Shown here in pieces: positions 1-64,000 of a stretch of DNA of 64,000 nt. Each line of letters starts with the position of its first letter. The first letter of the stretch is position 1. Made by a program: the position numbers and the translations under genes. The stretch spans positions 18,619,231 to 18,683,230 of the forward strand of contig JASFXZ010000014.1 of the NCBI GenBank assembly GCA_032209605.1, in the 5' to 3' direction. The DNA is from Mactromeris polynyma (lineage: Eukaryota; Mollusca; Bivalvia; Venerida; Mactridae). A model generated the notes under the pieces. The model was not told the DNA's origin. It did not search any database and saw nothing but the letters and a program-made list of their open reading frames with translations.

Positions 1-159
1 CATTGTACAGATTTGGTTTTAGGTCACTTAACTGCACTTTGGACTTATTAGTTAATTGTGCATGACAAACTTATCAGTTACGCAACATTTTATGGTCACA
101 AATTGGAGTAAATAAGATGATCGTATTTAATTACAAGCAGTGTCATTTGACTTACTATG

Positions 160-2337
160 GTGATGCATTTAATGTAGAAATACTGATTGTGAAATATATA
201 AGGCCACCGGCCCACACACAAGATGATACAATATATATATTACACTTACACAGTGTAGTAAGGTCATTGTAATATATGCAATACATATGTAAGGTTACAA
301 AACTGGAGACATAATAGCGTAAAAACAACATATTTGTAGAATGACATAGACATAACCATATAAGTTGATATATACAATCAAACAAATATTGACATAAAAT
401 CATCTCTTAATCTAAGAGTATGATAAATATACATAGCAATATTATGGACAACACATTTATCGGAACATGACATCAGGGTGTAAAATGCTTGAACACTAGG
501 GTGTTTCAAGTAACGCTTAGGAATGTATTGAGATCTTAATTCATCATATAGAGGACAGCATATAACAAAGTGAAATTCATCCTCAACACAACCTTCACAC
601 TATATACTAGGGATGTCAACGAATAGCAAATCAGGTATTCGAATATTCGTTTTTCATTTCGAACGAATATTCGAATATTCGATCGACACAACTTAGACAA
701 AATTATTAAAACAATCATACAGAAGTTCATATACCAAAGTTCTTTACATGCTATGTGTATTCTACTTTCGTTTTCACCGGAAGTTAAGACTCTGACGAAT
801 GAAGTTATTGCAGTTAACAGATCATCTTCTGAATGCCAATATTCGTGTTTATGAATATCTTTGTGAAGTGTTTATATGTTCTGTTTTCGTTAATTGTTCA
901 TTATTTTGCGAATAAAGCATGAACATAAGAATCATTATGCATTCACAAATTACAAGAAGCAGACTTCTTATCCAACGATCGGGTGAAATAGTTCCAGGCG
1001 GCAGACGGTATTTTGACAATAGATACGTGTAATTTAGCATGAACTTTGAGATTTGTATTATATCAGTGTAAATGACTTGTTTAAGTTCGCTATTATTGAA
1101 TATTGAGTACTTAATTAAAAATCGAACCAAACAAAATGCATTTACTCGTTGTATTTTGAGTAAAATGTTTTTAAACAGTCATTTTGATTGGATGATATGA
1201 TCTGGAACATACTATAACCATATACGGTCCCTGATATGATCTACGTGAAAAATTAGTATGCAAATTACGTTGTTTCCCATCACCCCATTTTTTCGGCATG
1301 TTTCTTTTCTCAATTACATCTTTTATCTTCCTTAATTAAAAAGCGAGTCATTAACTCAAGTCCCTGTCGGTGTTTTTAACTGCCTACTTTTTACACCTTT
1401 CGTCAACAACAAAATTACCGACAATTAGACACCTACTTTCTTCTATTTGAGACTATGGACTATCAAACGGTCAGTAATTAACGGATTATCGATTATATTA
1501 GCACCCCCCAATATACACAATGACACTTTTACAAGCGCGTATATTTCAACACCAACAACAACATCCTTTATTACTCTCATACTATCTTACACAAATCGGG
1601 GTCGGCAAATAAATAAACAACATTTTTTTTTCATAATGTTTTTATTAAGTATATTTTTCCGAATATTCGAATATTGAAACAGGATTCGAATATTCGAAGA
1701 TAAAACGAATATTCGAATATTCGAATATTCGTTGACATCCCTACTATATACATGTTCTAAATTCTCTGGGAACACCAGAATGTCTATCTTTTTCATTCAT
1801 CAAGGAGTGAGATGAACTTTTAAATGAAGCTAAACAATATCTAAATTTATTAATGTCAATCACGGACCTGTATATAGGTCCGTGTGTCAATGTAAAGTAT
1901 GGTTCCATTTTATAATCAGTTTTAAAATGCGCATAGTGATACAATTTGCTGTTTTCAAGGCACCTGGCAGCCCATGATTGTTTGTACTGATCAGTTAATC
2001 GTTCAATATATTGTTTCAAAAATGCCTCTGGGTTTTCAGCATACTGATTTTCCCAAATATACCCGAACACGTTTACAAACAAATATTTTTTTACATAAGT
2101 TACACAGTTAATATGACCGATGTTATCAAGGTGCACAAGTATATCATAACACAAACGTATATAACGGTTACGTGGCATACACAATAGTCTCATCCAGTAT
2201 TTAATGCAGCGCTTATAAGTAAATACATACATGGGTAGCCTACCCAGATCCCCTAAAATAGCATCATTACATGAATGTTTGTTAACTTTCAAAAAACGTT
2301 TACATGCATAAACTTGTACATTCTCAAGACTATTCAA
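160..2337 (-). mobile_element. 5'-truncated LINE copy, split by a hAT insertion
   Basis: Two pieces of one degenerate LINE ORF on the minus strand. The right piece (1752-2337) encodes the region after the reverse-transcriptase core, with the typical block ILGDLGRLPMYV followed by RCIKYWMRLL. The left piece (378-599) continues it with a Cys-rich tail (CEGCVEDEFHFVICC, then PLYDELRSQYIP) and ends at a natural stop at 378-380. The two pieces are separated by the hAT element at 608-1743. A TAG codon lies at the junction, so the copy was probably dead before or soon after insertion. The 3' untranslated part runs left to about 160. No RT catalytic motifs remain. The C-terminal pattern is that of Jockey/CR1-like LINEs; I cannot assign a clade. 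It resembles the copy at the right end of the window. Confidence 0.75.
608..1743. mobile_element. Nonautonomous hAT element with 8-bp TSD
   Basis: Terminal inverted repeats start TAGGGATGTCAACGAATA at 608 and end with the exact complement at 1743. The element is flanked by a perfect 8-bp target duplication, CTATATAC, at 600-607 and 1744-1751. An 8-bp duplication and TA/GGG-type ends are hallmarks of the hAT superfamily. Subterminal DNA carries repeated GAATATTCG motifs in both orientations (about 640-690 and 1660-1725), probably transposase-binding repeats. The interior has no transposase-length ORF, so the element depends on a source elsewhere. It interrupts a LINE ORF. Confidence 0.9.
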
Positions 2338-2448
2338 ATTTTGTATAAAAATAGTAACGATTCAATAATTGTATAAGAATATGATTGTAACGGTAAAATT
2401 GTCATAACAATTTTGAGAATGTGCCATTTCCTTATTACATCAACTTAC

Positions 2449-3746
2449 GAATAGAGTTTCCACCGGAAGTATGAATTTCATTTAAATATCTTTCCATTTG
2501 TGCTTTTACGTGACTATACTGATTGTCGCCGAAGTCGCGAGCATAATTTATCCAGGCTAGATTGACTCCAGACAGAAAGACTCGCTGTCCATCCTTCATG
2601 AACACATTGCCTTGAGTATGTAAACGGCCACCGGAACATCCTGCAAATACCGCACACATGTCATCACTGCTACATCCATTTTATGAATATACAGTTAACA
2701 AAACTTATAAGTGTGCACTTTTTTAACAACGAGTAACTTTCTTATTCTATGTGTAGATTTTTATACTCTGGTCGAATTTATAGATCATCTATAAATTCGG
2801 CCAGAGTATCAAAATCAAAAATAACACGGTGCGTTGAGTCAGGGTGTACACACGCGCTATTAGAATTTTCTTCCAATCAATTTGACCATCTTTAAGAGGG
2901 AGCCGCAGTATTGATTTTAAGCGCATCATCACATTTATTGATTTCATTTGTTCAATTTGTGGATGTATGATATGGAGTAAATAAACTAATTATGCCAGGT
3001 ATATACGCTATATTTGTTGAAAATATCAACAATATCAGACTAATATTGACCAAGATACGATCATATTTGTACCTGCTCACTTATAGGTTTTGTTAAGTGT
3101 ATGCATGCGATCAGGCGCAGACAATATACTCGCATAACATCCAAGCTTCAGTTACATTTGTGACAGCACCGCTACTTAAGAATATATACAAGTGTTACAT
3201 AAACCTGACAAATGGAATCAAATATAAAAAGTACACAAGTATAATGAGTTTTTTCAACAGTTCGAATTAATTGTGAAAGGGGTGTAATGTAATATTTCCA
3301 TTTTCGCAATTTCAATATTTGTAGGCAGTAAGACGCTTTGTATTGTATTGCAAATTATTTTTAAAAAAATGTTGTCTATAATGAATATATATAAGGACAT
3401 TAACAGAAACATCCGAGTCTTTAGTAATTGCCTTTTAAAATGACTTACTTCTAAACACACAATTAAAACCATCAAATTTTCGCTTATTTACCAAATAATT
3501 TACGGTCAAAATTATGTGCAATAAATATTTAACTCAACTTTTTGCATGAAGCAAAAAATGTGGAATCGTCCTCGCCTAAATTAATATAAATATAACACAC
3601 AATTACTAGAAAAACTATTTGAATGATGTAGTTATTGAACTTTCTTAAATATTAATCATAATTGTATGTGTATACACACCATTCAATAAACATATCACCA
3701 TCAACAACAACAATGCGAATACGGGAATCCTGGTTGTCGCAGCCAT
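2449..3746 (-). CDS. GH5 endo-beta-1,4-mannanase, first two exons (partial)
   Basis: Two exons join in phase. Exon 1 (3746 down to 3680) encodes MAATTRIPVF followed by a Leu-rich hydrophobic core, a secretory signal peptide of about 22 residues, and ends at a GTGTGT donor. Exon 2 (2640-2449) follows a TTTGCAG acceptor, starts CSGGRLHTQGNVFMKDG, continues RVFLSGVNLAW and INYARDFGDNQYS, and ends GGNSI at a GTAAGT donor. The phase is 1 on both sides (AATG|GA). This matches the N-terminus of mollusc-type GH5 mannanases, secreted enzymes that cleave plant or algal mannan. The catalytic glutamates belong to later exons, which are not visible and must lie left of position 1 or be lost. The LINE/hAT block would sit in intron 2. 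The family call rests on the FLSGVNLAW and YARDFG blocks. Confidence 0.72.
2763..2809. repeat. Near-perfect 47-bp palindrome
   Basis: Arms of 23 bp (2763-2785 and 2787-2809) around a single central base, with one G/T mismatch. The arm reads ATACTCTGGTCGAATTTATA outward to centre. It lies in intron 1 of the mannanase gene. It could be a collapsed foldback transposon with no interior or a recent inverted duplication. Confidence 0.8.
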
Positions 3747-3994
3747 GTTTCTGTTATGCCATGCAATCCATTTACTGATTAAACCCACTAAACCTTGATA
3801 ATGTCGGTTATTAGATAAGACATTGCCACTGTCTACAGATAAAGAATTTGACACTAACAGTGCATGATGTTACATGTGTTAGTCCAAGGACAGTGGAATT
3901 TTGCCTGATAGTGAGATAATGCGTTGCAATTTAAGTGCATGGTAACTTTCCTTTAATCTGTTCGTTTTTAAAATATAAAACACAATCAATTCGG

Positions 3995-4090
3995 AGCCAT
4001 GACTCAGTGGGTAGCCCATCTGTCATAAATTGTATCACAGACTCCCGCTTTCCCACTCATAGGTCAGAACACCGCTGATAATCATTTTTA
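3995..4090 (+). mobile_element. Possible tRNA-derived SINE head
   Basis: The stretch GACTCAGTGGGTAGCCCATC resembles an A-box region of a tRNA-derived SINE and is followed by a weak B-box-like area. No clear tail was found. Weak call. Confidence 0.25.
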
Positions 4091-4134
4091 GTTTGATAAT
4101 TCTTTTTAATTTAGTTTGTGATCATTAATCTAAT

Positions 4135-5314
4135 TCAGGGCGATTTTGTTTGTACCAAACCGGTTTGAATCCAAAACTGGTTTGTCAAACCTTTCATTTG
4201 TTTTAACTAACTGTTTTCAAACTAAAACAAGTTTCTGTATTTGTTAATAACAAATCTTAAACTTGTTAATCAAACTGACCGAACTACCTCCAAGTGTGGT
4301 TTGTCTGGTTTGATTTATCCGAATAATCGTATACTAGTTAAACAAAATGGTGGACTGATTTTATTGCGGGTGACCGTGCCACTCATATGTGGGGCAATGT
4401 TTAAAAATAAATGTTACTATTTTAGTTACGGGGAGCAAGGTCAGTATAAGGCTGCTTGTTCCTCCGTGCTGGATTAGTTACTGTATGTCTGTTGATATGT
4501 ACGTGATGGTTGGTTGTTTTTAATGATTAGTTACTGCCTACTTAGTCAATTTATGTATATATGTTGGAAATCAATGACCATATAGCGATAAGGTGTGAGG
4601 TTAGCTAGCTGTTAAATCGATTTAAACCCCCAGCATTTTATGCTGACAGTTCCAAGGCTGTAATTCGCTATATGATTATTGTTTATGTTATGAATGTGTT
4701 TTGTATTTCCCTTTCCCCTATGCAAATCTGTCACTTTATACAGTGTACAGATTGTTTCCTGCCCATTTTTGGCCTATTAAGGCCAGTTGTCTTGACTTGT
4801 CCTGTGATCTCTTCCATCCATTAATTCCCACCTCCCCTTCCCTTACTGTCCACTTTGATTATCCTAGTTATTCCTTGTGGTCTGCTGGGCCATTCCTTGC
4901 GCCTCAGTTCCTTAATATGTGTACCGTTTGACCTCCTTTAGTACCTTATGTTTTGTGGATTGTTGTTTTTTCCGGAGATCTGCGTGGGGAGGCATTGTCT
5001 TAATATGTATGTGGCTTTCCCTGTAGTTACGTATTCTCTCTCTTTTGTTATACGGGAACCTGGCTTTAAAATTCTCCACTCTGTTACGTTGCAAAACAGA
5101 CGTTTTAAAGTTCTTAACTCTAATTTTCTTATCACGCACCAATCTGTCTGCAATCTCGCACAATCAAAATCACGTGGGCCATTTTTCATCGACTAAACCA
5201 TCTGTTTGTTTGCAGACCAATCTTAATCTGAACTGGTTTAAGTTTTTCAACCAAACTACAACAAAACTGAAACCTCAAACATGAACCAGGTTTTGCAAAA
5301 CAAATTCGCCCTCA
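4135..5314. mobile_element. Foldback element of about 1.2 kb
   Basis: The left end AGGGCGATTTTGTTTG (from about 4137) is matched in inverted orientation by CAAATTCGCCCT near 5312. Just inside, both ends carry runs of ACCAAACCGGTTTG-type sequence. The interior has no credible transposase ORF and includes a segment (4786-5042) that belongs to another dispersed family. No convincing target duplication was found, so the superfamily is unknown and the borders are approximate. Confidence 0.55.
4786..5042 (+). repeat. Dispersed repeat family A, copy 1
   Basis: A segment of about 250 bp with the order CTTGACTTGTCCTGTGATCT, GGCCATTCCTTG, CCTTATGTTTTGTGGATTGT, GGAGGCATTGTCTT. The same order recurs, diverged, at 24717-24925 and 38382-38625, all on the plus strand. 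It has no coding content I trust. It may be part of a larger transposon or a SINE/LINE tail. Confidence 0.6.
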
Positions 5315-6637
5315 ATCTCATTGCATCCATATTTGATGATTTGAAAATTCTATTTACATTTTATTGCACTACATTCAACCACATAAAAATAACGCATCAT
5401 AACACAGACGTACACAAATAACTACACACATTCAAAGTTGAAACTACCAGAACAATTAGAAATTTCAGACGCTGTAGCAGTATTGTCATTATCAGACGCC
5501 AGCTCAGTAATAAAGTTCTCTATTTTCTATGCTATGGCAATATCAGCCGGTCTTTACATTTCATCCAACGTCTGTACATGTCTACAGCAGTTTGTCCAAT
5601 CTTCAGCCGAAGTACTCTCTATTGTCTCAGATGTTAGTCATGATGTGACTTCTCTAAGCATAACATATGTATTATATTTGCTATGATTTGCACATATCAA
5701 ATCAATGGTGTTTAATTTAGCGTGGTATGGCCCGTGGGTGGCGCAATCATGCGATATACGATGTTGATGATTTGTTAATCTTGCCAAGACGAAGCAAGTC
5801 GTTTGCAGCATCTCTGAGGTGTAGGCCTAAGCCTTATTGCGCCGCTCGAATCCTGCCCGAATGTTAGACTTTGTCTAACTTTGGGTCGAAACCTTCAAGT
5901 CATACCCAACTTTCGTGTCACGGAAGATGGACCGACTTCCTATTGAATTATAGAAGGAAAATATCTTCCGGGGCCGCGATACATCAAAATCTATTAAAGG
6001 TAACTTTCGTGTGCAAACAAAATTTAATGTCAGAGATCAAACTTTCTACGTTATGATTATGCAAATATCATGTTTAGAACTATGATTTCAGTCAACTTCA
6101 ATAGCCTTTTTGAAGTTTTTAAAGTCACGTTTTACATTGAAATAAGAATGGTTAAAACAATGCAGTCTTTGAGTTTAAACACTTTCCAAAAAACGTAGAT
6201 ACTGTGTGCAGAGATATATAAGAGTTCAAAAATGTACATTCGAACGCACCGTTTTTATTTTATGTGGATTATGTACTATGCTAGCCTTTTTAATGTTTTT
6301 TGTTTTAAAATCCAGTTTTTTTCTATAGTTTCGAAAACATGCAATAATTGTAGTGTACGCTTTTTATGTATCCAACAGAGTGCGCGTAGCATGACATCTT
6401 GATTAATAAATATTTATTTGCATGAATATTTAACGTAAGTACATGTAGAAAGAAATAAATGGCGGTAACTATGATAGACTTACGTAAATCGTCATGAATT
6501 TGCAGAGTGATTCTTCGTTCGAACAAAGACCTTAATTAATACCATTTAGGTATTTAGGTCTTTGGTTCGAATCAGCAACATCTCTGCGTCTTAATTCATG
6601 TAAATGTACATATCTGCCAGAATCTCGAACCATTTCA

Positions 6638-6647
6638 CCATAAATGG
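6638..6647 (+). promoter_or_regulatory. CArG box (distal), actin promoter
   Basis: CCATAAATGG is a perfect CC(A/T)6GG serum response factor site, 88 bp upstream of a TATA-like box. SRF sites of this kind are classic control elements of animal actin genes. Confidence 0.6.
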
Positions 6648-6690
6648 TATATTCATGTTGAATCCGCGCTACCTGAATACAGAAGTACTT

Positions 6691-6700
6691 CCATATATGG
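6691..6700 (+). promoter_or_regulatory. CArG box (proximal), actin promoter
   Basis: CCATATATGG is a perfect, palindromic CArG box. It lies 53 bp after the distal box and 35 bp before the TATA-like sequence, the spacing expected of an SRF-driven actin core promoter. Confidence 0.65.
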
Positions 6701-6725
6701 CTTATTGCACAAAATGATATTTAAC

Positions 6726-6735
6726 TATATATAAG
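6726..6735 (+). promoter_or_regulatory. TATA box of the actin gene (inferred)
   Basis: TATATATAAG is placed 35 bp downstream of a CArG box. Transcription would start near 6755-6765. The actin ATG is about 900 bp further on and is preceded by a pyrimidine-rich TTTTTTCAG acceptor at 7644-7652, so a noncoding first exon and a 5'-UTR intron are inferred, as in many actin genes. The intron donor is not settled: AAG|GTAATA near 6787 and AAAT|GTAAGT near 7325 both fit. Confidence 0.55.
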
Positions 6736-7656
6736 TATGTTCTATTTTTAAATTTAACTGGTACATGTCTATTTATAGACATGAAGGTAATACAGGTTGG
6801 CCTATACTAGAGTAACGTATACCTATGCTGATTAAAGTTAGTTAGCAGTTTAACTGATTTCAATAAAATTGTTTATCTTAAAGAACATACACGCATGGTT
6901 CATGGTCTTTTAGTTGATGTACGCATATAAATTTATTGCAAAGATACGTAGCATTTCCCGTCTATTTTCGTCATTGCATTTTTTAAAAATTCATTGTGTT
7001 ATTTAAACCGAGAAGACGCCTAACTTTTGATAAGCACTATACTATACAGGTAAACCGTATCATAGCTATATTTAGAAATGTGCCCTATATGTTTGCTCTG
7101 TCAACTTTGACATGACTAAGTAAAATGCGGGCATCACAGACAAAAATATAACTCTGAGCAACTTCTTAACTATATAGGGAAATGCTTCTAGGAAAAAGGT
7201 GACACATATGTTTGTGCTACGCCTCAAAGCACCCCTATATATACCCAAACTTTTCAAACGAGTCTCAAAAGCTAACAAGCAGTTTATACGAGAAATATCT
7301 ACAATAAAACAGTACACCACAAATGTAAGTATATCTTTCTGTGTTGTGCATTCTTTTTAAATGTCTAGCTCTAGTAGAGAAAAGTTTATACCAAACAATA
7401 AGCTTCATTTGACAGGATAGAAACTGTTTAGCAATTGGTATTGATGTACATGTTGTATGGACATTTATTTAAACAATTGACGATAAAGCAGCTGTCTAGT
7501 TACATTTGAATGCAGAAACTAAATGCATGAAAAGACAGATAGAGCTTCTTTTAAACAGTATGTTTGCTTTTCATAATAAAATACTGAATTTATTACACAA
7601 ATAAGTGTAGTGAATATTTTAATTAATCCTGTCCATCTTTGTCTTTTTTCAGAACC

Positions 7657-8793
7657 ATGAACATGTACGATGATGATATCACTAGCGTTGTCATTGACAA
7701 CGGTTCTGGTATGTGTAAGGCGGGGTTTGCCGGAGATGACGCACCAAGAGCTGTATTCCCTGCAGTGACAGGTCGTCCTAGGTACGACATCTGGATGGCA
7801 GGGATGGGAGGAAAAGATACTTACATTGGAGATGAAGCTCAAAACAAACGCGGGATTTTGGCGCTGAAGTATCCAGTGGAACATGGTATTGTCACCAACT
7901 GGGACGATATGGAAAGTATATGGCATCATACATTCTACAATGAACTCAGAGTTGCACCAGAGGACCAACCTGTTTTGTTGACAGAGGCACCACTAAATCC
8001 TAAAGCCAACAGAGAGAGAATGACTGAAATAATGTTTGAGACATTCAATACACCAGCTTTCTATGTAGCAATACAAGCAGTATTGTCACTGTACGCATCA
8101 GGAAGAACTACTGGAGTGGTGTTTGATTCTGGTGACGGTGTGTCACATGTTGTTCCTATATACGAGGGATACGCTCTCCCACACGCCATAGAAAGATTGA
8201 ACCTTGCTGGACGAGATCTCACATCTTATCTCTCCAGAATTCTCAGTGAACGTGGATACAGCTTCACCAGTTCTTCAGAACAAGAAATTGTCAGAGATAT
8301 AAAAGAGAAGATTTGTTACGGCGCTATGGATTTTGAAGAAGAAATGGCGACGGCTGCAAAATCTTCGGCTATTGAGAAAAGTTATGAGCTTCCTGATGGA
8401 CAGGTGATAACAATCGGAAATGAGAGATTTCGATGTGTGGAGCCCATGTTTCAACCTTCTTTCATCGGCATGGAAAGTGCTGGAGTTCATGAAATCTTGT
8501 ATAACAGTGTAATGAAATCAGACATTGACATCAGAAAAGATTTGTTAAATAATGTAGTATTATCTGGTGGTTCCACAATGTTCCCAGGAATGGCTGATAG
8601 AATGAAGAAAGAACTGGATAACTTGGTACCAAGTGGTATGAAAGTGAAGGTCCTAGCACCACCGGAGAGGAAATACTCGGTGTGGATTGGAGGTTCTATT
8701 TTATCTTCATTGTCTACATTCCAACAAATGTGGATCTCTAAACAAGAATATGACGAGTCTGGTCCCAGTATTGTACACAGAAAATGTTTCTAA
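7657..8793 (+). CDS. Divergent actin, single coding exon
   Basis: An actin of 378 residues against about 376 for conventional actins. It keeps [20 protein letters not shown] (phosphate loop 1), the catalytic Gln in [23 protein letters not shown] (phosphate loop 2 with catalytic Asp and His), GNERFRC, and the C-terminal [20 protein letters not shown]. The start is ATG 7657, three bases after CAG plus AAC; upstream in-frame ATGs would read through the acceptor. It is odd in the DNase-binding loop, where [19 protein letters not shown] replaces the near-invariant RHQGVMVGMGQKDSYVG, and in scattered core changes ([25 protein letters not shown]). It forms filaments or modified filaments in the cytoplasm or muscle. 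Intact with no coding introns; retrogene origin is possible, but the CArG/TATA promoter and acceptor argue for an ordinary locus. Confidence 0.95.
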
Positions 8794-9090
8794 ATCGAAT
8801 GCATCTATGAAACTATGATTGTTACTGAGCTGTGCAATAACACTTCTGTGATGTTTGATCTGAGAGAGACTGATATTTTAGTGACTTAACTTAAATTCCA
8901 AATGTTGACAATATCGTCTTTCGAATCAAATGTGTATACGATACGGGTTTTTTAGCCTTTTTATATTACTATTATTTTCTCCTGTTTATTTTCTTATATA
9001 TTATGTTTTATTTGCATTTTTGTTTTTTGTTTTTATGTAGTTTTACGACATGTATATCATGATTTCATCAACTTTGTTTCATCAGTTTTA

Positions 9091-9096
9091 AATAAA
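9091..9096 (+). terminator. Poly(A) signal of actin
   Basis: AATAAA lies 298 bp after the actin stop, in a T-rich 3' UTR. It is the first canonical signal downstream. Confidence 0.6.
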
Positions 9097-9403
9097 ACAT
9101 ATAAACCTTAAACATTCTTTCATTCTTTTCACCAAAAGTGAGTGAAATGGTGCTAACTAACATCACATTTAATATGAGTGTATTTGCAAAGTTAATAACT
9201 AAAGCGAGAACTATTGTTTGTGTTGCATATGAAGAAACCATTTCAACATATACACAATTCACACTAAATACAATAGAACACAGTCAACTGATACTGAACA
9301 TATTCAATCGGTATTTCGATATTCGTTGTAGTCTAGGGAAAATCGGAATCCGTTGTGCATGCAGATATAAAAAATAAATAGCTGTCATTGTGTTGTTACG
9401 ACT

Positions 9404-9461
9404 ATTCACAGACGTATTATATCTGAACAATTTGCATGATTTATATATTACGTCTGTGAAT
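9404..9461. repeat. 58-bp hairpin repeat
   Basis: Arms ATTCACAGACGTA (9404-9416) and its exact complement (9449-9461) flank an AT-rich spacer. It lies between actin and CENP-Q, and is a small foldback or MITE remnant. The rest of 9100-10262 shows no gene. Confidence 0.7.
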
Positions 9462-10262
9462 TAATTCAGCTGAAAATGATATAATGTTCAAACAAGCATG
9501 TCACAGTGTTCTCGTCTTCATTTAGAGATTTTCGTATTTGTTCAAGTCTTATATTTGTACAATGAATACATACAGAACACGTGTACTATTATTGGACGAC
9601 ACATATGTACTAAGTCGTTGACAAGAGAGTCACAAGATGTTTTCCGTACATAATAGTGACACAACATCTGCACATCATTGTCAGAGGCGTTGTTAAGTAG
9701 AGTAGTAGAACTCCTTTTGCACGTTTGATTGTAACTTCTCACGCATGTACTTTAACTATATTGGAGCTGATAATTTCATAGAGATAGTCACCACTGACTG
9801 TGGGTGGTTTAAACAGTGGATGACTGTTAATAGTTAAAATTGCGGTCTATATGTGTAGCTCTTCAACGGCTATGAAATATACGCCGGTTATGATTTATGC
9901 GAATGTGCAAAACAATTCGATTACTTGAAAATAATATTCTCTAGTTTATTTTAATTAAAAAATGTCACAACGGTTGATAATTTCCATAATCATCGACGCG
10001 ATTGATTAATTGGACTCACTAGCTGTCACTGTTCTCTGTTAGGCCATACCTGGGACCAATATACCTATATGCATAATATTGGTCCAGGCCATTCCGTAGG
10101 ATACCGGTATCGGCATTTAGTATTTACCCTGTATAAAAACGCGCGAAATTCGATAGGGGAGCTAATTCTGTGCGGAATTGATGTAATCGCTATAAAAAAA
10201 TTAATGAACGGCATCAAATTCTTATTTGACATTACTTGCATTGAAATTTCGTCATAATAAAA

Positions 10263-13200
10263 ATGCCTCCACGTAAATCATCGAAAGCATTAGCATCACA
10301 AAAGAAATCAAGGTGAGTTTAATGACAGCGGAAATAATTTCGTCCTCGAATCATTTCGACCCATACTGGGGAATAGGAAATGAAGCCGATAGTCTAAGAC
10401 CCTACAGTGTACGGTAAAGGGTCCGGTGCATATAATCGCCGAAAAGCACCGAAAATTGTTATATTTTAACAGTGTTTATAATCTTTTTTTAAATGTTTTA
10501 TGATATATATATACAATGAAATTCGTTGTTTTATATACATGTATGTATTCACGGGGGTTAGGGTTGGGTTAGAGTTAGGGGGTTAGGTTAGGGGTATTTA
10601 AGTAATTAAAGTCAAACTTCCGCGAACACTTAAACAAATGGATTTCATAAGATAAATTTATATCATAAAACGTCCCATAAATGAATACATACTCCAAATA
10701 CGTAAAATATAATCGCTTTTTGGTGCTTTTCGGCGATTCTGTGAAAGGTCAACTCGGCCCACTTCCAATCTCGGCCCGGTCAAACAAGCGCAATGAAAAG
10801 GCGAAGATATTCACACCGAAGGTGATTGAGTGGATACTGGTAAGTTCGGTAAATAGCCAGTTCAGTAAATTGATATTAACGTTCGTATCTTTCAGAGGTT
10901 TCGGTAAAAAGATTTTTGTTTACATTGAACAATGACATAGGCTTAATAATAGCATAGTATGGCAAAGTGTGACCAAACAAGGTAATTAAGTCGATTACCA
11001 TGTGAAACATCTGAATATTTGCTAATTGACGTGTTAATTGGCACTTCGTTCTCATTCATTGAATACCACAACATTCGGTATCTGGTCAACTCGTACCCTT
11101 TCTTTGGTCAACTCGTACCTACCCAAGGCAACTCGTACCGAATTTGGTCAACTCATACCGAATTTGGTCAAATCGAACCTCTAATTTTGTATTACTTTAA
11201 GCTGTAAACTAATGCATAATATATGTCATAGTTTTTTCTATCTGTATTCAGCTTTAATTATACATATACATGATAGTTTGTTTGTTTTCTTTTATTTCTA
11301 GCATTAACTATTAATTGCTAATGCGTTAATAACGTACAATATTGTACTATTTTACCGAAACATCCGCACCAATCATACTACAAAATCAATTTACCAAACT
11401 AGCCATTTACCGAAACCTTCGTAAATTGATTGAGTTGTTAATTGGGGAGGGGGGTCATAATTATTTAACAGTTTGAATCGTAGATGCGGACGCTTAAACT
11501 ATCAATGAACCTTGATGTACAATATGAAAGAAAATGATTAGTTTGGATTCCAATTATACTGTGCTATTGTGATTTATTGTTTGTTATTTATACCAATATT
11601 ATGAAATAAGTATTAAAGGTTTTCGTACGGTCTACTTTGTTTCAAATCTATACAGAATAAAATAATGATACAATGTGAAAGAAATACCTCTCCTAATTGT
11701 TTTTGAGTAAATACTGCATGACAAACATGTTCAAATTATGTTTTTAACAGATCTATACCAAAATACATTTCACTGGAAAATTTCCACCGCACAGCGAATC
11801 TTCAATGCACTGGGAATATTCAATAATGTTTTTACCTTACATTAATTGGTTTTAACTTAAATTATTAATGACCAATGTATCAAAATTCAACACTTAAAAG
11901 GTTCATATATATATCGTCTAAATTATTGGGCCAAGTTGGACCAGGCCAAGTTGGTAAGTGGGCCGAGTAGGACTGGGCCGAGATTGGAAGTGGGCCGAGT
12001 TGACCCTGAATCCATAGTACATGTATAACTTATTGCACATAGTAGCGAATTGAACAACCAAGGTCCTATGTACAATGCTTTACATCAGCCAGGACTTATA
12101 ATATATTAAAGTAAATTAAAGTTGAAATTACGTTTTGAGAACAATGCCTGTTTTCTCTTTGGCTCATAAATGAGCTTTGCAGTTTTGATTTTGATTATAA
12201 AAATGCACCATGGATATAATTATATGCATGTTACCAGTTTTTGCATTATTGTGTCATTTTCGGATAAATATACTCTTCTGTTTCAGAAATTCAAAGGCAG
12301 AAATGTCAAATGATGAACAAAGGAATACAGAGAAACAGTCCAACAGTGGCTTATCAGGTATAATAAAACTTTATTTAACATTGCATTATGATCAACATGT
12401 AACATGAGCTACAAAGCTCTTGTGCGACCAAAAAAGGTAACCACTAACAGATACTTACCCTGGCATATTTATCTCTTGATACTACACTCTGTACATTGTA
12501 TGCAGAAGTGTGGGATCTACCTGTTCCATTTCTCACATTTGGTATGATGGCGGCCATGGATCTAACACTCCACCTGCACTGAAAGCGGACACTACTAATT
12601 GAGCTATTAAGGCAGATATATATGTTTGTGATTTTATTTTGAATAAAATAGAAATTACGGTAGATTAATCCATGTGTTACAACATTCAGGTATTAATAGC
12701 ATGCCCTCATTAGTTTTTAGAATAGGAGTCATTTAGAGCCACAGTCTCAGAACAACAAAGTGTCCCATGTATCAATGGCACTCTGTGTCTCTGTCTCAGC
12801 CATTTTTGTGAATTTATTTTCATTATTGTGTATATTTCTTGACTTAAAAATTATGTGTTTGGAATACCTCTTAACATTTTTTTGAGTAGGGGGGGGGGGG
12901 GGGGGCATTTTAAGGCGTTGGTAGCGTTATGCCAAATTTTTTAAGAATGGCCCTGCTGTAACCATATTTGATTCTATTTTCAGGTTCTGGTGTTAACCGT
13001 CAGGTGTATAAATACACGGGCCCTACTGTAACCATATTTGATTCTATTTCCAGGTTCTGGTGTTAACCGTCACGTGTATAAATACACGGGCCCTACTGTA
13101 ACCATATTTGATTCTATTTCCAGGTTCTGGTGTTAACCGTCACGTGTATAAATACACGGGCCCTACTGTAACCATATTTGATTCTATTTCCAGGTTCTGG

Positions 13201-16200
13201 TGTTAACCGTCACGTGTATAAATACACTGGAAAGCAGACTAAAAACTGGAAACCACTGAACAAAAATTTAAAAGAATATATTTTGAAACTTATTGACAGC
13301 AGTGTGAAGTAAGTTATTTGATATTGAACTCCCACCACTGCGATGTGTCCTTAAGAAATTTGCTAACCTTTTTATGATCTAATTAAGCTGTAATAAATTG
13401 TTTGATTGTCAATCTTCAAAATTGATGTTAAAACCCAAAATTTCATGTCATACATTTATATAACATGAATGCCACGGAGCATTCAGATTATTTTGACTGC
13501 ATTGAAAGGAATTATTGTTCAATGTCTATGAAAACATTATTATAGAAGTTTTTAAAGTTTTATCAACTTCAATTAAGGCCAGTAAGGGTGTCCTCAATAG
13601 AAGAGTGATATGAATGGAGAACACATTTCTACTGTATAGATTGGTAGAGCGCTAGACTGTCTCCAGGCAGGTCCAGGTTTGATTCCCAGGTTTGACATGT
13701 TGTAATCTTGAATGACATCATGTCCTCCATCATAGTCCATGTGTGGAGAAGTTGTCAGTTGCTTGCAGAAGAGCAAGTTAGTTCAGGTTGATAATTAATT
13801 CCAGGCTAGGTCAACTGACCACTATAGGACTGAATTTCTTTTGAAAAATGGCGCATAACCTGATGAAAGCTACTGTATTATATACTATAACAGTATATGT
13901 AAATGTGGGATTTATGTATTGTTGGTTTATTGTTTTAGAACGGTTGGAAGTAAACCACAGTTTTCAGACAACAGAGATGTACGGAAGATTTTGTTGGATT
14001 TGAAGTCAAGGTTTGAATTATTTTGTGATTTTATGATTGTCTCTTTTTACAGAGTTTAAACAGGAATCGAATTTTGGAGCATTATATGTCACTTTTAATT
14101 TGAAAATAACAACTCATGATGTGGTTTAAGGCTAAATGAAATCATCTGGTTCAGGAGTCATGACCGAGAAGTGAGAGCCAGTGGATCTGACAATGTCTTT
14201 TATTTTCAAATTTTAAAGAATGTGTTTGTTTCTGTCCCCCTACATACCTTTCAAAAGTGTTGTTCTTCAAGAATTTTCAGCCCTCGTCAGGAAATATTTT
14301 ATTTTCAGTTTTGATCAAGGGAAAAATAGTTAAACAATCACTTACTGGAAGAATTGATTTTCAAATACAATATCTGGGACACAGCAAACAAAGAGGTTTT
14401 TAGATGTTACCTATTTTTTTAAGTATTATAATTTGGAATTGTTGGTGACAATAGAGTAAAGGTTGAATAAGATCAATTTGGACAGGTAGACATTAATGTC
14501 ATAAGTAGAATGACAGCAAAAGGTTTTATTCCTTCTTTCAAGTGATTTAGAATGCTCCAGGACTAATCAGTTGCAGTACGATTTTAATCTTCAAAATCCT
14601 GAGAACAGTGTGTCGGCATGGAAACTAAGGTAGTGATACCTGAACTACTTGTATTTTTTATTTGGCCTAATTGTCCTTCCACGTACTGAACATATGATTC
14701 AAACTGATCAGTTTTATCCACAGCTGTGTACTAATGTGTAGTTCATTGTTTAATGGTGAAACCTTGGTATTGTGTTTCTTTTTAGATTAAAAGGTCAGAT
14801 TGAAGTGATGCGTGTACCTAACAAGAAATATGGTGACCATACAAAACTGACGAATCTCTGTAAGGATCTCACTGTGGAACTGGAAGAACTGAAAACTCAA
14901 GAACTACTTCTAGAGAAATCGATCAGAGAAGAGGAGAGGTATATAAGCATATATTGACCTATGAGCTGTGAATGACTAAGCTTTAAGTACTTTGTACAGA
15001 CATGGCATGAACTCAGCTTCTGTCTGGCTTCAATTTAAGTTAAGTAAGATATGCAAAAATAACTTCTCTACTAAGATATATAAAACATTCAAGATATGAT
15101 ACTTCTAGTCGGAGGAGGCAATTTTATACAGACATGAATTTACCAATGAGGTAAACTTTTTCTATATGATGAAATGTATGCCTGTACCATATATTCAATG
15201 TCTGCATTGTTTTAGATAGTCTGTGTCTACTCTACACTAGTGATGGTAAAGTTATCAAAAATAATAGTCACAGATTCAGCAATAATGGATGTTATACATC
15301 TTGACTCAATGTCGCCACTGATACTTTCCGTGTGTTGTGTTCTTGCTTTACTGTAATCTTTCCAGTATGTTTATTGACTCAAGAAAGATAAAAAAATTAT
15401 GAACATGTGTTTTTTTTCACTTTTAAAAAAGTTCTTAAAAGTTTGGATGTTTCACATTTTAAATGCTAGTTAAAGTTAAAATTTTAGAATTTAGTCACAT
15501 CAGTGTTTGCTTGAGTTAAAATTATATATTTAAATTGTAATTATGTCTCCCTTCTCCGACGGAGAAATATAGTTTCTGTCTTCGGCGACTGTCTGTCTGT
15601 CCGTGGGTCCACTTTTAGCTTGTCTGCGCTTCATCGCAAATATGGCTGGTTGGATTTCAAACAAACTTCACAGGATTGATAAGCATCAAGTGTAGTTGTG
15701 CATCCTTGTCGTTTCGTTCTGCTTAGATAATTTTTCACTGAGTTATGGCCCTTTGATGTTTTTATAATGGTGAAGTTTGTCCGCACTTCATCTCCAAAAC
15801 ATCTGGTTGGGTTCTAACCAAACTTCATAAGAATCAAGTGTTGTTGGGCATCCTCGTCGTTTCCTTCCGCTCAGAAATTGTTTTCACTGAATTATGGCCC
15901 TTTGATGTATTTAGAATGGTGAAGTTTGTCCGCGCTTCATCTCCAATATTGTTGGTTGGATTTCCACCAAACTTCACAGGATTGATAAGCATCATGTGTA
16001 GTTGTGCATCCTCGTCATTTCGTTCTGCTAGGACAATTTTTCGCTGAGTTATGGCCCTATGATGTTTTACAATGGTAAAGTTTGTCCGCGCTTCATCTCG
16101 CAAAACGGCTGGTTGGATTTCAACCAAATTTCATAGGATTGATAAGTTGTGCATCTTCTGCGCTTTGTTCCTCTCCGACAATTTTTCATTGAACTATGGC

Positions 16201-17979
16201 CATTTAGTGTTTTTATACAGGTACAGTGCATGATGAACTGATCAAAGAAAGCTCATATGACCATATTTCCTGTTTGCTCAATATTTTATTCTAACATCCT
16301 GTATCAGTATTACAGTTACTGACAACTTGAACTGCCATCTGGGAGACATATGTTTTTGCTTAAAAAACAACCATCTAGTTCTTTATTACATCAGTGCTTC
16401 ATAAAAGTTTGGTGTATATATTGAGAAAATGAAAATACACTTGATTATTTTACGATTGTGAAATTGCTTATACATAAAAAATCAATAGCTATATGATAAA
16501 CATGTATTGCTGCTTTAATGTTTTACTATAGGGAGGTGGAAGCATTGGAAAGCTTGCAAGAAACTGTGGAAGAAAATATTACCTTAGATATGCAGGTAAT
16601 ATTTTGTATATGTTATGCATTTATGAGACAATTTGTTATTAGTTAAGCTTAGGCCGTTTAAAAATTCCAGATTTGTTCAGTTATTGCCACCAAAAATATT
16701 AGGGTCACTAAGTCAGAAAGTAATTTTCTTATTTTATCAATTTTTCTTTCAAAATTGTTGATGATGAAATTTGTAATGGTTTGGGGTTAATTTTGAAAAT
16801 TTTGCTTTCATTAAATGGGCAGTATGAACAAAAAATGGTTGATTTCCTTCTTTCAAGTGTTTTAATATCATTTTTGTAATGTTTTGTTGCAGTAACAGTT
16901 TTTATTCTTGTGAATTCCAGGAAAGTATTTAAGGTTTGCGTGATCAACTAGGGTAGGATCGAACTAAATGTGAACTACGCACACTCATTTTGCCTTTTAG
17001 TACTCTGGTATCTGTAGTGCAAATATGTTGCACGCTTGTTTTTCAGATGACATTTAGTCACAGAGTGTAAAGTTTTCATTTGTGGGAGGGAAAACATCTA
17101 CTTACTTGTATGAGTTTCAATCAATGTAGCTGTTTATGTATTTGTGGGTGCACTTCTTTCAAAATCAATATTATCACTATATACACCTAACATGGAAAAA
17201 GCACTATTGTAACTTGTTTTCTTTACATGTTGAAAATACACAGTGTTATCAGAAAAAGGTGAAATTTGAGTTTGACATAGCGGTTATGTCACCATGAATA
17301 TGGTCGAATCAATTTTGGACACTTTCCAAATTTAACTCTAAAAAAGTTAAATTTCATTTTGCATGTATAGTGCACTTCAAAAAAAAAATCTTGTGATCTG
17401 GTTGTAAAATCTGTGGGCACTATAGTATAGAAACCTACATACTGTATGTTTATGTATGCCAGGTCAAAAAAGAATGGGACAATATGGACATTTTTCTAAA
17501 CCATGGGGGCTAAACATGGACACATTGGAACCAACTTAAAGATAATATTAATTTCTATCTGTTGGTATATTTTTTGTTATCTGTATTGCATCTTGATGGG
17601 TATATTTTAGGGTTTTACCCCATGGTATTGAAAAATGTCTAAATTATCCCATGTACACTTTTTTGGACTCGGCATAATTTGTTGAAACAGCCTGACAATA
17701 CATGGTACATTCATTGTTCAAAAATAAAACATACATAAATCAAAACTTTCTGGTATGAATAGATCAAAGAAAGTTGAATTTTCAATTAAATATTTACACC
17801 TCAAGGGGTGACAGCAACATATCGTATCTACTTTTGTTTAACAACAATCTATTAGTTTCTCTGTCACCACTCAACCTGTACTGATAAAACTAGATCTGTT
17901 TTTTGAAATCAGTCTTATTATTTATCCTGTATTTCAGATTCCGAGCGATGTCCTAGGATTGCCTTGTATATCGACTTGA
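10263..17979 (+). CDS. CENPQ: Centromere protein Q homologue, 7 exons
   Basis: Exons 10263-10312, 12287-12357, 13194-13308, 13939-14010, 14786-14938, 16532-16595 and 17938-17979 join in phase to give 188 residues (human CENP-Q is 268). The start MPPRKSSKALASQKKS is basic. The diagnostic blocks are TKNWKPLNKNLKEYILKLID, comparable to human KTWQPLSKSTRDHL, and KGQIEVMRVPNKK, comparable to human QQCETLKVPPKK. A coiled coil (ELEELKTQELLLEKS, EVEALESLQE) follows, and the end SDVLGLPCIST matches the human Leu-Pro motif. CENP-Q pairs with CENP-U in the CENP-O/P/Q/U/R part of the constitutive centromere-associated network and links to microtubules. All introns are GT-AG; the exon-4 donor GTTTGA is weak. 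Introns 1, 5 and 6 carry foldback elements. The acceptor of exon 3 is tandemly duplicated (separate entry). Identification is by motif memory, so a profile search should confirm it. Confidence 0.78.
10434..10738. mobile_element. 305-bp MITE in CENP-Q intron 1
   Basis: Terminal inverted repeats of about 22 bp: AATCGCCGAAAAGCACCGAA at 10434 and its complement ending TTCGGCGATT at 10738, with one mismatch. No target duplication is evident. The interior carries a degenerate telomere-like run of GGGTTAGG motifs. Confidence 0.75.
10553..10592 (+). repeat. Degenerate TTAGGG-like run
   Basis: About six imperfect units of GGTTAGGG/GGGTTAG inside the 305-bp MITE. It resembles the metazoan telomere repeat, but it is short and irregular and so cannot be a telomere. 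The likely origin is internal MITE sequence or an interstitial telomeric insertion. Confidence 0.6.
10747..12005. mobile_element. 1.26-kb foldback element in CENP-Q intron 1
   Basis: The end GGTCAACTCGGCCCACTTCC (10747) is matched exactly in inverse at 11975-12005; the full identical arm is 31 bp. Next to it, at both ends, further GGCC(A/G)AGTTGG and GGTCAACTCGTACC motifs form short tandem arrays (11082-11178, 11930-11980). It starts 8 bp after the 305-bp MITE ends. No ORF of transposase size; no clear target duplication. Confidence 0.75.
12889..12905 (+). repeat. 17-base poly-G run
   Basis: An uninterrupted run of G on the plus strand in CENP-Q intron 2. It could form a quadruplex and is a likely site of length variation or assembly error. 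Confidence 0.8.
12951..13230 (+). repeat. 70-bp tandem repeat, 4 copies, spanning a splice acceptor
   Basis: Copies start at 12951, 13021, 13091 and 13161 with period exactly 70 and only a few differences. Each unit holds CCATATTTGATTCTATTTCC AG (polypyrimidine tract plus acceptor) and the first 33 or so coding bases of CENP-Q exon 3 (GSGVNRHVYKYT). Only the last acceptor (exon start 13194) gives an open frame: from an earlier one, reading into the next unit hits TAA just after its acceptor (TGG TGT TAA). Confidence 0.92.
13640..13820 (+). mobile_element. tRNA-derived SINE, family 1
   Basis: A-box TGGTAGAGCGC and B-box GGTTTGATTCC (about 13648-13690) are followed by a body with GACATCATGTCC, TTGCTTGCAGAAGAGCAAGT and GATAATTAATTCC. 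The same body recurs at 23960-24170. It lies in CENP-Q intron 3. Confidence 0.75.
15542..16350. mobile_element. MITE-like element carrying tandem repeats of about 155 bp
   Basis: Ends TATGTCTCCC (15542) and GGGAGACATA (16350) are exact inverted repeats, compatible with a TA target duplication. The interior consists of about four diverged units of about 155 bp, each with GTTGGATTTCAACCAAACTT, GTGCATCCTCGTCG and GAGTTATGGCCC. ORFs here are by-products of the repeats. It lies in CENP-Q intron 5. An inverted stretch of the same units sits at 35205-35520. Confidence 0.8.
17455..17682. mobile_element. 228-bp MITE in CENP-Q intron 6
   Basis: The left arm has GTCAAAAAAGAATGGGAC and GGACATTTTTCTAAACCATG; the right arm has the complementary CATGGTATTGAAAAATGTC and CCATGTACACTTTTTT. 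This is a long imperfect foldback with ATGCC/GGCAT ends and no coding capacity. Confidence 0.65.
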
Positions 17980-18036
17980 CAGTATCTGACATCTTCATGT
18001 TCATGACTTCAGTGAAATCTCATTGTTTTGTTATTA

Positions 18037-18042
18037 AATAAA
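18037..18042 (+). terminator. Poly(A) signal of CENP-Q
   Basis: AATAAA lies 58 bp after the TGA at 17977-17979. A short 3' UTR is inferred. Confidence 0.65.
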
Positions 18043-18159
18043 ATATATTACTTTGTACTATTTTAGAGTTGTTGTTCTTTATTTTGCTGTCTGAAGATAC
18101 AAGCTTTAGAAGTAACGCAGTACATGTATAGTGTTTCTTGCTAGTTTTATAGCAAGAAC

Positions 18160-18683
18160 CAGGAACCATGGGCAACATACAGCAACTGGAAGCAGTACAA
18201 AGGCGTGCTGCCCGTTTTGTCAGTGGAGACTACCACACTACAAGCAGTGTTTCACACATGATGAGCACCATCGGTTGGAAGTCCCTTCAACACCGCCGCC
18301 AACTATCCAAGCTTGTTATGCTGTATCGCATCACCAACCAATTAGTTGCCATACCCATACAGCCATACCTTCAACCTTCTTGTGTAACTACAAGAGGCCA
18401 TCAACTCGGATACATGATCCCATTCTGCCGAACAGACATTTACAGCCGATCCTACTTCCCGTCTACCATAAGACTCTGGAACCAGATCCCACACGAAGTA
18501 GTCACCAGCCCTACCTTGGACACTTTCAAGGCAAGGGTTGCCACCCTGGAGTTTTGAGTACACCACAGCATGTTTTTAACTATCTTTTAATTTCACTCTG
18601 CCTCACCTGTAAATAGTACCTCACCACAGTACGAAAATGCTCCAGAGGGGATAATGTACTCAATTAGAAGAAGAAGAAGAAGG
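18160..18683 (+). mobile_element. 5'-truncated CR1-like LINE fragment
   Basis: The open frame 18168-18557 gives 129 residues of the post-RT C-terminus of a CR1/Jockey-type LINE: LEAVQRRAARFVSGDY, IGWKSLQHRRQLSKL, then YFPSTIRLWNQIPHEVV and LDTFKARVA. It ends at a TGA, followed by a short 3' UTR and a (GAA)n tail at 18666-18683, the microsatellite-like tail usual for CR1-like elements. The RT core is missing through 5' truncation. It lies in the 1.35 kb between CENP-Q and MRM1; the remainder of that interval holds nothing I can identify. Confidence 0.82.
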
Positions 18684-19330
18684 ATTATATAGATATCTGA
18701 GTGAATTGCTTGGATAAAACACATTAATAATGTGTCATTGTGCACATAGTATGGTTATAGAGACAGTTACCTATCAATGGCTGCAATGTATGGATAAATC
18801 TTGTGGACCTGTGATTTTTAGAATTGTACGTTCTATTTCCTTGTGTCTGGGGTATTTGTTTATTTTGTATGATTTAACTTGTTTGCATGCTACTGATTAC
18901 CCATCAGCTGCTGTACAATATTAATACTTGACATCAAAGACCTAAATACCAGGTCTTTGCATGACGGAAACTGCCCACATTTCATCCAATGTCATCAATT
19001 GCCTGTTTCCAAAATTGGATTACTCTAATCTAAAGATAAAACAGACTGGTCCAGAAACTCATAATGAATATATTGAAAGTAAACCCAGGAATGTGTGGTT
19101 AATATGCAGTACATTCTTCCAAACCAAACAATTCACAGATAATTTGATATAATACCACATTATATTTTTGAAGTACAATTTGTCAGAATGATCCGGAGTA
19201 ATGTAAGACCGTGCAATGGGTTTTAGCCATTATTATAAAAACACAGTTGCGTCCCTTTTTAGTAAAATGCCACTTGCAATGTGAAAGTTTTGCAGCTAAG
19301 CAAACTATGCTAGTGCTGCTGTGGTGAATA

Positions 19331-22300
19331 ATGTCACGTATTTTTATGAAGAATTTCGTTAGATTAGCCACAGAAACAAGTAAAATACGATTCTTCAGTG
19401 AATTTAACAAGCCAGGTTACAAAAACCGACGTCAGACTCGTGACTTCGATAAAAGATCATGGTAAGCTGTAGTCCAAACAATTAGACGACCATGCTAGAT
19501 CTTTCATGTTTACCTTCATTTTTCAATTCTTGTTTTTTTTATTTTTCATAATTGATCTTCATTTTCAAGCATGGAGTTTAAAAGCGCCTCATCAAAAACA
19601 CGTAGAAAAGTCAGTCTCAGCTCAAATTTAAACACTTTGATTATATTGTTTTACCACATGTTTTTCGAATAGATATGTCAAATGCTGCAAAAATCTGATT
19701 TAGTTGCATGCATAACACCAATGAAAAACGTAAAAAATGGTAATTATCACGATGTAAACAACACGTATGTCACCATCCCCCACTACATAGAGCTGTTTAC
19801 TCGACTCGTAACCCATCAGTTTTAAACTCAATTTGTCAAGGCGAAAGTTTTATTCATAGATTTTTTTGCAACTGTACCATAATTGATTATTTATTAATGT
19901 TTCATAAGTAATTGGTGAAAGATTTGATTTTATATGCATAAAATCATCCCGACCAAATTTCAATCGGCCCCTATATAAAAAGAGCTACGGTTACATTACT
20001 CTGAATGGATCTGTACAAAAGTTTGCTCAGGGAAAAACCAGACTTAGTCCTCATATTTGTGGGCGGAAATGATATCACAACTGTATCTAGCCCAAAACTT
20101 TCAAATTTCCTATTTAATGCAACTTAAGCAAATTCAATGAGGCGTAAAAAATATGTTTGTTTCAGGTTTCCCGACATACATTTATTTGCGCGTTAACATT
20201 TTTTTCTTTTTGGTAATTTTTTAAAATAATTTTTTTAAGAATATAACTGAACCTTGCTTATTTGGTGTAAAAGATATAGATATGACTGTTAGGAAATTGA
20301 ATGCAAAAGGGTCCCAACTCTTTCCATAAAATTATCATTATTATGTACTGTTATGATAATGTCATTTAGGTCAAAGAAAGATACTGGGCCAAGTATTCCA
20401 TTGCCTGATATAAGGGGAGAAGCGTTATGGGGAATCCACTCGGTACAGGCTGCCCTATGTGCAGAGAAACGTGATGTATACATGGCCTTCTTCAAGGTAA
20501 ATTGAATTTGCTTGTTTTAAGTTCACTATTTCATTACCAACCTTATGGAATAATACTGATAAATTGTGATCATGTGCACTGTTATCTGTAATATCATGTA
20601 TTCAAATGACATCATTTATATCATACAGTAAACTGCCCTTATAACGGTATTTAGGGGACAGTAAGATTTATGTCGTTGTATTTCAATATTGTTGTATCCA
20701 AGCTTTACATTACAATGACAACATCGGAAGCACATAAGGAGTATTTTGTGCATAATTAGACATCTGCAGTAATCATAATGTAGTTATGACCATTCTAGTT
20801 TTCCAATTATTGATAAACTTGTAACAAATATTATATTATTCACATTTCATCTGATCACAATTTTGAAATTTGTGACCTAGCTTCTTTGTTACTTTTGTAT
20901 TCAAACCAGAAGTAGTTCTTTGTCACAGACTGATGCATTGTTTTGTCAACTGTTTTTCTAGTTTTCCAAAAAATCTCCTAGTATTCTTACTTTTTCATCA
21001 GAAGAGTAGTATATTGGATAAGGTCTAGAAGTTTTTAAACATGGTCTTAGAGATAATCTTGCTGAAGAAGACAAGAGTATGGTTAGTTGACAAACTCCTT
21101 TGCTGAAAGTGTGATCTGGTGGTCTGGTATCACTGGTGCATAGTCCAACCTTCTCAACTGATGACTGAAAAGGTTGGCCTATGCATATGAAGATATGGAA
21201 AATTTGAATTGCTACATGTATATATAATATGATTTAATACAGACCCAACTTGTTTTCAGTTATCTGTTACTCAAATGTGTGTCACTGTAGCGTTTTTGAA
21301 TGTATGGGATATGACTTGTTCACTTGTTGGACTGGAACTTAGTCATGACAGTTGTTTATGTTACTGACTTTTCACACACTTTTGTAGCAATTTGAAGATA
21401 TACGAAGATGATTGTCAATTTTGTTATATCAGGTTACAAAGTCCAAAAGGTGTGGAAAATGTTGTTATAAAAATTTGGAACTCAGGACTCATCATGGAAC
21501 GCATCGTTGTATTCAATATATCGCAATACCTGATATCATAGTACATGTATATGGAGGAACATTAATATCGTGTGAGCTGACTGGAACTCAAAGATTTGTA
21601 GCGTTATAAGCAGTATATTGCAGTAAGCAATATTGATATAAGTGAAGCTTAATTTGTATTGATTTGTTATTTGACAGTTTGATATAAAAGAACTATAATT
21701 TTTTCACAATGTACAGGTCAGTGAGGCAAGTAAACTTAAAACTTAATTTTCTGCTTTAAATAGACAGGTGTGATGAACAGCAGAGTAAATGTGATACGAT
21801 CTTTGTGCCAAGTTAGAAATGTAAGCATGTATGACATGTCTGGAAACACACTGGATGCACTTGTCGGAAATCATCCACATCAGGTATGAGGGGTAATACA
21901 GTCAAGACATATATGTGTTGCTTTCTTTATGCCACAACCAAGTTGGGGGGGGGCACTTAGATTGATTTATTTATGTCTGTCTGTCTGTCAGAGCAGTAGC
22001 TCAATCAGTAGATTGTCCGCTTTGAATGTGGGAGACCTTGGGTTTGATCCCTGACTGCGTCATACCAATGAGGTGAAAAATGGTACTGATGGCTCCCTTA
22101 TATGACACTCCGTTATAACTGCAGTATTGATCAGGAGATTAATAAGCCCTGGTAAGTATCATTTAGTGAATACCCTTCTGCTCTCGAGAGCCTTGCTGCT
22201 CATGTTGCTTGTTGATTGTAAGCAACATTAAATAAACTTTTTATCTTTAATGGATGTAATAATGGCATTCTAGTTATTTTAATGCCCCAGTATTTATTAC

Positions 22301-25300
22301 ATTCAATAGAAACTGTAAACATTGAACGGTAACTTGATCAAGGAGTCCACAACTCATTTGTCTTTCAGTTGTATTTGAATACAGAATAGAAGTGAATATG
22401 CTTCACTTTTCAGTGATCAGTCACATGTTAGGTCATCTGATATGAAACACATTTGAACATCAAATATGTTAGCAATATGATTCTGAAATGTTGGTATGCT
22501 TATACATGTGATATGTTGTAATATCCTTCGTACTTGAGATTCCTTGTTAGTTAAGTCTTTCTCTTTTCTATTTGTGGTCTTAAAATGCTCAATACGTAGT
22601 CTAACCATGGGGTAGAAGTAAAATGGTTTAAATGTATACAAAATGAAAGCGATAGACTTCATGCTTTGATATTAGAAAAGGGTAATACTTGTCTGTCATC
22701 TTTCTGCCTCTGTAATCGCTTGCCTTATTGATGACTGTGATGTACATATTTGATATTACAGGGTGTTTGTCTGGATGTGTCTACTTTACCAATTGATACA
22801 TTGAGAGTTGATGCTATTTCTAGGTTTGTATAATTATGAAATTTGCACATTTAAAACTCTTAAAGTAATTTGTAACAAAATTTGTATTATCATATAGTAC
22901 TCGGTTTCAAGCCTTATCATAGAAAACATTTCAGACTCCTATCAGGTAACAGATACTTAATACTTCTATTTATCTGTAAAGAATTGTTATAATATGTTCG
23001 GTAAGAATTTTGTCTGATTAGCCTATAATGAGTTATGTTATTTTCCCTCTCATCGAACCCAATAATGACCAAAATGTATTGTTATAATCCTGTTATAACA
23101 GCATTCCAGTAATTACACCAAATTTGCTGTTGTTAATTGGGTGTAGGATTCAAATATTTAGTCTTTCCTAACTGTTACACTAAAAAAGAGGGGAAACGTG
23201 AAACTCATTTAACAGAGTGGGGAAACCATGAGGTTTGTGCTGTCATTGTCTGTATTGCAGATAATTGAATTGGCCTGTATTCTGAACTCAACTTGACATA
23301 ACTTCCTTATTTCTTTTCTGATGTTTATGTTCAGCTTACTTAGTTGTACCCCTGGTTATATGTATACTATACTCAGTATCTTAAATAGTGCTTTTCTGTT
23401 TTTCCAACTCTTCGAGAACTGTTTGTGTAATACATGGAGGCTGACCAAGGGTAGAACTCATTTGTGAATGCATTGTCAGAAATATTCACTCTTAACATGT
23501 TGTATTTGTTTGATAAGAAATATAACAAATTTGTTTGATAAGAAATATAAAAATAGACATTTGGTTTGGAACTGTGGTCAAAGTATCAGTGTGTTCTGAT
23601 CATTGTTGTATTATTATTACATGGGACGAAATCAAACACTACTGTGTTCCATCTATGCTTTCTAGTGATAGTTTAATCAAGCCAAATGGTGAGCCAGTGG
23701 TATGGATGTTGCCGTATAGAGTTAAAGATACGATGAACATGGGAGCTATACTGAGATCTTCACATTATTTTGGTGTTGACAGAGTCCTTGTACCTGCATC
23801 ATATAGGTAAGAAACCTGTCTGTATTCATTAAAGAAGATACAATTTATTTGTTGAGATTGTGTTTAATACATTGCTTCAAACAATCCAGTTTTACATGAC
23901 TGTCTATTTCCATAGTGGGCATTCCTTGATTTCCAATTAGTGTTAACTAGATCAGAGCTGGCATGATTAGCACTGTGGGTAGAGTACTAGGCTGTTACCT
24001 GGGAGGTTTGGGTTTGATTTCTGGGGAGATCATGTCCTTCGACATTTGGCTATGGTCTTCGGTTCTCCATCTCTGGTTCTTGTAGGGTAGTGTTCAGCTG
24101 CTTGCAGATAGACAAGTTAGTACTGGTTGCTAATTAATCTGGGAAACTGGTTTAGTCAACTACTCACAATAATAATAATAATAATTATTATAACAATCTT
24201 TTATTATTGAAGGTAATTTAAAGTGTATTATTATATACATCTATGTAAGCAAACTCAATTTAAGTAAGGTCTTCATGTAACAAAAATAAATCAACAACAT
24301 TTTAATGTTTACATATCCATTTATAAAATACTGAATTTCATATGACATGTGCAAATGGAAATGTATGATTGAACAATGTTGGAACACCATGATAAACACA
24401 ATAAAAAAATCATATGTATTCTGTTATACATGACTGTCAATATTCTTAGACAGCATTACCTTATGTTTAACATACATGTATATCTCAGACACTGGTCACT
24501 TTATTCAGTGATATATGCTTGCCTCATACTCTCATATATTTGAGATGAAGTGTGTTGTATATTTAGCTCTGCAATGAATTCTGTGGTCAGTAAAGCCAGT
24601 GCTGGTGCTATGGAAATAATGGATATAAAGTCTCTGAAAGATAGAAAGTCACTAGAACAATGTTTGATGGTAAGTAGTGAAAAACATATGTAATGAAATG
24701 GCACTTGAAAAAAAAATCCCCTTATTATCCCCCCTTAATTCTTCTGAGTTGTTCTTTGTGGTCGGTCACCCATTCTTTGCACCCCTATTCCCATACATGT
24801 TTACCCTTGCACCTCCTCAGTGCCTTATGTTTTACAGACTGTTGTTTTCCTATGGGTCTGAATGTTGAGGCATTGTCTTGTACATTTGGTGTTTCCTGTA
24901 ACAATTTAATCTGTCTTTAGTTCACATAAACCATTGTAACCACCAACCTCCCACAAGCTTGGGTATAACCACCAACCTTCAAATGAAAATGTAATAATAT
25001 AGAAAAGTATGTGCCTGTAATAATGTAGCAACATTTGTAATAAAACCATCCGTTCATTAAAGTTTTAACATCATTTGTAGAATAGTATGTAACAGTTTTC
25101 TACCTCAAGTGCAAAAACAACCATTGTAGAAAACTATAAATGTGGTATGGAATGAAAGTTGCTGTTTTGTGGCAGAGAAGATGTTTATGTAATACATTAA
25201 GTTTTTAGATACAGCTGTGTTATGGCTCATGACTGAAAAACAATGCTGTTTTTTGCAAATCTACAACCAGTTTGCATCATTGTTATGTAAATGCTTTTAA

Positions 25301-27724
25301 ATACATGTCTAATCTGTTTTTCACATTAATACCAGATATAAGTCAATGTTTTATGTGGAAAGCATCAGGTATGTTCAAAAGACACTTCTGCCAAGTGCAG
25401 TATTCGACATGTACATGTATTTTCTAGTGGATGCAATTCGTTTCTAATTTAGAATTTATTATGACGCTTTTATTACTTATTCCATGCAATACTCAGGTCT
25501 GTTTTTCGTTATTTTTACAGTGATTTTGAATGTAAAAATTAATAAATATATAACTATGACAGTTATAGAATAAATTTGGTATCACATATTTGTTTTATCT
25601 GCACAAGTAACCTTATTTGTTATCTTAGAAATGGAAAAGTATTGGTGGTATAGTCGTTGGATCAACCAGTGATACCCATCATGTGAAGACGGTGCCTGTA
25701 AGTCAATTCTACAGAGATAAACCAGTTCTGCTTATTACAGGTAATAGGCAGTGTTGTCACAGTCTTCGCCTTAATAATTTTGAAGTGCTATCCCAGTTGG
25801 GCTAGTTACCTAGCAAAACCACTGGCCTAAAATTATTTGTACCTGTCGTATGTTTATATTCTTGCTGAATCCTGTAATAAAACATGACTTTGACAGGCTC
25901 AGACAGGCCGAAGGCTCACACGATAAATTCCTCCACCCTGCCTGATAAACTTTCTCATTTCACGTCACTAACCTATTATTCTCTATAAAACTTTTTCCAT
26001 CGTTCTGAAAAGTGTCAGTTCTCTCATCAGATATTATAACACTCTTTTTCAGTTGGAATATAATTTTACTACTGTTTCAGTATTTCTAAGATTTTCTGTA
26101 TAAATTTGAATATTTGATTTCAGGCAGTGAATCTGAGGGCCTAGGAGATTATATAACAAATCTCTGTGATATTTTACTGTCTATACCATCATATCAAACT
26201 GTAAATGATGGTGAATGGCTGTACCAGTTAGATTCATTGAACGTGTCTGTTGCTACAGGTAACTTCTTTACGCCACTATTTACTGTATAAGTGGTAAAGT
26301 TTGTGACATAAAATGTTTGTGAAAAATGACAAAAATATCATCCAGCATAAATGTTTTCCCTCTTGCAGAATTATTTCATTAAATGTAACTGTATTCTGTT
26401 AACTAAATGTCAGACATCACTAACTTGCAAACTTTTATCCACTGATAAAGTAAATGTAATGTGATTTTTCTTTTTGTCAGTTGTCCGATTGTCCATTTGA
26501 CTATCTGGGTTACCATGAAGGGTTCATGGGTTGCTGACATTAGAGTTTGTGGCCTTTTTGCCTCATTTTCTTTACGAAAACGACCTTCCAAGGAGTCATT
26601 TTGTAGCAAAAAAAAGCCATCAACTATGGATATTAGAATGTCTGTTGGTCCTCACTTTATAAGCAACTTCTCTGATATCAATTGGTGATTTACAATGAAT
26701 CTTTATAGAAAATTGTTAGACAGTTAACAAAAGTAGCTGAAAGTTTTGCGAAATTCATACAATTTTGGTTACCGTAACATGTCTGTTGTTCTAAAAGAAT
26801 TTCTGAATGTGCTGAGAAGAATTGAAAATAATTGTGCTGAAATTAGGACTAGTACAGTGTCCAGTAAAGTTACTACAAGAATCATGGCCATCTTGTTCAT
26901 ATTTTTTCTTGTGTTTACGTCTCTCGCATTCAGGATGTTCTGCTGTCTGTATATTTGAATACTATTTCTAACTGGTGGATATTTGCTTAATTTAGTTGAC
27001 ATAAAGTCACTTGTTCCTCATGACTGTGAGCCGAGATACATCAAGGACGAATATCTTGCAAGAAAGTCAATATACTGTCTAGTTTGTTTGTTGAAAGTCA
27101 GCAATTCTAGTAAACTGTTCTTCTGTGACTGAAATACTGACTGTTAGGGCACTAGGAGTCTACCACAAATCCTGGAAAGACACCCTATGTCTTTTTTGTG
27201 CCAGTAGAATATTTCTCTACCAAATGTTTATTCTTCTGCACCATTTAGCTTAACTGTTAGGTGATTCTTTTCTTAAAGTCGAAAATTGTGTTTGTAAAAT
27301 AAGAGTAAAAATGATCAGCACAGGATAGACAACTAGCATAAACCTGCCCTGTGTTCAGTTACGGCTAACAGTTGCGAAAGTTTTGTATTGAATACCTTGC
27401 CCACCATAGCACATTGATTGCACACAGGGAACCAAATTGCAAGATGTTACGAATTGTGAGCCGCAAATACCTTGTCTGAACGCAGGCCTGGGTCCTACCA
27501 AGTGAATAATTTTGTGGACATCAAAGTTTTTATATGTGGTATGTACTAGGTCATGCCATTTACATTCTGATCAGTGGAAACATTAAACAATACAAATGTA
27601 GAAATGTTGGTATTTTTCTAGTCAGCTCAAGCTGAATGTGAAGTTCAATAACATGTTATTTCTTTGATATTTTTCAGGGGTACTGCTTCATAGTGTCATA
27701 ACCAACAGAAAGAACAATAGTTGA
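19331..27724 (+). CDS. MRM1: Mitochondrial rRNA 2'-O-methyltransferase, 9 exons
   Basis: Exons 19331-19461, 20370-20496, 21764-21883, 22762-22823, 23666-23806, 24567-24669, 25629-25740, 26124-26258 and 27678-27724 join in phase (325 residues; human MRM1 353). The N-terminus MSRIFMKNFVRLATETSKIR is basic with no acidic run, a mitochondrial presequence. GEALWGIHSVQAAL is the substrate-binding N-domain. SPOUT/TrmH motifs: motif 1 DTMNMGAILRSS with the catalytic Arg near 177, PASYSSAMNSVVSKASAGAM, motif 2 TGSESEGLGDY near 265-273, and motif 3 LNVSVATGVLLHS near 304-316, which forms the trefoil knot that binds S-adenosylmethionine. MRM1 methylates a guanosine ribose in the large mitochondrial rRNA. 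All introns are GT-AG. The exon-3 acceptor is TAG|ACA, since the next AG gives a stop. The last exon is the head of a minisatellite. Confidence 0.9.
21985..22260 (+). mobile_element. tRNA-derived SINE, family 2
   Basis: A-box-like TAGCTCAATCAGTAGATTG and B-box GGTTTGATCCC (22000-22060) are followed by a body and a 3' tail AACATTAAATAAACTTTTTA. The tail matches that of the element at 51063-51215. It lies in MRM1 intron 3. Confidence 0.7.
23960..24170 (+). mobile_element. tRNA-derived SINE, family 1 (second copy)
   Basis: A-box GTGGGTAGAGTACTAGG and B-box GGTTTGATTTC are followed by GATCATGTCC, CTGCTTGCAGATAGACAAGT and GCTAATTAATC, parallel to 13640-13820. An (AAT)n run follows at 24166-24185. 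It lies in MRM1 intron 5. Confidence 0.7.
24717..24925 (+). repeat. Dispersed repeat family A, copy 2
   Basis: Collinear with copies at 4786-5042 and 38382-38625: CACCCATTCTTTGCACCCCT, CCATACATGTTTACCCTTGC, GACTGTTGTTTTCC, GAGGCATTGTCTTG. It begins 48 bp after the exon-6 donor of MRM1. Confidence 0.6.
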
Positions 27725-28170
27725 CTGTAACAAGTGATAGTGCCATGGCCAATAGACAGAACCATTGATGGTCATAAATAGTGTCATAACCAACAGAAAG
27801 AACAATAGTTGACTGTAACAAGTGATAGTGCCATGGCCAATAGACAGAACCATTGATGGTCATAAATAGTGTCATAACCAACAGAAAGAACAATAGTTGA
27901 CTGTAACAAGTGATAGTGCCATGGCCAATAGACAGAACCATTGATGATCGTAAATAGTGTCATAACCAACAGAAAGAACAATAGTTGACTGTAACAAGTG
28001 ATAGTGCCATGGCCAATAGACAGAACCATTGATGATCGTAAATAGTGTCATAACCAACAGAAAGAACAATAGTTGACCTTAACAAGTGATAGTGCTATGG
28101 CCAATAGACAGAACCATTGATGATCATAAATAGTGTTATGATCGACGGACAGAACTGTTGTTGATCTTTG
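27691..28170 (+). repeat. 88-bp minisatellite seeded by the MRM1 stop codon
   Basis: Five units with period 88 (27691, 27779, 27867, 27955, 28043) and a diverged partial sixth. Unit 1 contains the last 11 codons and TGA of MRM1 (from HSVITNRKNNS); units 2-5 repeat this coding tail inside the 3' UTR with very few changes. The open frames on the opposite strand here are repeat artefacts. Confidence 0.93.
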
Positions 28171-31100
28171 ACATTCATAGTTGTATGTGGACAATGCATG
28201 GCTTTCAAGGAGCATGTACTTGATGTTCATTGCATATTGGATTACAAGCATAACCCTTGCAATCAGTTGACTCTACTTGCTCAAAACTAACAGATGTCTG
28301 TCAAACATACATTTCAGTAATGGGCCCCGAGAAACTCTATTTGCTCAAAACTAACAGATGTCTGTCAAACTATCACTAAGTTTTAATTGATGAATACTGG
28401 TTCAGGTCAGTCTGTTAACTCCAAGCACAAGATATCAGCAATGAATGCAATCGGGACTGAAGGTTCTTGAAACCAGAGAATGATACGTATGAGAAGGTTT
28501 TCCCAACAGATTGCACATCAAACAGCAAGAAATCAGATATTGTCATCCATCATGGGACATCCTTGACAGATTTATAATCCATATGATATATCTCCTTGAA
28601 CAAGGATAGAGAGTTTGTTTGCAATTCAAAACAAGTTGTAATTTTGATATATATTTTATTATTTAAACGTCAAGCTAAGAGCATAAATTTTAAGTTAGTA
28701 TTTTTATGTACAAATAATATGATTAGGCAAAAGCATTAATCACAAAATATACTACAACACTTGTATATCCAGTATGGTCCCATTATGCCTGCAAGAATTG
28801 GCAGCTGTGAATGAATGGTCCATTAGCATTAATAAATGGCCTTTAAATAAGTCCTGAGAAAAGAACTACCGCTCAAGTGGTACTGACAGTAAGATGCTGC
28901 ATCGTGTTGAGCCATCAAGCCTCTGGATTATAAAAAAAAAAAATTCTCCGAGTGAATATTTGTTGGTGCAAACTAGATTCAAATGCTTTCTCTGGGCTAA
29001 GTATTAGTTGTGATCCACTTTCTTCAGCGGTTTGAGTGAAAATTATGGGCTGAGTAGAACTGTTTATTTCAATGTCTACCCTTTAATCTCAGATTTACGC
29101 TAAAACCTCGAACAAAGTGGACCACAAATAATACCAAGTACCCTGAAAGCATCTTAAGCTACTCCTTGCTCCCAAACTTGGTAGAGTTACTTTGAAAGCT
29201 TAATGCAGTGTGCTATGTATATGTTATATTTCTGGGCATTTTTGTAATATGATGCATATTGATTTACATTGTCATTTTAACTTTTAAGTATGAAATTCAG
29301 TAGTCAAACCTATTTTGTTAGTTTTCTTATTTTTCTATAATGTATTTAATTTTTACAAATACAACATTCTGATGACATTCCCCTAACAATACATTATACA
29401 GCATAAGCAAATATTTTGATGGTATCAATGTAATGAAGACCATGAAGGAAGTTAAGCAAATTTCTCTTTCAGAAAAATATTGATGATTGATTGTAAATTC
29501 AATGCATGCCCTTGTTTATTCAAGCTCAGATCAAATACACTTAAACACTTGAATAAAAAATTCAAATCTTTTATACCTCTTAAAAGTTGTGCATTTCGAT
29601 TCAACACCTCCATTGAAATGTTTAACTAAGTAGATTAAACAAAATTCGTTGATCTGACATATCGTATATAAAATCTCCTGTATACTGACGGGATTGAAGA
29701 AAATACAAGATTTATAACAGAAACTTCATTCCTCGCCTGCATAACCTGCGGAAACAAACTGGTCTAGGTACTGCATTAATGGTATAGTTAAGTTAGCAAC
29801 ACGAAAATGTTAGCGACCTTTGAATTCAAGAATGTTGCAAAAAATCAACGAGCATTGAGAAATTATATTTTTACATACTTGACTCATTTCTTTGATTAGC
29901 AAACTTATCCGCACTACATACTTCTGAAATTGCTGATTTGCAAACTTTTTGACACGAAAACAATAAACAATAATTAAGTAAGTGCAAGACTTAGTATATA
30001 GTACATGTACAAGTATATAATATGGCACTAACAAAAACAATATATCAAGAAAACGTAGTACTAATGTATGTAACAAGTTCATAAATTACTTGAATTTTGA
30101 TCAAATTTACATTAGAGCATTTTATACATAGCCTTTTCATTAAAAATGCCATGTTTGACCCAATTACATTAAAACAACATACAGAAAGGCTTTTTCATAT
30201 ACATGTACATGTAATACCCATACAATATGACCTGATTATATTAAAACAAGACATATATACAATACAATATAAGTTGTCACAGTGTGAACATGAACCACAA
30301 ATACTAACTAACTAACACAAAGATGGACACATTAAAGTTCACAACAACAAACACAAATTTAACGAAATTTAAAATCATGTTGAGAGACTTAAGTTCACCT
30401 GACATCTATGCACAGATCTTTTTCCAATTATGCAGAAATTCTGTTTAATAAATACATTATGTTATACATGATATAATAATTAACCTGGCACCAATAATAT
30501 AATATAGCACTAGTCTACATATAGAAACTTTCTAAGTTAACCAATTAAGGAGTAAATTCATTTGTTGTGGTAGGAGTATTATGCTGTAAGCCGAGTATAT
30601 ACACTAAACAAATGAGCTTAGTTTACCGCTGACATATTTTAGGATATTGCAATTAAATATCAATACATCAAATCGAAATTTAATACACATGAAGTTCAAT
30701 ATGTCTGCAATGCTTCTACTACATTTAATTACATTAAGACTACACAGAAATCAAAAGTCACAGATTAACTGAATCGGTCATTAGCGAGTGAGACTGGTGT
30801 TTGCCTGGATAACAGCCCAGTGTCTACTTCTCAGTGACATAATAAAACAAGGATGCAATTCCAGGGAATTTTTGCCTATTCTGTTGATGTCTTTCGGTGC
30901 TTGTTCTCGGTGGATTAACTCATTTATGGGCAAGATATGCAAAGATTATCGTTGGCAAATGTTGCCCAGACAAACGGCAGTCACACTCGATAAAGACTGA
31001 TTCAAGGATGATGCAATAAATCTTTATGGTATGGTAAGTTTACTAAACTTTGCAATGTTCGTATAATATGTATTTGTTTCAAAAAACAAATAACCCTTGT

Positions 31101-32305
31101 TTCTCAATACAATGCTTTACAGTCAAATGTAGATTTTAAACCACTGTAACACAAGACAAACAATAAATATGTATATCAGAACAACAATAAATGTTCATAT
31201 CCGATTTATATTTAAAAAATTGTTTGAATACTTGGAACAACATTCAGTTACCCGTAGTTGAATATTTGACAATTTATTAAGTTTAATAACAATAAAACAT
31301 TTATAATGATGTGAGAATAATGATAATTGGTTCATTAAGTCTTTGTTTAATTGAGATTCCCTGGGAAGTTTGCCATATCTATGAAATATGTATACACAAC
31401 CACTATCTATATATATAAAAGCATTAATAAATCTTGCAGATTATTGATATGCATGTAAAGCTTAGAAAAAGACTTGAGTAAGATTGTGCACAATAATTCA
31501 CCAAAAATATATACAAGTTTCCATTAACAAACAGACTGGTTCTTTGGTTGCAAGTGAAATAGGTTGAATATTTTTGTCTGGTCCAAATTCAACTTTTTGA
31601 TTATAGTTATTGAAACAAAAATTTCACCCTTTAAACAGTGTGTAACTAATAACTAATGGTTTCAAGTGCTTCAATCATGTTGTGGGTAGATACTGATGGA
31701 TACCAAGTTATACCGGTATATGGCACATAACTATGCAAAGCAATTATATACAAGACTTGTTTAGAGCACACATTTTGCTTAAATTCAAATTACTTACACA
31801 GAAGCCCATTAAAAGTGTAAAACATATGGGACCTAGACGCATGCATAATGTAGTGATAGACATTAATGATTTGAGGTCCACAAATAAACCACATAAATGG
31901 TAAACTACCTTAAAATGTAACAAAAAAGTTGACGATTCAATAGAAAGGCTGACTAACATTTAATCTAATCACATGCATCTGTAATTAATTACACAATTAA
32001 AACCCAACTAAAAGCACATTGTTTCCTTTTAATTCTGACTCCTATGACTAAAGTTGCAGTCTATGTCCTGGATGGAAACTGTATTTTAAATGAACCCCAA
32101 AATTCAAATGTTAGCCATTATAATATATCGGCCTTGAATAGAAACCACTACACTATGCATAGCAGAGACGATCTATTGAATTTTTATGCCTCATTAAAAT
32201 TTTCTTTGAAGTTAACAAGCACGTATACAGCATACTTAAAACCCGTTAAGGTGTGAATTAGTTTTTCCTGTAGGCTGTATATTGACTGAGACAATCTGTT
32301 ACTCA
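28171..32305. other. Gene-poor interval between MRM1 and the Hcp gene
   Basis: AT-rich, with a long downstream region of MRM1 and the downstream flank of the convergent Hcp gene. A short duplicated motif, CTAACAGATGTCTGTCAAAC, occurs at about 28287 and 28348. I see no exon with splice support, no RNA gene and no clear transposon end; the short ORFs here lack coding features. Confidence 0.5.
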
Positions 32306-32536
32306 AGGGCTCTAGAAATCCACTAGCTAAACGTCTCGGACAAGTCTAACTGTGACTTATCTGTGGTGTTGCACCTGACCAAATTTCTAATATTCAATAA
32401 ATAAACAAGATAACAGTAATGTTAATCCATATCCCCATTCTGTTCTCAGACAACTAACCTACCATGTAGGACAAGTCAAATGTAATATGTACACTAGTCC
32501 GGGACAAGTGTATTTGAAAAATAATTCTAGAGCCCT
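32306..32536. mobile_element. MITE family B, copy 1, next to the Hcp stop
   Basis: Ends AGGGCTCTAGAAATCC and its complement ATTCTAGAGCCCT. The interior has several (C/G)GGACAAGT motifs. It ends 31 bp beyond the Hcp stop codon, so it is very likely part of the Hcp 3' UTR. A second copy lies at 37678-37885. Confidence 0.8.
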
Positions 32537-32567
32537 GAACTCGTATAACCAAGTCGAAATTTCCTGG

Positions 32568-35500
32568 CTAGATTCCTTTCATCATATCGTCCATGTCCTC
32601 CTCTGGATGTCGTATATCCACGGGTATTATGCCGTATGTCTCTTCTAAGGCTTGCCGCACTCCAGGAGTCAGAAACGCTGGCATCACCGGACCAAGCTTG
32701 ATATTTTTCACACCGAGACTCAACATGGACAATAAAACAGCAACAGCCTTTTGTTCAAACCATGACAACGAAATCGACAAGGGGAGACTATTAATGTCAG
32801 TATCAAGAGCACTTGCGAGCGCCTTGGCGACCATGATTGCACCGTAGCTATCATTGCATTGACCCATGTCAAGGAGTCGTGGTATTCCAGTACTGCCAAG
32901 AGTTCCGAAGTCAATATGATTGATTCTATATTTAGCACATCCTAAGGTCAGGATAAGGGTTTGTGCTGGTAACGATGTTGCCAGATTGGTAAAATAGCTC
33001 CGTTTGTGTTCAGACCCATCACAGCCACCAATCACACAGATCCTCTGTAATTCTCCATTCTGTACAGCCTTTATAACCTACAGGTGAAAATAAATTAACT
33101 GTCATATAATGCATGATATGAAAGTCAATCCAAATAAACATACTCACCAACTTGTATATTAATCCTGTAGATATTTCATTCACAATGTAACTTCCTCTTA
33201 TTTTCAGGTTTAATTAAAGTTTAAACTTATTTATTTTACATTGATTGTGAAACAAGTTCTTACAACTTATACTAATCACGCTTGATGACTGCTTCCTGGC
33301 TACGAACCAGTACTTGCGGCAAATTTAGGGATTTAGAAGTTTGTGAACTCACGACCTTCGGATCAGGAGTCAGATGCTCTACCCCTGCGGCTCCTAAAGG
33401 AAGGTGCAGTAGTTTAAGGAGGTTAAAGTAGTGAATGATTACCAAATTCTATATGGACCGAGATTTTTACTTTAAGGATGTTCTAGCATCATTCAATCTG
33501 TAATGTCCCGTATGTACAAAGCACTAGTACTATCGACTTGTACTTGAAAGTAGGAGTTAATTATAATCATTAAAATTTGTCAATTGTAAAAGAACTAAAA
33601 TGGCACACACATACATAGATAATGCTACATCTTCAGTCAGAAGTCTGCATATAGAGATATTGCCCAAGTAACCTTCTCAGATTCTAACCTTAACACAAAA
33701 TTTAACATATTTGTGTACACAGACAAAGACAACGATCAAGATATGACAATAGCTTGTGTTTTTTTTTCAAAATGGATGAGCTAAAAACAATGATTCATTA
33801 ACTTGTAAATATAACAACTGTCCAAGTCTACCTGTTCTGCATGCTCCATAATCACTTCTCTACCAAACCCGACAACAAATTTTCTATCTTCATATTTTCC
33901 TGCCTTTTTCTCGTCAAAGCCAGGTAAACTATCAGCATGCTAGAAAAAAGCACAAATACATCATACAAGACATGTGCTTCAAAAGACAGCGATGGAAGAA
34001 ATCAAAATATGAATAAAGCATTTGTAATAAACAGTGATGAGTTCAAACGTTGTTGATAAATATGATTATATTACAGCTGACTCATCGATTATGCCTTTTT
34101 TGTCTCAAAGCACAGTATAATTATGAAATATATGTCAGTACTTAACTCAAGAGCCATACAATATGTTAATACAGTCCAACATTAAGTGTGTAAAGCTTAC
34201 TATTGTACTGGTCACTGAACATATTCAACATCAGGTATGTAAACAGTAATTGAAGTAAAATATAAGCCTTGAAATGTCCAATAAGTAAGATATTGAACTG
34301 CCTACAGCGCTACATGCCTTGGACAATTAAATATTTAACATATTGGACAGTTGTTGGCTAGTATCTATAACATGTAAAACATGTGGTAAAACTTAGTACA
34401 TGTACGAGGAATCACATGATGTATTTGTTTACTTTGTGTTCTTTCAATCACAATAACTGTTAACAACTAAGACATTAAGCTTCCAAGTAAGCTGTAAGAG
34501 ATACATATAAAAGTTTCCAGCCTCAGACCCAATGACATTATTTCACTAGAAACAATGAAATCGGACAAGAAAACTGTCAATTTGTAATAACTGTAACAGT
34601 TTAACAAACGGGCATGCTTTCAAATGATTTATAGCGAGAGGCAAAACAAAGTTTAATAATATTTTATTTGCTCTTTGGGTTATGACAATGTCTATGTCTA
34701 TAGTTATACAAGCAGAACAAATATAATTACATAAATGGGAACAAAGCAACTAGGGTTGGGCAGTAAGTTCTTTCAACATTAGTAAATGCCCTCTCTTTAG
34801 TAAAGAATAACAGAGTTATTGACAAATAGCAGAAAAATACACGGTAAGTGTGCATAAAAATATAACACTTTAAGTGAATCAATAGTACGGATAATTTCCT
34901 TATATCTGTAGACAATGTACAGGTTAAACATCTAACAGCATACCAACCTCTAACAAACTCGTCATCTGATCAGGATTATGTAAGTCAATATGTTTCACAC
35001 CATTGATGCCAGTGTCGTTCAATGTGTACAGTCGTTCTCTGTATGATTTCAGCGGCTCAATCACGCAATTAGTTGATGCCAACACGGGTCCTGGAAATGT
35101 TGCAAAATCAATCTTCTGCTGCTGCCACGCTCCACCAAAATGTCCCGCTAAACTCTGAAGACAAAATTTAGTTATGAGTAGAGTAATGCTAATTCCATGA
35201 ATAGTAGAAGTTGGCTAAATTATAGACGGAACAAAACGACGAGGATGCACAACTACACTTGATGCTTATCAATCCTGTGAATTTGGGCTGAAATCCAACC
35301 TGCATTATTGGAGATGAAGCGCGGACAAACTCCATTATGTACAAAAACATCAAAGGGCCATAACTCATTGAAAAATTATCTGAGCGGAACAAAACGATAA
35401 AGATGCACAAATACACCTGACACTTATCAATCCTGTGAAGTTTAGCTGAAATCCAACGAGCAGTATTAGAGATCAAGTGCGGACAAACTTCAAAGGTATA

Positions 35501-38500
35501 TAAACTTCAAAGGGCCATAAAAAAGGTCTGATCATTTCATGCAGTACATTACAGTTTAGCTGCATGATAATGCAGTATATCATGACACCCTGACTAATCT
35601 AGAAATGAATGTCTACCAGCCAAAATATAATTCCATCAATTCAAGCATTGGTGAAAGGCTGGAGACACAATGCTCAACAACGATTACAGTCACTTCAATT
35701 CAACAAATTGTTACCTTAAATTCATTGAGTTTTGGATACATGTGTGCCGGCATCATCTCTCCATGTGTGTACACTTTTATGTCCGTTTTTTCTGTACTCT
35801 TCAACAGCTGATACAAGTCCATCATATCATGTCCAGAAACCAAAATACACTGTAGAGGAAGCATAAACAGATAAACAGTTTATTTCCCAAATTTCTACAA
35901 CACTTCATGTACAATGACACAGATAAGATTATCGACTTGATAGAATACAGTAAAATCTCGCTTAAAGACCACCTCAATAATAAGACCACCTCAAAGTTAA
36001 GAACACACTTTTTCACGGTTTTGCTCTTTATTCAGATCCTCAATATTAAGACCACCACAATAAGAAGACCAGTTTTCAAGGGTCCAAAGGGTGGTCTTAT
36101 TATTGAGGTTTTACTGTATGTAGACATTGCCTGGACTAAGTCGCTGATATACATTATTCTGCCACCTGTTTTTTTTATATTTATTAGGGATGTCTATATT
36201 CGGTTAATTTGCTCATCGGTTAACCGGTTAATCGTTTGCATCCCTAATATTTATGCATACTGAGTTACCTGTGATATGGAAGCCTGCGGAAACTCAAGAG
36301 GTTTCCTGTGTGAACATAATGCTAACAACGGATGTTACCTCATGTTTAAAGTGAATATACTGTCCTTTAAAGAGGGTCAACATAATTTCTTGTAATCACA
36401 CTTGTGAGAAATATTCCTAGATATAATACAATTTCATGACGTATGTTGGAAAACAGTTCATGAAAAAGTCACAGATTATTAAAAAAACGTTACAATTTAA
36501 TTTTTTGTTAGTTCAGTTAGTTCACATCTAAAGTTGTGTTTTTAGGCTTGACACACAAGCCTAGTCTATATGGTCCATTGAAAGATGAACACTGATTTTA
36601 TTTCTGTTGTCTTATTTATTTACAAATGTTGATAAACTCTGACACAAACATTCAGGTTTATTCACTTTAACAAGGTTTTTCAACAGCCACTTATCAAACC
36701 TGACATATGTGAACAAAATTAATGTTAATCTAAACTACTTGATATGTATCATGATGAAAAAGGGCTGCATAGACGATAAGGCAGTTATTTTTCGTTATTG
36801 CTTGGCAATAATTTCCTTGGGGGATACCGTATCAATATTTAAGACAAATCATGCAGGAGTTAATGTTCTTGAATTGATCCCACAAATCAGTGGGTGTACT
36901 GCAGATGATTTCAGGTTACCCAAGCTGATATTTTAATATTAAAGCAAAGACGATGTCTCGTAGTATCAAAGCAACCTGCAGGCTGAAGCTGAGGCTAATG
37001 TAGACAGTGAACAACATTTCAAAGATTCCAGTCCATTCTGTGTAGCAATGATGTAATAGACAACGTAAGCTTTTACTTTGGTCTAATATTGAATCTCATA
37101 TGTTAATCCCTATAAGAGTTGTAAATACATTTTTTTCGAAGTACATGTATTTGCATCATCCAGAATATTTCCGTATCTAAGTATATGTATACCCTAAAAC
37201 TTGGTTATCCACTGACAAGTAGTATTCAATCAAATGTCAGAAGATTCAAGATCGATGCAAAAAGCAGTTATTTCTGATCTTGACAACTGGTTGATTTAAC
37301 CTAGTTTCTTATGTTAAAGTTTACAATTGCTGTATGCCGATGTTCCTGATTGCATCAAACAGGTGCATCTCACCACATGATAGTAATTTTAGATATGATA
37401 AACTGTTTAAGTTGAGTTAGACATAATCAATACTTCTGTTTGGATGAATATGTAAATCACACAGAGAATGTCTCAGCAGTACATTATAACAATTTACAAA
37501 AACATGACAAGGTCAAACATGACATATTTTGTGAACAAGATTTGATGTCTATCATAGATTTTTTTCTTAAAAGGAAGTGAAATTACTGATAACCATCAGC
37601 CAATGAGCGTTAAATTGTTTCCTATACAAATACATGTTACAATTATTGCAATTTAAATGGATAAAGTTTACACTTACAGGGCTCTAGAAATCCAGTAGCC
37701 CAATGTCCCGGACAAGTCTAATTGCCACCAGATGAGTTGGACTGGGACAAGTCTATTATGCACGCCTACCTGTTAATCCATACCTTATTCCATGCTTGTA
37801 CAACTAGCCTCCTATGTCGGACAGGTCAAAATTAAATGTACACTAGTCTGAGACAGGTGTATTTAAAGATAATTTCTAGAGCCCTGCCTTATAGGGCCTT
37901 TAAGGTACCCACCTTTCCTTCCTTTGGTGTTGTACAGACATTTGTTGGTGTTGGAATACCGAACATTCTTCTATGTCCCCTGTCCAGTAATTCCATCACA
38001 CGAAGGTTAATCGCGCCAACATCTAACGCTTTCTGAAGATTCAAACCAAGATCATGTCTATCCTCTTCCTTCGCTGTCTCCAGAAAATCCAGAGTCTGCA
38101 ATAGTCCAGTATTTCTTATAAAACATAAATGTATTTATTCATAAGCTGTGGACAAATGGTTTTGATTTATCATATACATGAACATAAGAACCAACACCTA
38201 ACATTATACATCTTCTACACATATTTAAAAGCTTCAATGACAACACAGACATACCCAAGTAAAAAAAACATTAGAATTACTTTAGTGAGATGAAAAAAAA
38301 GTAATTTTTACTCGCAATTTCTAATATTAATAAAATATATATATTATATAATAAGTTAATTCGTTAATGAACGCGTTTTCTTGACTTGTTCTGTGATGTA
38401 TTCCATCCATTAAACTTGATCCCCCTTGTTGTCCCCTAGGTTCTACTTGATTGTTTTTAATGGTTGGCTGGACCATTCCTTGGACCCCTGTTCCCATACA

Positions 38501-41500
38501 TGTTTACCCTTGCATCTTCACAGTGCCTAATGTTTTGTAGACTGTTGTTTTCCCGGGGTTCTGTGTGTTGGGAGGCATTGTCTCGTGTATGTGACATTCC
38601 CTGCAGCAACTGAATCTCTCTTCCAAAACAATACCTGTGACTCTTTGGATACATTTTTTGTACAGAACTCTAAGAAGTTCAAAAATGTATGCCCACTCAT
38701 GCAAAATCCTGCACCATGTATTATATCCAACAGTCACTGGGCAAATATTTTCATACAAAACTCGATCAAGAGTTCACATTAGCCTCACAAAATTGAATTC
38801 AAATACATGCATGCATTAATTTGAAGTAAAAAGTACTATCAAACATTATCCAGCATTTGTTCCAGTTTAAGGGGAATGGTGGCTGGGCCCTTTGAGATGG
38901 GAATATAGCATCATAAGGGAAAAAGGGGAAAATAATGTACAGATCAAAGTTTACATTTCTGTTTCCAGACCTTGTATCCTTTACCTTGTGGTGGTCAATA
39001 GTTACAGTATCATAGGATATGTTATGTAACTGATAAATGTTATTGGTTTTAGACGGTAATATAAGCAATGCTGTGGGAGAGGAAACAAGAATACTGGAAA
39101 TAAATAGTTTTCAGAGAGGGAAATGGGTCTCTGAACCAACCTTGAAAAACACTTTATCAAACTTTTGGTATTGGTATGTAAAATTCATTCAGGAAGCCAT
39201 TACAGTTAACTAGTAATAAAACAATAACCTGAAAGATGAATTTGGACACCCAAGGATCTGTCTCACCCAATGAATGAGCATGTGTCGAGTATGCTGATAA
39301 ACCTTTGATACCATATAAGGTCATATATCTAACACCATTCACATCAGGTCCATATATAGCTTGATCTTCAAGAACACCAACTTTGTCGCCTGTATAAACA
39401 AAATACATGTAATGTTGATTAGTATACAATATCATAATATTGTCATCATTTCCTTACCAATCCCAATCATTTTGACCACAAAAATGTGTCTGTATCCTGT
39501 AACCAGAACTACCCTATCATGTTACCCCCACCCCCATCATAATTGTGGTTGCTTTGAAGAGGTACGTGCAATGAGTAACCTCTGATTAACACAGGGAAGG
39601 TTATCAATTGCTTCGCATTTACAACACTGCTTCGGTCTACAGACCACTCAAAATAACTACATCACAACAACTGCAGTGTTTTAACACTGAGAAACCAGTG
39701 GGCTTGAATTGAGGACCTCTCCTTTACATGGCAATCTCTGTACCGACGGACCTAACCTGGCTGCTTACACATCTTCTGCAAGGACATGTGCTCCCTGGTG
39801 ACATATACTTTAGTCAAATAATCAAGAAAATTGTATGCCTGGATTTGGTTTCTAACTCTTAACCTCTAGATTGTCAGCCGTATTTATACTATCATATCAG
39901 TGCATAAAAACACCCAATACCCTAGGTTAAAATTCAATATTTGTTCCAAGGTCAAAACTATAAATGTAACAGTTTTCTGTCTCCCTATTCACCCACCAAA
40001 AATGCTGCACTCTAAATACTTTCTGACCCTTGACAGGAAATGTTTCAGTCAGGAGAAATACAACAGTAAAACCTCAATAATAAGACCACTATTGAGACCC
40101 TTGTTAATTGATCATACTGAGGTGGTCTTCTTATTGAGGTTAAATAAAGAGCAAAACAGTGCAAATGGACTTGAAAATTATGTCCTTAATTTTGAGGTGG
40201 TCTTAACATTGAGATGGTCTTTAAGTGAGGTTTTACTGTACTAACATGTATAAGGTGTCAATTTTCAAAAAAATAAATAACAAACTTATCTAACAACATC
40301 ACAAAGTTGGGTCTGGAGACAATGACAGTTTTAAATGTGGCCCAATCAATAAATTGAAAAATTGTTGAACAAGTTACATTTACAACTGTATGTAGCTGAC
40401 TGTATAGAGAACCTAATTCTCTTAATACTGTTAAATATTCCTTAATCACATTAATAAATATCAGACATATAAAGCATAATTAGACATTATGTGTAGCAGG
40501 GTAAAAAAATCATTTTCTTTTTTATAAATTAAATTGAATCATTTTTTACTATAAACTGTATGTTAAATTTAATAAATTAATTTGCATATTTAAACAAACA
40601 ATTTTATAAACAATTACCCAGTATGTTAAATTTATTGTCAAACGTTAGACTCAACAAAAATTACCTATGACGCTGATAAAGGCAGATAACGTGCATCTAG
40701 AACATAAATCTAGTAAGCTCCTGATTTATGCTGATCATAAATTGCAAACTAAATAAGAAATGACATTTTAAATTGGGCAATTCATAAAATAAAAACTCAA
40801 ACACTTGGGTATGATAGAAGTATGTTTGTATTCTGTATGTTTTTCTTGAAAGTAAGATATATACATGTAGACTGATGCTTAAAATAGAATTGAATGTTAT
40901 CTCAAGTGTCCATATTATATCAAAGAAAACTTTGGGCCACACTTTTACTAAGTTTTAACATTTTTTCCACTCAGTTAGTTTATGTGTATGTAAATATACG
41001 GTCGGACCTCATTTATTCAACAACCTTCTACCCAAATACAATGTACTTGGTATCATCCAAAATAAATATCTTCCTAGGCACATCAAATTGATATGGGCTA
41101 TTTGAAACCATGTACTATTCGAAATGAAATTTCGGACACGATGATTTCGAATGAACAAGGTCCTTCTGTATGTAATAACATGGGAAAAACATGAGAAAAC
41201 GTTATTTCGGTAATATTTTGCAATTAATCAAATGAAAGATGTTTTAGACAATGTACCAACAACAATGGATAAAGGTCATTAAAATATTTTACGTTCAGTT
41301 GGGCCAGATACATATTTAAAACATGATTGATGTTAAGACCATGCATGACAGGAAATATTCATTCAAATTCCCAAACTGAAACATGCATGCCAAGGTTCTA
41401 TTTCCCTACACACCCGTGAATGCTTTACTACATTGCAATGTATGATAAGAATTGATGATTGTGTTGTAAAGTTTAATGTACAATGTATTACACTTTAGGG

Positions 41501-44500
41501 CCACCTCAAGTATATTATTTTATATTTGTGTTTTTCTGTCAAGTCAGTTCATTTATGTCACAGTAAAGACACAAACACAGTGTGGGTTGGAAATGTCTGA
41601 CATTTAACCAATATCAGATGTTAATGGTTATTTTTGGTATCAGGTCGGGTAGATAATAAATAAGGGATATTTTGTATCTTTGATACCTTTTTTTTTGTTA
41701 ATGCAGTCAAGTGGTGTAAATCTGAAACAAGAGTGCAAATGGATAAATCTAATTTGCAATCACTTTCCCAAGGTCGATTTTGTAATAAACTTTATCTGAA
41801 ATTTTGTTGCAAAACATATCCCAAAATCAATATAAACATGATTATCGCTGCATGTGGTCATTACAAACTGAATGGTCCCACATGCCTCAGTTGCCTTTAA
41901 TTTATTTATCAAGTGCATTGTACATACACTTAAAGATAGAAAATATATTTTTATGATCTTTTTAGGGAAAATGTGAAGTCATTGTTGCTCGGTAATCTGT
42001 AAAGCAAACACTCCTTAGAAGTGTTTGAACTTAAAACAGAACATGTACAGATGACAGGGAACAGGGGTCTCCAAAAGAATTTGAGAGCTATAATGCAAAG
42101 TTGGCTTTGAGTATAATTGTATTTTTCTTTAGATTCTTACCGATAAAATGGCCATACATGTAGTAAGTAACAATTAATTACAGATAACTGATTGCCAGTA
42201 CAAGCATTGTCAGAACCCACTTTACACATGATGTTATCACTACATCAAGAACCTTGGGAGAACAGTATCTTTCAATTAATGTAAATGAATCACCTGCAAA
42301 CCAATACAATTTGATACTCTTTAATTGAAGTAAGAAACATGTTGCCTTGAGCAAGGTGATATATACAAAGTATTTCACAATAGTTGACATTTCTGTGCAG
42401 TCCTTCTTCGCTATGGGTCAAATGAAATTTGCCAGTAAAATAAACAGTGGTTACAATGAAGCATAGCGTAATGAGTGAACTTTACATATCTACCTTCATT
42501 TGCCAGATATTCAAGATCATCATAACCATCTGCTGGTTTCCATACAGCTGGTCCATGGTTTAGAACATCCGGTAGAGGGGTACCAGCTTTCTGATGTGCT
42601 TCCTGTAAAGCCACTCGAAACAAATCACGATATTCAACCGTTTTTCTGATGTATTCTGGGAATCTGTCTTGATCGAAGTTAACATTGGTCAGTGTGCTGT
42701 GAAATATAACAACAGAATGACTATACTGCAAATGCCATCTATAGCACTTTTAGTGCTCAAAATCTTAATGGTATATGCTGAATAAAAGTTAATGCCAATT
42801 TTATTGAAATGTAGCATTATTATATATATCAATTATCTAAATCAATTAAATCCTCAATCTGACCAATCACAGAAGGAATATTACATGACATATGACCAAC
42901 CTTTCTTGGTCAATAAATTGGCAAAGAATATGGTTTTAATTGAAGATAATCTATCAAGTCATGTGTAGAAGTTGTCACCTAACACTACAGTGCCATTTAA
43001 TAACTGGTTAATTTTCTTGCGTTACCAAAATACCATTTAAATGGAATGGAAATCAAGTATTATCTGACACAGCCTTTACAAATACTTTGGATGATATAGG
43101 CAAGTTGTATTATAAGGATGCAGTTTTCAAAAGTGAATAGAGGAATTAATCAGTAGGATGTGGCGAACTAAGTGAAAGAAAACAAAGGTTTGGAGTATGA
43201 ATAACAGGTTTGTACAGGTTTTTAGGAAAATAAAGGTTTTAAAGGATTTTCCAACCATTAAAGGTTGTGACAGGTTTTAAAGGATTTTCCAACCATTAAA
43301 GGTTGTGACAGGTTTTAAAGGATTTTCCAACCATTAAAGGTTGTGACAGGTTTTAAAAGATTTTCCAACCATTAAATGTTGTGACAGGTTTTAAAGGATT
43401 TTCCAACCATTAAAGGTTGTGACAGGTTTTAAAGGATTTTCCAACCATTGAATGTTGTGACAGGTTTTAAGGATTTTCCAACCATTAAAGGTTGTGACAG
43501 GTTTTAAAGGATTTTCCAACCATTAAATGTTGTGACAGGTTTTAAAGGATTTTCCAACCATTAAAGGTTGTGACAGGTTTTAAAGGATTTTCCAACCATT
43601 AAATGTTGTGACAGGTTTTAAAGGATTTTCCAACCATTAAATGTTGTGACAGGTTTTAAAGGATTTTCCAACCATTAAATGTTGTGACAGGTTTTAAAGG
43701 ATTTTCCAACCATTAAATGTTGTGACAGGTTTTAAAGGATTTTCCAACCATTAAAGGTTGTGACAGGTTTTAAAGGATTTTCCAACCATTAAATGTTGTG
43801 ACAGGTTTTAAAGGATTTTCCAACCATTAAAGGTTGTGACAGGTTTTAAAGGATTTTCCAACTATTAAAGGTTGTGACAGGTTTTAAAGATTTCACTAGG
43901 AGGCCTGCATTAGGTTTTATTGTTTTGCATACATAATATTAATAAGACATTTCTTTCACCTGAACATTGCTTTCTGTACAAAAATGTCACAATCTTCTGA
44001 TGCATATATACCCATGTTCACAGCCCTGTTGGCATGCATAGCCAGTCCACGGATAGCATACATTAGTAAATCTTGCAATGCAGCCACCTGGGAACTCTTA
44101 CCACAAACTCCGACAGTTACACATCCACGGCGGGACTTTGTCTGCTCACATTGAAAACAAAACATATCTGCAATACAAAGTAAAACAAGCATCATAATAT
44201 TGTTTTTTGAGAAAACTGCAACATAGCTCTAATTGTATTACTAATCAATCAATTATTTTCATCAATTTTTATGTCAAAATATAATATTACAACCAGAATG
44301 CATCAATGATGCAGGAAGAAGTAGATAATTGTACGATCTTAATAGTGTCAAGTTTTTAAAAAACTTCTTATTGGTGTGGTTTTTAAGTGAGGTTTTACTA
44401 ACTAGTGCATAAATATGGAATAATTAGGCCGAGAATTGCATTCAGGATAAGACAATGTTTAATCCTTTCAAGACTATTACAAATTTAAGACCTCTGCATA

Positions 44501-46147
44501 AGAACTACACAAGTGAGGCCACAAATAATACTGTCACAGAAAAGATACATGTATCATCTGTACTTTGTTTTTTATTTGATATTTCAGATAATTTTAGTAA
44601 CATTTTAGTTGTATTTATTTTCAACATTCATTATCTCTGGTATAGTTCCCACATTTAAAATATTTACCTCCCTTGTTCTGAATAGTCAGCCATATTGATA
44701 GGCAAATTTCCTTCAAGTTCATAGGGAATATAATACAGACGATGATAAAATAATCAGATATATATAAAAGTAACTTCATTATGCTCATGTGGCCTGATGG
44801 CTCAGAAAGTTGAAGAAAGAGTGGTTGTCACATGCAAATTCTCCTGGTATTTTCTCAATTATCATATATTTGAGAATTACTCCTATAAGTGCTTATCCTT
44901 CTTGCCTATCAAAATGGCTGATGAATAAGAACAAGGGAGGTAAATATTGTAGATGTGGGAACTATCAATTTGAGGTGAAGTTGTCAGTTACTAGTGGATT
45001 TAGAGCTGGTTTAATAGTACCGGTTGGTAACCATGGACTCATGATGGAGCACTGGTTAGATTATCTGACCGCTGTATATGACTGAAATACTGTTCAAATA
45101 TGGCATAAATCCCGAAACAGTAATACTCTTTTACTCTTGATGATTTCACAAAATCTGTGCTGCCTTACCATTACACAGTATAGAAGACTCCAGTGACCTT
45201 CGGTGTTTGCTATATATGCTTTTTAATATTTCCATGGGTGTATGTATCACAGTGTTGCAACTTAAAGTAGAGATTGGTGCCAGGACGATCAGAGGAGAGG
45301 AATTACTAAGACTGTTCCCAAAAGTCCTCTCAGTGCTTTGATTTATTTGTGATACCAAATATGTTAGTGTCTGTGACCAATCAGAATATAAGCAGCTATG
45401 TAAATCAAAAGAGACTCGGAACGATGTTGCTGATATTTTATACTTAAGCCTATTATTTATTATCAATAATTATAATGAATATAAAAAGTCAGCAACAACG
45501 TTCTGTGTCCCTTTGTACACGAGCCTCTTCATGATTAAGTCAAGTCACGGAATTAAGTAATCCGAGCCTTCTCTGTCCCTAAAACAGCCCCTTTTACGAT
45601 TTTTGATATTTCATGTTGCTGGTTAGGCCGCAAAAAAAAAAAAAAAAAAGGCTATAGGGTCAGAGAAGTCTCGGATTAGGAATTAAGTAGACATTTAATT
45701 TCGTGGTCAAGTCTATAGAGCTATAGGTCCACAAGGTGAATCTCAAGGGGCATTTTGAGATTTTTTACCAGATTTTACCATTTTAAATTCCAATTACCTT
45801 TAATTTAGAGAAATATTTACCCTTTGAACAGCCAAAATCATAGGGTCGAAATGTTGCTATTTGGAAATTCCAGGGGTCAAATGTCATCTCAAGGGTCAAA
45901 TGGAGCCCATGTAGAAGCTAGTCAAGTATGTTTGTTATTTGTAATATAATCGGAAGACATTACAAATAAAGTTGGTGTTGAAACGATTACCTGGTTTAGT
46001 CAGCGTGTTTGCCGTCGCGGCTGATGAGGCCAGCCTCTGTTGTAAGCAGAAACTGGACCTGACGTAGGCCGTACAATTTTGAAACAAATTCCGGGTAGCG
46101 ATGCTCCTCAAAACCAATTGTTTACTCTTTAACATTCCACGGAACAT
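32568..46147 (-). CDS. hcp: Mitochondrial-type hybrid cluster protein, 9 exons
   Basis: Exons, in order of translation: 46147-45991, 44167-43960, 42696-42494, 39389-39229, 38095-37913, 35849-35715, 35154-34948, 33939-33832 and 33077-32568. All are GT-AG and phase-consistent, giving 623 residues. The first 52 residues are rich in Arg, Ser and Leu with no Asp or Glu, a mitochondrial presequence; the body matches bacterial Hcp (about 550). Cys56, 59, 68 and 74 (CFQCEQT...GCVTVGVC) match the N-terminal [4Fe-4S] motif CX2CX8CX5C. Hybrid-cluster ligands are all present: His311 (SGHDMMD), Glu335 (THGEMMP), Cys379 (STNC), Cys473 (GGCDG), Cys501 (GCAKYR), Cys528 (GQCND) and Glu562 (WFEQKAV). Their spacing equals that of the Desulfovibrio enzyme, apart from a small shift around Cys528. 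The family reduces hydroxylamine or nitric oxide, or handles S-nitrosylation or peroxide; the animal substrate is unknown. Introns hold a 38-bp minisatellite and many MITEs. Confidence 0.93.
33325..33410 (-). mobile_element. tRNA-derived SINE head, minus strand
   Basis: On the minus strand GGGGTAGAGCATCTGACTCC and AAGGTCGTGAGTTCA resemble A- and B-boxes of a tRNA-derived SINE. It lies in Hcp intron 8. The body is not defined. Confidence 0.55.
35205..35520 (-). repeat. Units of the 155-bp repeat family, inverted
   Basis: Two units with ACGAGGATGCACAACTACAC, CTTATCAATCCTGTGAA, GAAATCCAACC and GGGCCATAA, the reverse complement of the units inside 15542-16350. The TATGTCTCCC ends are not seen here, so this is a fragment. 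It lies in Hcp intron 6, about 50 bp from exon 7. Confidence 0.8.
35946..36118. mobile_element. MITE family C, copy 1
   Basis: Ends TACAGTAAAATCTCGCTTAA and its complement ending GAGGTTTTACTGTA, with internal direct and inverted copies of CAATAATAAGACCACC. The TA at each end fits a TA target duplication as in Tc1/mariner-type MITEs. It lies in Hcp intron 5. Other copies: 40062-40240, 51857-52004, 54155-54247, and a fragment at 44362-44398. Confidence 0.85.
36185..36246. mobile_element. 62-bp hAT miniature with 8-bp TSD
   Basis: TAGGGATG at 36185 and CATCCCTA at 36246 are inverted ends, flanked by a perfect 8-bp duplication ATATTTAT (36177-36184 and 36247-36254). The interior holds a small hairpin around CGGTTAACCGGTTAATCG. 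The termini share TAGGGATGTC with the 1.1-kb hAT element at 608-1743. Confidence 0.88.
37678..37885. mobile_element. MITE family B, copy 2, next to Hcp exon 5
   Basis: AGGGCTCTAGAAATCCAGTA at the left end and ATTTCTAGAGCCCT at the right end, with the same internal GACAAGT motifs as 32306-32536. It ends 27 bp from the exon-5 donor side of the Hcp gene. Confidence 0.85.
38382..38625 (+). repeat. Dispersed repeat family A, copy 3
   Basis: Collinear with 4786-5042 and 24717-24925: CTTGACTTGTTCTGTGATGT, GGACCATTCCTTGGACCCCT, CATACATGTTTACCCTTGC, TTTTGTAGACTGTTGTTTTC, GGGAGGCATTGTCTCG. It lies in Hcp intron 4. The many overlapping short ORFs here are not genes. Confidence 0.65.
39640..39770 (-). 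mobile_element. tRNA-derived SINE-like segment, minus strand
   Basis: The minus strand shows GGTTAGGTCCGTCGGTACAG and GTCCTCAATTCAAGCCC, an A-/B-box arrangement with normal spacing. It lies in Hcp intron 3. Confidence 0.5.
40062..40240. mobile_element. MITE family C, copy 2
   Basis: CAGTAAAACCTCAATAATAA at the left and GTGAGGTTTTACTGTA at the right, with internal AAGACCAC and GTGGTCTT motifs. It lies in Hcp intron 3. Confidence 0.85.
40997..41170. mobile_element. MITE family D, copy 1
   Basis: The left end TACGGTCGGACCTCATTTAT and the right end GAATGAACAAGGTCCTTCTG TA form an imperfect inverted repeat; the interior has TATTTGAAACCATGTACTAT. A second, 3'-diverged copy is at 52271-52405. It lies in Hcp intron 3. 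Confidence 0.7.
43233..43889. repeat. 38-bp minisatellite, about 17 copies
   Basis: The unit AGGTTTTAAAGGATTTTCCA followed by ACCATTAAAGGTTGTGAC, repeated about 17 times. Variants alternate AAAGG/AAATG in the second half. It lies in Hcp intron 2, 71 bp from the exon-2 donor (on the minus strand). No coding function. Confidence 0.92.
44640..44967. mobile_element. 328-bp MITE in Hcp intron 1
   Basis: Long inverted ends of about 45 bp: ATAGTTCCCACAT, AAATATTTACCTCCC and TTGTTCT at the left, and the matching AACAAGGGAGGTAAATATT, ATGTGGGAACTAT at the right. The ORF at 44810-45085 overlaps it and is not a gene. Confidence 0.8.
45539..45711. mobile_element. 173-bp foldback element in Hcp intron 1
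   Basis: TCAAGTCACGGAATTAAG and AATCCGAGCCTTCTCTG at the left are answered by CAGAGAAGTCTCGGATTAGG and CGTGGTCAAG at the right. An 18-base poly-A run (45632-45649) marks the middle. Diverged arms. Confidence 0.65.
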
Positions 46148-46989
46148 ATTTCCAGCGTTGATCGAAAACAGAAATATCTATATATACAGTTTCTGTAACA
46201 GAAACGTATTATACTATAGAATACACTGTACTTCTAAGTTCTATAGTTCTTATTAATCTTAATCAAGTTAATGCTCACAGCAAACTATATTCCCGCCATT
46301 TCTAAAGAAACCAATTCTGTAACGTTAACTGTCAACAATTTTCGACCTGAAATAACACAATTATGAAAGTCAAATACTTCACATCCGCAAACTGTACGCG
46401 TTTATTGGGCACGTACATGTGAGTCAATCTCGTCAGTATATTGTTTACATGGCCTTGAAAGGTTAAGTTCAAGCTAAAAATACGTTTCAGTGTTCAAGGG
46501 AAATCACTGATCTATAATAAAATAAATTTGAGATATATTAAATGAGTTGTCTTTCTTGCCAGAACTTGCCGACATAAATTGTACTCTAGTTCAAGGGATT
46601 GGTCCTGTTAGCCCCCCCCCCCCAGAATTTCTGGATCCGGTCCTGATTTAGACCCAAAAAAATTATCAATATGTACGGATTTGATTCAATGCGGGCCATT
46701 AGATATACTCCGGGGTGGTATAAATATAAGCATTTCACTCTAATCATGCAGTATAAAACAGCAATATACCGTTAACATCGTGATCGAATCGAAATAAAAA
46801 CGAAGACGGTGAGGACCTGGGACCAATATTGGTCTGAACTTCAATGGGTCTAAAATTAAATTTTGCTTGTACCGCGGGCAAAACCCCATTCTTAGCGAAT
46901 TCTGAACTTTCGTCTATTGAACAGGGTCAGGGAAGAGTCCGAGAAATATGAAAGATACTACAGTTGCATTATTTTGTTTTTGAAGTACA
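46148..46989. other. Upstream region of the Hcp gene
   Basis: Presumed promoter and 5' UTR of Hcp on the minus strand. I see no canonical TATA box near the ATG. There is a run of 12 or so C bases at about 46610. No other gene is supported. Confidence 0.4.
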
Positions 46990-47294
46990 GGAGATTGTCA
47001 CGAGTTCTTTCCCTTACTTTCCCATCTAGAGTTCTCACACATATAACTAAAACGAAGCTTCAATCATATTCTATTCATTTAATTTGAGAAGTATTGCCTG
47101 CTGTATGATATGTATAACATTGTATTGAAATTGCTGTTTTCACATTTTGCCACTATGCTGTGTATTGATATGTGTCAATCTCACGGGCCTCCGGCCTACA
47201 GATATATTGAAAATAAAACGTATATCACATATAAAAGGGGAAAGGAAGATAACTATGGGTGGTAAATAAAGGGAAATAACTCGTGACAATCTCC
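46990..47294. mobile_element. 305-bp MITE family E
   Basis: GGAGATTGTCACGAGTTCTT at the left and ATAACTCGTGACAATCTCC at the right form an inverted repeat of about 34 bp. A similar end, GGAGATTGTCACAAGTTATC, occurs alone near 52146. No ORF. Confidence 0.8.
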
Positions 47295-47786
47295 TAAGTA
47301 GCCTGGAATCCTGGCCAAACCTCCTATTGCTCCGCGTCGGCAATCAGTGAGCCTTGACCCCAGGCTATATCCTAAGCTTTATCTGTAAACCATGAAATAA
47401 TTGCACAAGAAAAACTTTCATCATTCGAAACGTTTCGATTAACATCATTAACTCGGCATGTATACACGTGCTCGAATTGCAATGAAAATAAACACAGGAT
47501 TTCACGTCTGGCTGAACCTCTTTGAATTTAAGTTCAACAAGGTTTATAAGTAGCCAATGTGCACCAATTTTAGCCAACTCCGGATTGCAACTATTGAAAA
47601 GGTTTATCAGGCCCGTAGCTTGAGGCAAAATTAAACCGAGGCAACGATCGAAGGTTTGGTCTGGAAGTGTCCTAACCCAGGTGGATGCGTACATAATAGT
47701 TAACCTGCGTTTTCTGGTTATCTAATGTACCAGTGATGTGATTTATCAAGTGCAATTTTGTTTTATATTAATAGTATCACGGACCT

Positions 47787-49306
47787 ATATATACTGAGCC
47801 AAACAAGTTACGATACGTGAAATCAATTGGATACAATTTTATCGTGGGTCAGTAATATAAATATGTTTTTAAGCATTTTGAAAATATGGTCTTTGATACA
47901 TAATTTAAATTGATTATTATGCTTCAATTTCATTTAAACTTTTTGAAAATCAATAAGAAAATGGACTGATGAAAATGTTAAGTTCTGGAATTTGTTAATA
48001 CCGGGTGTGACCTCCCTGTGCATTCATTACAGCAGTGCATCGTCTACGCATATAATTGAAAAGTGTTTGAATATCTCGCTGTGGAATGGCATTCCATTCT
48101 TGAATAAAAAAACTCCAACTGCGCTAATGTTTGGGGATTGCGACGTCTAATCCGACGGTCCAAGGCATCCCAAAGATGTTCTATTGGGGACAAATCTGGA
48201 GAACAAGCAGGCCAATCTAGAACATTAATGTTTTGTTGGGTAAGAAAATTGCGGCATACATGTGCTGTATGGCACCTAGCATTGTCTTGCTGGAACAACG
48301 TGACGTTCACGTTAGCGTTAAGAAATGGTACGACAATTGGTGTTAAAATTTCTTCTCGATAACGTTGTCCCGTTAGATTCCCACGCACAATAACCAATGG
48401 AGTGCGATTCTGGTAGGATATTCCGCCCCAAGCCATGATACTTCCACCACCGTAACGGTACACCTCGTGCACACATACGTCTACATAACGTTCACCGACC
48501 CTACGGTATACTCTAGCACGTCCATCTCCTCGCCTCAAACAAAAACGCGACTCATCAGTGAACATTGCCGTATTCCATTGATTTCTTGTCCAATTCAAAT
48601 GTCCAGTGGCCCACTGACGTCTCAAGACGCGATGATGTTGGGTAAATATAGGCCCATGATACGGACGTCTGGCTCTTATACCACGCTCGGCGAGTCTGTT
48701 TCGGACTGTTTGAGCACTGATTCTGTTGTTTGTACGACCATGTATTACAGCAGCAGTAACAGTAGATGGAAGAAACCGGTCACGTAAGTGTGACGTCCTT
48801 ATGTGACGGTCCTGTGCAGGTGTCGTTTCACGGGGCAGAACGGGGACGGTCATTAACAGAACCAAGGGCACGAAACGGCCTAAAAGTCGGGTTATAGTCA
48901 ACCTAGACACTCCAAAGTGAGCAGCGACGTCAGCGTGACGTAAGTTTGCTTGTAGCATACCAATGGCTATAAGGCGTTGATTTGCATTCAGTCTCGGCAT
49001 AATTACAGCAGAGAAATATTGAATTTTGCCTATGTTTTCACAATACAGGTTCAAAATATGTGCAATGCGTATATTTTTATGTCGATATATGTTCATCATC
49101 ATGGGTTTCCCGTGCAGTGCGTGCAAAAATTAAAAATCCCTATTGCCAGTAACACGATATTCTACAATAATCGATAATGGTCTGTGAAAACAGGCATACG
49201 TTTAAGCAATTATGTAATCACAGTACATAATTATAACACAAGTTTAAGCTTTAAGATTTTACAAATGATCTAAGTATGTATCGTTACTTGTTTGGCTCAG
49301 TATATA
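47787..49306 (-). mobile_element. Tc1-like transposon
   Basis: Ends share TATATACTGAGCCAAACAAG as inverted repeats (left at about 47788, right ending about 49306), with one mismatch in about 26 bp; the TA-rich flanks make the exact TA duplication ambiguous. It contains one transposase gene on the minus strand. The flanks themselves carry TATCACGGAC (left) and GTCCGTGATA (right, 49340), so it may have jumped into an older palindromic element. Confidence 0.88.
47995..49000 (-). pseudogene. Tc1-family DD34E transposase, one-base frameshift
   Basis: Starts MPRLNANQRLIAIGML (ATG at 49000), then a helix-turn-helix (ADVAAHFGVSRLTITRLL) and the catalytic domain with FTDESRF, QQDNARCH and SPIEHLWD. 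The second Asp and the Glu are separated by 34 residues, the DD34E signature. The frame breaks at a run of seven A (48106-48112 on the plus strand), where six would keep the frame. After it the other frame continues with family-like sequence to a TAA at 47995. The in-frame ATG further upstream (49126) adds sequence outside the family, so 49000 is preferred. Either a recently inactivated copy or a homopolymer sequencing error. Confidence 0.88.
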
Positions 49307-49799
49307 TACACGGACCTACGTATATAAATTATGTCCGTGATAGTATGAATATAAAGCAATGGCACTTTTTGATGTCCCGGAGCGTCCCAGAATGTCCAAC
49401 GGTAATCGATTGGCATGTTTTTGTGTACAAACCAAACAAAGTGCCAAACCATTAACCATTGCTTTGAAAAAATCAACCAAGGCAGCTGCCTCGGTGCGCC
49501 TCAGCGTAGCTACGAGCCTGTTTATAAATATTTTTCATTAAGTACGCTTCTGTTAATCGATTTACTATAACCCCGATTATATATGATACGTGCTACGATC
49601 GTTATTGGTCGTCAATACAGGAATATATATCGTTAATATTGTTGACATAATACTTCTTAATACGGACATATATTGACTATCGTTACTACGCTCGGCTACA
49701 CCGACATAGATAAACACCGTGTTTACACATTTGGCTGTACTATTTATACGGTTAGCCGGTGTCAACACATGTTTTCAGTGTTAACTGCAATTATAAAGT

Positions 49800-52700
49800 A
49801 TGAGAACTTTGCGGAAGCTAAAACGATCGTACAAGGTGTGTTTGTTGCTGGTTGGATTTATTATCGTAGTCTTTCTGTTCGTTTCTCCGGACCCGTCACA
49901 CACCGTAGCTCGTCATGTTGAACGGTCGGACTCAGTTATAACATTTCCGAATGTTCACTTCAAGAAGAAACCAGTTAAAACAATCTTGAAGTGGACTGGA
50001 ATGTTTCAGGTAGACACTACAGAAAGTGATGTGAACTGTTTGAAAAAGTGTGACTACAATTGTGAAGTTACAAATGACAAGCCTGAAATCAACAAAGCAG
50101 ACGCCGTATATTTCCATTTATCGGATATTTGGACGAAATTTTGGCGAATCGGTACTAAATCTGTTATCGAATATCCAAATTATCGAAGGCCGGACCAGGT
50201 TTGGATTCTGGGTAATATGGAACCCCCGCCACACTTGTGGGGAAATATCGAAATTTTGAATGGTTTGTTTAATTGGACTAGCTGGTACAGGGAGGACGCA
50301 GACATACCGTGGCCGTACGGTGAAAAGTATAAACTGTCGGAAATGGAACAGAAACGCACTGAAGAAAAGTTAAAAAACCGGAATTTCTTTAAAGAAAAAT
50401 CAAAAGAGATAACAGCACTTATTAGTAATTGCTTTGACCCGGGACAACGGTACAGAGTTATATCTAAGATAGCAAAACATTTACAGGTGGAGGGTTTTGG
50501 TAAATGTTATTCAAAAATATGCGGAAACTCGAAGGAACCAAATTCATGTGACGATGAATTAAGAAAATACAAATTTTACTTGGCTTTTGAAAATGATCTC
50601 TGTAGAGATTACATCACTGAAAAATATTGGGGTTCTTTACAAAGGGATCAGATCCCTATAGTAAACTGGAAGTGGTTCGATAAATCGAAAGTGCTTCCTA
50701 ACTCGTACATAAATATATATGATTTCGATTCCATAGATCGATTAATTGGTTATTTAAAGCAAGTTAGTTCCAACGAAACTTTGTATAACAGCTATTTTGA
50801 ATACAAAAAGTTGTACAAAAACCAACGTTCTGGCTGTGTTATGTGTGATATATGTAAAGCTTTACATGACCAGAACAAACCAGCTCAAACCTACGTGGAT
50901 ATGGACGGCTGGGTGAGAGATGACTCCTGTGATAAAGTAGAGGTACGTGTATTACACTCGATCTGTATCATTGTTTTAGTAATCCTCAGAATCGGACGTA
51001 ATCCACTTCACTCTGAATGCATATATGTCAAGCCCCCCCCCAAAGGACATACATTATAGGATACGTAGTGGTCGAGTGCTTGAACACATTGAGTCCTAAT
51101 CCCAATGTTCTGGGTTTGAGTTCTGTTCGGAGCAGAGTTTGATCACGATCAATCCCTGAATTTGTTTGTCGCGTGTACTGGTTGGTATCCCAGGAAACAT
51201 TAAATAAAACTTGATTAATATAAGTTGTAAGAATTTGTTTTACGACAGATTTAAATTCTACATGTTTAGAAATAGCTGGCGACCCGGTTTATAAATGTGT
51301 GTTGCCCTTTGTGTTCATTATCCGTATTGTCACGCTCGCTGCCAGGTTATATTTGTATATCACTTATCTATCACATTCACATTGTGTAGTGTGTGTACTA
51401 CATGGAACATTGAACTTGAATCAATATTTAAATACTTAAATGCAAATATCGATTCAGTATTTCTGAACGTACAATTATCATGTCCTTGGTATGGGACTGT
51501 ATATGACCTTTGACCACCCGGCGTTTATTGAGATTAAAAATGATTGACTCGGTTATTCATTTACCACAATGCTTGAAAGGCGATCAATAATTAAAAAACG
51601 CTTTAATTTAACTTTTGAAACAGGTACTGTATGTTAGGACTTAGAATGAAAATAATATTTTGACATTGAAGTTGTATAGCCGACGAATCCAAATTTCACA
51701 GTCGACTAAAAGCTATAGCTTAAATTAAATATCAAGGACCTATAAATATACGTCTTTTTTCACGACTGGTTATGTGTACAACATGGTCACGTGAGCTAAC
51801 ATAATTGTCATTATAAAATGTATTTTCTGTAAATACACGTAATTATATAAATATTCAACTCGTTTAAAGACCACATCAAATAACTCATTTTTCAAGAAAC
51901 AATTTTTCTTGGACACATTGAACTCATTAAGAAGACTTACCTCACTAATAAGGCCAACTTCCTTCACCCCCCCCCCTTGTTTTATTACTGAGATTTCCCT
52001 GTATTTTATACTTCAAAATTTACATTCATATTGTCATGCTTGACATGGATCAAGTTATTTGACTGAACATGTAAACAAATATGAAATAAAACGCATTTTT
52101 TTCTGTGAGAATGTGATCAGGGGAGGTAAGTATGTACTAGGCTCCGGAGATTGTCACAAGTTATCTCCCCTTCTATACCCCTTCTATAGTTTATGTAATA
52201 ATATATATATATATATAGCGTTTACGTGTTCAAATAACTTGATTCAAGTCATGCATAGCAATCGTATCATATACATTCAGACCTCGTTTATTCGACAACC
52301 TTCTATCCGCATACTTGGTATAATCCGAAATAAATTTATGCACGTCGAATTGAAACGGCTATTCGAAACCATGTATTATTCTAAAAAAAATCTGACCCGT
52401 AAATGCATCATGTCAGTATAGCTTCGTATGGTCGTTGATTCTTGTTTATAAAAATGTATATATTAACATATTTCAAAAGTGTGCTTTGATTCTATTACAA
52501 ACTGTAAACTTAGAAAAGTTATTGTCCAAAACGTTAATGTATAGAGCTTTGATATTTGGTGTGTAGCGTTGTGTATTGGTTCCATTACATAATGGTGTAA
52601 ATGATTAAGTTTCGTCAAAAACCATGGCCGCCGGGGTGGGGACTTCACTATAATGTAATTTCACTATATCCACTGTTCAAATGGATTTTGACCAAACTAC

Positions 52701-52972
52701 ACAAGAATGATCCTTAGGTGGTCCTCTTTCAAAGTTATATAATTTGTCTGGTATGCTGCATAAGTAGGTCACAGTCCTTAGCTGAAATAGATTTTAAAAG
52801 TGTTAATTTCGTAAAACTTCGTACATAAGTGAAATACTGTTGAAAACAATGTAAAACTCCAAAACAACATCTCTTGCGACATGATTATATTTTTGCCTTT
52901 TTTCATTTGCAGTTATGGAATAATTTTCTGAAGAATTTCTACGGCTGGAGATTCTACCTACTTGGTTTCTAA
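49800..52972 (+). CDS. Alpha-1,3-fucosyltransferase (GT10), 2 exons
   Basis: Exon 1 (49800-50942) ends at a GTACGT donor; exon 2 (52913-52972) follows TTTGCAG and adds LWNNFLKNFYGWRFYLLGF before TAA. Phase 0, 400 residues. Type II Golgi membrane protein: a short basic cytoplasmic tail, an anchor near residues 13-29 (VCLLLVGFIIVVFLFV), a stem and a catalytic domain. FNWTSWYREDADI and FYLAFENDLCRDYITEKYW (about 259-277) are the GT10 acceptor/donor signature blocks that bind GDP-fucose. The late CVMCDICKAL carries the paired cysteines usual in the family. Sequons at NWT and NET. It transfers fucose to GlcNAc of N-glycans or Lewis-type glycans; which acceptor cannot be told. Without exon 2 the frame would read into the intron and stop late. 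Confidence 0.92.
51063..51215 (+). mobile_element. tRNA-derived SINE, family 2 tail
   Basis: A-box-like TAGTGGTCGAGTGCTTG and B-box-like TGGGTTTGAGTTCTG, and a 3' tail GAAACATTAAATAAAACTTG shared with 21985-22260. It lies in the intron of the fucosyltransferase. Confidence 0.65.
51857..52004. mobile_element. MITE family C, copy 3 (degenerate)
   Basis: CTCGTTTAAAGACCACATC at the left, ACCTCACTAATAAGGCCAAC inside and ACTGAGATTTCCCTGTA at the right; interrupted by a poly-C run. It lies in the fucosyltransferase intron. Confidence 0.65.
52271..52405. mobile_element. MITE family D, copy 2
   Basis: CAGACCTCGTTTATTCGACA, then CTTGGTATAATCCGAAATAA and GGCTATTCGAAACCATGTAT, collinear with 40997-41170. 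The right end has decayed. It lies in the fucosyltransferase intron. Confidence 0.65.
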
Positions 52973-53473
52973 TACAGCACTGTATTCAATTGGTAGCCGA
53001 CGAACACACACGAAGATTGACATTATCTCGTCAAGGAACAGTAAAACCACAAGCTGCAGTATGCCGTGGATTTTGTTCATGATCTCAAACATGTTCTAGA
53101 GAAGGCATATCTTAATATGGTGCATTTAATGCGAATCCATCATGTCTTGCGCCTATCTTCACATGGTTAAAGTGTTTATCCATCTCAACAATACTTATCA
53201 GCTCGACTGTAGTAGAAGCTTTTATCAAAAGGAGGAACAGTTTAACCTAGAAAATATATGCAATATTTGTGAATGATGTAAATTCAGGATAACATATTAT
53301 GAACTAATCTCTGTATTAACTATTTTTCTATTTATCTCATAATGCTCATAATTGTTTAGAGAATGATTTGTCCAGCTTGCAGTGAGAGATACAATGTCAT
53401 TTTCATTAAATATTTCTTAGTTTTTCAATTTTCAACTTGTTTTCTCGATTTGAAATCAAGCCCTGGACATTTT

Positions 53474-53479
53474 AATAAA
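53474..53479 (+). terminator. Poly(A) signal of the fucosyltransferase (inferred)
   Basis: AATAAA lies about 500 bp after the TAA at 52970-52972 and is the first canonical signal found downstream. Confidence 0.45.
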
Positions 53480-55557
53480 GCACAACGTTGCTTATCTCCC
53501 TTTTGAGTATTGGTAACCAAACATTGTACATGGTCATGGGGTAAATTCAATACATAGTCATCTAATGACCTGTGTATATATCAAGTCAATACATTTCTAT
53601 AATAGAACGCTTTGATATTAGCATTGCTTGTACAAGTGAAGCAGCCCCTCTTTCCATCCCCGAGTGAGGCTGTACAATGCTTCTACAATCTCTGGTTGAC
53701 AAGTCTTTACAGAACACAAGAAACTTCGTCTGCCCAAGTCTTTCTGCGCTTTCAGTGCTTTGAAAAGTAATGTGGGGAAACTCATCACAGCGTTTTGATG
53801 TGCTAACTCTTTGTCGTCCGTACTGACTAGCCGACTACATGTGTCTATGTCCTATTCACAGCTCGTGAAGTCTGTACGTGTCCACGTCCTGATGAATGTT
53901 CATTTTAATGCGTTTGCCATTCTATTTTCTGTGTGACATTGACTCAATACAACGTTTATGTATGCTATCAGTATTAAGAATGTCATAAATCCATGACTCA
54001 GTTCATTTATTCCATGTATAATGTATAACTTATGTCAACTGCTGAGCGCCATGCGTTAAGTTTTACACATTTCAACCTGGTAATGCACATTGAACAATCA
54101 ACATGAAATCAGTTTGCTTATCAATAATTTGTTTACACTCATTTTCAATATAATATAAAATCTCAATAATAAGACTATACCCTCGGGACCCCTGAATTTT
54201 GAGATGGTCCTATTATTGAGTTGGTCTTAAAGTGAAGTTTTACTGTACTAGTTGGTGACAGTTATTGTGAATTGAAGTAGCATAGTACATGTACTGAACA
54301 TTAAACAATCCATTACTCCTGGAAATGTTTGGCATAGAAAATAAACTGGCCTGTAACTGTAAAAACTACCATGTCTGTTGATAGATGTACATATATTGTG
54401 TTTACTGTACTTTGTAGAATGTCCAACTTCTGTATTGCATTGTAACATATTTGACTTTTAAAATAAAATTATTTTAACCCGAGTTTTTTATGCATCGTAA
54501 AATACTCACTACTGTTATAATACAATATAATATTCGACTTTTATCATGTGTGTACAAGATAACACAATTTGGTTATATATTACACATTATAAACCTTCTG
54601 TACTAATGAAATGTTTATGATAGGTTGTATCTATTCTCATATACAGCATATGTCATAAGCCGGGTTTAAAAGCTTACTAGAACTTAAGTCATCATGTTGA
54701 TAAATAAATATTACTTTACTTGACTTACATTACAGAATATCCAACTTTGATTTGTTGCTTGCAAATACAAATCAAGTACGCGCAAATCAATGCGCAAAAC
54801 CAAGCTTATTAAACAGTCAAACTTACTACAAACCACTTTAGCATGACACTTTTTCAACATTTCGTTTTCTTGAATCATTTATGAAATTACTTCGTTGGGT
54901 GAATTTTGGGAACTACTTCGTTGGGTGAACATGAATGTGGACGGCATTTTTAGCTAGAACACGGCTTTCAGTCTTTTTGTGTTTTAAAACCGGGCACCAA
55001 ATTGCCACACCACTATAGATGGTACCTGAGTGGTACCGTCCAACGAGTATTATTCCAATAAGAATGAGTGTATTACGTATTTGCGTATTTTACATACAAC
55101 AACACAATACATAATTATAGTACATTAACCATCGTAAACCATTGATTAAATAATGATATCATGGTGATGTTAGATACTGATGCTCAGCTGTAGTTGTAAC
55201 TTTAACAATATTTCCAAGTGTCATGTTGTAACATAGATTAAAGATATATGTAGTACAGTATCAGGTATACAGGAGAGTAATATATAACTAAAGCATGTAT
55301 GTAAGTATATTAACTTTTATTATACATTGTTTTTGCATGATAATGACAAATAACATAAAATGAAACAAATGAATATGACAGATTTATACTACATGTACAA
55401 CATTCCACCACGGCTTAAGTTCAAGTTCCATCACCACTAAAGTCATTCGTTCGATAACCCGTTCTGAGCACTTGAAAGTGTACACATACACATGTACATG
55501 TATGTCTCTGATGTGTGCAATAGCTATAACAACAACTCACTGAGGATTGCTGGAATG
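53480..55557. other. Intergenic, with a MITE and no genes
   Basis: AT-rich DNA. It contains MITE family C copy 4 (54155-54247) and a short direct duplication of ACTTCGTTGGGTGAA (54890 and 54912). I see no exon or RNA gene. Confidence 0.45.
54155..54247. mobile_element. MITE family C, copy 4 (short)
   Basis: AAAATCTCAATAATAAGACT at the left and CTTAAAGTGAAGTTTTACTG TA at the right, 93 bp, with CCTATTATTGAG inside. The same ends as the copies at 35946 and 40062, with most of the middle deleted. Confidence 0.75.
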
Positions 55558-55881
55558 TCATTGTCGTCGTGTCTTTCTACAGATAGATTTCACTTTCTTT
55601 GTCATTAACATCCAGTATAGTGTATAAACCATATCAAGCTCACGTTCATTCGAGTCGGTACTTTTAAAGAATTTAATCAACATTTTCGCTGCATGTATAG
55701 CTTCATCTATCGTCACTATTTTCACATCAGTATCTTCCATGGGATCGCTACGAACTTCTGAACCTGACGATTTAGCATTGTTCTGCGCTCTGTTACCGAC
55801 AAGGCATCTTTTTCGTTTAACACCAACTTTTCCAGTCGCCGACATGATGTTGTCGTATTGAAAATTCTTCAGACAAATCAA
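55558..55881 (-). CDS. Unrecognised small ORF, possibly a transposase tail
   Basis: 107 residues. From MSATGKVGVKRKRC on, it has a basic KRKR patch, an acidic Ser-rich linker and a helical end (TIDEAIHAAKMLIKFF, then MVYTLYWML) finishing with KSICRKTRRQ. This arrangement resembles the C-terminal tail of pogo/Tigger-type DDE transposases or of genes derived from them. No catalytic domain is visible upstream, and the adjacent frame (to 56017) is a different reading frame. I do not assign a function. Confidence 0.3.
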   Translation of the reverse strand: MICLKNFQYDNIMSATGKVGVKRKRCLVGNRAQNNAKSSGSEVRSDPMEDTDVKIVTIDEAIHAAKMLIKFFKSTDSNERELDMVYTLYWMLMTKKVKSICRKTRRQ

Positions 55882-56589
55882 TTATCTCTTCTGATTCAGT
55901 TATCCTCCCTGAACTGGTACCTTCACTGATTTGCTTAGATGAGATAAATAGACTGAGATAGACGCTGGTGGCAGACAAGCGTAAAATGTGATACACCCAG
56001 GAACAGTCCTTGTTCACTAATTTGAAATAATGATTGTTACCAAAATGTTCAGTGTTATAAATACTGTCGATTCAAACTGTGTTGAGCATCAGTTGTTGTG
56101 TACACTGTCTATTGGTCAATATTTTATGGCATGTTTTCATTGGCTGACCAGAGACCTTCTCACAATTTGTTTACAACCTTTTGCAATTAAATACAAACTG
56201 ACTAAAATAGAATAATAATGATTATGCTTCGTTTGTTCTCAAAACTGTTGACAATTATCGTAATTATTCCTAGGTATTTTTGCGTTTATGCTTTTGCTAT
56301 AATTGGGGTATTGCCCATTAATTGGTCATTGATGCACTGGCTTGCGCATGAAGTGTGAAAAACAGGAAACTTACTGACAATACAGTGTTAATAATAATAG
56401 CGTTAATTATCTTTTAGTGTAAATTATTCAATCTTTTGATGTTTGCATGTATTCAAAAAAGAATATGCGAACATGTGTATTCAATATTTTAAACAATTGT
56501 AAAAGTTAAAATTATAGTATAATTAACACCTAAAAAAACATTAGTCTCATATATTATTTTTGCAATTTACAGAATTGTAACTTTAGGAT

Positions 56590-59500
56590 TTGTTGAAAAT
56601 AACGTGTTTATATACCTTATGTCTGATGGTAGATTGCAACCAAGACTCTCAAACTCCTTCTAATTCCCCTACAATAACTCGGTCTAAACAACACGTTAAC
56701 ACAAAAACTCCAAAAAATACGTCCTGCAGCGTCCCCCCTGCTACAGCCAGTGTGTTGGAATTCAACATGCTTAAAGACACTGTGTCTCAGATTCAAGCTG
56801 TACGATGTACTACAGGATGGCTTCTGGCCGTATGGTATTATATGCAAGCCTTGGCTGTCACGTGACGCGATGTGGCGAAGAAGACAAGATCAACAGTTAG
56901 AAAAACCACGTGATGTCCCGCCGAGATTTCGACGAATGCAATCAACTGACAATTTTTGTATAGACCGTACTAATCGGTACGCACATCTACAAACAGATAA
57001 TGACACGGTGAACATTGACTAGTGAATATCATTGTGCATTTAGGATTCATTCAAGTATAATTAGTACTTTTCTGTCATTTATTATGAGTTTACATATTAT
57101 GACATGGAATGCTACTGGAATAATTTCCAGTTCATCATATCTTTGCGACACGTTAAATAAATATAACATTGACTTTTGTGGCATTTCAGAACATTATCTA
57201 TACCCACAAAATACACAATTTTTGGACACTTTGTCATCAGAGTATAGATCGCATGTTATTTGTGATAATGATCTTTCACTTCCAAGTAATAGAAGGATTG
57301 GCAAGGGTGGTATTGCAATAATGTGGCATAAGCGGTTTGATAATTTTGTTATACCGTTATCGATTGATGACGATAGAATTGTAGGTGTTCAGGTTCAGGT
57401 GTCACAAAATCAATATGTGTTTTTATTTCAGGTATACTTACCATGTGCTAATCATAGTATAGACAGTTATAGAAACTACATTGACAAACTATATGATATA
57501 TGGTATACGTACTCACATAGGGGCTCAGTTATACTCCTAGGCGACTTTAATGCCACCTATGATATATCTAGCTCACGTACACGAGATATGTTGTTGTGTA
57601 AGCTTTGTGATGATGTAAATATTGTTCCTGTAAATGCCTCTATAAATTGTACTGGTGCTCAATATTCGTATGTCTCATATGATGGTAAATACTCCACTTT
57701 AATTGACTATATATGTATACCGTCAGATGTTCTTGACTGTCTCGAAGAATGTGAAATTCTAGATGACGATTGTTTAAATGTTTCGAGACATAGACCGGTT
57801 GTGTGTGTATTGAATATTCCTGTTTATGTTATGTATGATAATGATTGTTACAGTCAATCTTTTGTCAATTGGTCAAAATGTACCACAGAAAATGTTAATG
57901 ACTACAATGAACTATTATTACTTGATGGTGATCTTGAGCAGCTATCGTACTGTGAACTTAATATGACTGGTGTTGAAAATGCTTATGCTCTTATATCTGA
58001 TAAACTTGTATCATATGCTTTGCAATCAGTGCCGAAAAAGAAACATTTAGTCTTTCTAAAGCCATACTGGTGTAAAGAGTTGGCTGACGCGCATGTGAAA
58101 ATGAAGGCTATTAGGCGCACATGGTGTGGGGAGGGACGGCCTCGAAATACAGACAATGTGGTGTATTGTGATTATAAAAAAGCCAAATGTGATTTCAGGA
58201 GAACGCATAGATATTATATTAATCAATATATACAGCAATTGAACTACGAGATCGACCACACGGCTGAAGTTGACTCCTACAAATTCTGGAAATTGGTTAA
58301 CGCTAAGAGGAAGAAAAATCAGAACTTATCCGGAGCAAGTATGAAATTTAATGACCAAATTGTATGAGATCGCGATGGCATAACAGAGGGTTGGAATAAC
58401 TACTTTAAAACGCTATACACGCCTTCTGTTGAACGTTCTTGGGACAGCAATTGGGGGAACTATGTGGTGCAGAAATTGAATGGTAGTGTCCGTGATATGA
58501 ACCCTGACAATACTGCCACTGTATTACCGGAAGTAGTTCGTGAAGCTATTGACAAGTGTCCAAAAGGAAAATCAAGTGGATATGATTTAATACAATATGA
58601 ACACCTAATTTATGCTAAAGACATTTTATCAGCAATATTTGCAAATATGTTCACATGGATGTTACGGTATAGTTTTATCCCTGACTCTTTAAAGCGTGGT
58701 GTTATCGTAACATTACACAAAGGTGGAAATAAGCGGAAAGACAATCCCGACAATTATCGCGCAATCACTTTAACTTCCGTTGTGTTGAAACTATTTGAAT
58801 CGATCCTACTACACAGATCAAAAGACAACATAATTAGCACTATAAATAAACAACAAGGAGGATTTCAAGATGGTCTGTCGTGTTTAATGACATCTTTCAT
58901 TTTACGCGAAAGCATTAATTTTGCACGAGAACAAAATTCAAAAGTATATGTGAGCTTCTTGGATGGTAGGAAAGCGTTCGATACCGTATGGCATGATGGG
59001 TTGCTCTACAAGCTTTTATTCGAAACATCTATTGATGCTACATCATTTCTCGCTTTTAAAGAACTATATTCTAATATGTCAAGTTGTATCAAATACCGAG
59101 GAAAATACTCAGATTGGTTTAATGTCATGCAAGGCACGCGACAAGGAGGAAAGAGTTCACCAATTCTGTATCTTTTATATATCAATGGACTTATTAATGA
59201 ATTGGAGAATAGCGGCTATGGTATCTGCTTGTATGATACGCGTCTAAGTTCTCCTACTGTTGCGGATGATATGCTACTGATCTCTTACTCAATTAAGGGA
59301 ATAAATGCCATGCTTGATATCTGTTGTAACTATTCAAATAAATGGCGCTACAGTTATAATCCTGATAAGTGTGCTGTAATTGTATTTAATGAACGTGGAA
59401 ATTCTATACCGAATAGACAATTTAAACTTGGTAATAGTGTCATCAAGGAAGCAACAGAGTACATTCATCTTGGAGTCAAATGTGATAAGTTTTTGTCCAC

Positions 59501-60955
59501 AAGATCAGTCGTTAACGATGCTTGCACTAAACTGAGAGGCACATATCTTAGTATTCTCAATAGTGGTATTAACCCGTACGGATTGAATCCAATTTCAATG
59601 CGTATAATGTACAATGCTGTGGTGATTTCTAAAGCACTTTATGGCTGCGAACTGTGGAATGCATTATCAAATACGGATCTTTTATGTTTAGAGCGCTCGC
59701 ACAGATTCTGTGTTAAAAATATGCAGTCACTTCACCAAAGTTCAGCAACTGATTTCTCCTTTTGTACATTGAATGTTGAGTCTATAGAAACCATCATCGA
59801 CCGGAGGAAACTTCAGTTCTTGTGTCAACTTTGTCGTTTGCCAAATACATATCTTGCCAAGAGAATATTTAATGACAGAATTATACATTATTTTAATTAT
59901 GATCAACTAACTCGTGGATTCGTTCCGGATATATACCGTCTGCTGAAGAAATACAACCTCTCTCATTATCTACATGAATATACCAAAGAAGGAAGATTTC
60001 CATCTAAATATGCATGGAAAACAATATTGACATTGAATGTTACGTCGCATGCACGGACGCTAGGCTATGATACTGTTGTTGGTCGGTATCCAAATGCATT
60101 TACTTTGGGGATACTGTTGAGGAGTGATAACCCATGTACATTGTGGATCCTTTTACGGCATAACCCTCGACTATCTTATTTGGTCAAAAAACTGATGTCC
60201 GCTGTCTCGAAACTCTTTTCAAGAAAATATATAAACATGTGCCAAAAGTGTGGATTATTGAATGATGACATCTTGACACACTGGTTTTGTTTTTGTCGAG
60301 GCAATGAACATAAACGGCAAATATTGTGGGACACCATGATTACAAGTTTAGACATCAATCAACTCACCAGTCTAATTTCCATGTCACCTATTGAACAGTG
60401 TGATTTTATCTTAAGCCTCGCAATAGCAACTGACTGTCGAAGTCTAGAACATTACAAAATTGCTTCCTATGTATGTAGTATGTGCTAATGCATAGCTATT
60501 ATGTGAATGTATTAATATGTTCTAGTTGTTTGTTACCTTGTATTTTATCCACACTGATGATGGTCTAGCATTTTCGATTTCGCAGTCTAGGCTTTCTACT
60601 ATATAGTGTGGAATATCACATGTTATAAGGGCTGACTCTTTCGCTAAGCATCCCCTTGGGCTTATGCTTTCGAATTCCAGTTTATCATATATAAGACTAA
60701 GTGAGATGCTGTTAGAGATGGCGTCAACCCACTTACTTACTTATTATGTTTTATGTAACTAATATTAATTGCTTAATATCTGTACATGTATAATATATGC
60801 ATGTGTCTATATGTAATTGTATTTACGATTTATATACATGTATGTATATGCGTGTATGTTTACATATATGTATGTATGTTATTTGTAATTTTTGGAATGT
60901 ACATGTACATGTATTTTGCTCTCCATATCTGGAGGAAATAAAGTTATATATATAT
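56590..60955 (+). mobile_element. Nearly full-length APE/RT LINE
   Basis: Contains an ORF1-like remnant (56590-57022, broken between two frames), a long ORF2 (57015-60488) and a 3' UTR ending in a hairpin (CTCCATATCTGGAG), an AATAAA at 60937-60942 and a short (TA)n tail. The layout is that of Jockey/CR1-like elements. The 5' border is not defined. No target duplication was identified. Confidence 0.85.
57015..60488 (+). pseudogene. LINE ORF2: endonuclease and reverse transcriptase, one stop
   Basis: One frame of 1157 codons apart from a single TGA at 58365-58367. The first part is an APE-type endonuclease: LHIMTWNATGI, ISEHYLYPQN, VILLGDFNATYD and a late SRHRPVVCV. The second part is the reverse transcriptase: GKSSGYDLIQYEHL, NYRAITLTSVVLKLFE, FLDGRKAFDTVWHDG (first Asp, near 58963), GTRQGGKSSPILY and TVADDMLLISY (catalytic Asp pair, near 59262-59270). 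A Cys/His cluster, MCQKCG...HWFCFC, closes the protein near 60240-60300. The TGA lies in a GTATGAGATCGC context and could be a CGA-to-TGA change. Very little decay otherwise, so the insertion is young. Confidence 0.9.
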
Positions 60956-61375
60956 GTTGACCAAATCTCTCATGTAGACGCCGAGCACATAGACCGAGTT
61001 GAGAAAAGGGAGAGCACCCTGGCTCAATAAACCTGGAATTCTACCTGCATTATATTTCTTGGTAAAACCCTAGATAAATGGTCAGCTCTCAGAATTATAA
61101 TTATTCAAATTAATCACATCCACTCGCTCAATATGATAATTATCAGCCATATTTCTTTCTCGTTAACATTGCTTTATAGTGAATTAAAAATAATTATTTT
61201 GTATTTACTGAGACCTTTATTTACATATTAGTTCAAAACATATTTAGTTCAGGTATTATTCATTACTATTGTGGACCTAGGATGACCGGAATGCTGGACT
61301 ACAAGAAAATATTATACCAGATCCAGCGTTTTGGTCCACATCAATAAATCAGTCCCTACTTATTATCTTAGAAGG

Positions 61376-61560
61376 TAGCGGATTCTTGGTCCAGTGGTAA
61401 CGCGCTGGACTGGGACTAGTAATCCAGGGATCGCAGGTTCGATTCCCCGCTCCACCACTGACAGTATTAACAGTCTTTCAGACAAGACTTTGAAAAACCG
61501 AGGTTTGATCGGCAGAATCTAACTGGTGGTCAAATGTATTGACCAGTTCTGCTGACGAAT
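61376..61560 (+). mobile_element. tRNA-derived SINE with a hairpin body
   Basis: A tRNA-like head: GTAGCGG pairs with CCGCTCC, A-box TTGGTCCAGTGGTAACGCGC, an anticodon-like stem CTGGA/TCCAG, B-box GGTTCGATTCC and a genomic CCA. The anticodon loop is 13 bases instead of 7 and the D arm is poor, so it is not a functional tRNA. The body has an inverted repeat, AACTGGTGGTCAA against TTGACCAGTT (61520-61550). Confidence 0.65.
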
Positions 61561-62780
61561 TATTGCAGTTTATGTACTGTATACATCAAAATAAAAAAAT
61601 GTAATATTAATCAAAATATAAAAAAAAAATGTTATGATAATCAGACAAAGCCAAAAGTAATTAATACGAGATAGCCCAACGGGTTCAACACAGAGTACGG
61701 TGACAATTGGATTAATGTTCGAAGACATTATGGTTGCTTTATAAATGTAGGCTTTTTTACAAGATGAAGAGAAATAAGGGGTAAATATTGCCTAGGCTTG
61801 GTACGCCTTCATCCAATCGAAAGTTGTATTATCTTTGATATAGTTTATCAAGAAGATTATTATTTATTAATTGTTATACATTAATCTTAAAATTATCTTT
61901 AGTCTAGACACAAGATAAATGCGTAAATATTGTATTCATGAACAGTTTGTTGTTAGTGATTTTATGGAAATCGTTGAAAGGTCATTGGACAATGCCACTG
62001 CAGTGTATTGCGTACATTTAATAATGCGCTTTATTAAATTTTATTCAACAGACAGTACACTAATCTTACCTCGCATGTTATTATTATTGAATACATTTGT
62101 AAAGAAATGAACGAAACCAGAATTTTAATGTTTCGTTGTCTTTATTAATTGATTATATCAACATGCACGTGTTCGTACAATAACTCAAATTCTTAACCAG
62201 TATAACTACAACACATTTGCTTATTTCAATTTGCGCCGATAATCCTTTTTAGAGATATCTCTTGTTAAAAAATATAGCCAAGGTGATCCGATTGTAATTT
62301 GTAATCTGTAAAGGGAGACCACTGCGTAATTACTGTAATTATCAAGGGAAGTAACTGTTGGCGGAATTTGATTGTCAGTATGTATTCACAACTCACAAAG
62401 ACAAGATTGACATGAATGCAATTGGATTTAATAAAAAATATGCCATTTTTAAACATGAATATAAGTCACTCTTACACAAATAGTTCAATGTGATAAAGAT
62501 GTTGTATGTAAATTATTAACAGCAATACGATCAATTGTACACTATTTATTTCTGAATAACACTGAATAGGTACGGGCTGTATGACGAATAATCGATCCAA
62601 CCGTTTCCTTTATAAAATTTGTTTGAGTATCTGAATTATAGATTTATTGTTTATTATAGTGACAAACATAAACTATTTATATGTACATTGTGTATGTCAA
62701 GAATAGACACGAACAAAATATGTTAAAACCAATTAGTCGCGTCGCGACATGACAGCGAATTCAAATTTCATTTTTTATCT
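61561..62780. other. Intergenic, no gene seen
   Basis: AT-rich sequence with short ORFs that show no coding features or splice-site support. Confidence 0.4.
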
Positions 62781-64000
62781 TTATATATCTTTATTAACAT
62801 ACTCGGCACGTACGTGCCTTTGGTTATATAACACAAAACGCACAAAGATAGTCAATGCATACATACAATCATACACACAAAACATACTTTCATACAAACA
62901 AAGTTACGAAACACAGTTTCGTAGATAAATAGCATTTACTTATATATTACTATTTAGCCTAGGAAAAAAATGAAAGGAAACTAAGGAACTTCGTTATTTT
63001 TCAAATAATTATTTCTGATAGGAAATAGCAATTTTAAACAAATATTTTCTATTTTTTGAAGACATGATATCGATGAATTTTTCCATAGATGGCCAAGATA
63101 TATTACCTAAATATGTTCTTCTAATAATTCTGTATAGTGGACTGCACATCATAAAATTCGTATTCAGATTCTACTTGATTAAGCGAACACATTTTACAAA
63201 TACGGTTTTCTCTAGGTATATTATTTGTCCTACCTGTTTCGATATTAAGTGAATGCGAGCATAAACTGAAAGAAGTCAGTTGTTTTAATAATTTATTATA
63301 ATCAATCAAACTAATATATTCTAAATAATTGAAAACGTTTTTGAATTTATTAAAATATGCTAGTCTCGGCATATCGTTTACAGTCGATTGCCACTCCTGG
63401 ATAAAATGATCGCGTAATCGTCTTTTAAGAAAGGGAGATAACTTGTATTTAAATCAAACTGTTCAATAATATATGTACAGCCTAATTGTTCAATAATCGA
63501 TTTCATTTTGTATGCCCAACAGTGAGCATTATTAGTGTGACGTTGTTCATTGTACACTTGAAATAATTATTTGCTGACATAGGTTTTAACCAACATTTTA
63601 TGGATCGTTCTTTTGCTATGAGATATAATGGGTATCTGCCTAATTCTCCAAGAACAGCGTGATTTGGAGTGTTTGAACGTACACCTAATATTCTATTACA
63701 AAATTTTATATGTAATTTCTTAATTTCTTTATATTGGTAAACACCCCATACTTCAGAACTGTATAGTAAAATTAGAACAACCATTGTGTCAAAGAGATAA
63801 AGTTTTGTTTTCAAATTCAAATTTATTCTGTCAAATACTGAAAGCAGGTTATGATAAGCCTTCACGCCTGATCAGACAAAGTTTTAACAGCGTAGGCCTA
63901 TTTCAAATTGCCGGTGTAAGTAAAATTAATACCAAGGTAAGTAAAACTGTCAACAATATCAATAACTTCATTATTAATTAAAAATCTTTCATTGTGCAAT
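62780..64000 (-). mobile_element. Decayed LINE copy running off the right edge
   Basis: Read on the minus strand, the last bases give FLINNEVIDIVDSFTYLG, then after a frame change MKAYHNLLSVFDRINLNLK and LYSSEVWGVYQYKEIKKLH (63865-63503), VLGELGRYPLYLIAKERSIK, and after another break a Cys motif, RICKMCSLNQVESEYEF (63372-63121). This is the thumb and C-terminus of a Jockey/CR1-like LINE, the same general family as the copy at 160-2337. Frameshifts make it dead. The RT core would lie beyond position 64000. Confidence 0.8.

What the first reader, a model, noticed from the sequence alone, without database searches (positions are those of the whole stretch)
32568..46147. Intact nine-exon hybrid cluster protein gene in an animal genome
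Hcp (prismane, hydroxylamine reductase family) is known mainly from anaerobic and facultative bacteria, archaea and some anaerobic protists. Here a complete copy sits among ordinary animal genes with eight phase-consistent GT-AG introns, so it is not bacterial contamination. All seven hybrid-cluster ligands are present (His311, Glu335, Cys379, Cys473, Cys501, Cys528, Glu562). Spacings of 24, 44, 94 and 28 residues match those I recall for the Desulfovibrio protein, so it can probably assemble the 4Fe-2S-2O cluster. It implies oxygen-sensitive Fe-S-O redox chemistry (hydroxylamine, NO, S-nitrosylation or peroxide) in an animal that may face low oxygen or sulfide.
Basis: partly seen in the sequence, partly recalled or inferred. 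Interest (0 to 1): 0.93.

Follow-up and report, generated by a model that had tools for sequence, protein, structure and literature searches.

The report
Bivalve mitochondrial hybrid cluster protein gene
A clam-like animal carries, in its own nuclear genome, an intact gene for an iron-sulfur-oxygen enzyme best known from anaerobic microbes; it appears to be sent to mitochondria, where it may remove nitric oxide when oxygen runs low.

Summary
Nine minus-strand exons (46147-32568) join through eight phase-consistent GT-AG introns into a 623-residue hybrid cluster protein (Hcp) with all seven hybrid-cluster ligands and a class I N-terminal cysteine motif (Pfam Prismane 5.4e-134). It is an animal gene, not contamination: the top database hit is the clam Mactra antiquata (84%, no indels over 570 residues), five of eight introns share repeats with the flanks, and it lies in a clade with named bivalve, annelid and brachiopod Hcps (100/100). 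New here: exon 1 encodes a mitochondrial-type presequence, and the bacterial-type start MFC lies at the start of exon 2. I infer a mitochondrial Hcp that reduces NO to N2O under low oxygen; this activity is untested. Family membership is routine; an animal, apparently mitochondrial member is not. In the literature searched I found a Manila clam sentence (2017) and a Riftia cDNA suspected of bacterial contamination (2007). New member of a known kind, with unusual biology.

The parts
45991..46147 (-). Exon 1: start codon and mitochondrial-type presequence (residues 1-52 and first base of 53)
   Evidence: gene model; no D/E and 7 K/R in the first 45 residues
43960..44167 (-). Exon 2: opens with two bases of codon 53 and then ATG of M54-F-C, the bacterial-type start; carries the four-cysteine N-terminal motif
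44103..44159 (-). C56-x2-C59-x8-C68-x5-C74, class I N-terminal [4Fe-4S]-type motif (coordinates worked out by hand)
42494..42696 (-). Exon 3
39229..39389 (-). Exon 4
37913..38095 (-). Exon 5
35715..35849 (-). Exon 6: hybrid-cluster ligands H311 and E335
34948..35154 (-). Exon 7: ligand C379
33832..33939 (-). Exon 8
32568..33077 (-). Exon 9: ligands C473 (position of the D. vulgaris C406), C501, C528, E562 and the stop codon
35155..35714 (-). Intron 6, carrying (35227-35520) a repeat family also present at 15617-16219 (75-87% identity)

Best explanation
Shown: an intact, spliceable nuclear gene encodes a class I-motif hybrid cluster protein with every cluster ligand, in a genome that the tree places among bivalves next to Mactra. 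Strongly indicated: the product is imported into mitochondria, because exon 1 supplies a presequence in front of the bacterial-type start. Inferred mechanism: in the matrix the N-terminal cluster takes electrons from a general low-potential donor (I suggest mitochondrial ferredoxin) and passes them to the 4Fe-2S-2O site, which reduces NO (2 NO + 2e- + 2H+ -> N2O + H2O) when oxygen falls. This would relieve NO inhibition of cytochrome oxidase and protect matrix Fe-S enzymes during shell closure or burial. My odds: real animal Hcp gene 0.98; mitochondrial 0.9; holds the hybrid cluster 0.85; NO reduction as main role about 0.5.
For: Gene model; Pfam; no ligand substituted in 269 aligned rows, only gaps in 1-3 rows at nine of the eleven positions; AF2 model of the Mactra orthologue, pLDDT 85.6, residues 1-49 under 50, matching Hcps 8cnr, 1e1d, 1e2u, 1gn9 and 7de4 at query TM 0.81-0.82 and target TM 0.92-0.94. 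Presequence: 22 of 28 rows of the animal set have 53-72 residues before the MFC-type start; in the 25 rows with any extension the first 45 residues or fewer hold 175 K/R and 36 D/E in 1082, against 1623 and 1841 in 15636 residues from that start onward in all 28 rows. Function: passages of PMC10210160 report Hcp as a high-affinity NO reductase with poor hydroxylamine and peroxidase kinetics, and no known donor for class I; passages of PMC7205294 report NO formation in haemocytes and gills of the clam Arctica islandica and inhibition of gill respiration and CytOx by an NO donor at low oxygen; passages of PMC7412212 place one Chlamydomonas Hcp (HCP2) in mitochondria.
Against: No enzymology for any animal Hcp was found. 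The NO reductase data are bacterial, with E. coli class II and its partner Hcr the main case, and the physiological role of class I is disputed. The Arctica passages report similar NO fluorescence in gill pieces at normal and low oxygen, use millimolar NO donor on CytOx, and present NO as useful for metabolic depression; they do not mention an NO reductase (0 occurrences). A partner reductase was not sought in this genome (genome search did not complete). 3 of 28 rows lack an extension and 3 have short ones, at least two of them (P0025, P0018) not starting with Met. Import is predicted from composition only.
Confidence: 0.5

Rival explanations
1. Mitochondrial protein S-nitrosylase and NO signalling enzyme: it auto-nitrosylates and passes NO to protein thiols, setting metabolic depression rather than removing NO.
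For: An S-nitrosylase role for bacterial Hcp (Seth et al., as told in passages of PMC7412212); the equivalent of the D. vulgaris cluster cysteine C406 is present as C473.
Against: The same passages note redox potentials that do not fit NO oxidation; no partner interactome is known to me in animals.
Confidence: 0.2
2. Hydroxylamine reductase or peroxidase: detoxifies hydroxylamine or H2O2 in mitochondria.
For: The family has both activities in vitro (passages); the 2007 Riftia paper cites hydroxylamine reductase activity in rat liver mitochondria.
Against: KM in the millimolar range and low turnover were judged unphysiological, and MtHCP showed no measurable peroxidase activity, though a weak one could not be ruled out.
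Confidence: 0.12
3. Electron valve or redox/sulfur role: disposes of reductant from ferredoxin during anoxia or handles sulfide or persulfide, with NO chemistry secondary.
For: HCP4 of Chlamydomonas is proposed as a release valve for ferredoxin electrons (PMC4773151 passages); many bivalves and Riftia live with sulfide (recalled).
Against: I found no direct evidence in any mitochondrion.
Confidence: 0.13
4. Bacterial or other contaminant, or chimeric contig.
For: Hcp is little known in animals and was suspected as contamination in Riftia.
Against: Eight introns, intron repeats shared with both flanks, orthologue on a 40.9 Mb Mactra contig, animal clade 100/100.
Confidence: 0.01
5. Origin (a separate question): not inherited from the holozoan ancestor but moved from another eukaryote, or a bacterium, into an early lophotrochozoan.
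Against: Animal plus choanoflagellate-like rows as one clade is not rejected (p-AU 0.288), nor with the Opistho-2 row added (p-AU 0.069); the group was picked after seeing a first tree, and not rejected does not mean shown.
Confidence: 0.4

Closest known systems
Mactra antiquata predicted protein (ACF0H5_017340) and the Mercenaria, Mya, Dreissena, Mytilus trossulus and Ruditapes proteins
   Same: Orthologues: 66-84% identity, same N-terminal motif, a similar presequence; the Ruditapes entry is partial (374 aa)
   Different: Named automatically (hydroxylamine reductase-like, HCP-like, hypothetical); no study of them found in the searches listed
E. coli Hcp (class II, PDB 7de4)
   Same: Best sequence score among solved structures, 461 bits; same SWFEQKA stretch at the last ligand
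   Different: CX2CX11CX6C motif with an insertion proposed to dock Hcr; the window protein has CX2CX8CX5C and no insertion
Desulfovibrio and Methanothermococcus Hcp (class I; 1e2u, 1gn9, 8cnr)
   Same: N-terminal motif and fold; first four ligand spacings of D. vulgaris
   Different: Chains begin within four residues of MFC, so no presequence; last two spacings differ by 2 and 1 residues (D. vulgaris); lower score than E. coli
Chlamydomonas HCP1-4
   Same: Eukaryotic, organelle-directed; HCP2 mitochondrial (passages of PMC7412212)
   Different: Four copies, three predicted in the chloroplast; C. schloesseri and other green rows form their own branch; the C. reinhardtii proteins themselves were not in the tree
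Riftia pachyptila hydroxylamine reductase cDNA EF648468 (PMC2175520, section 17 read)
   Same: Branchial plume cDNA assigned to the Hcp family
   Different: Authors wrote that it could be bacterial contamination; its sequence was not examined here

Membership tests
Hybrid cluster protein (Prismane, PF03063) | Whole-length family match | tested here: met
   E 5.4e-134, profile 1-511 of 513
Hybrid cluster protein (Prismane, PF03063) | Seven hybrid-cluster ligands H-E-C-C-C-C-E | tested here: met
   corresponding residues 244/268/312/406/434/459/494 in 1e2u; that these are the ligands is recalled
Hybrid cluster protein (Prismane, PF03063) | Hcp fold | tested here: met
   AF2 model of the 84% identical Mactra orthologue, not of the window product itself; query TM 0.81-0.82 to Hcps
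Hybrid cluster protein (Prismane, PF03063) | 4Fe-2S-2O cluster actually present | not testable with these tools
   needs EPR/Mossbauer or a crystal structure
Class I Hcp | CX2CX(7-8)CX5C, no class II insertion | tested here: met
   C56, C59, C68, C74; (8,5) spacing in 247 of 269 rows, (11,6) in 13, other or none found in 9; that the classes differ by a 4-residue insertion is from passages; the class formula is recalled
Class I Hcp | Separate phylogenetic group from class II | tested here: inconclusive
   best solved match is class II E. coli; passages say class II is a subgroup of class I
Mitochondrial matrix protein | Basic, acid-poor N-terminal presequence | tested here: met
   (composition); low-confidence N-terminus in the orthologue model; no dedicated predictor was run
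Mitochondrial matrix protein | Import shown | not testable with these tools
   needs microscopy or fractionation
NO reductase | NO to N2O turnover | not testable with these tools
   no assay possible

The most novel reading that the evidence does not exclude
Bivalves, annelids and brachiopods keep an ancestral mitochondrial NO reductase of the Hcp type, lost from the usual model animals. Their own mitochondria turn NO into N2O during shell closure and burial, so part of the N2O released by such animals would be host-made rather than microbial, and NO-induced metabolic depression would have a built-in off switch.
Probability: 0.25. Interest if true: 0.9.

Novelty: new member of a known kind. 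Interest (0 to 1): 0.62.

Why it matters
[quoted passage not shown] A conserved, apparently mitochondrial Hcp in three animal phyla would put an iron-sulfur-oxygen redox centre into animal mitochondria. It would offer a concrete candidate for how hypoxia-tolerant bivalves end NO inhibition of cytochrome oxidase, and make host-made N2O testable. It also suggests re-examining transcripts such as the Riftia one, once suspected to be contamination.

Tried and rejected
Contamination or chimera: rejected. Pseudogene: rejected; no stop or frameshift in the joined frame and zero indels against Mactra. Hypoxia-response motif RCGTG (both strands) in 2 kb upstream: 4 sites against 2.6 expected from the whole window, not informative. 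tRNA scan and Rfam scan of the window: nothing. Alpha-proteobacterial origin (proposed for algae, passages of PMC7412212): not resolved; the Acidocella and Methylocystis rows (alpha-proteobacteria by recall) lie on the bacterial side. Shared intron positions in other molluscs or annelids: no animal genomic DNA in the collections offered, so not tested. RNA-seq of the window's species: not available; relatives have long reading frames on contigs of 2.2-2.5 kb (P0002, P0004, P0005, P0010), shorter than the 13.6 kb gene here, which I read as spliced transcripts. Whole-genome search: not completed. Papers: 10 searches, nine of them with an Hcp or hydroxylamine reductase term; searches matched over 6,000 papers each by loose terms and only 15 and 20 were listed; open-access library only. 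PMC9255765 was searched for the family names and holds none.

Full report
Observation. I rebuilt the gene from raw sequence. The nine minus-strand exons are 46147-45991, 44167-43960, 42696-42494, 39389-39229, 38095-37913, 35849-35715, 35154-34948, 33939-33832 and 33077-32568 including the stop. Pfam finds one family, Prismane, at 5.4e-134. The ligand spacings are 24/44/94/28/27/34 here and 24/44/94/28/25/35 in D. vulgaris 1e2u.

Is it an animal gene? The top hit of a search over about 5.8 billion proteins (7,999 candidates scored, 120 listed) is Mactra antiquata, on a 40.9 Mb contig, 84.2% identical over 570 residues from MFC onward with no gap column; the match is also gap-free across the first junction just before MFC. 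Named relatives are eight bivalves (Mactra, Mercenaria, Mya, Dreissena, Mytilus trossulus, Sinanodonta, Solemya, Ruditapes), the brachiopod Lingula and the annelids Owenia and Helobdella. Five of eight introns (3, 4, 5, 6, 8) match repeats elsewhere in the window, on the left for 4, 5 and 6 and on the right for 3, 5 and 8. Of ten reading frames chosen among 208 of 60 aa or more, Pfam named an actin, a GT10 fucosyltransferase, a Tc-type transposase, a LINE-type endonuclease and reverse transcriptase and, below its cut-off, a SpoU methylase piece; four gave nothing.

Phylogeny. A first FastTree of 269 rows put the window in a 28-row animal-type clade at 100; a quick IQ-TREE of 104 rows agreed (28 rows, 100). 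The careful tree (94 rows x 568 columns, LG+C20+F+G4) gives 100/100 to 24 animal-type rows: the window, 10 rows with animal names, 11 unnamed rows among them, and an unnamed sister pair (P0025, P0123). Window plus Mactra has 100/99. Solemya and then Sinanodonta are the deepest bivalves, the second with weak support (81/14), broadly as in the species tree, which I recall. The 21 rows labelled bacterial lie on one side and the 73 others on the other at 100/100. Of these 21, 12 are loci of titled bacterial records and 2 bear bacterial names; 7 were labelled by me from length and position. The animal clade's sister is unresolved (50). Holding animals and nine choanoflagellate-like rows together is not rejected (p-AU 0.288); with the Opistho-2 row p-AU is 0.069. 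Two of those nine rows have EukProt headers in a style I recall from choanoflagellate transcriptomes, seven have no name, and the group was picked after the first tree. That Opistho-2 is a filasterean is recalled; one search found no such name.

Anatomy. Intron 1 falls at residue 53, so exon 1 encodes only the N-terminal extension and exon 2 opens with the bacterial-type start MFC. The extension has 7 K/R and no D/E in its first 45 residues. In the 25 of 28 rows of the animal set with any extension, the first 45 or fewer residues hold 16.2% K+R and 3.3% D+E, against 10.4% and 11.8% from the MFC-type start onward. Exon 1 is also the least conserved exon against Mactra (21 of 40 aligned residues; the others 76-89%), as expected of a targeting sequence. 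Six rows depart: P0004 and P0022 start at MFC, P0025 is cut short, and P0005, P0018 and P0123 have extensions of 24-37 residues.

Active site and fold. Across 269 aligned rows no ligand is substituted: H311 and E335 are present in all 269, the other five in 268 with one gap, and the N-terminal cysteines in 266-267 with gaps. Those rows were gathered by similarity to animal Hcps, so this shows consistency rather than an independent test. The N-terminal spacing is (8,5) in 247 of 269, (11,6), the class II type, in 13, and something else or not found in 9. AlphaFold of the Mactra orthologue gives pLDDT 85.6 with residues 1-49 under 50; the top eleven PDB matches are all Hcps and ranks 12-50 are CO dehydrogenases.

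Mechanism. Passages of PMC10210160 say that hydroxylamine and peroxide activities are too weak to be physiological, that high-affinity NO reduction is shown in bacteria, that the E. coli insertion may dock Hcr, and that class I Hcps have no known donor, so a general donor is plausible; they also note high production in a methanogen without a notable NO source, which questions NO as the only substrate. Passages of PMC7205294 report NO formation in Arctica islandica haemocytes and gills and inhibition of gill respiration and cytochrome oxidase by an NO donor at low oxygen; gill NO fluorescence did not rise at low oxygen, and the authors see NO as useful for metabolic depression. Joining these, a matrix Hcp reducing NO to N2O is the most economical function. 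The join is mine and untested. That bivalves release N2O, usually credited to microbes, is recalled; one search gave only a listing on this.

What is known. The one place that names the family in the Manila clam genome paper lists hydroxylamine reductase/Ni-CODH among families found in the clam but not in the octopus, snail and oyster compared (PMC5499747 passages). The Riftia paper (PMC2175520; section 17 read, other passages seen) wrote that its cDNA could be contamination. Passages of Andersson 2006 (PMC1484493; 12 of 13 places shown) discuss protists and prokaryotes for this gene, not animals. I found no study devoted to animal Hcp in ten searches of an open-access library, which misses most subscription papers; van Lis 2020 (FEBS J) was seen only as cited by others.

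Verdict. Real, intact, animal, shared by lophotrochozoan phyla, and apparently mitochondrial. A new member of a known family in an unexpected place, with a testable physiological role.

Noticed in passing
7627-8790 +: Single-exon, full-length actin reading frame (Pfam Actin 1.7e-142), divergent to my eye; may be a retrocopy or a fast-evolving actin-like gene.
   Followed up: partly
43234-43893: 38-base tandem repeat, 17.4 copies at 97% match, inside intron 2 of the Hcp gene.
   Followed up: no
15617-16219 and 35227-35520 (intron 6): Repeat family with several copies at one place and one in intron 6, 75-87% identical; unidentified.
   Followed up: partly
57012-60485 +: LINE-type element: endonuclease and reverse transcriptase frames with one stop codon between them.
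   Followed up: no
48047-49129 -: Long Tc/mariner-type transposase frame (DDE_3, HTH_Tnp_Tc3_2).
   Followed up: no
49797-51056 +: Long GT10 fucosyltransferase reading frame 3.6 kb beyond the Hcp start.
   Followed up: no
23526-23807 +: Possible exon of a SpoU-type rRNA methylase (E 0.002, below the Pfam cut-off).
   Followed up: no
P0168 and P0256: Hcp with a second Pfam domain: PF01966 in P0168 and PF02082 in P0256; no name given by their sources.
   Followed up: no
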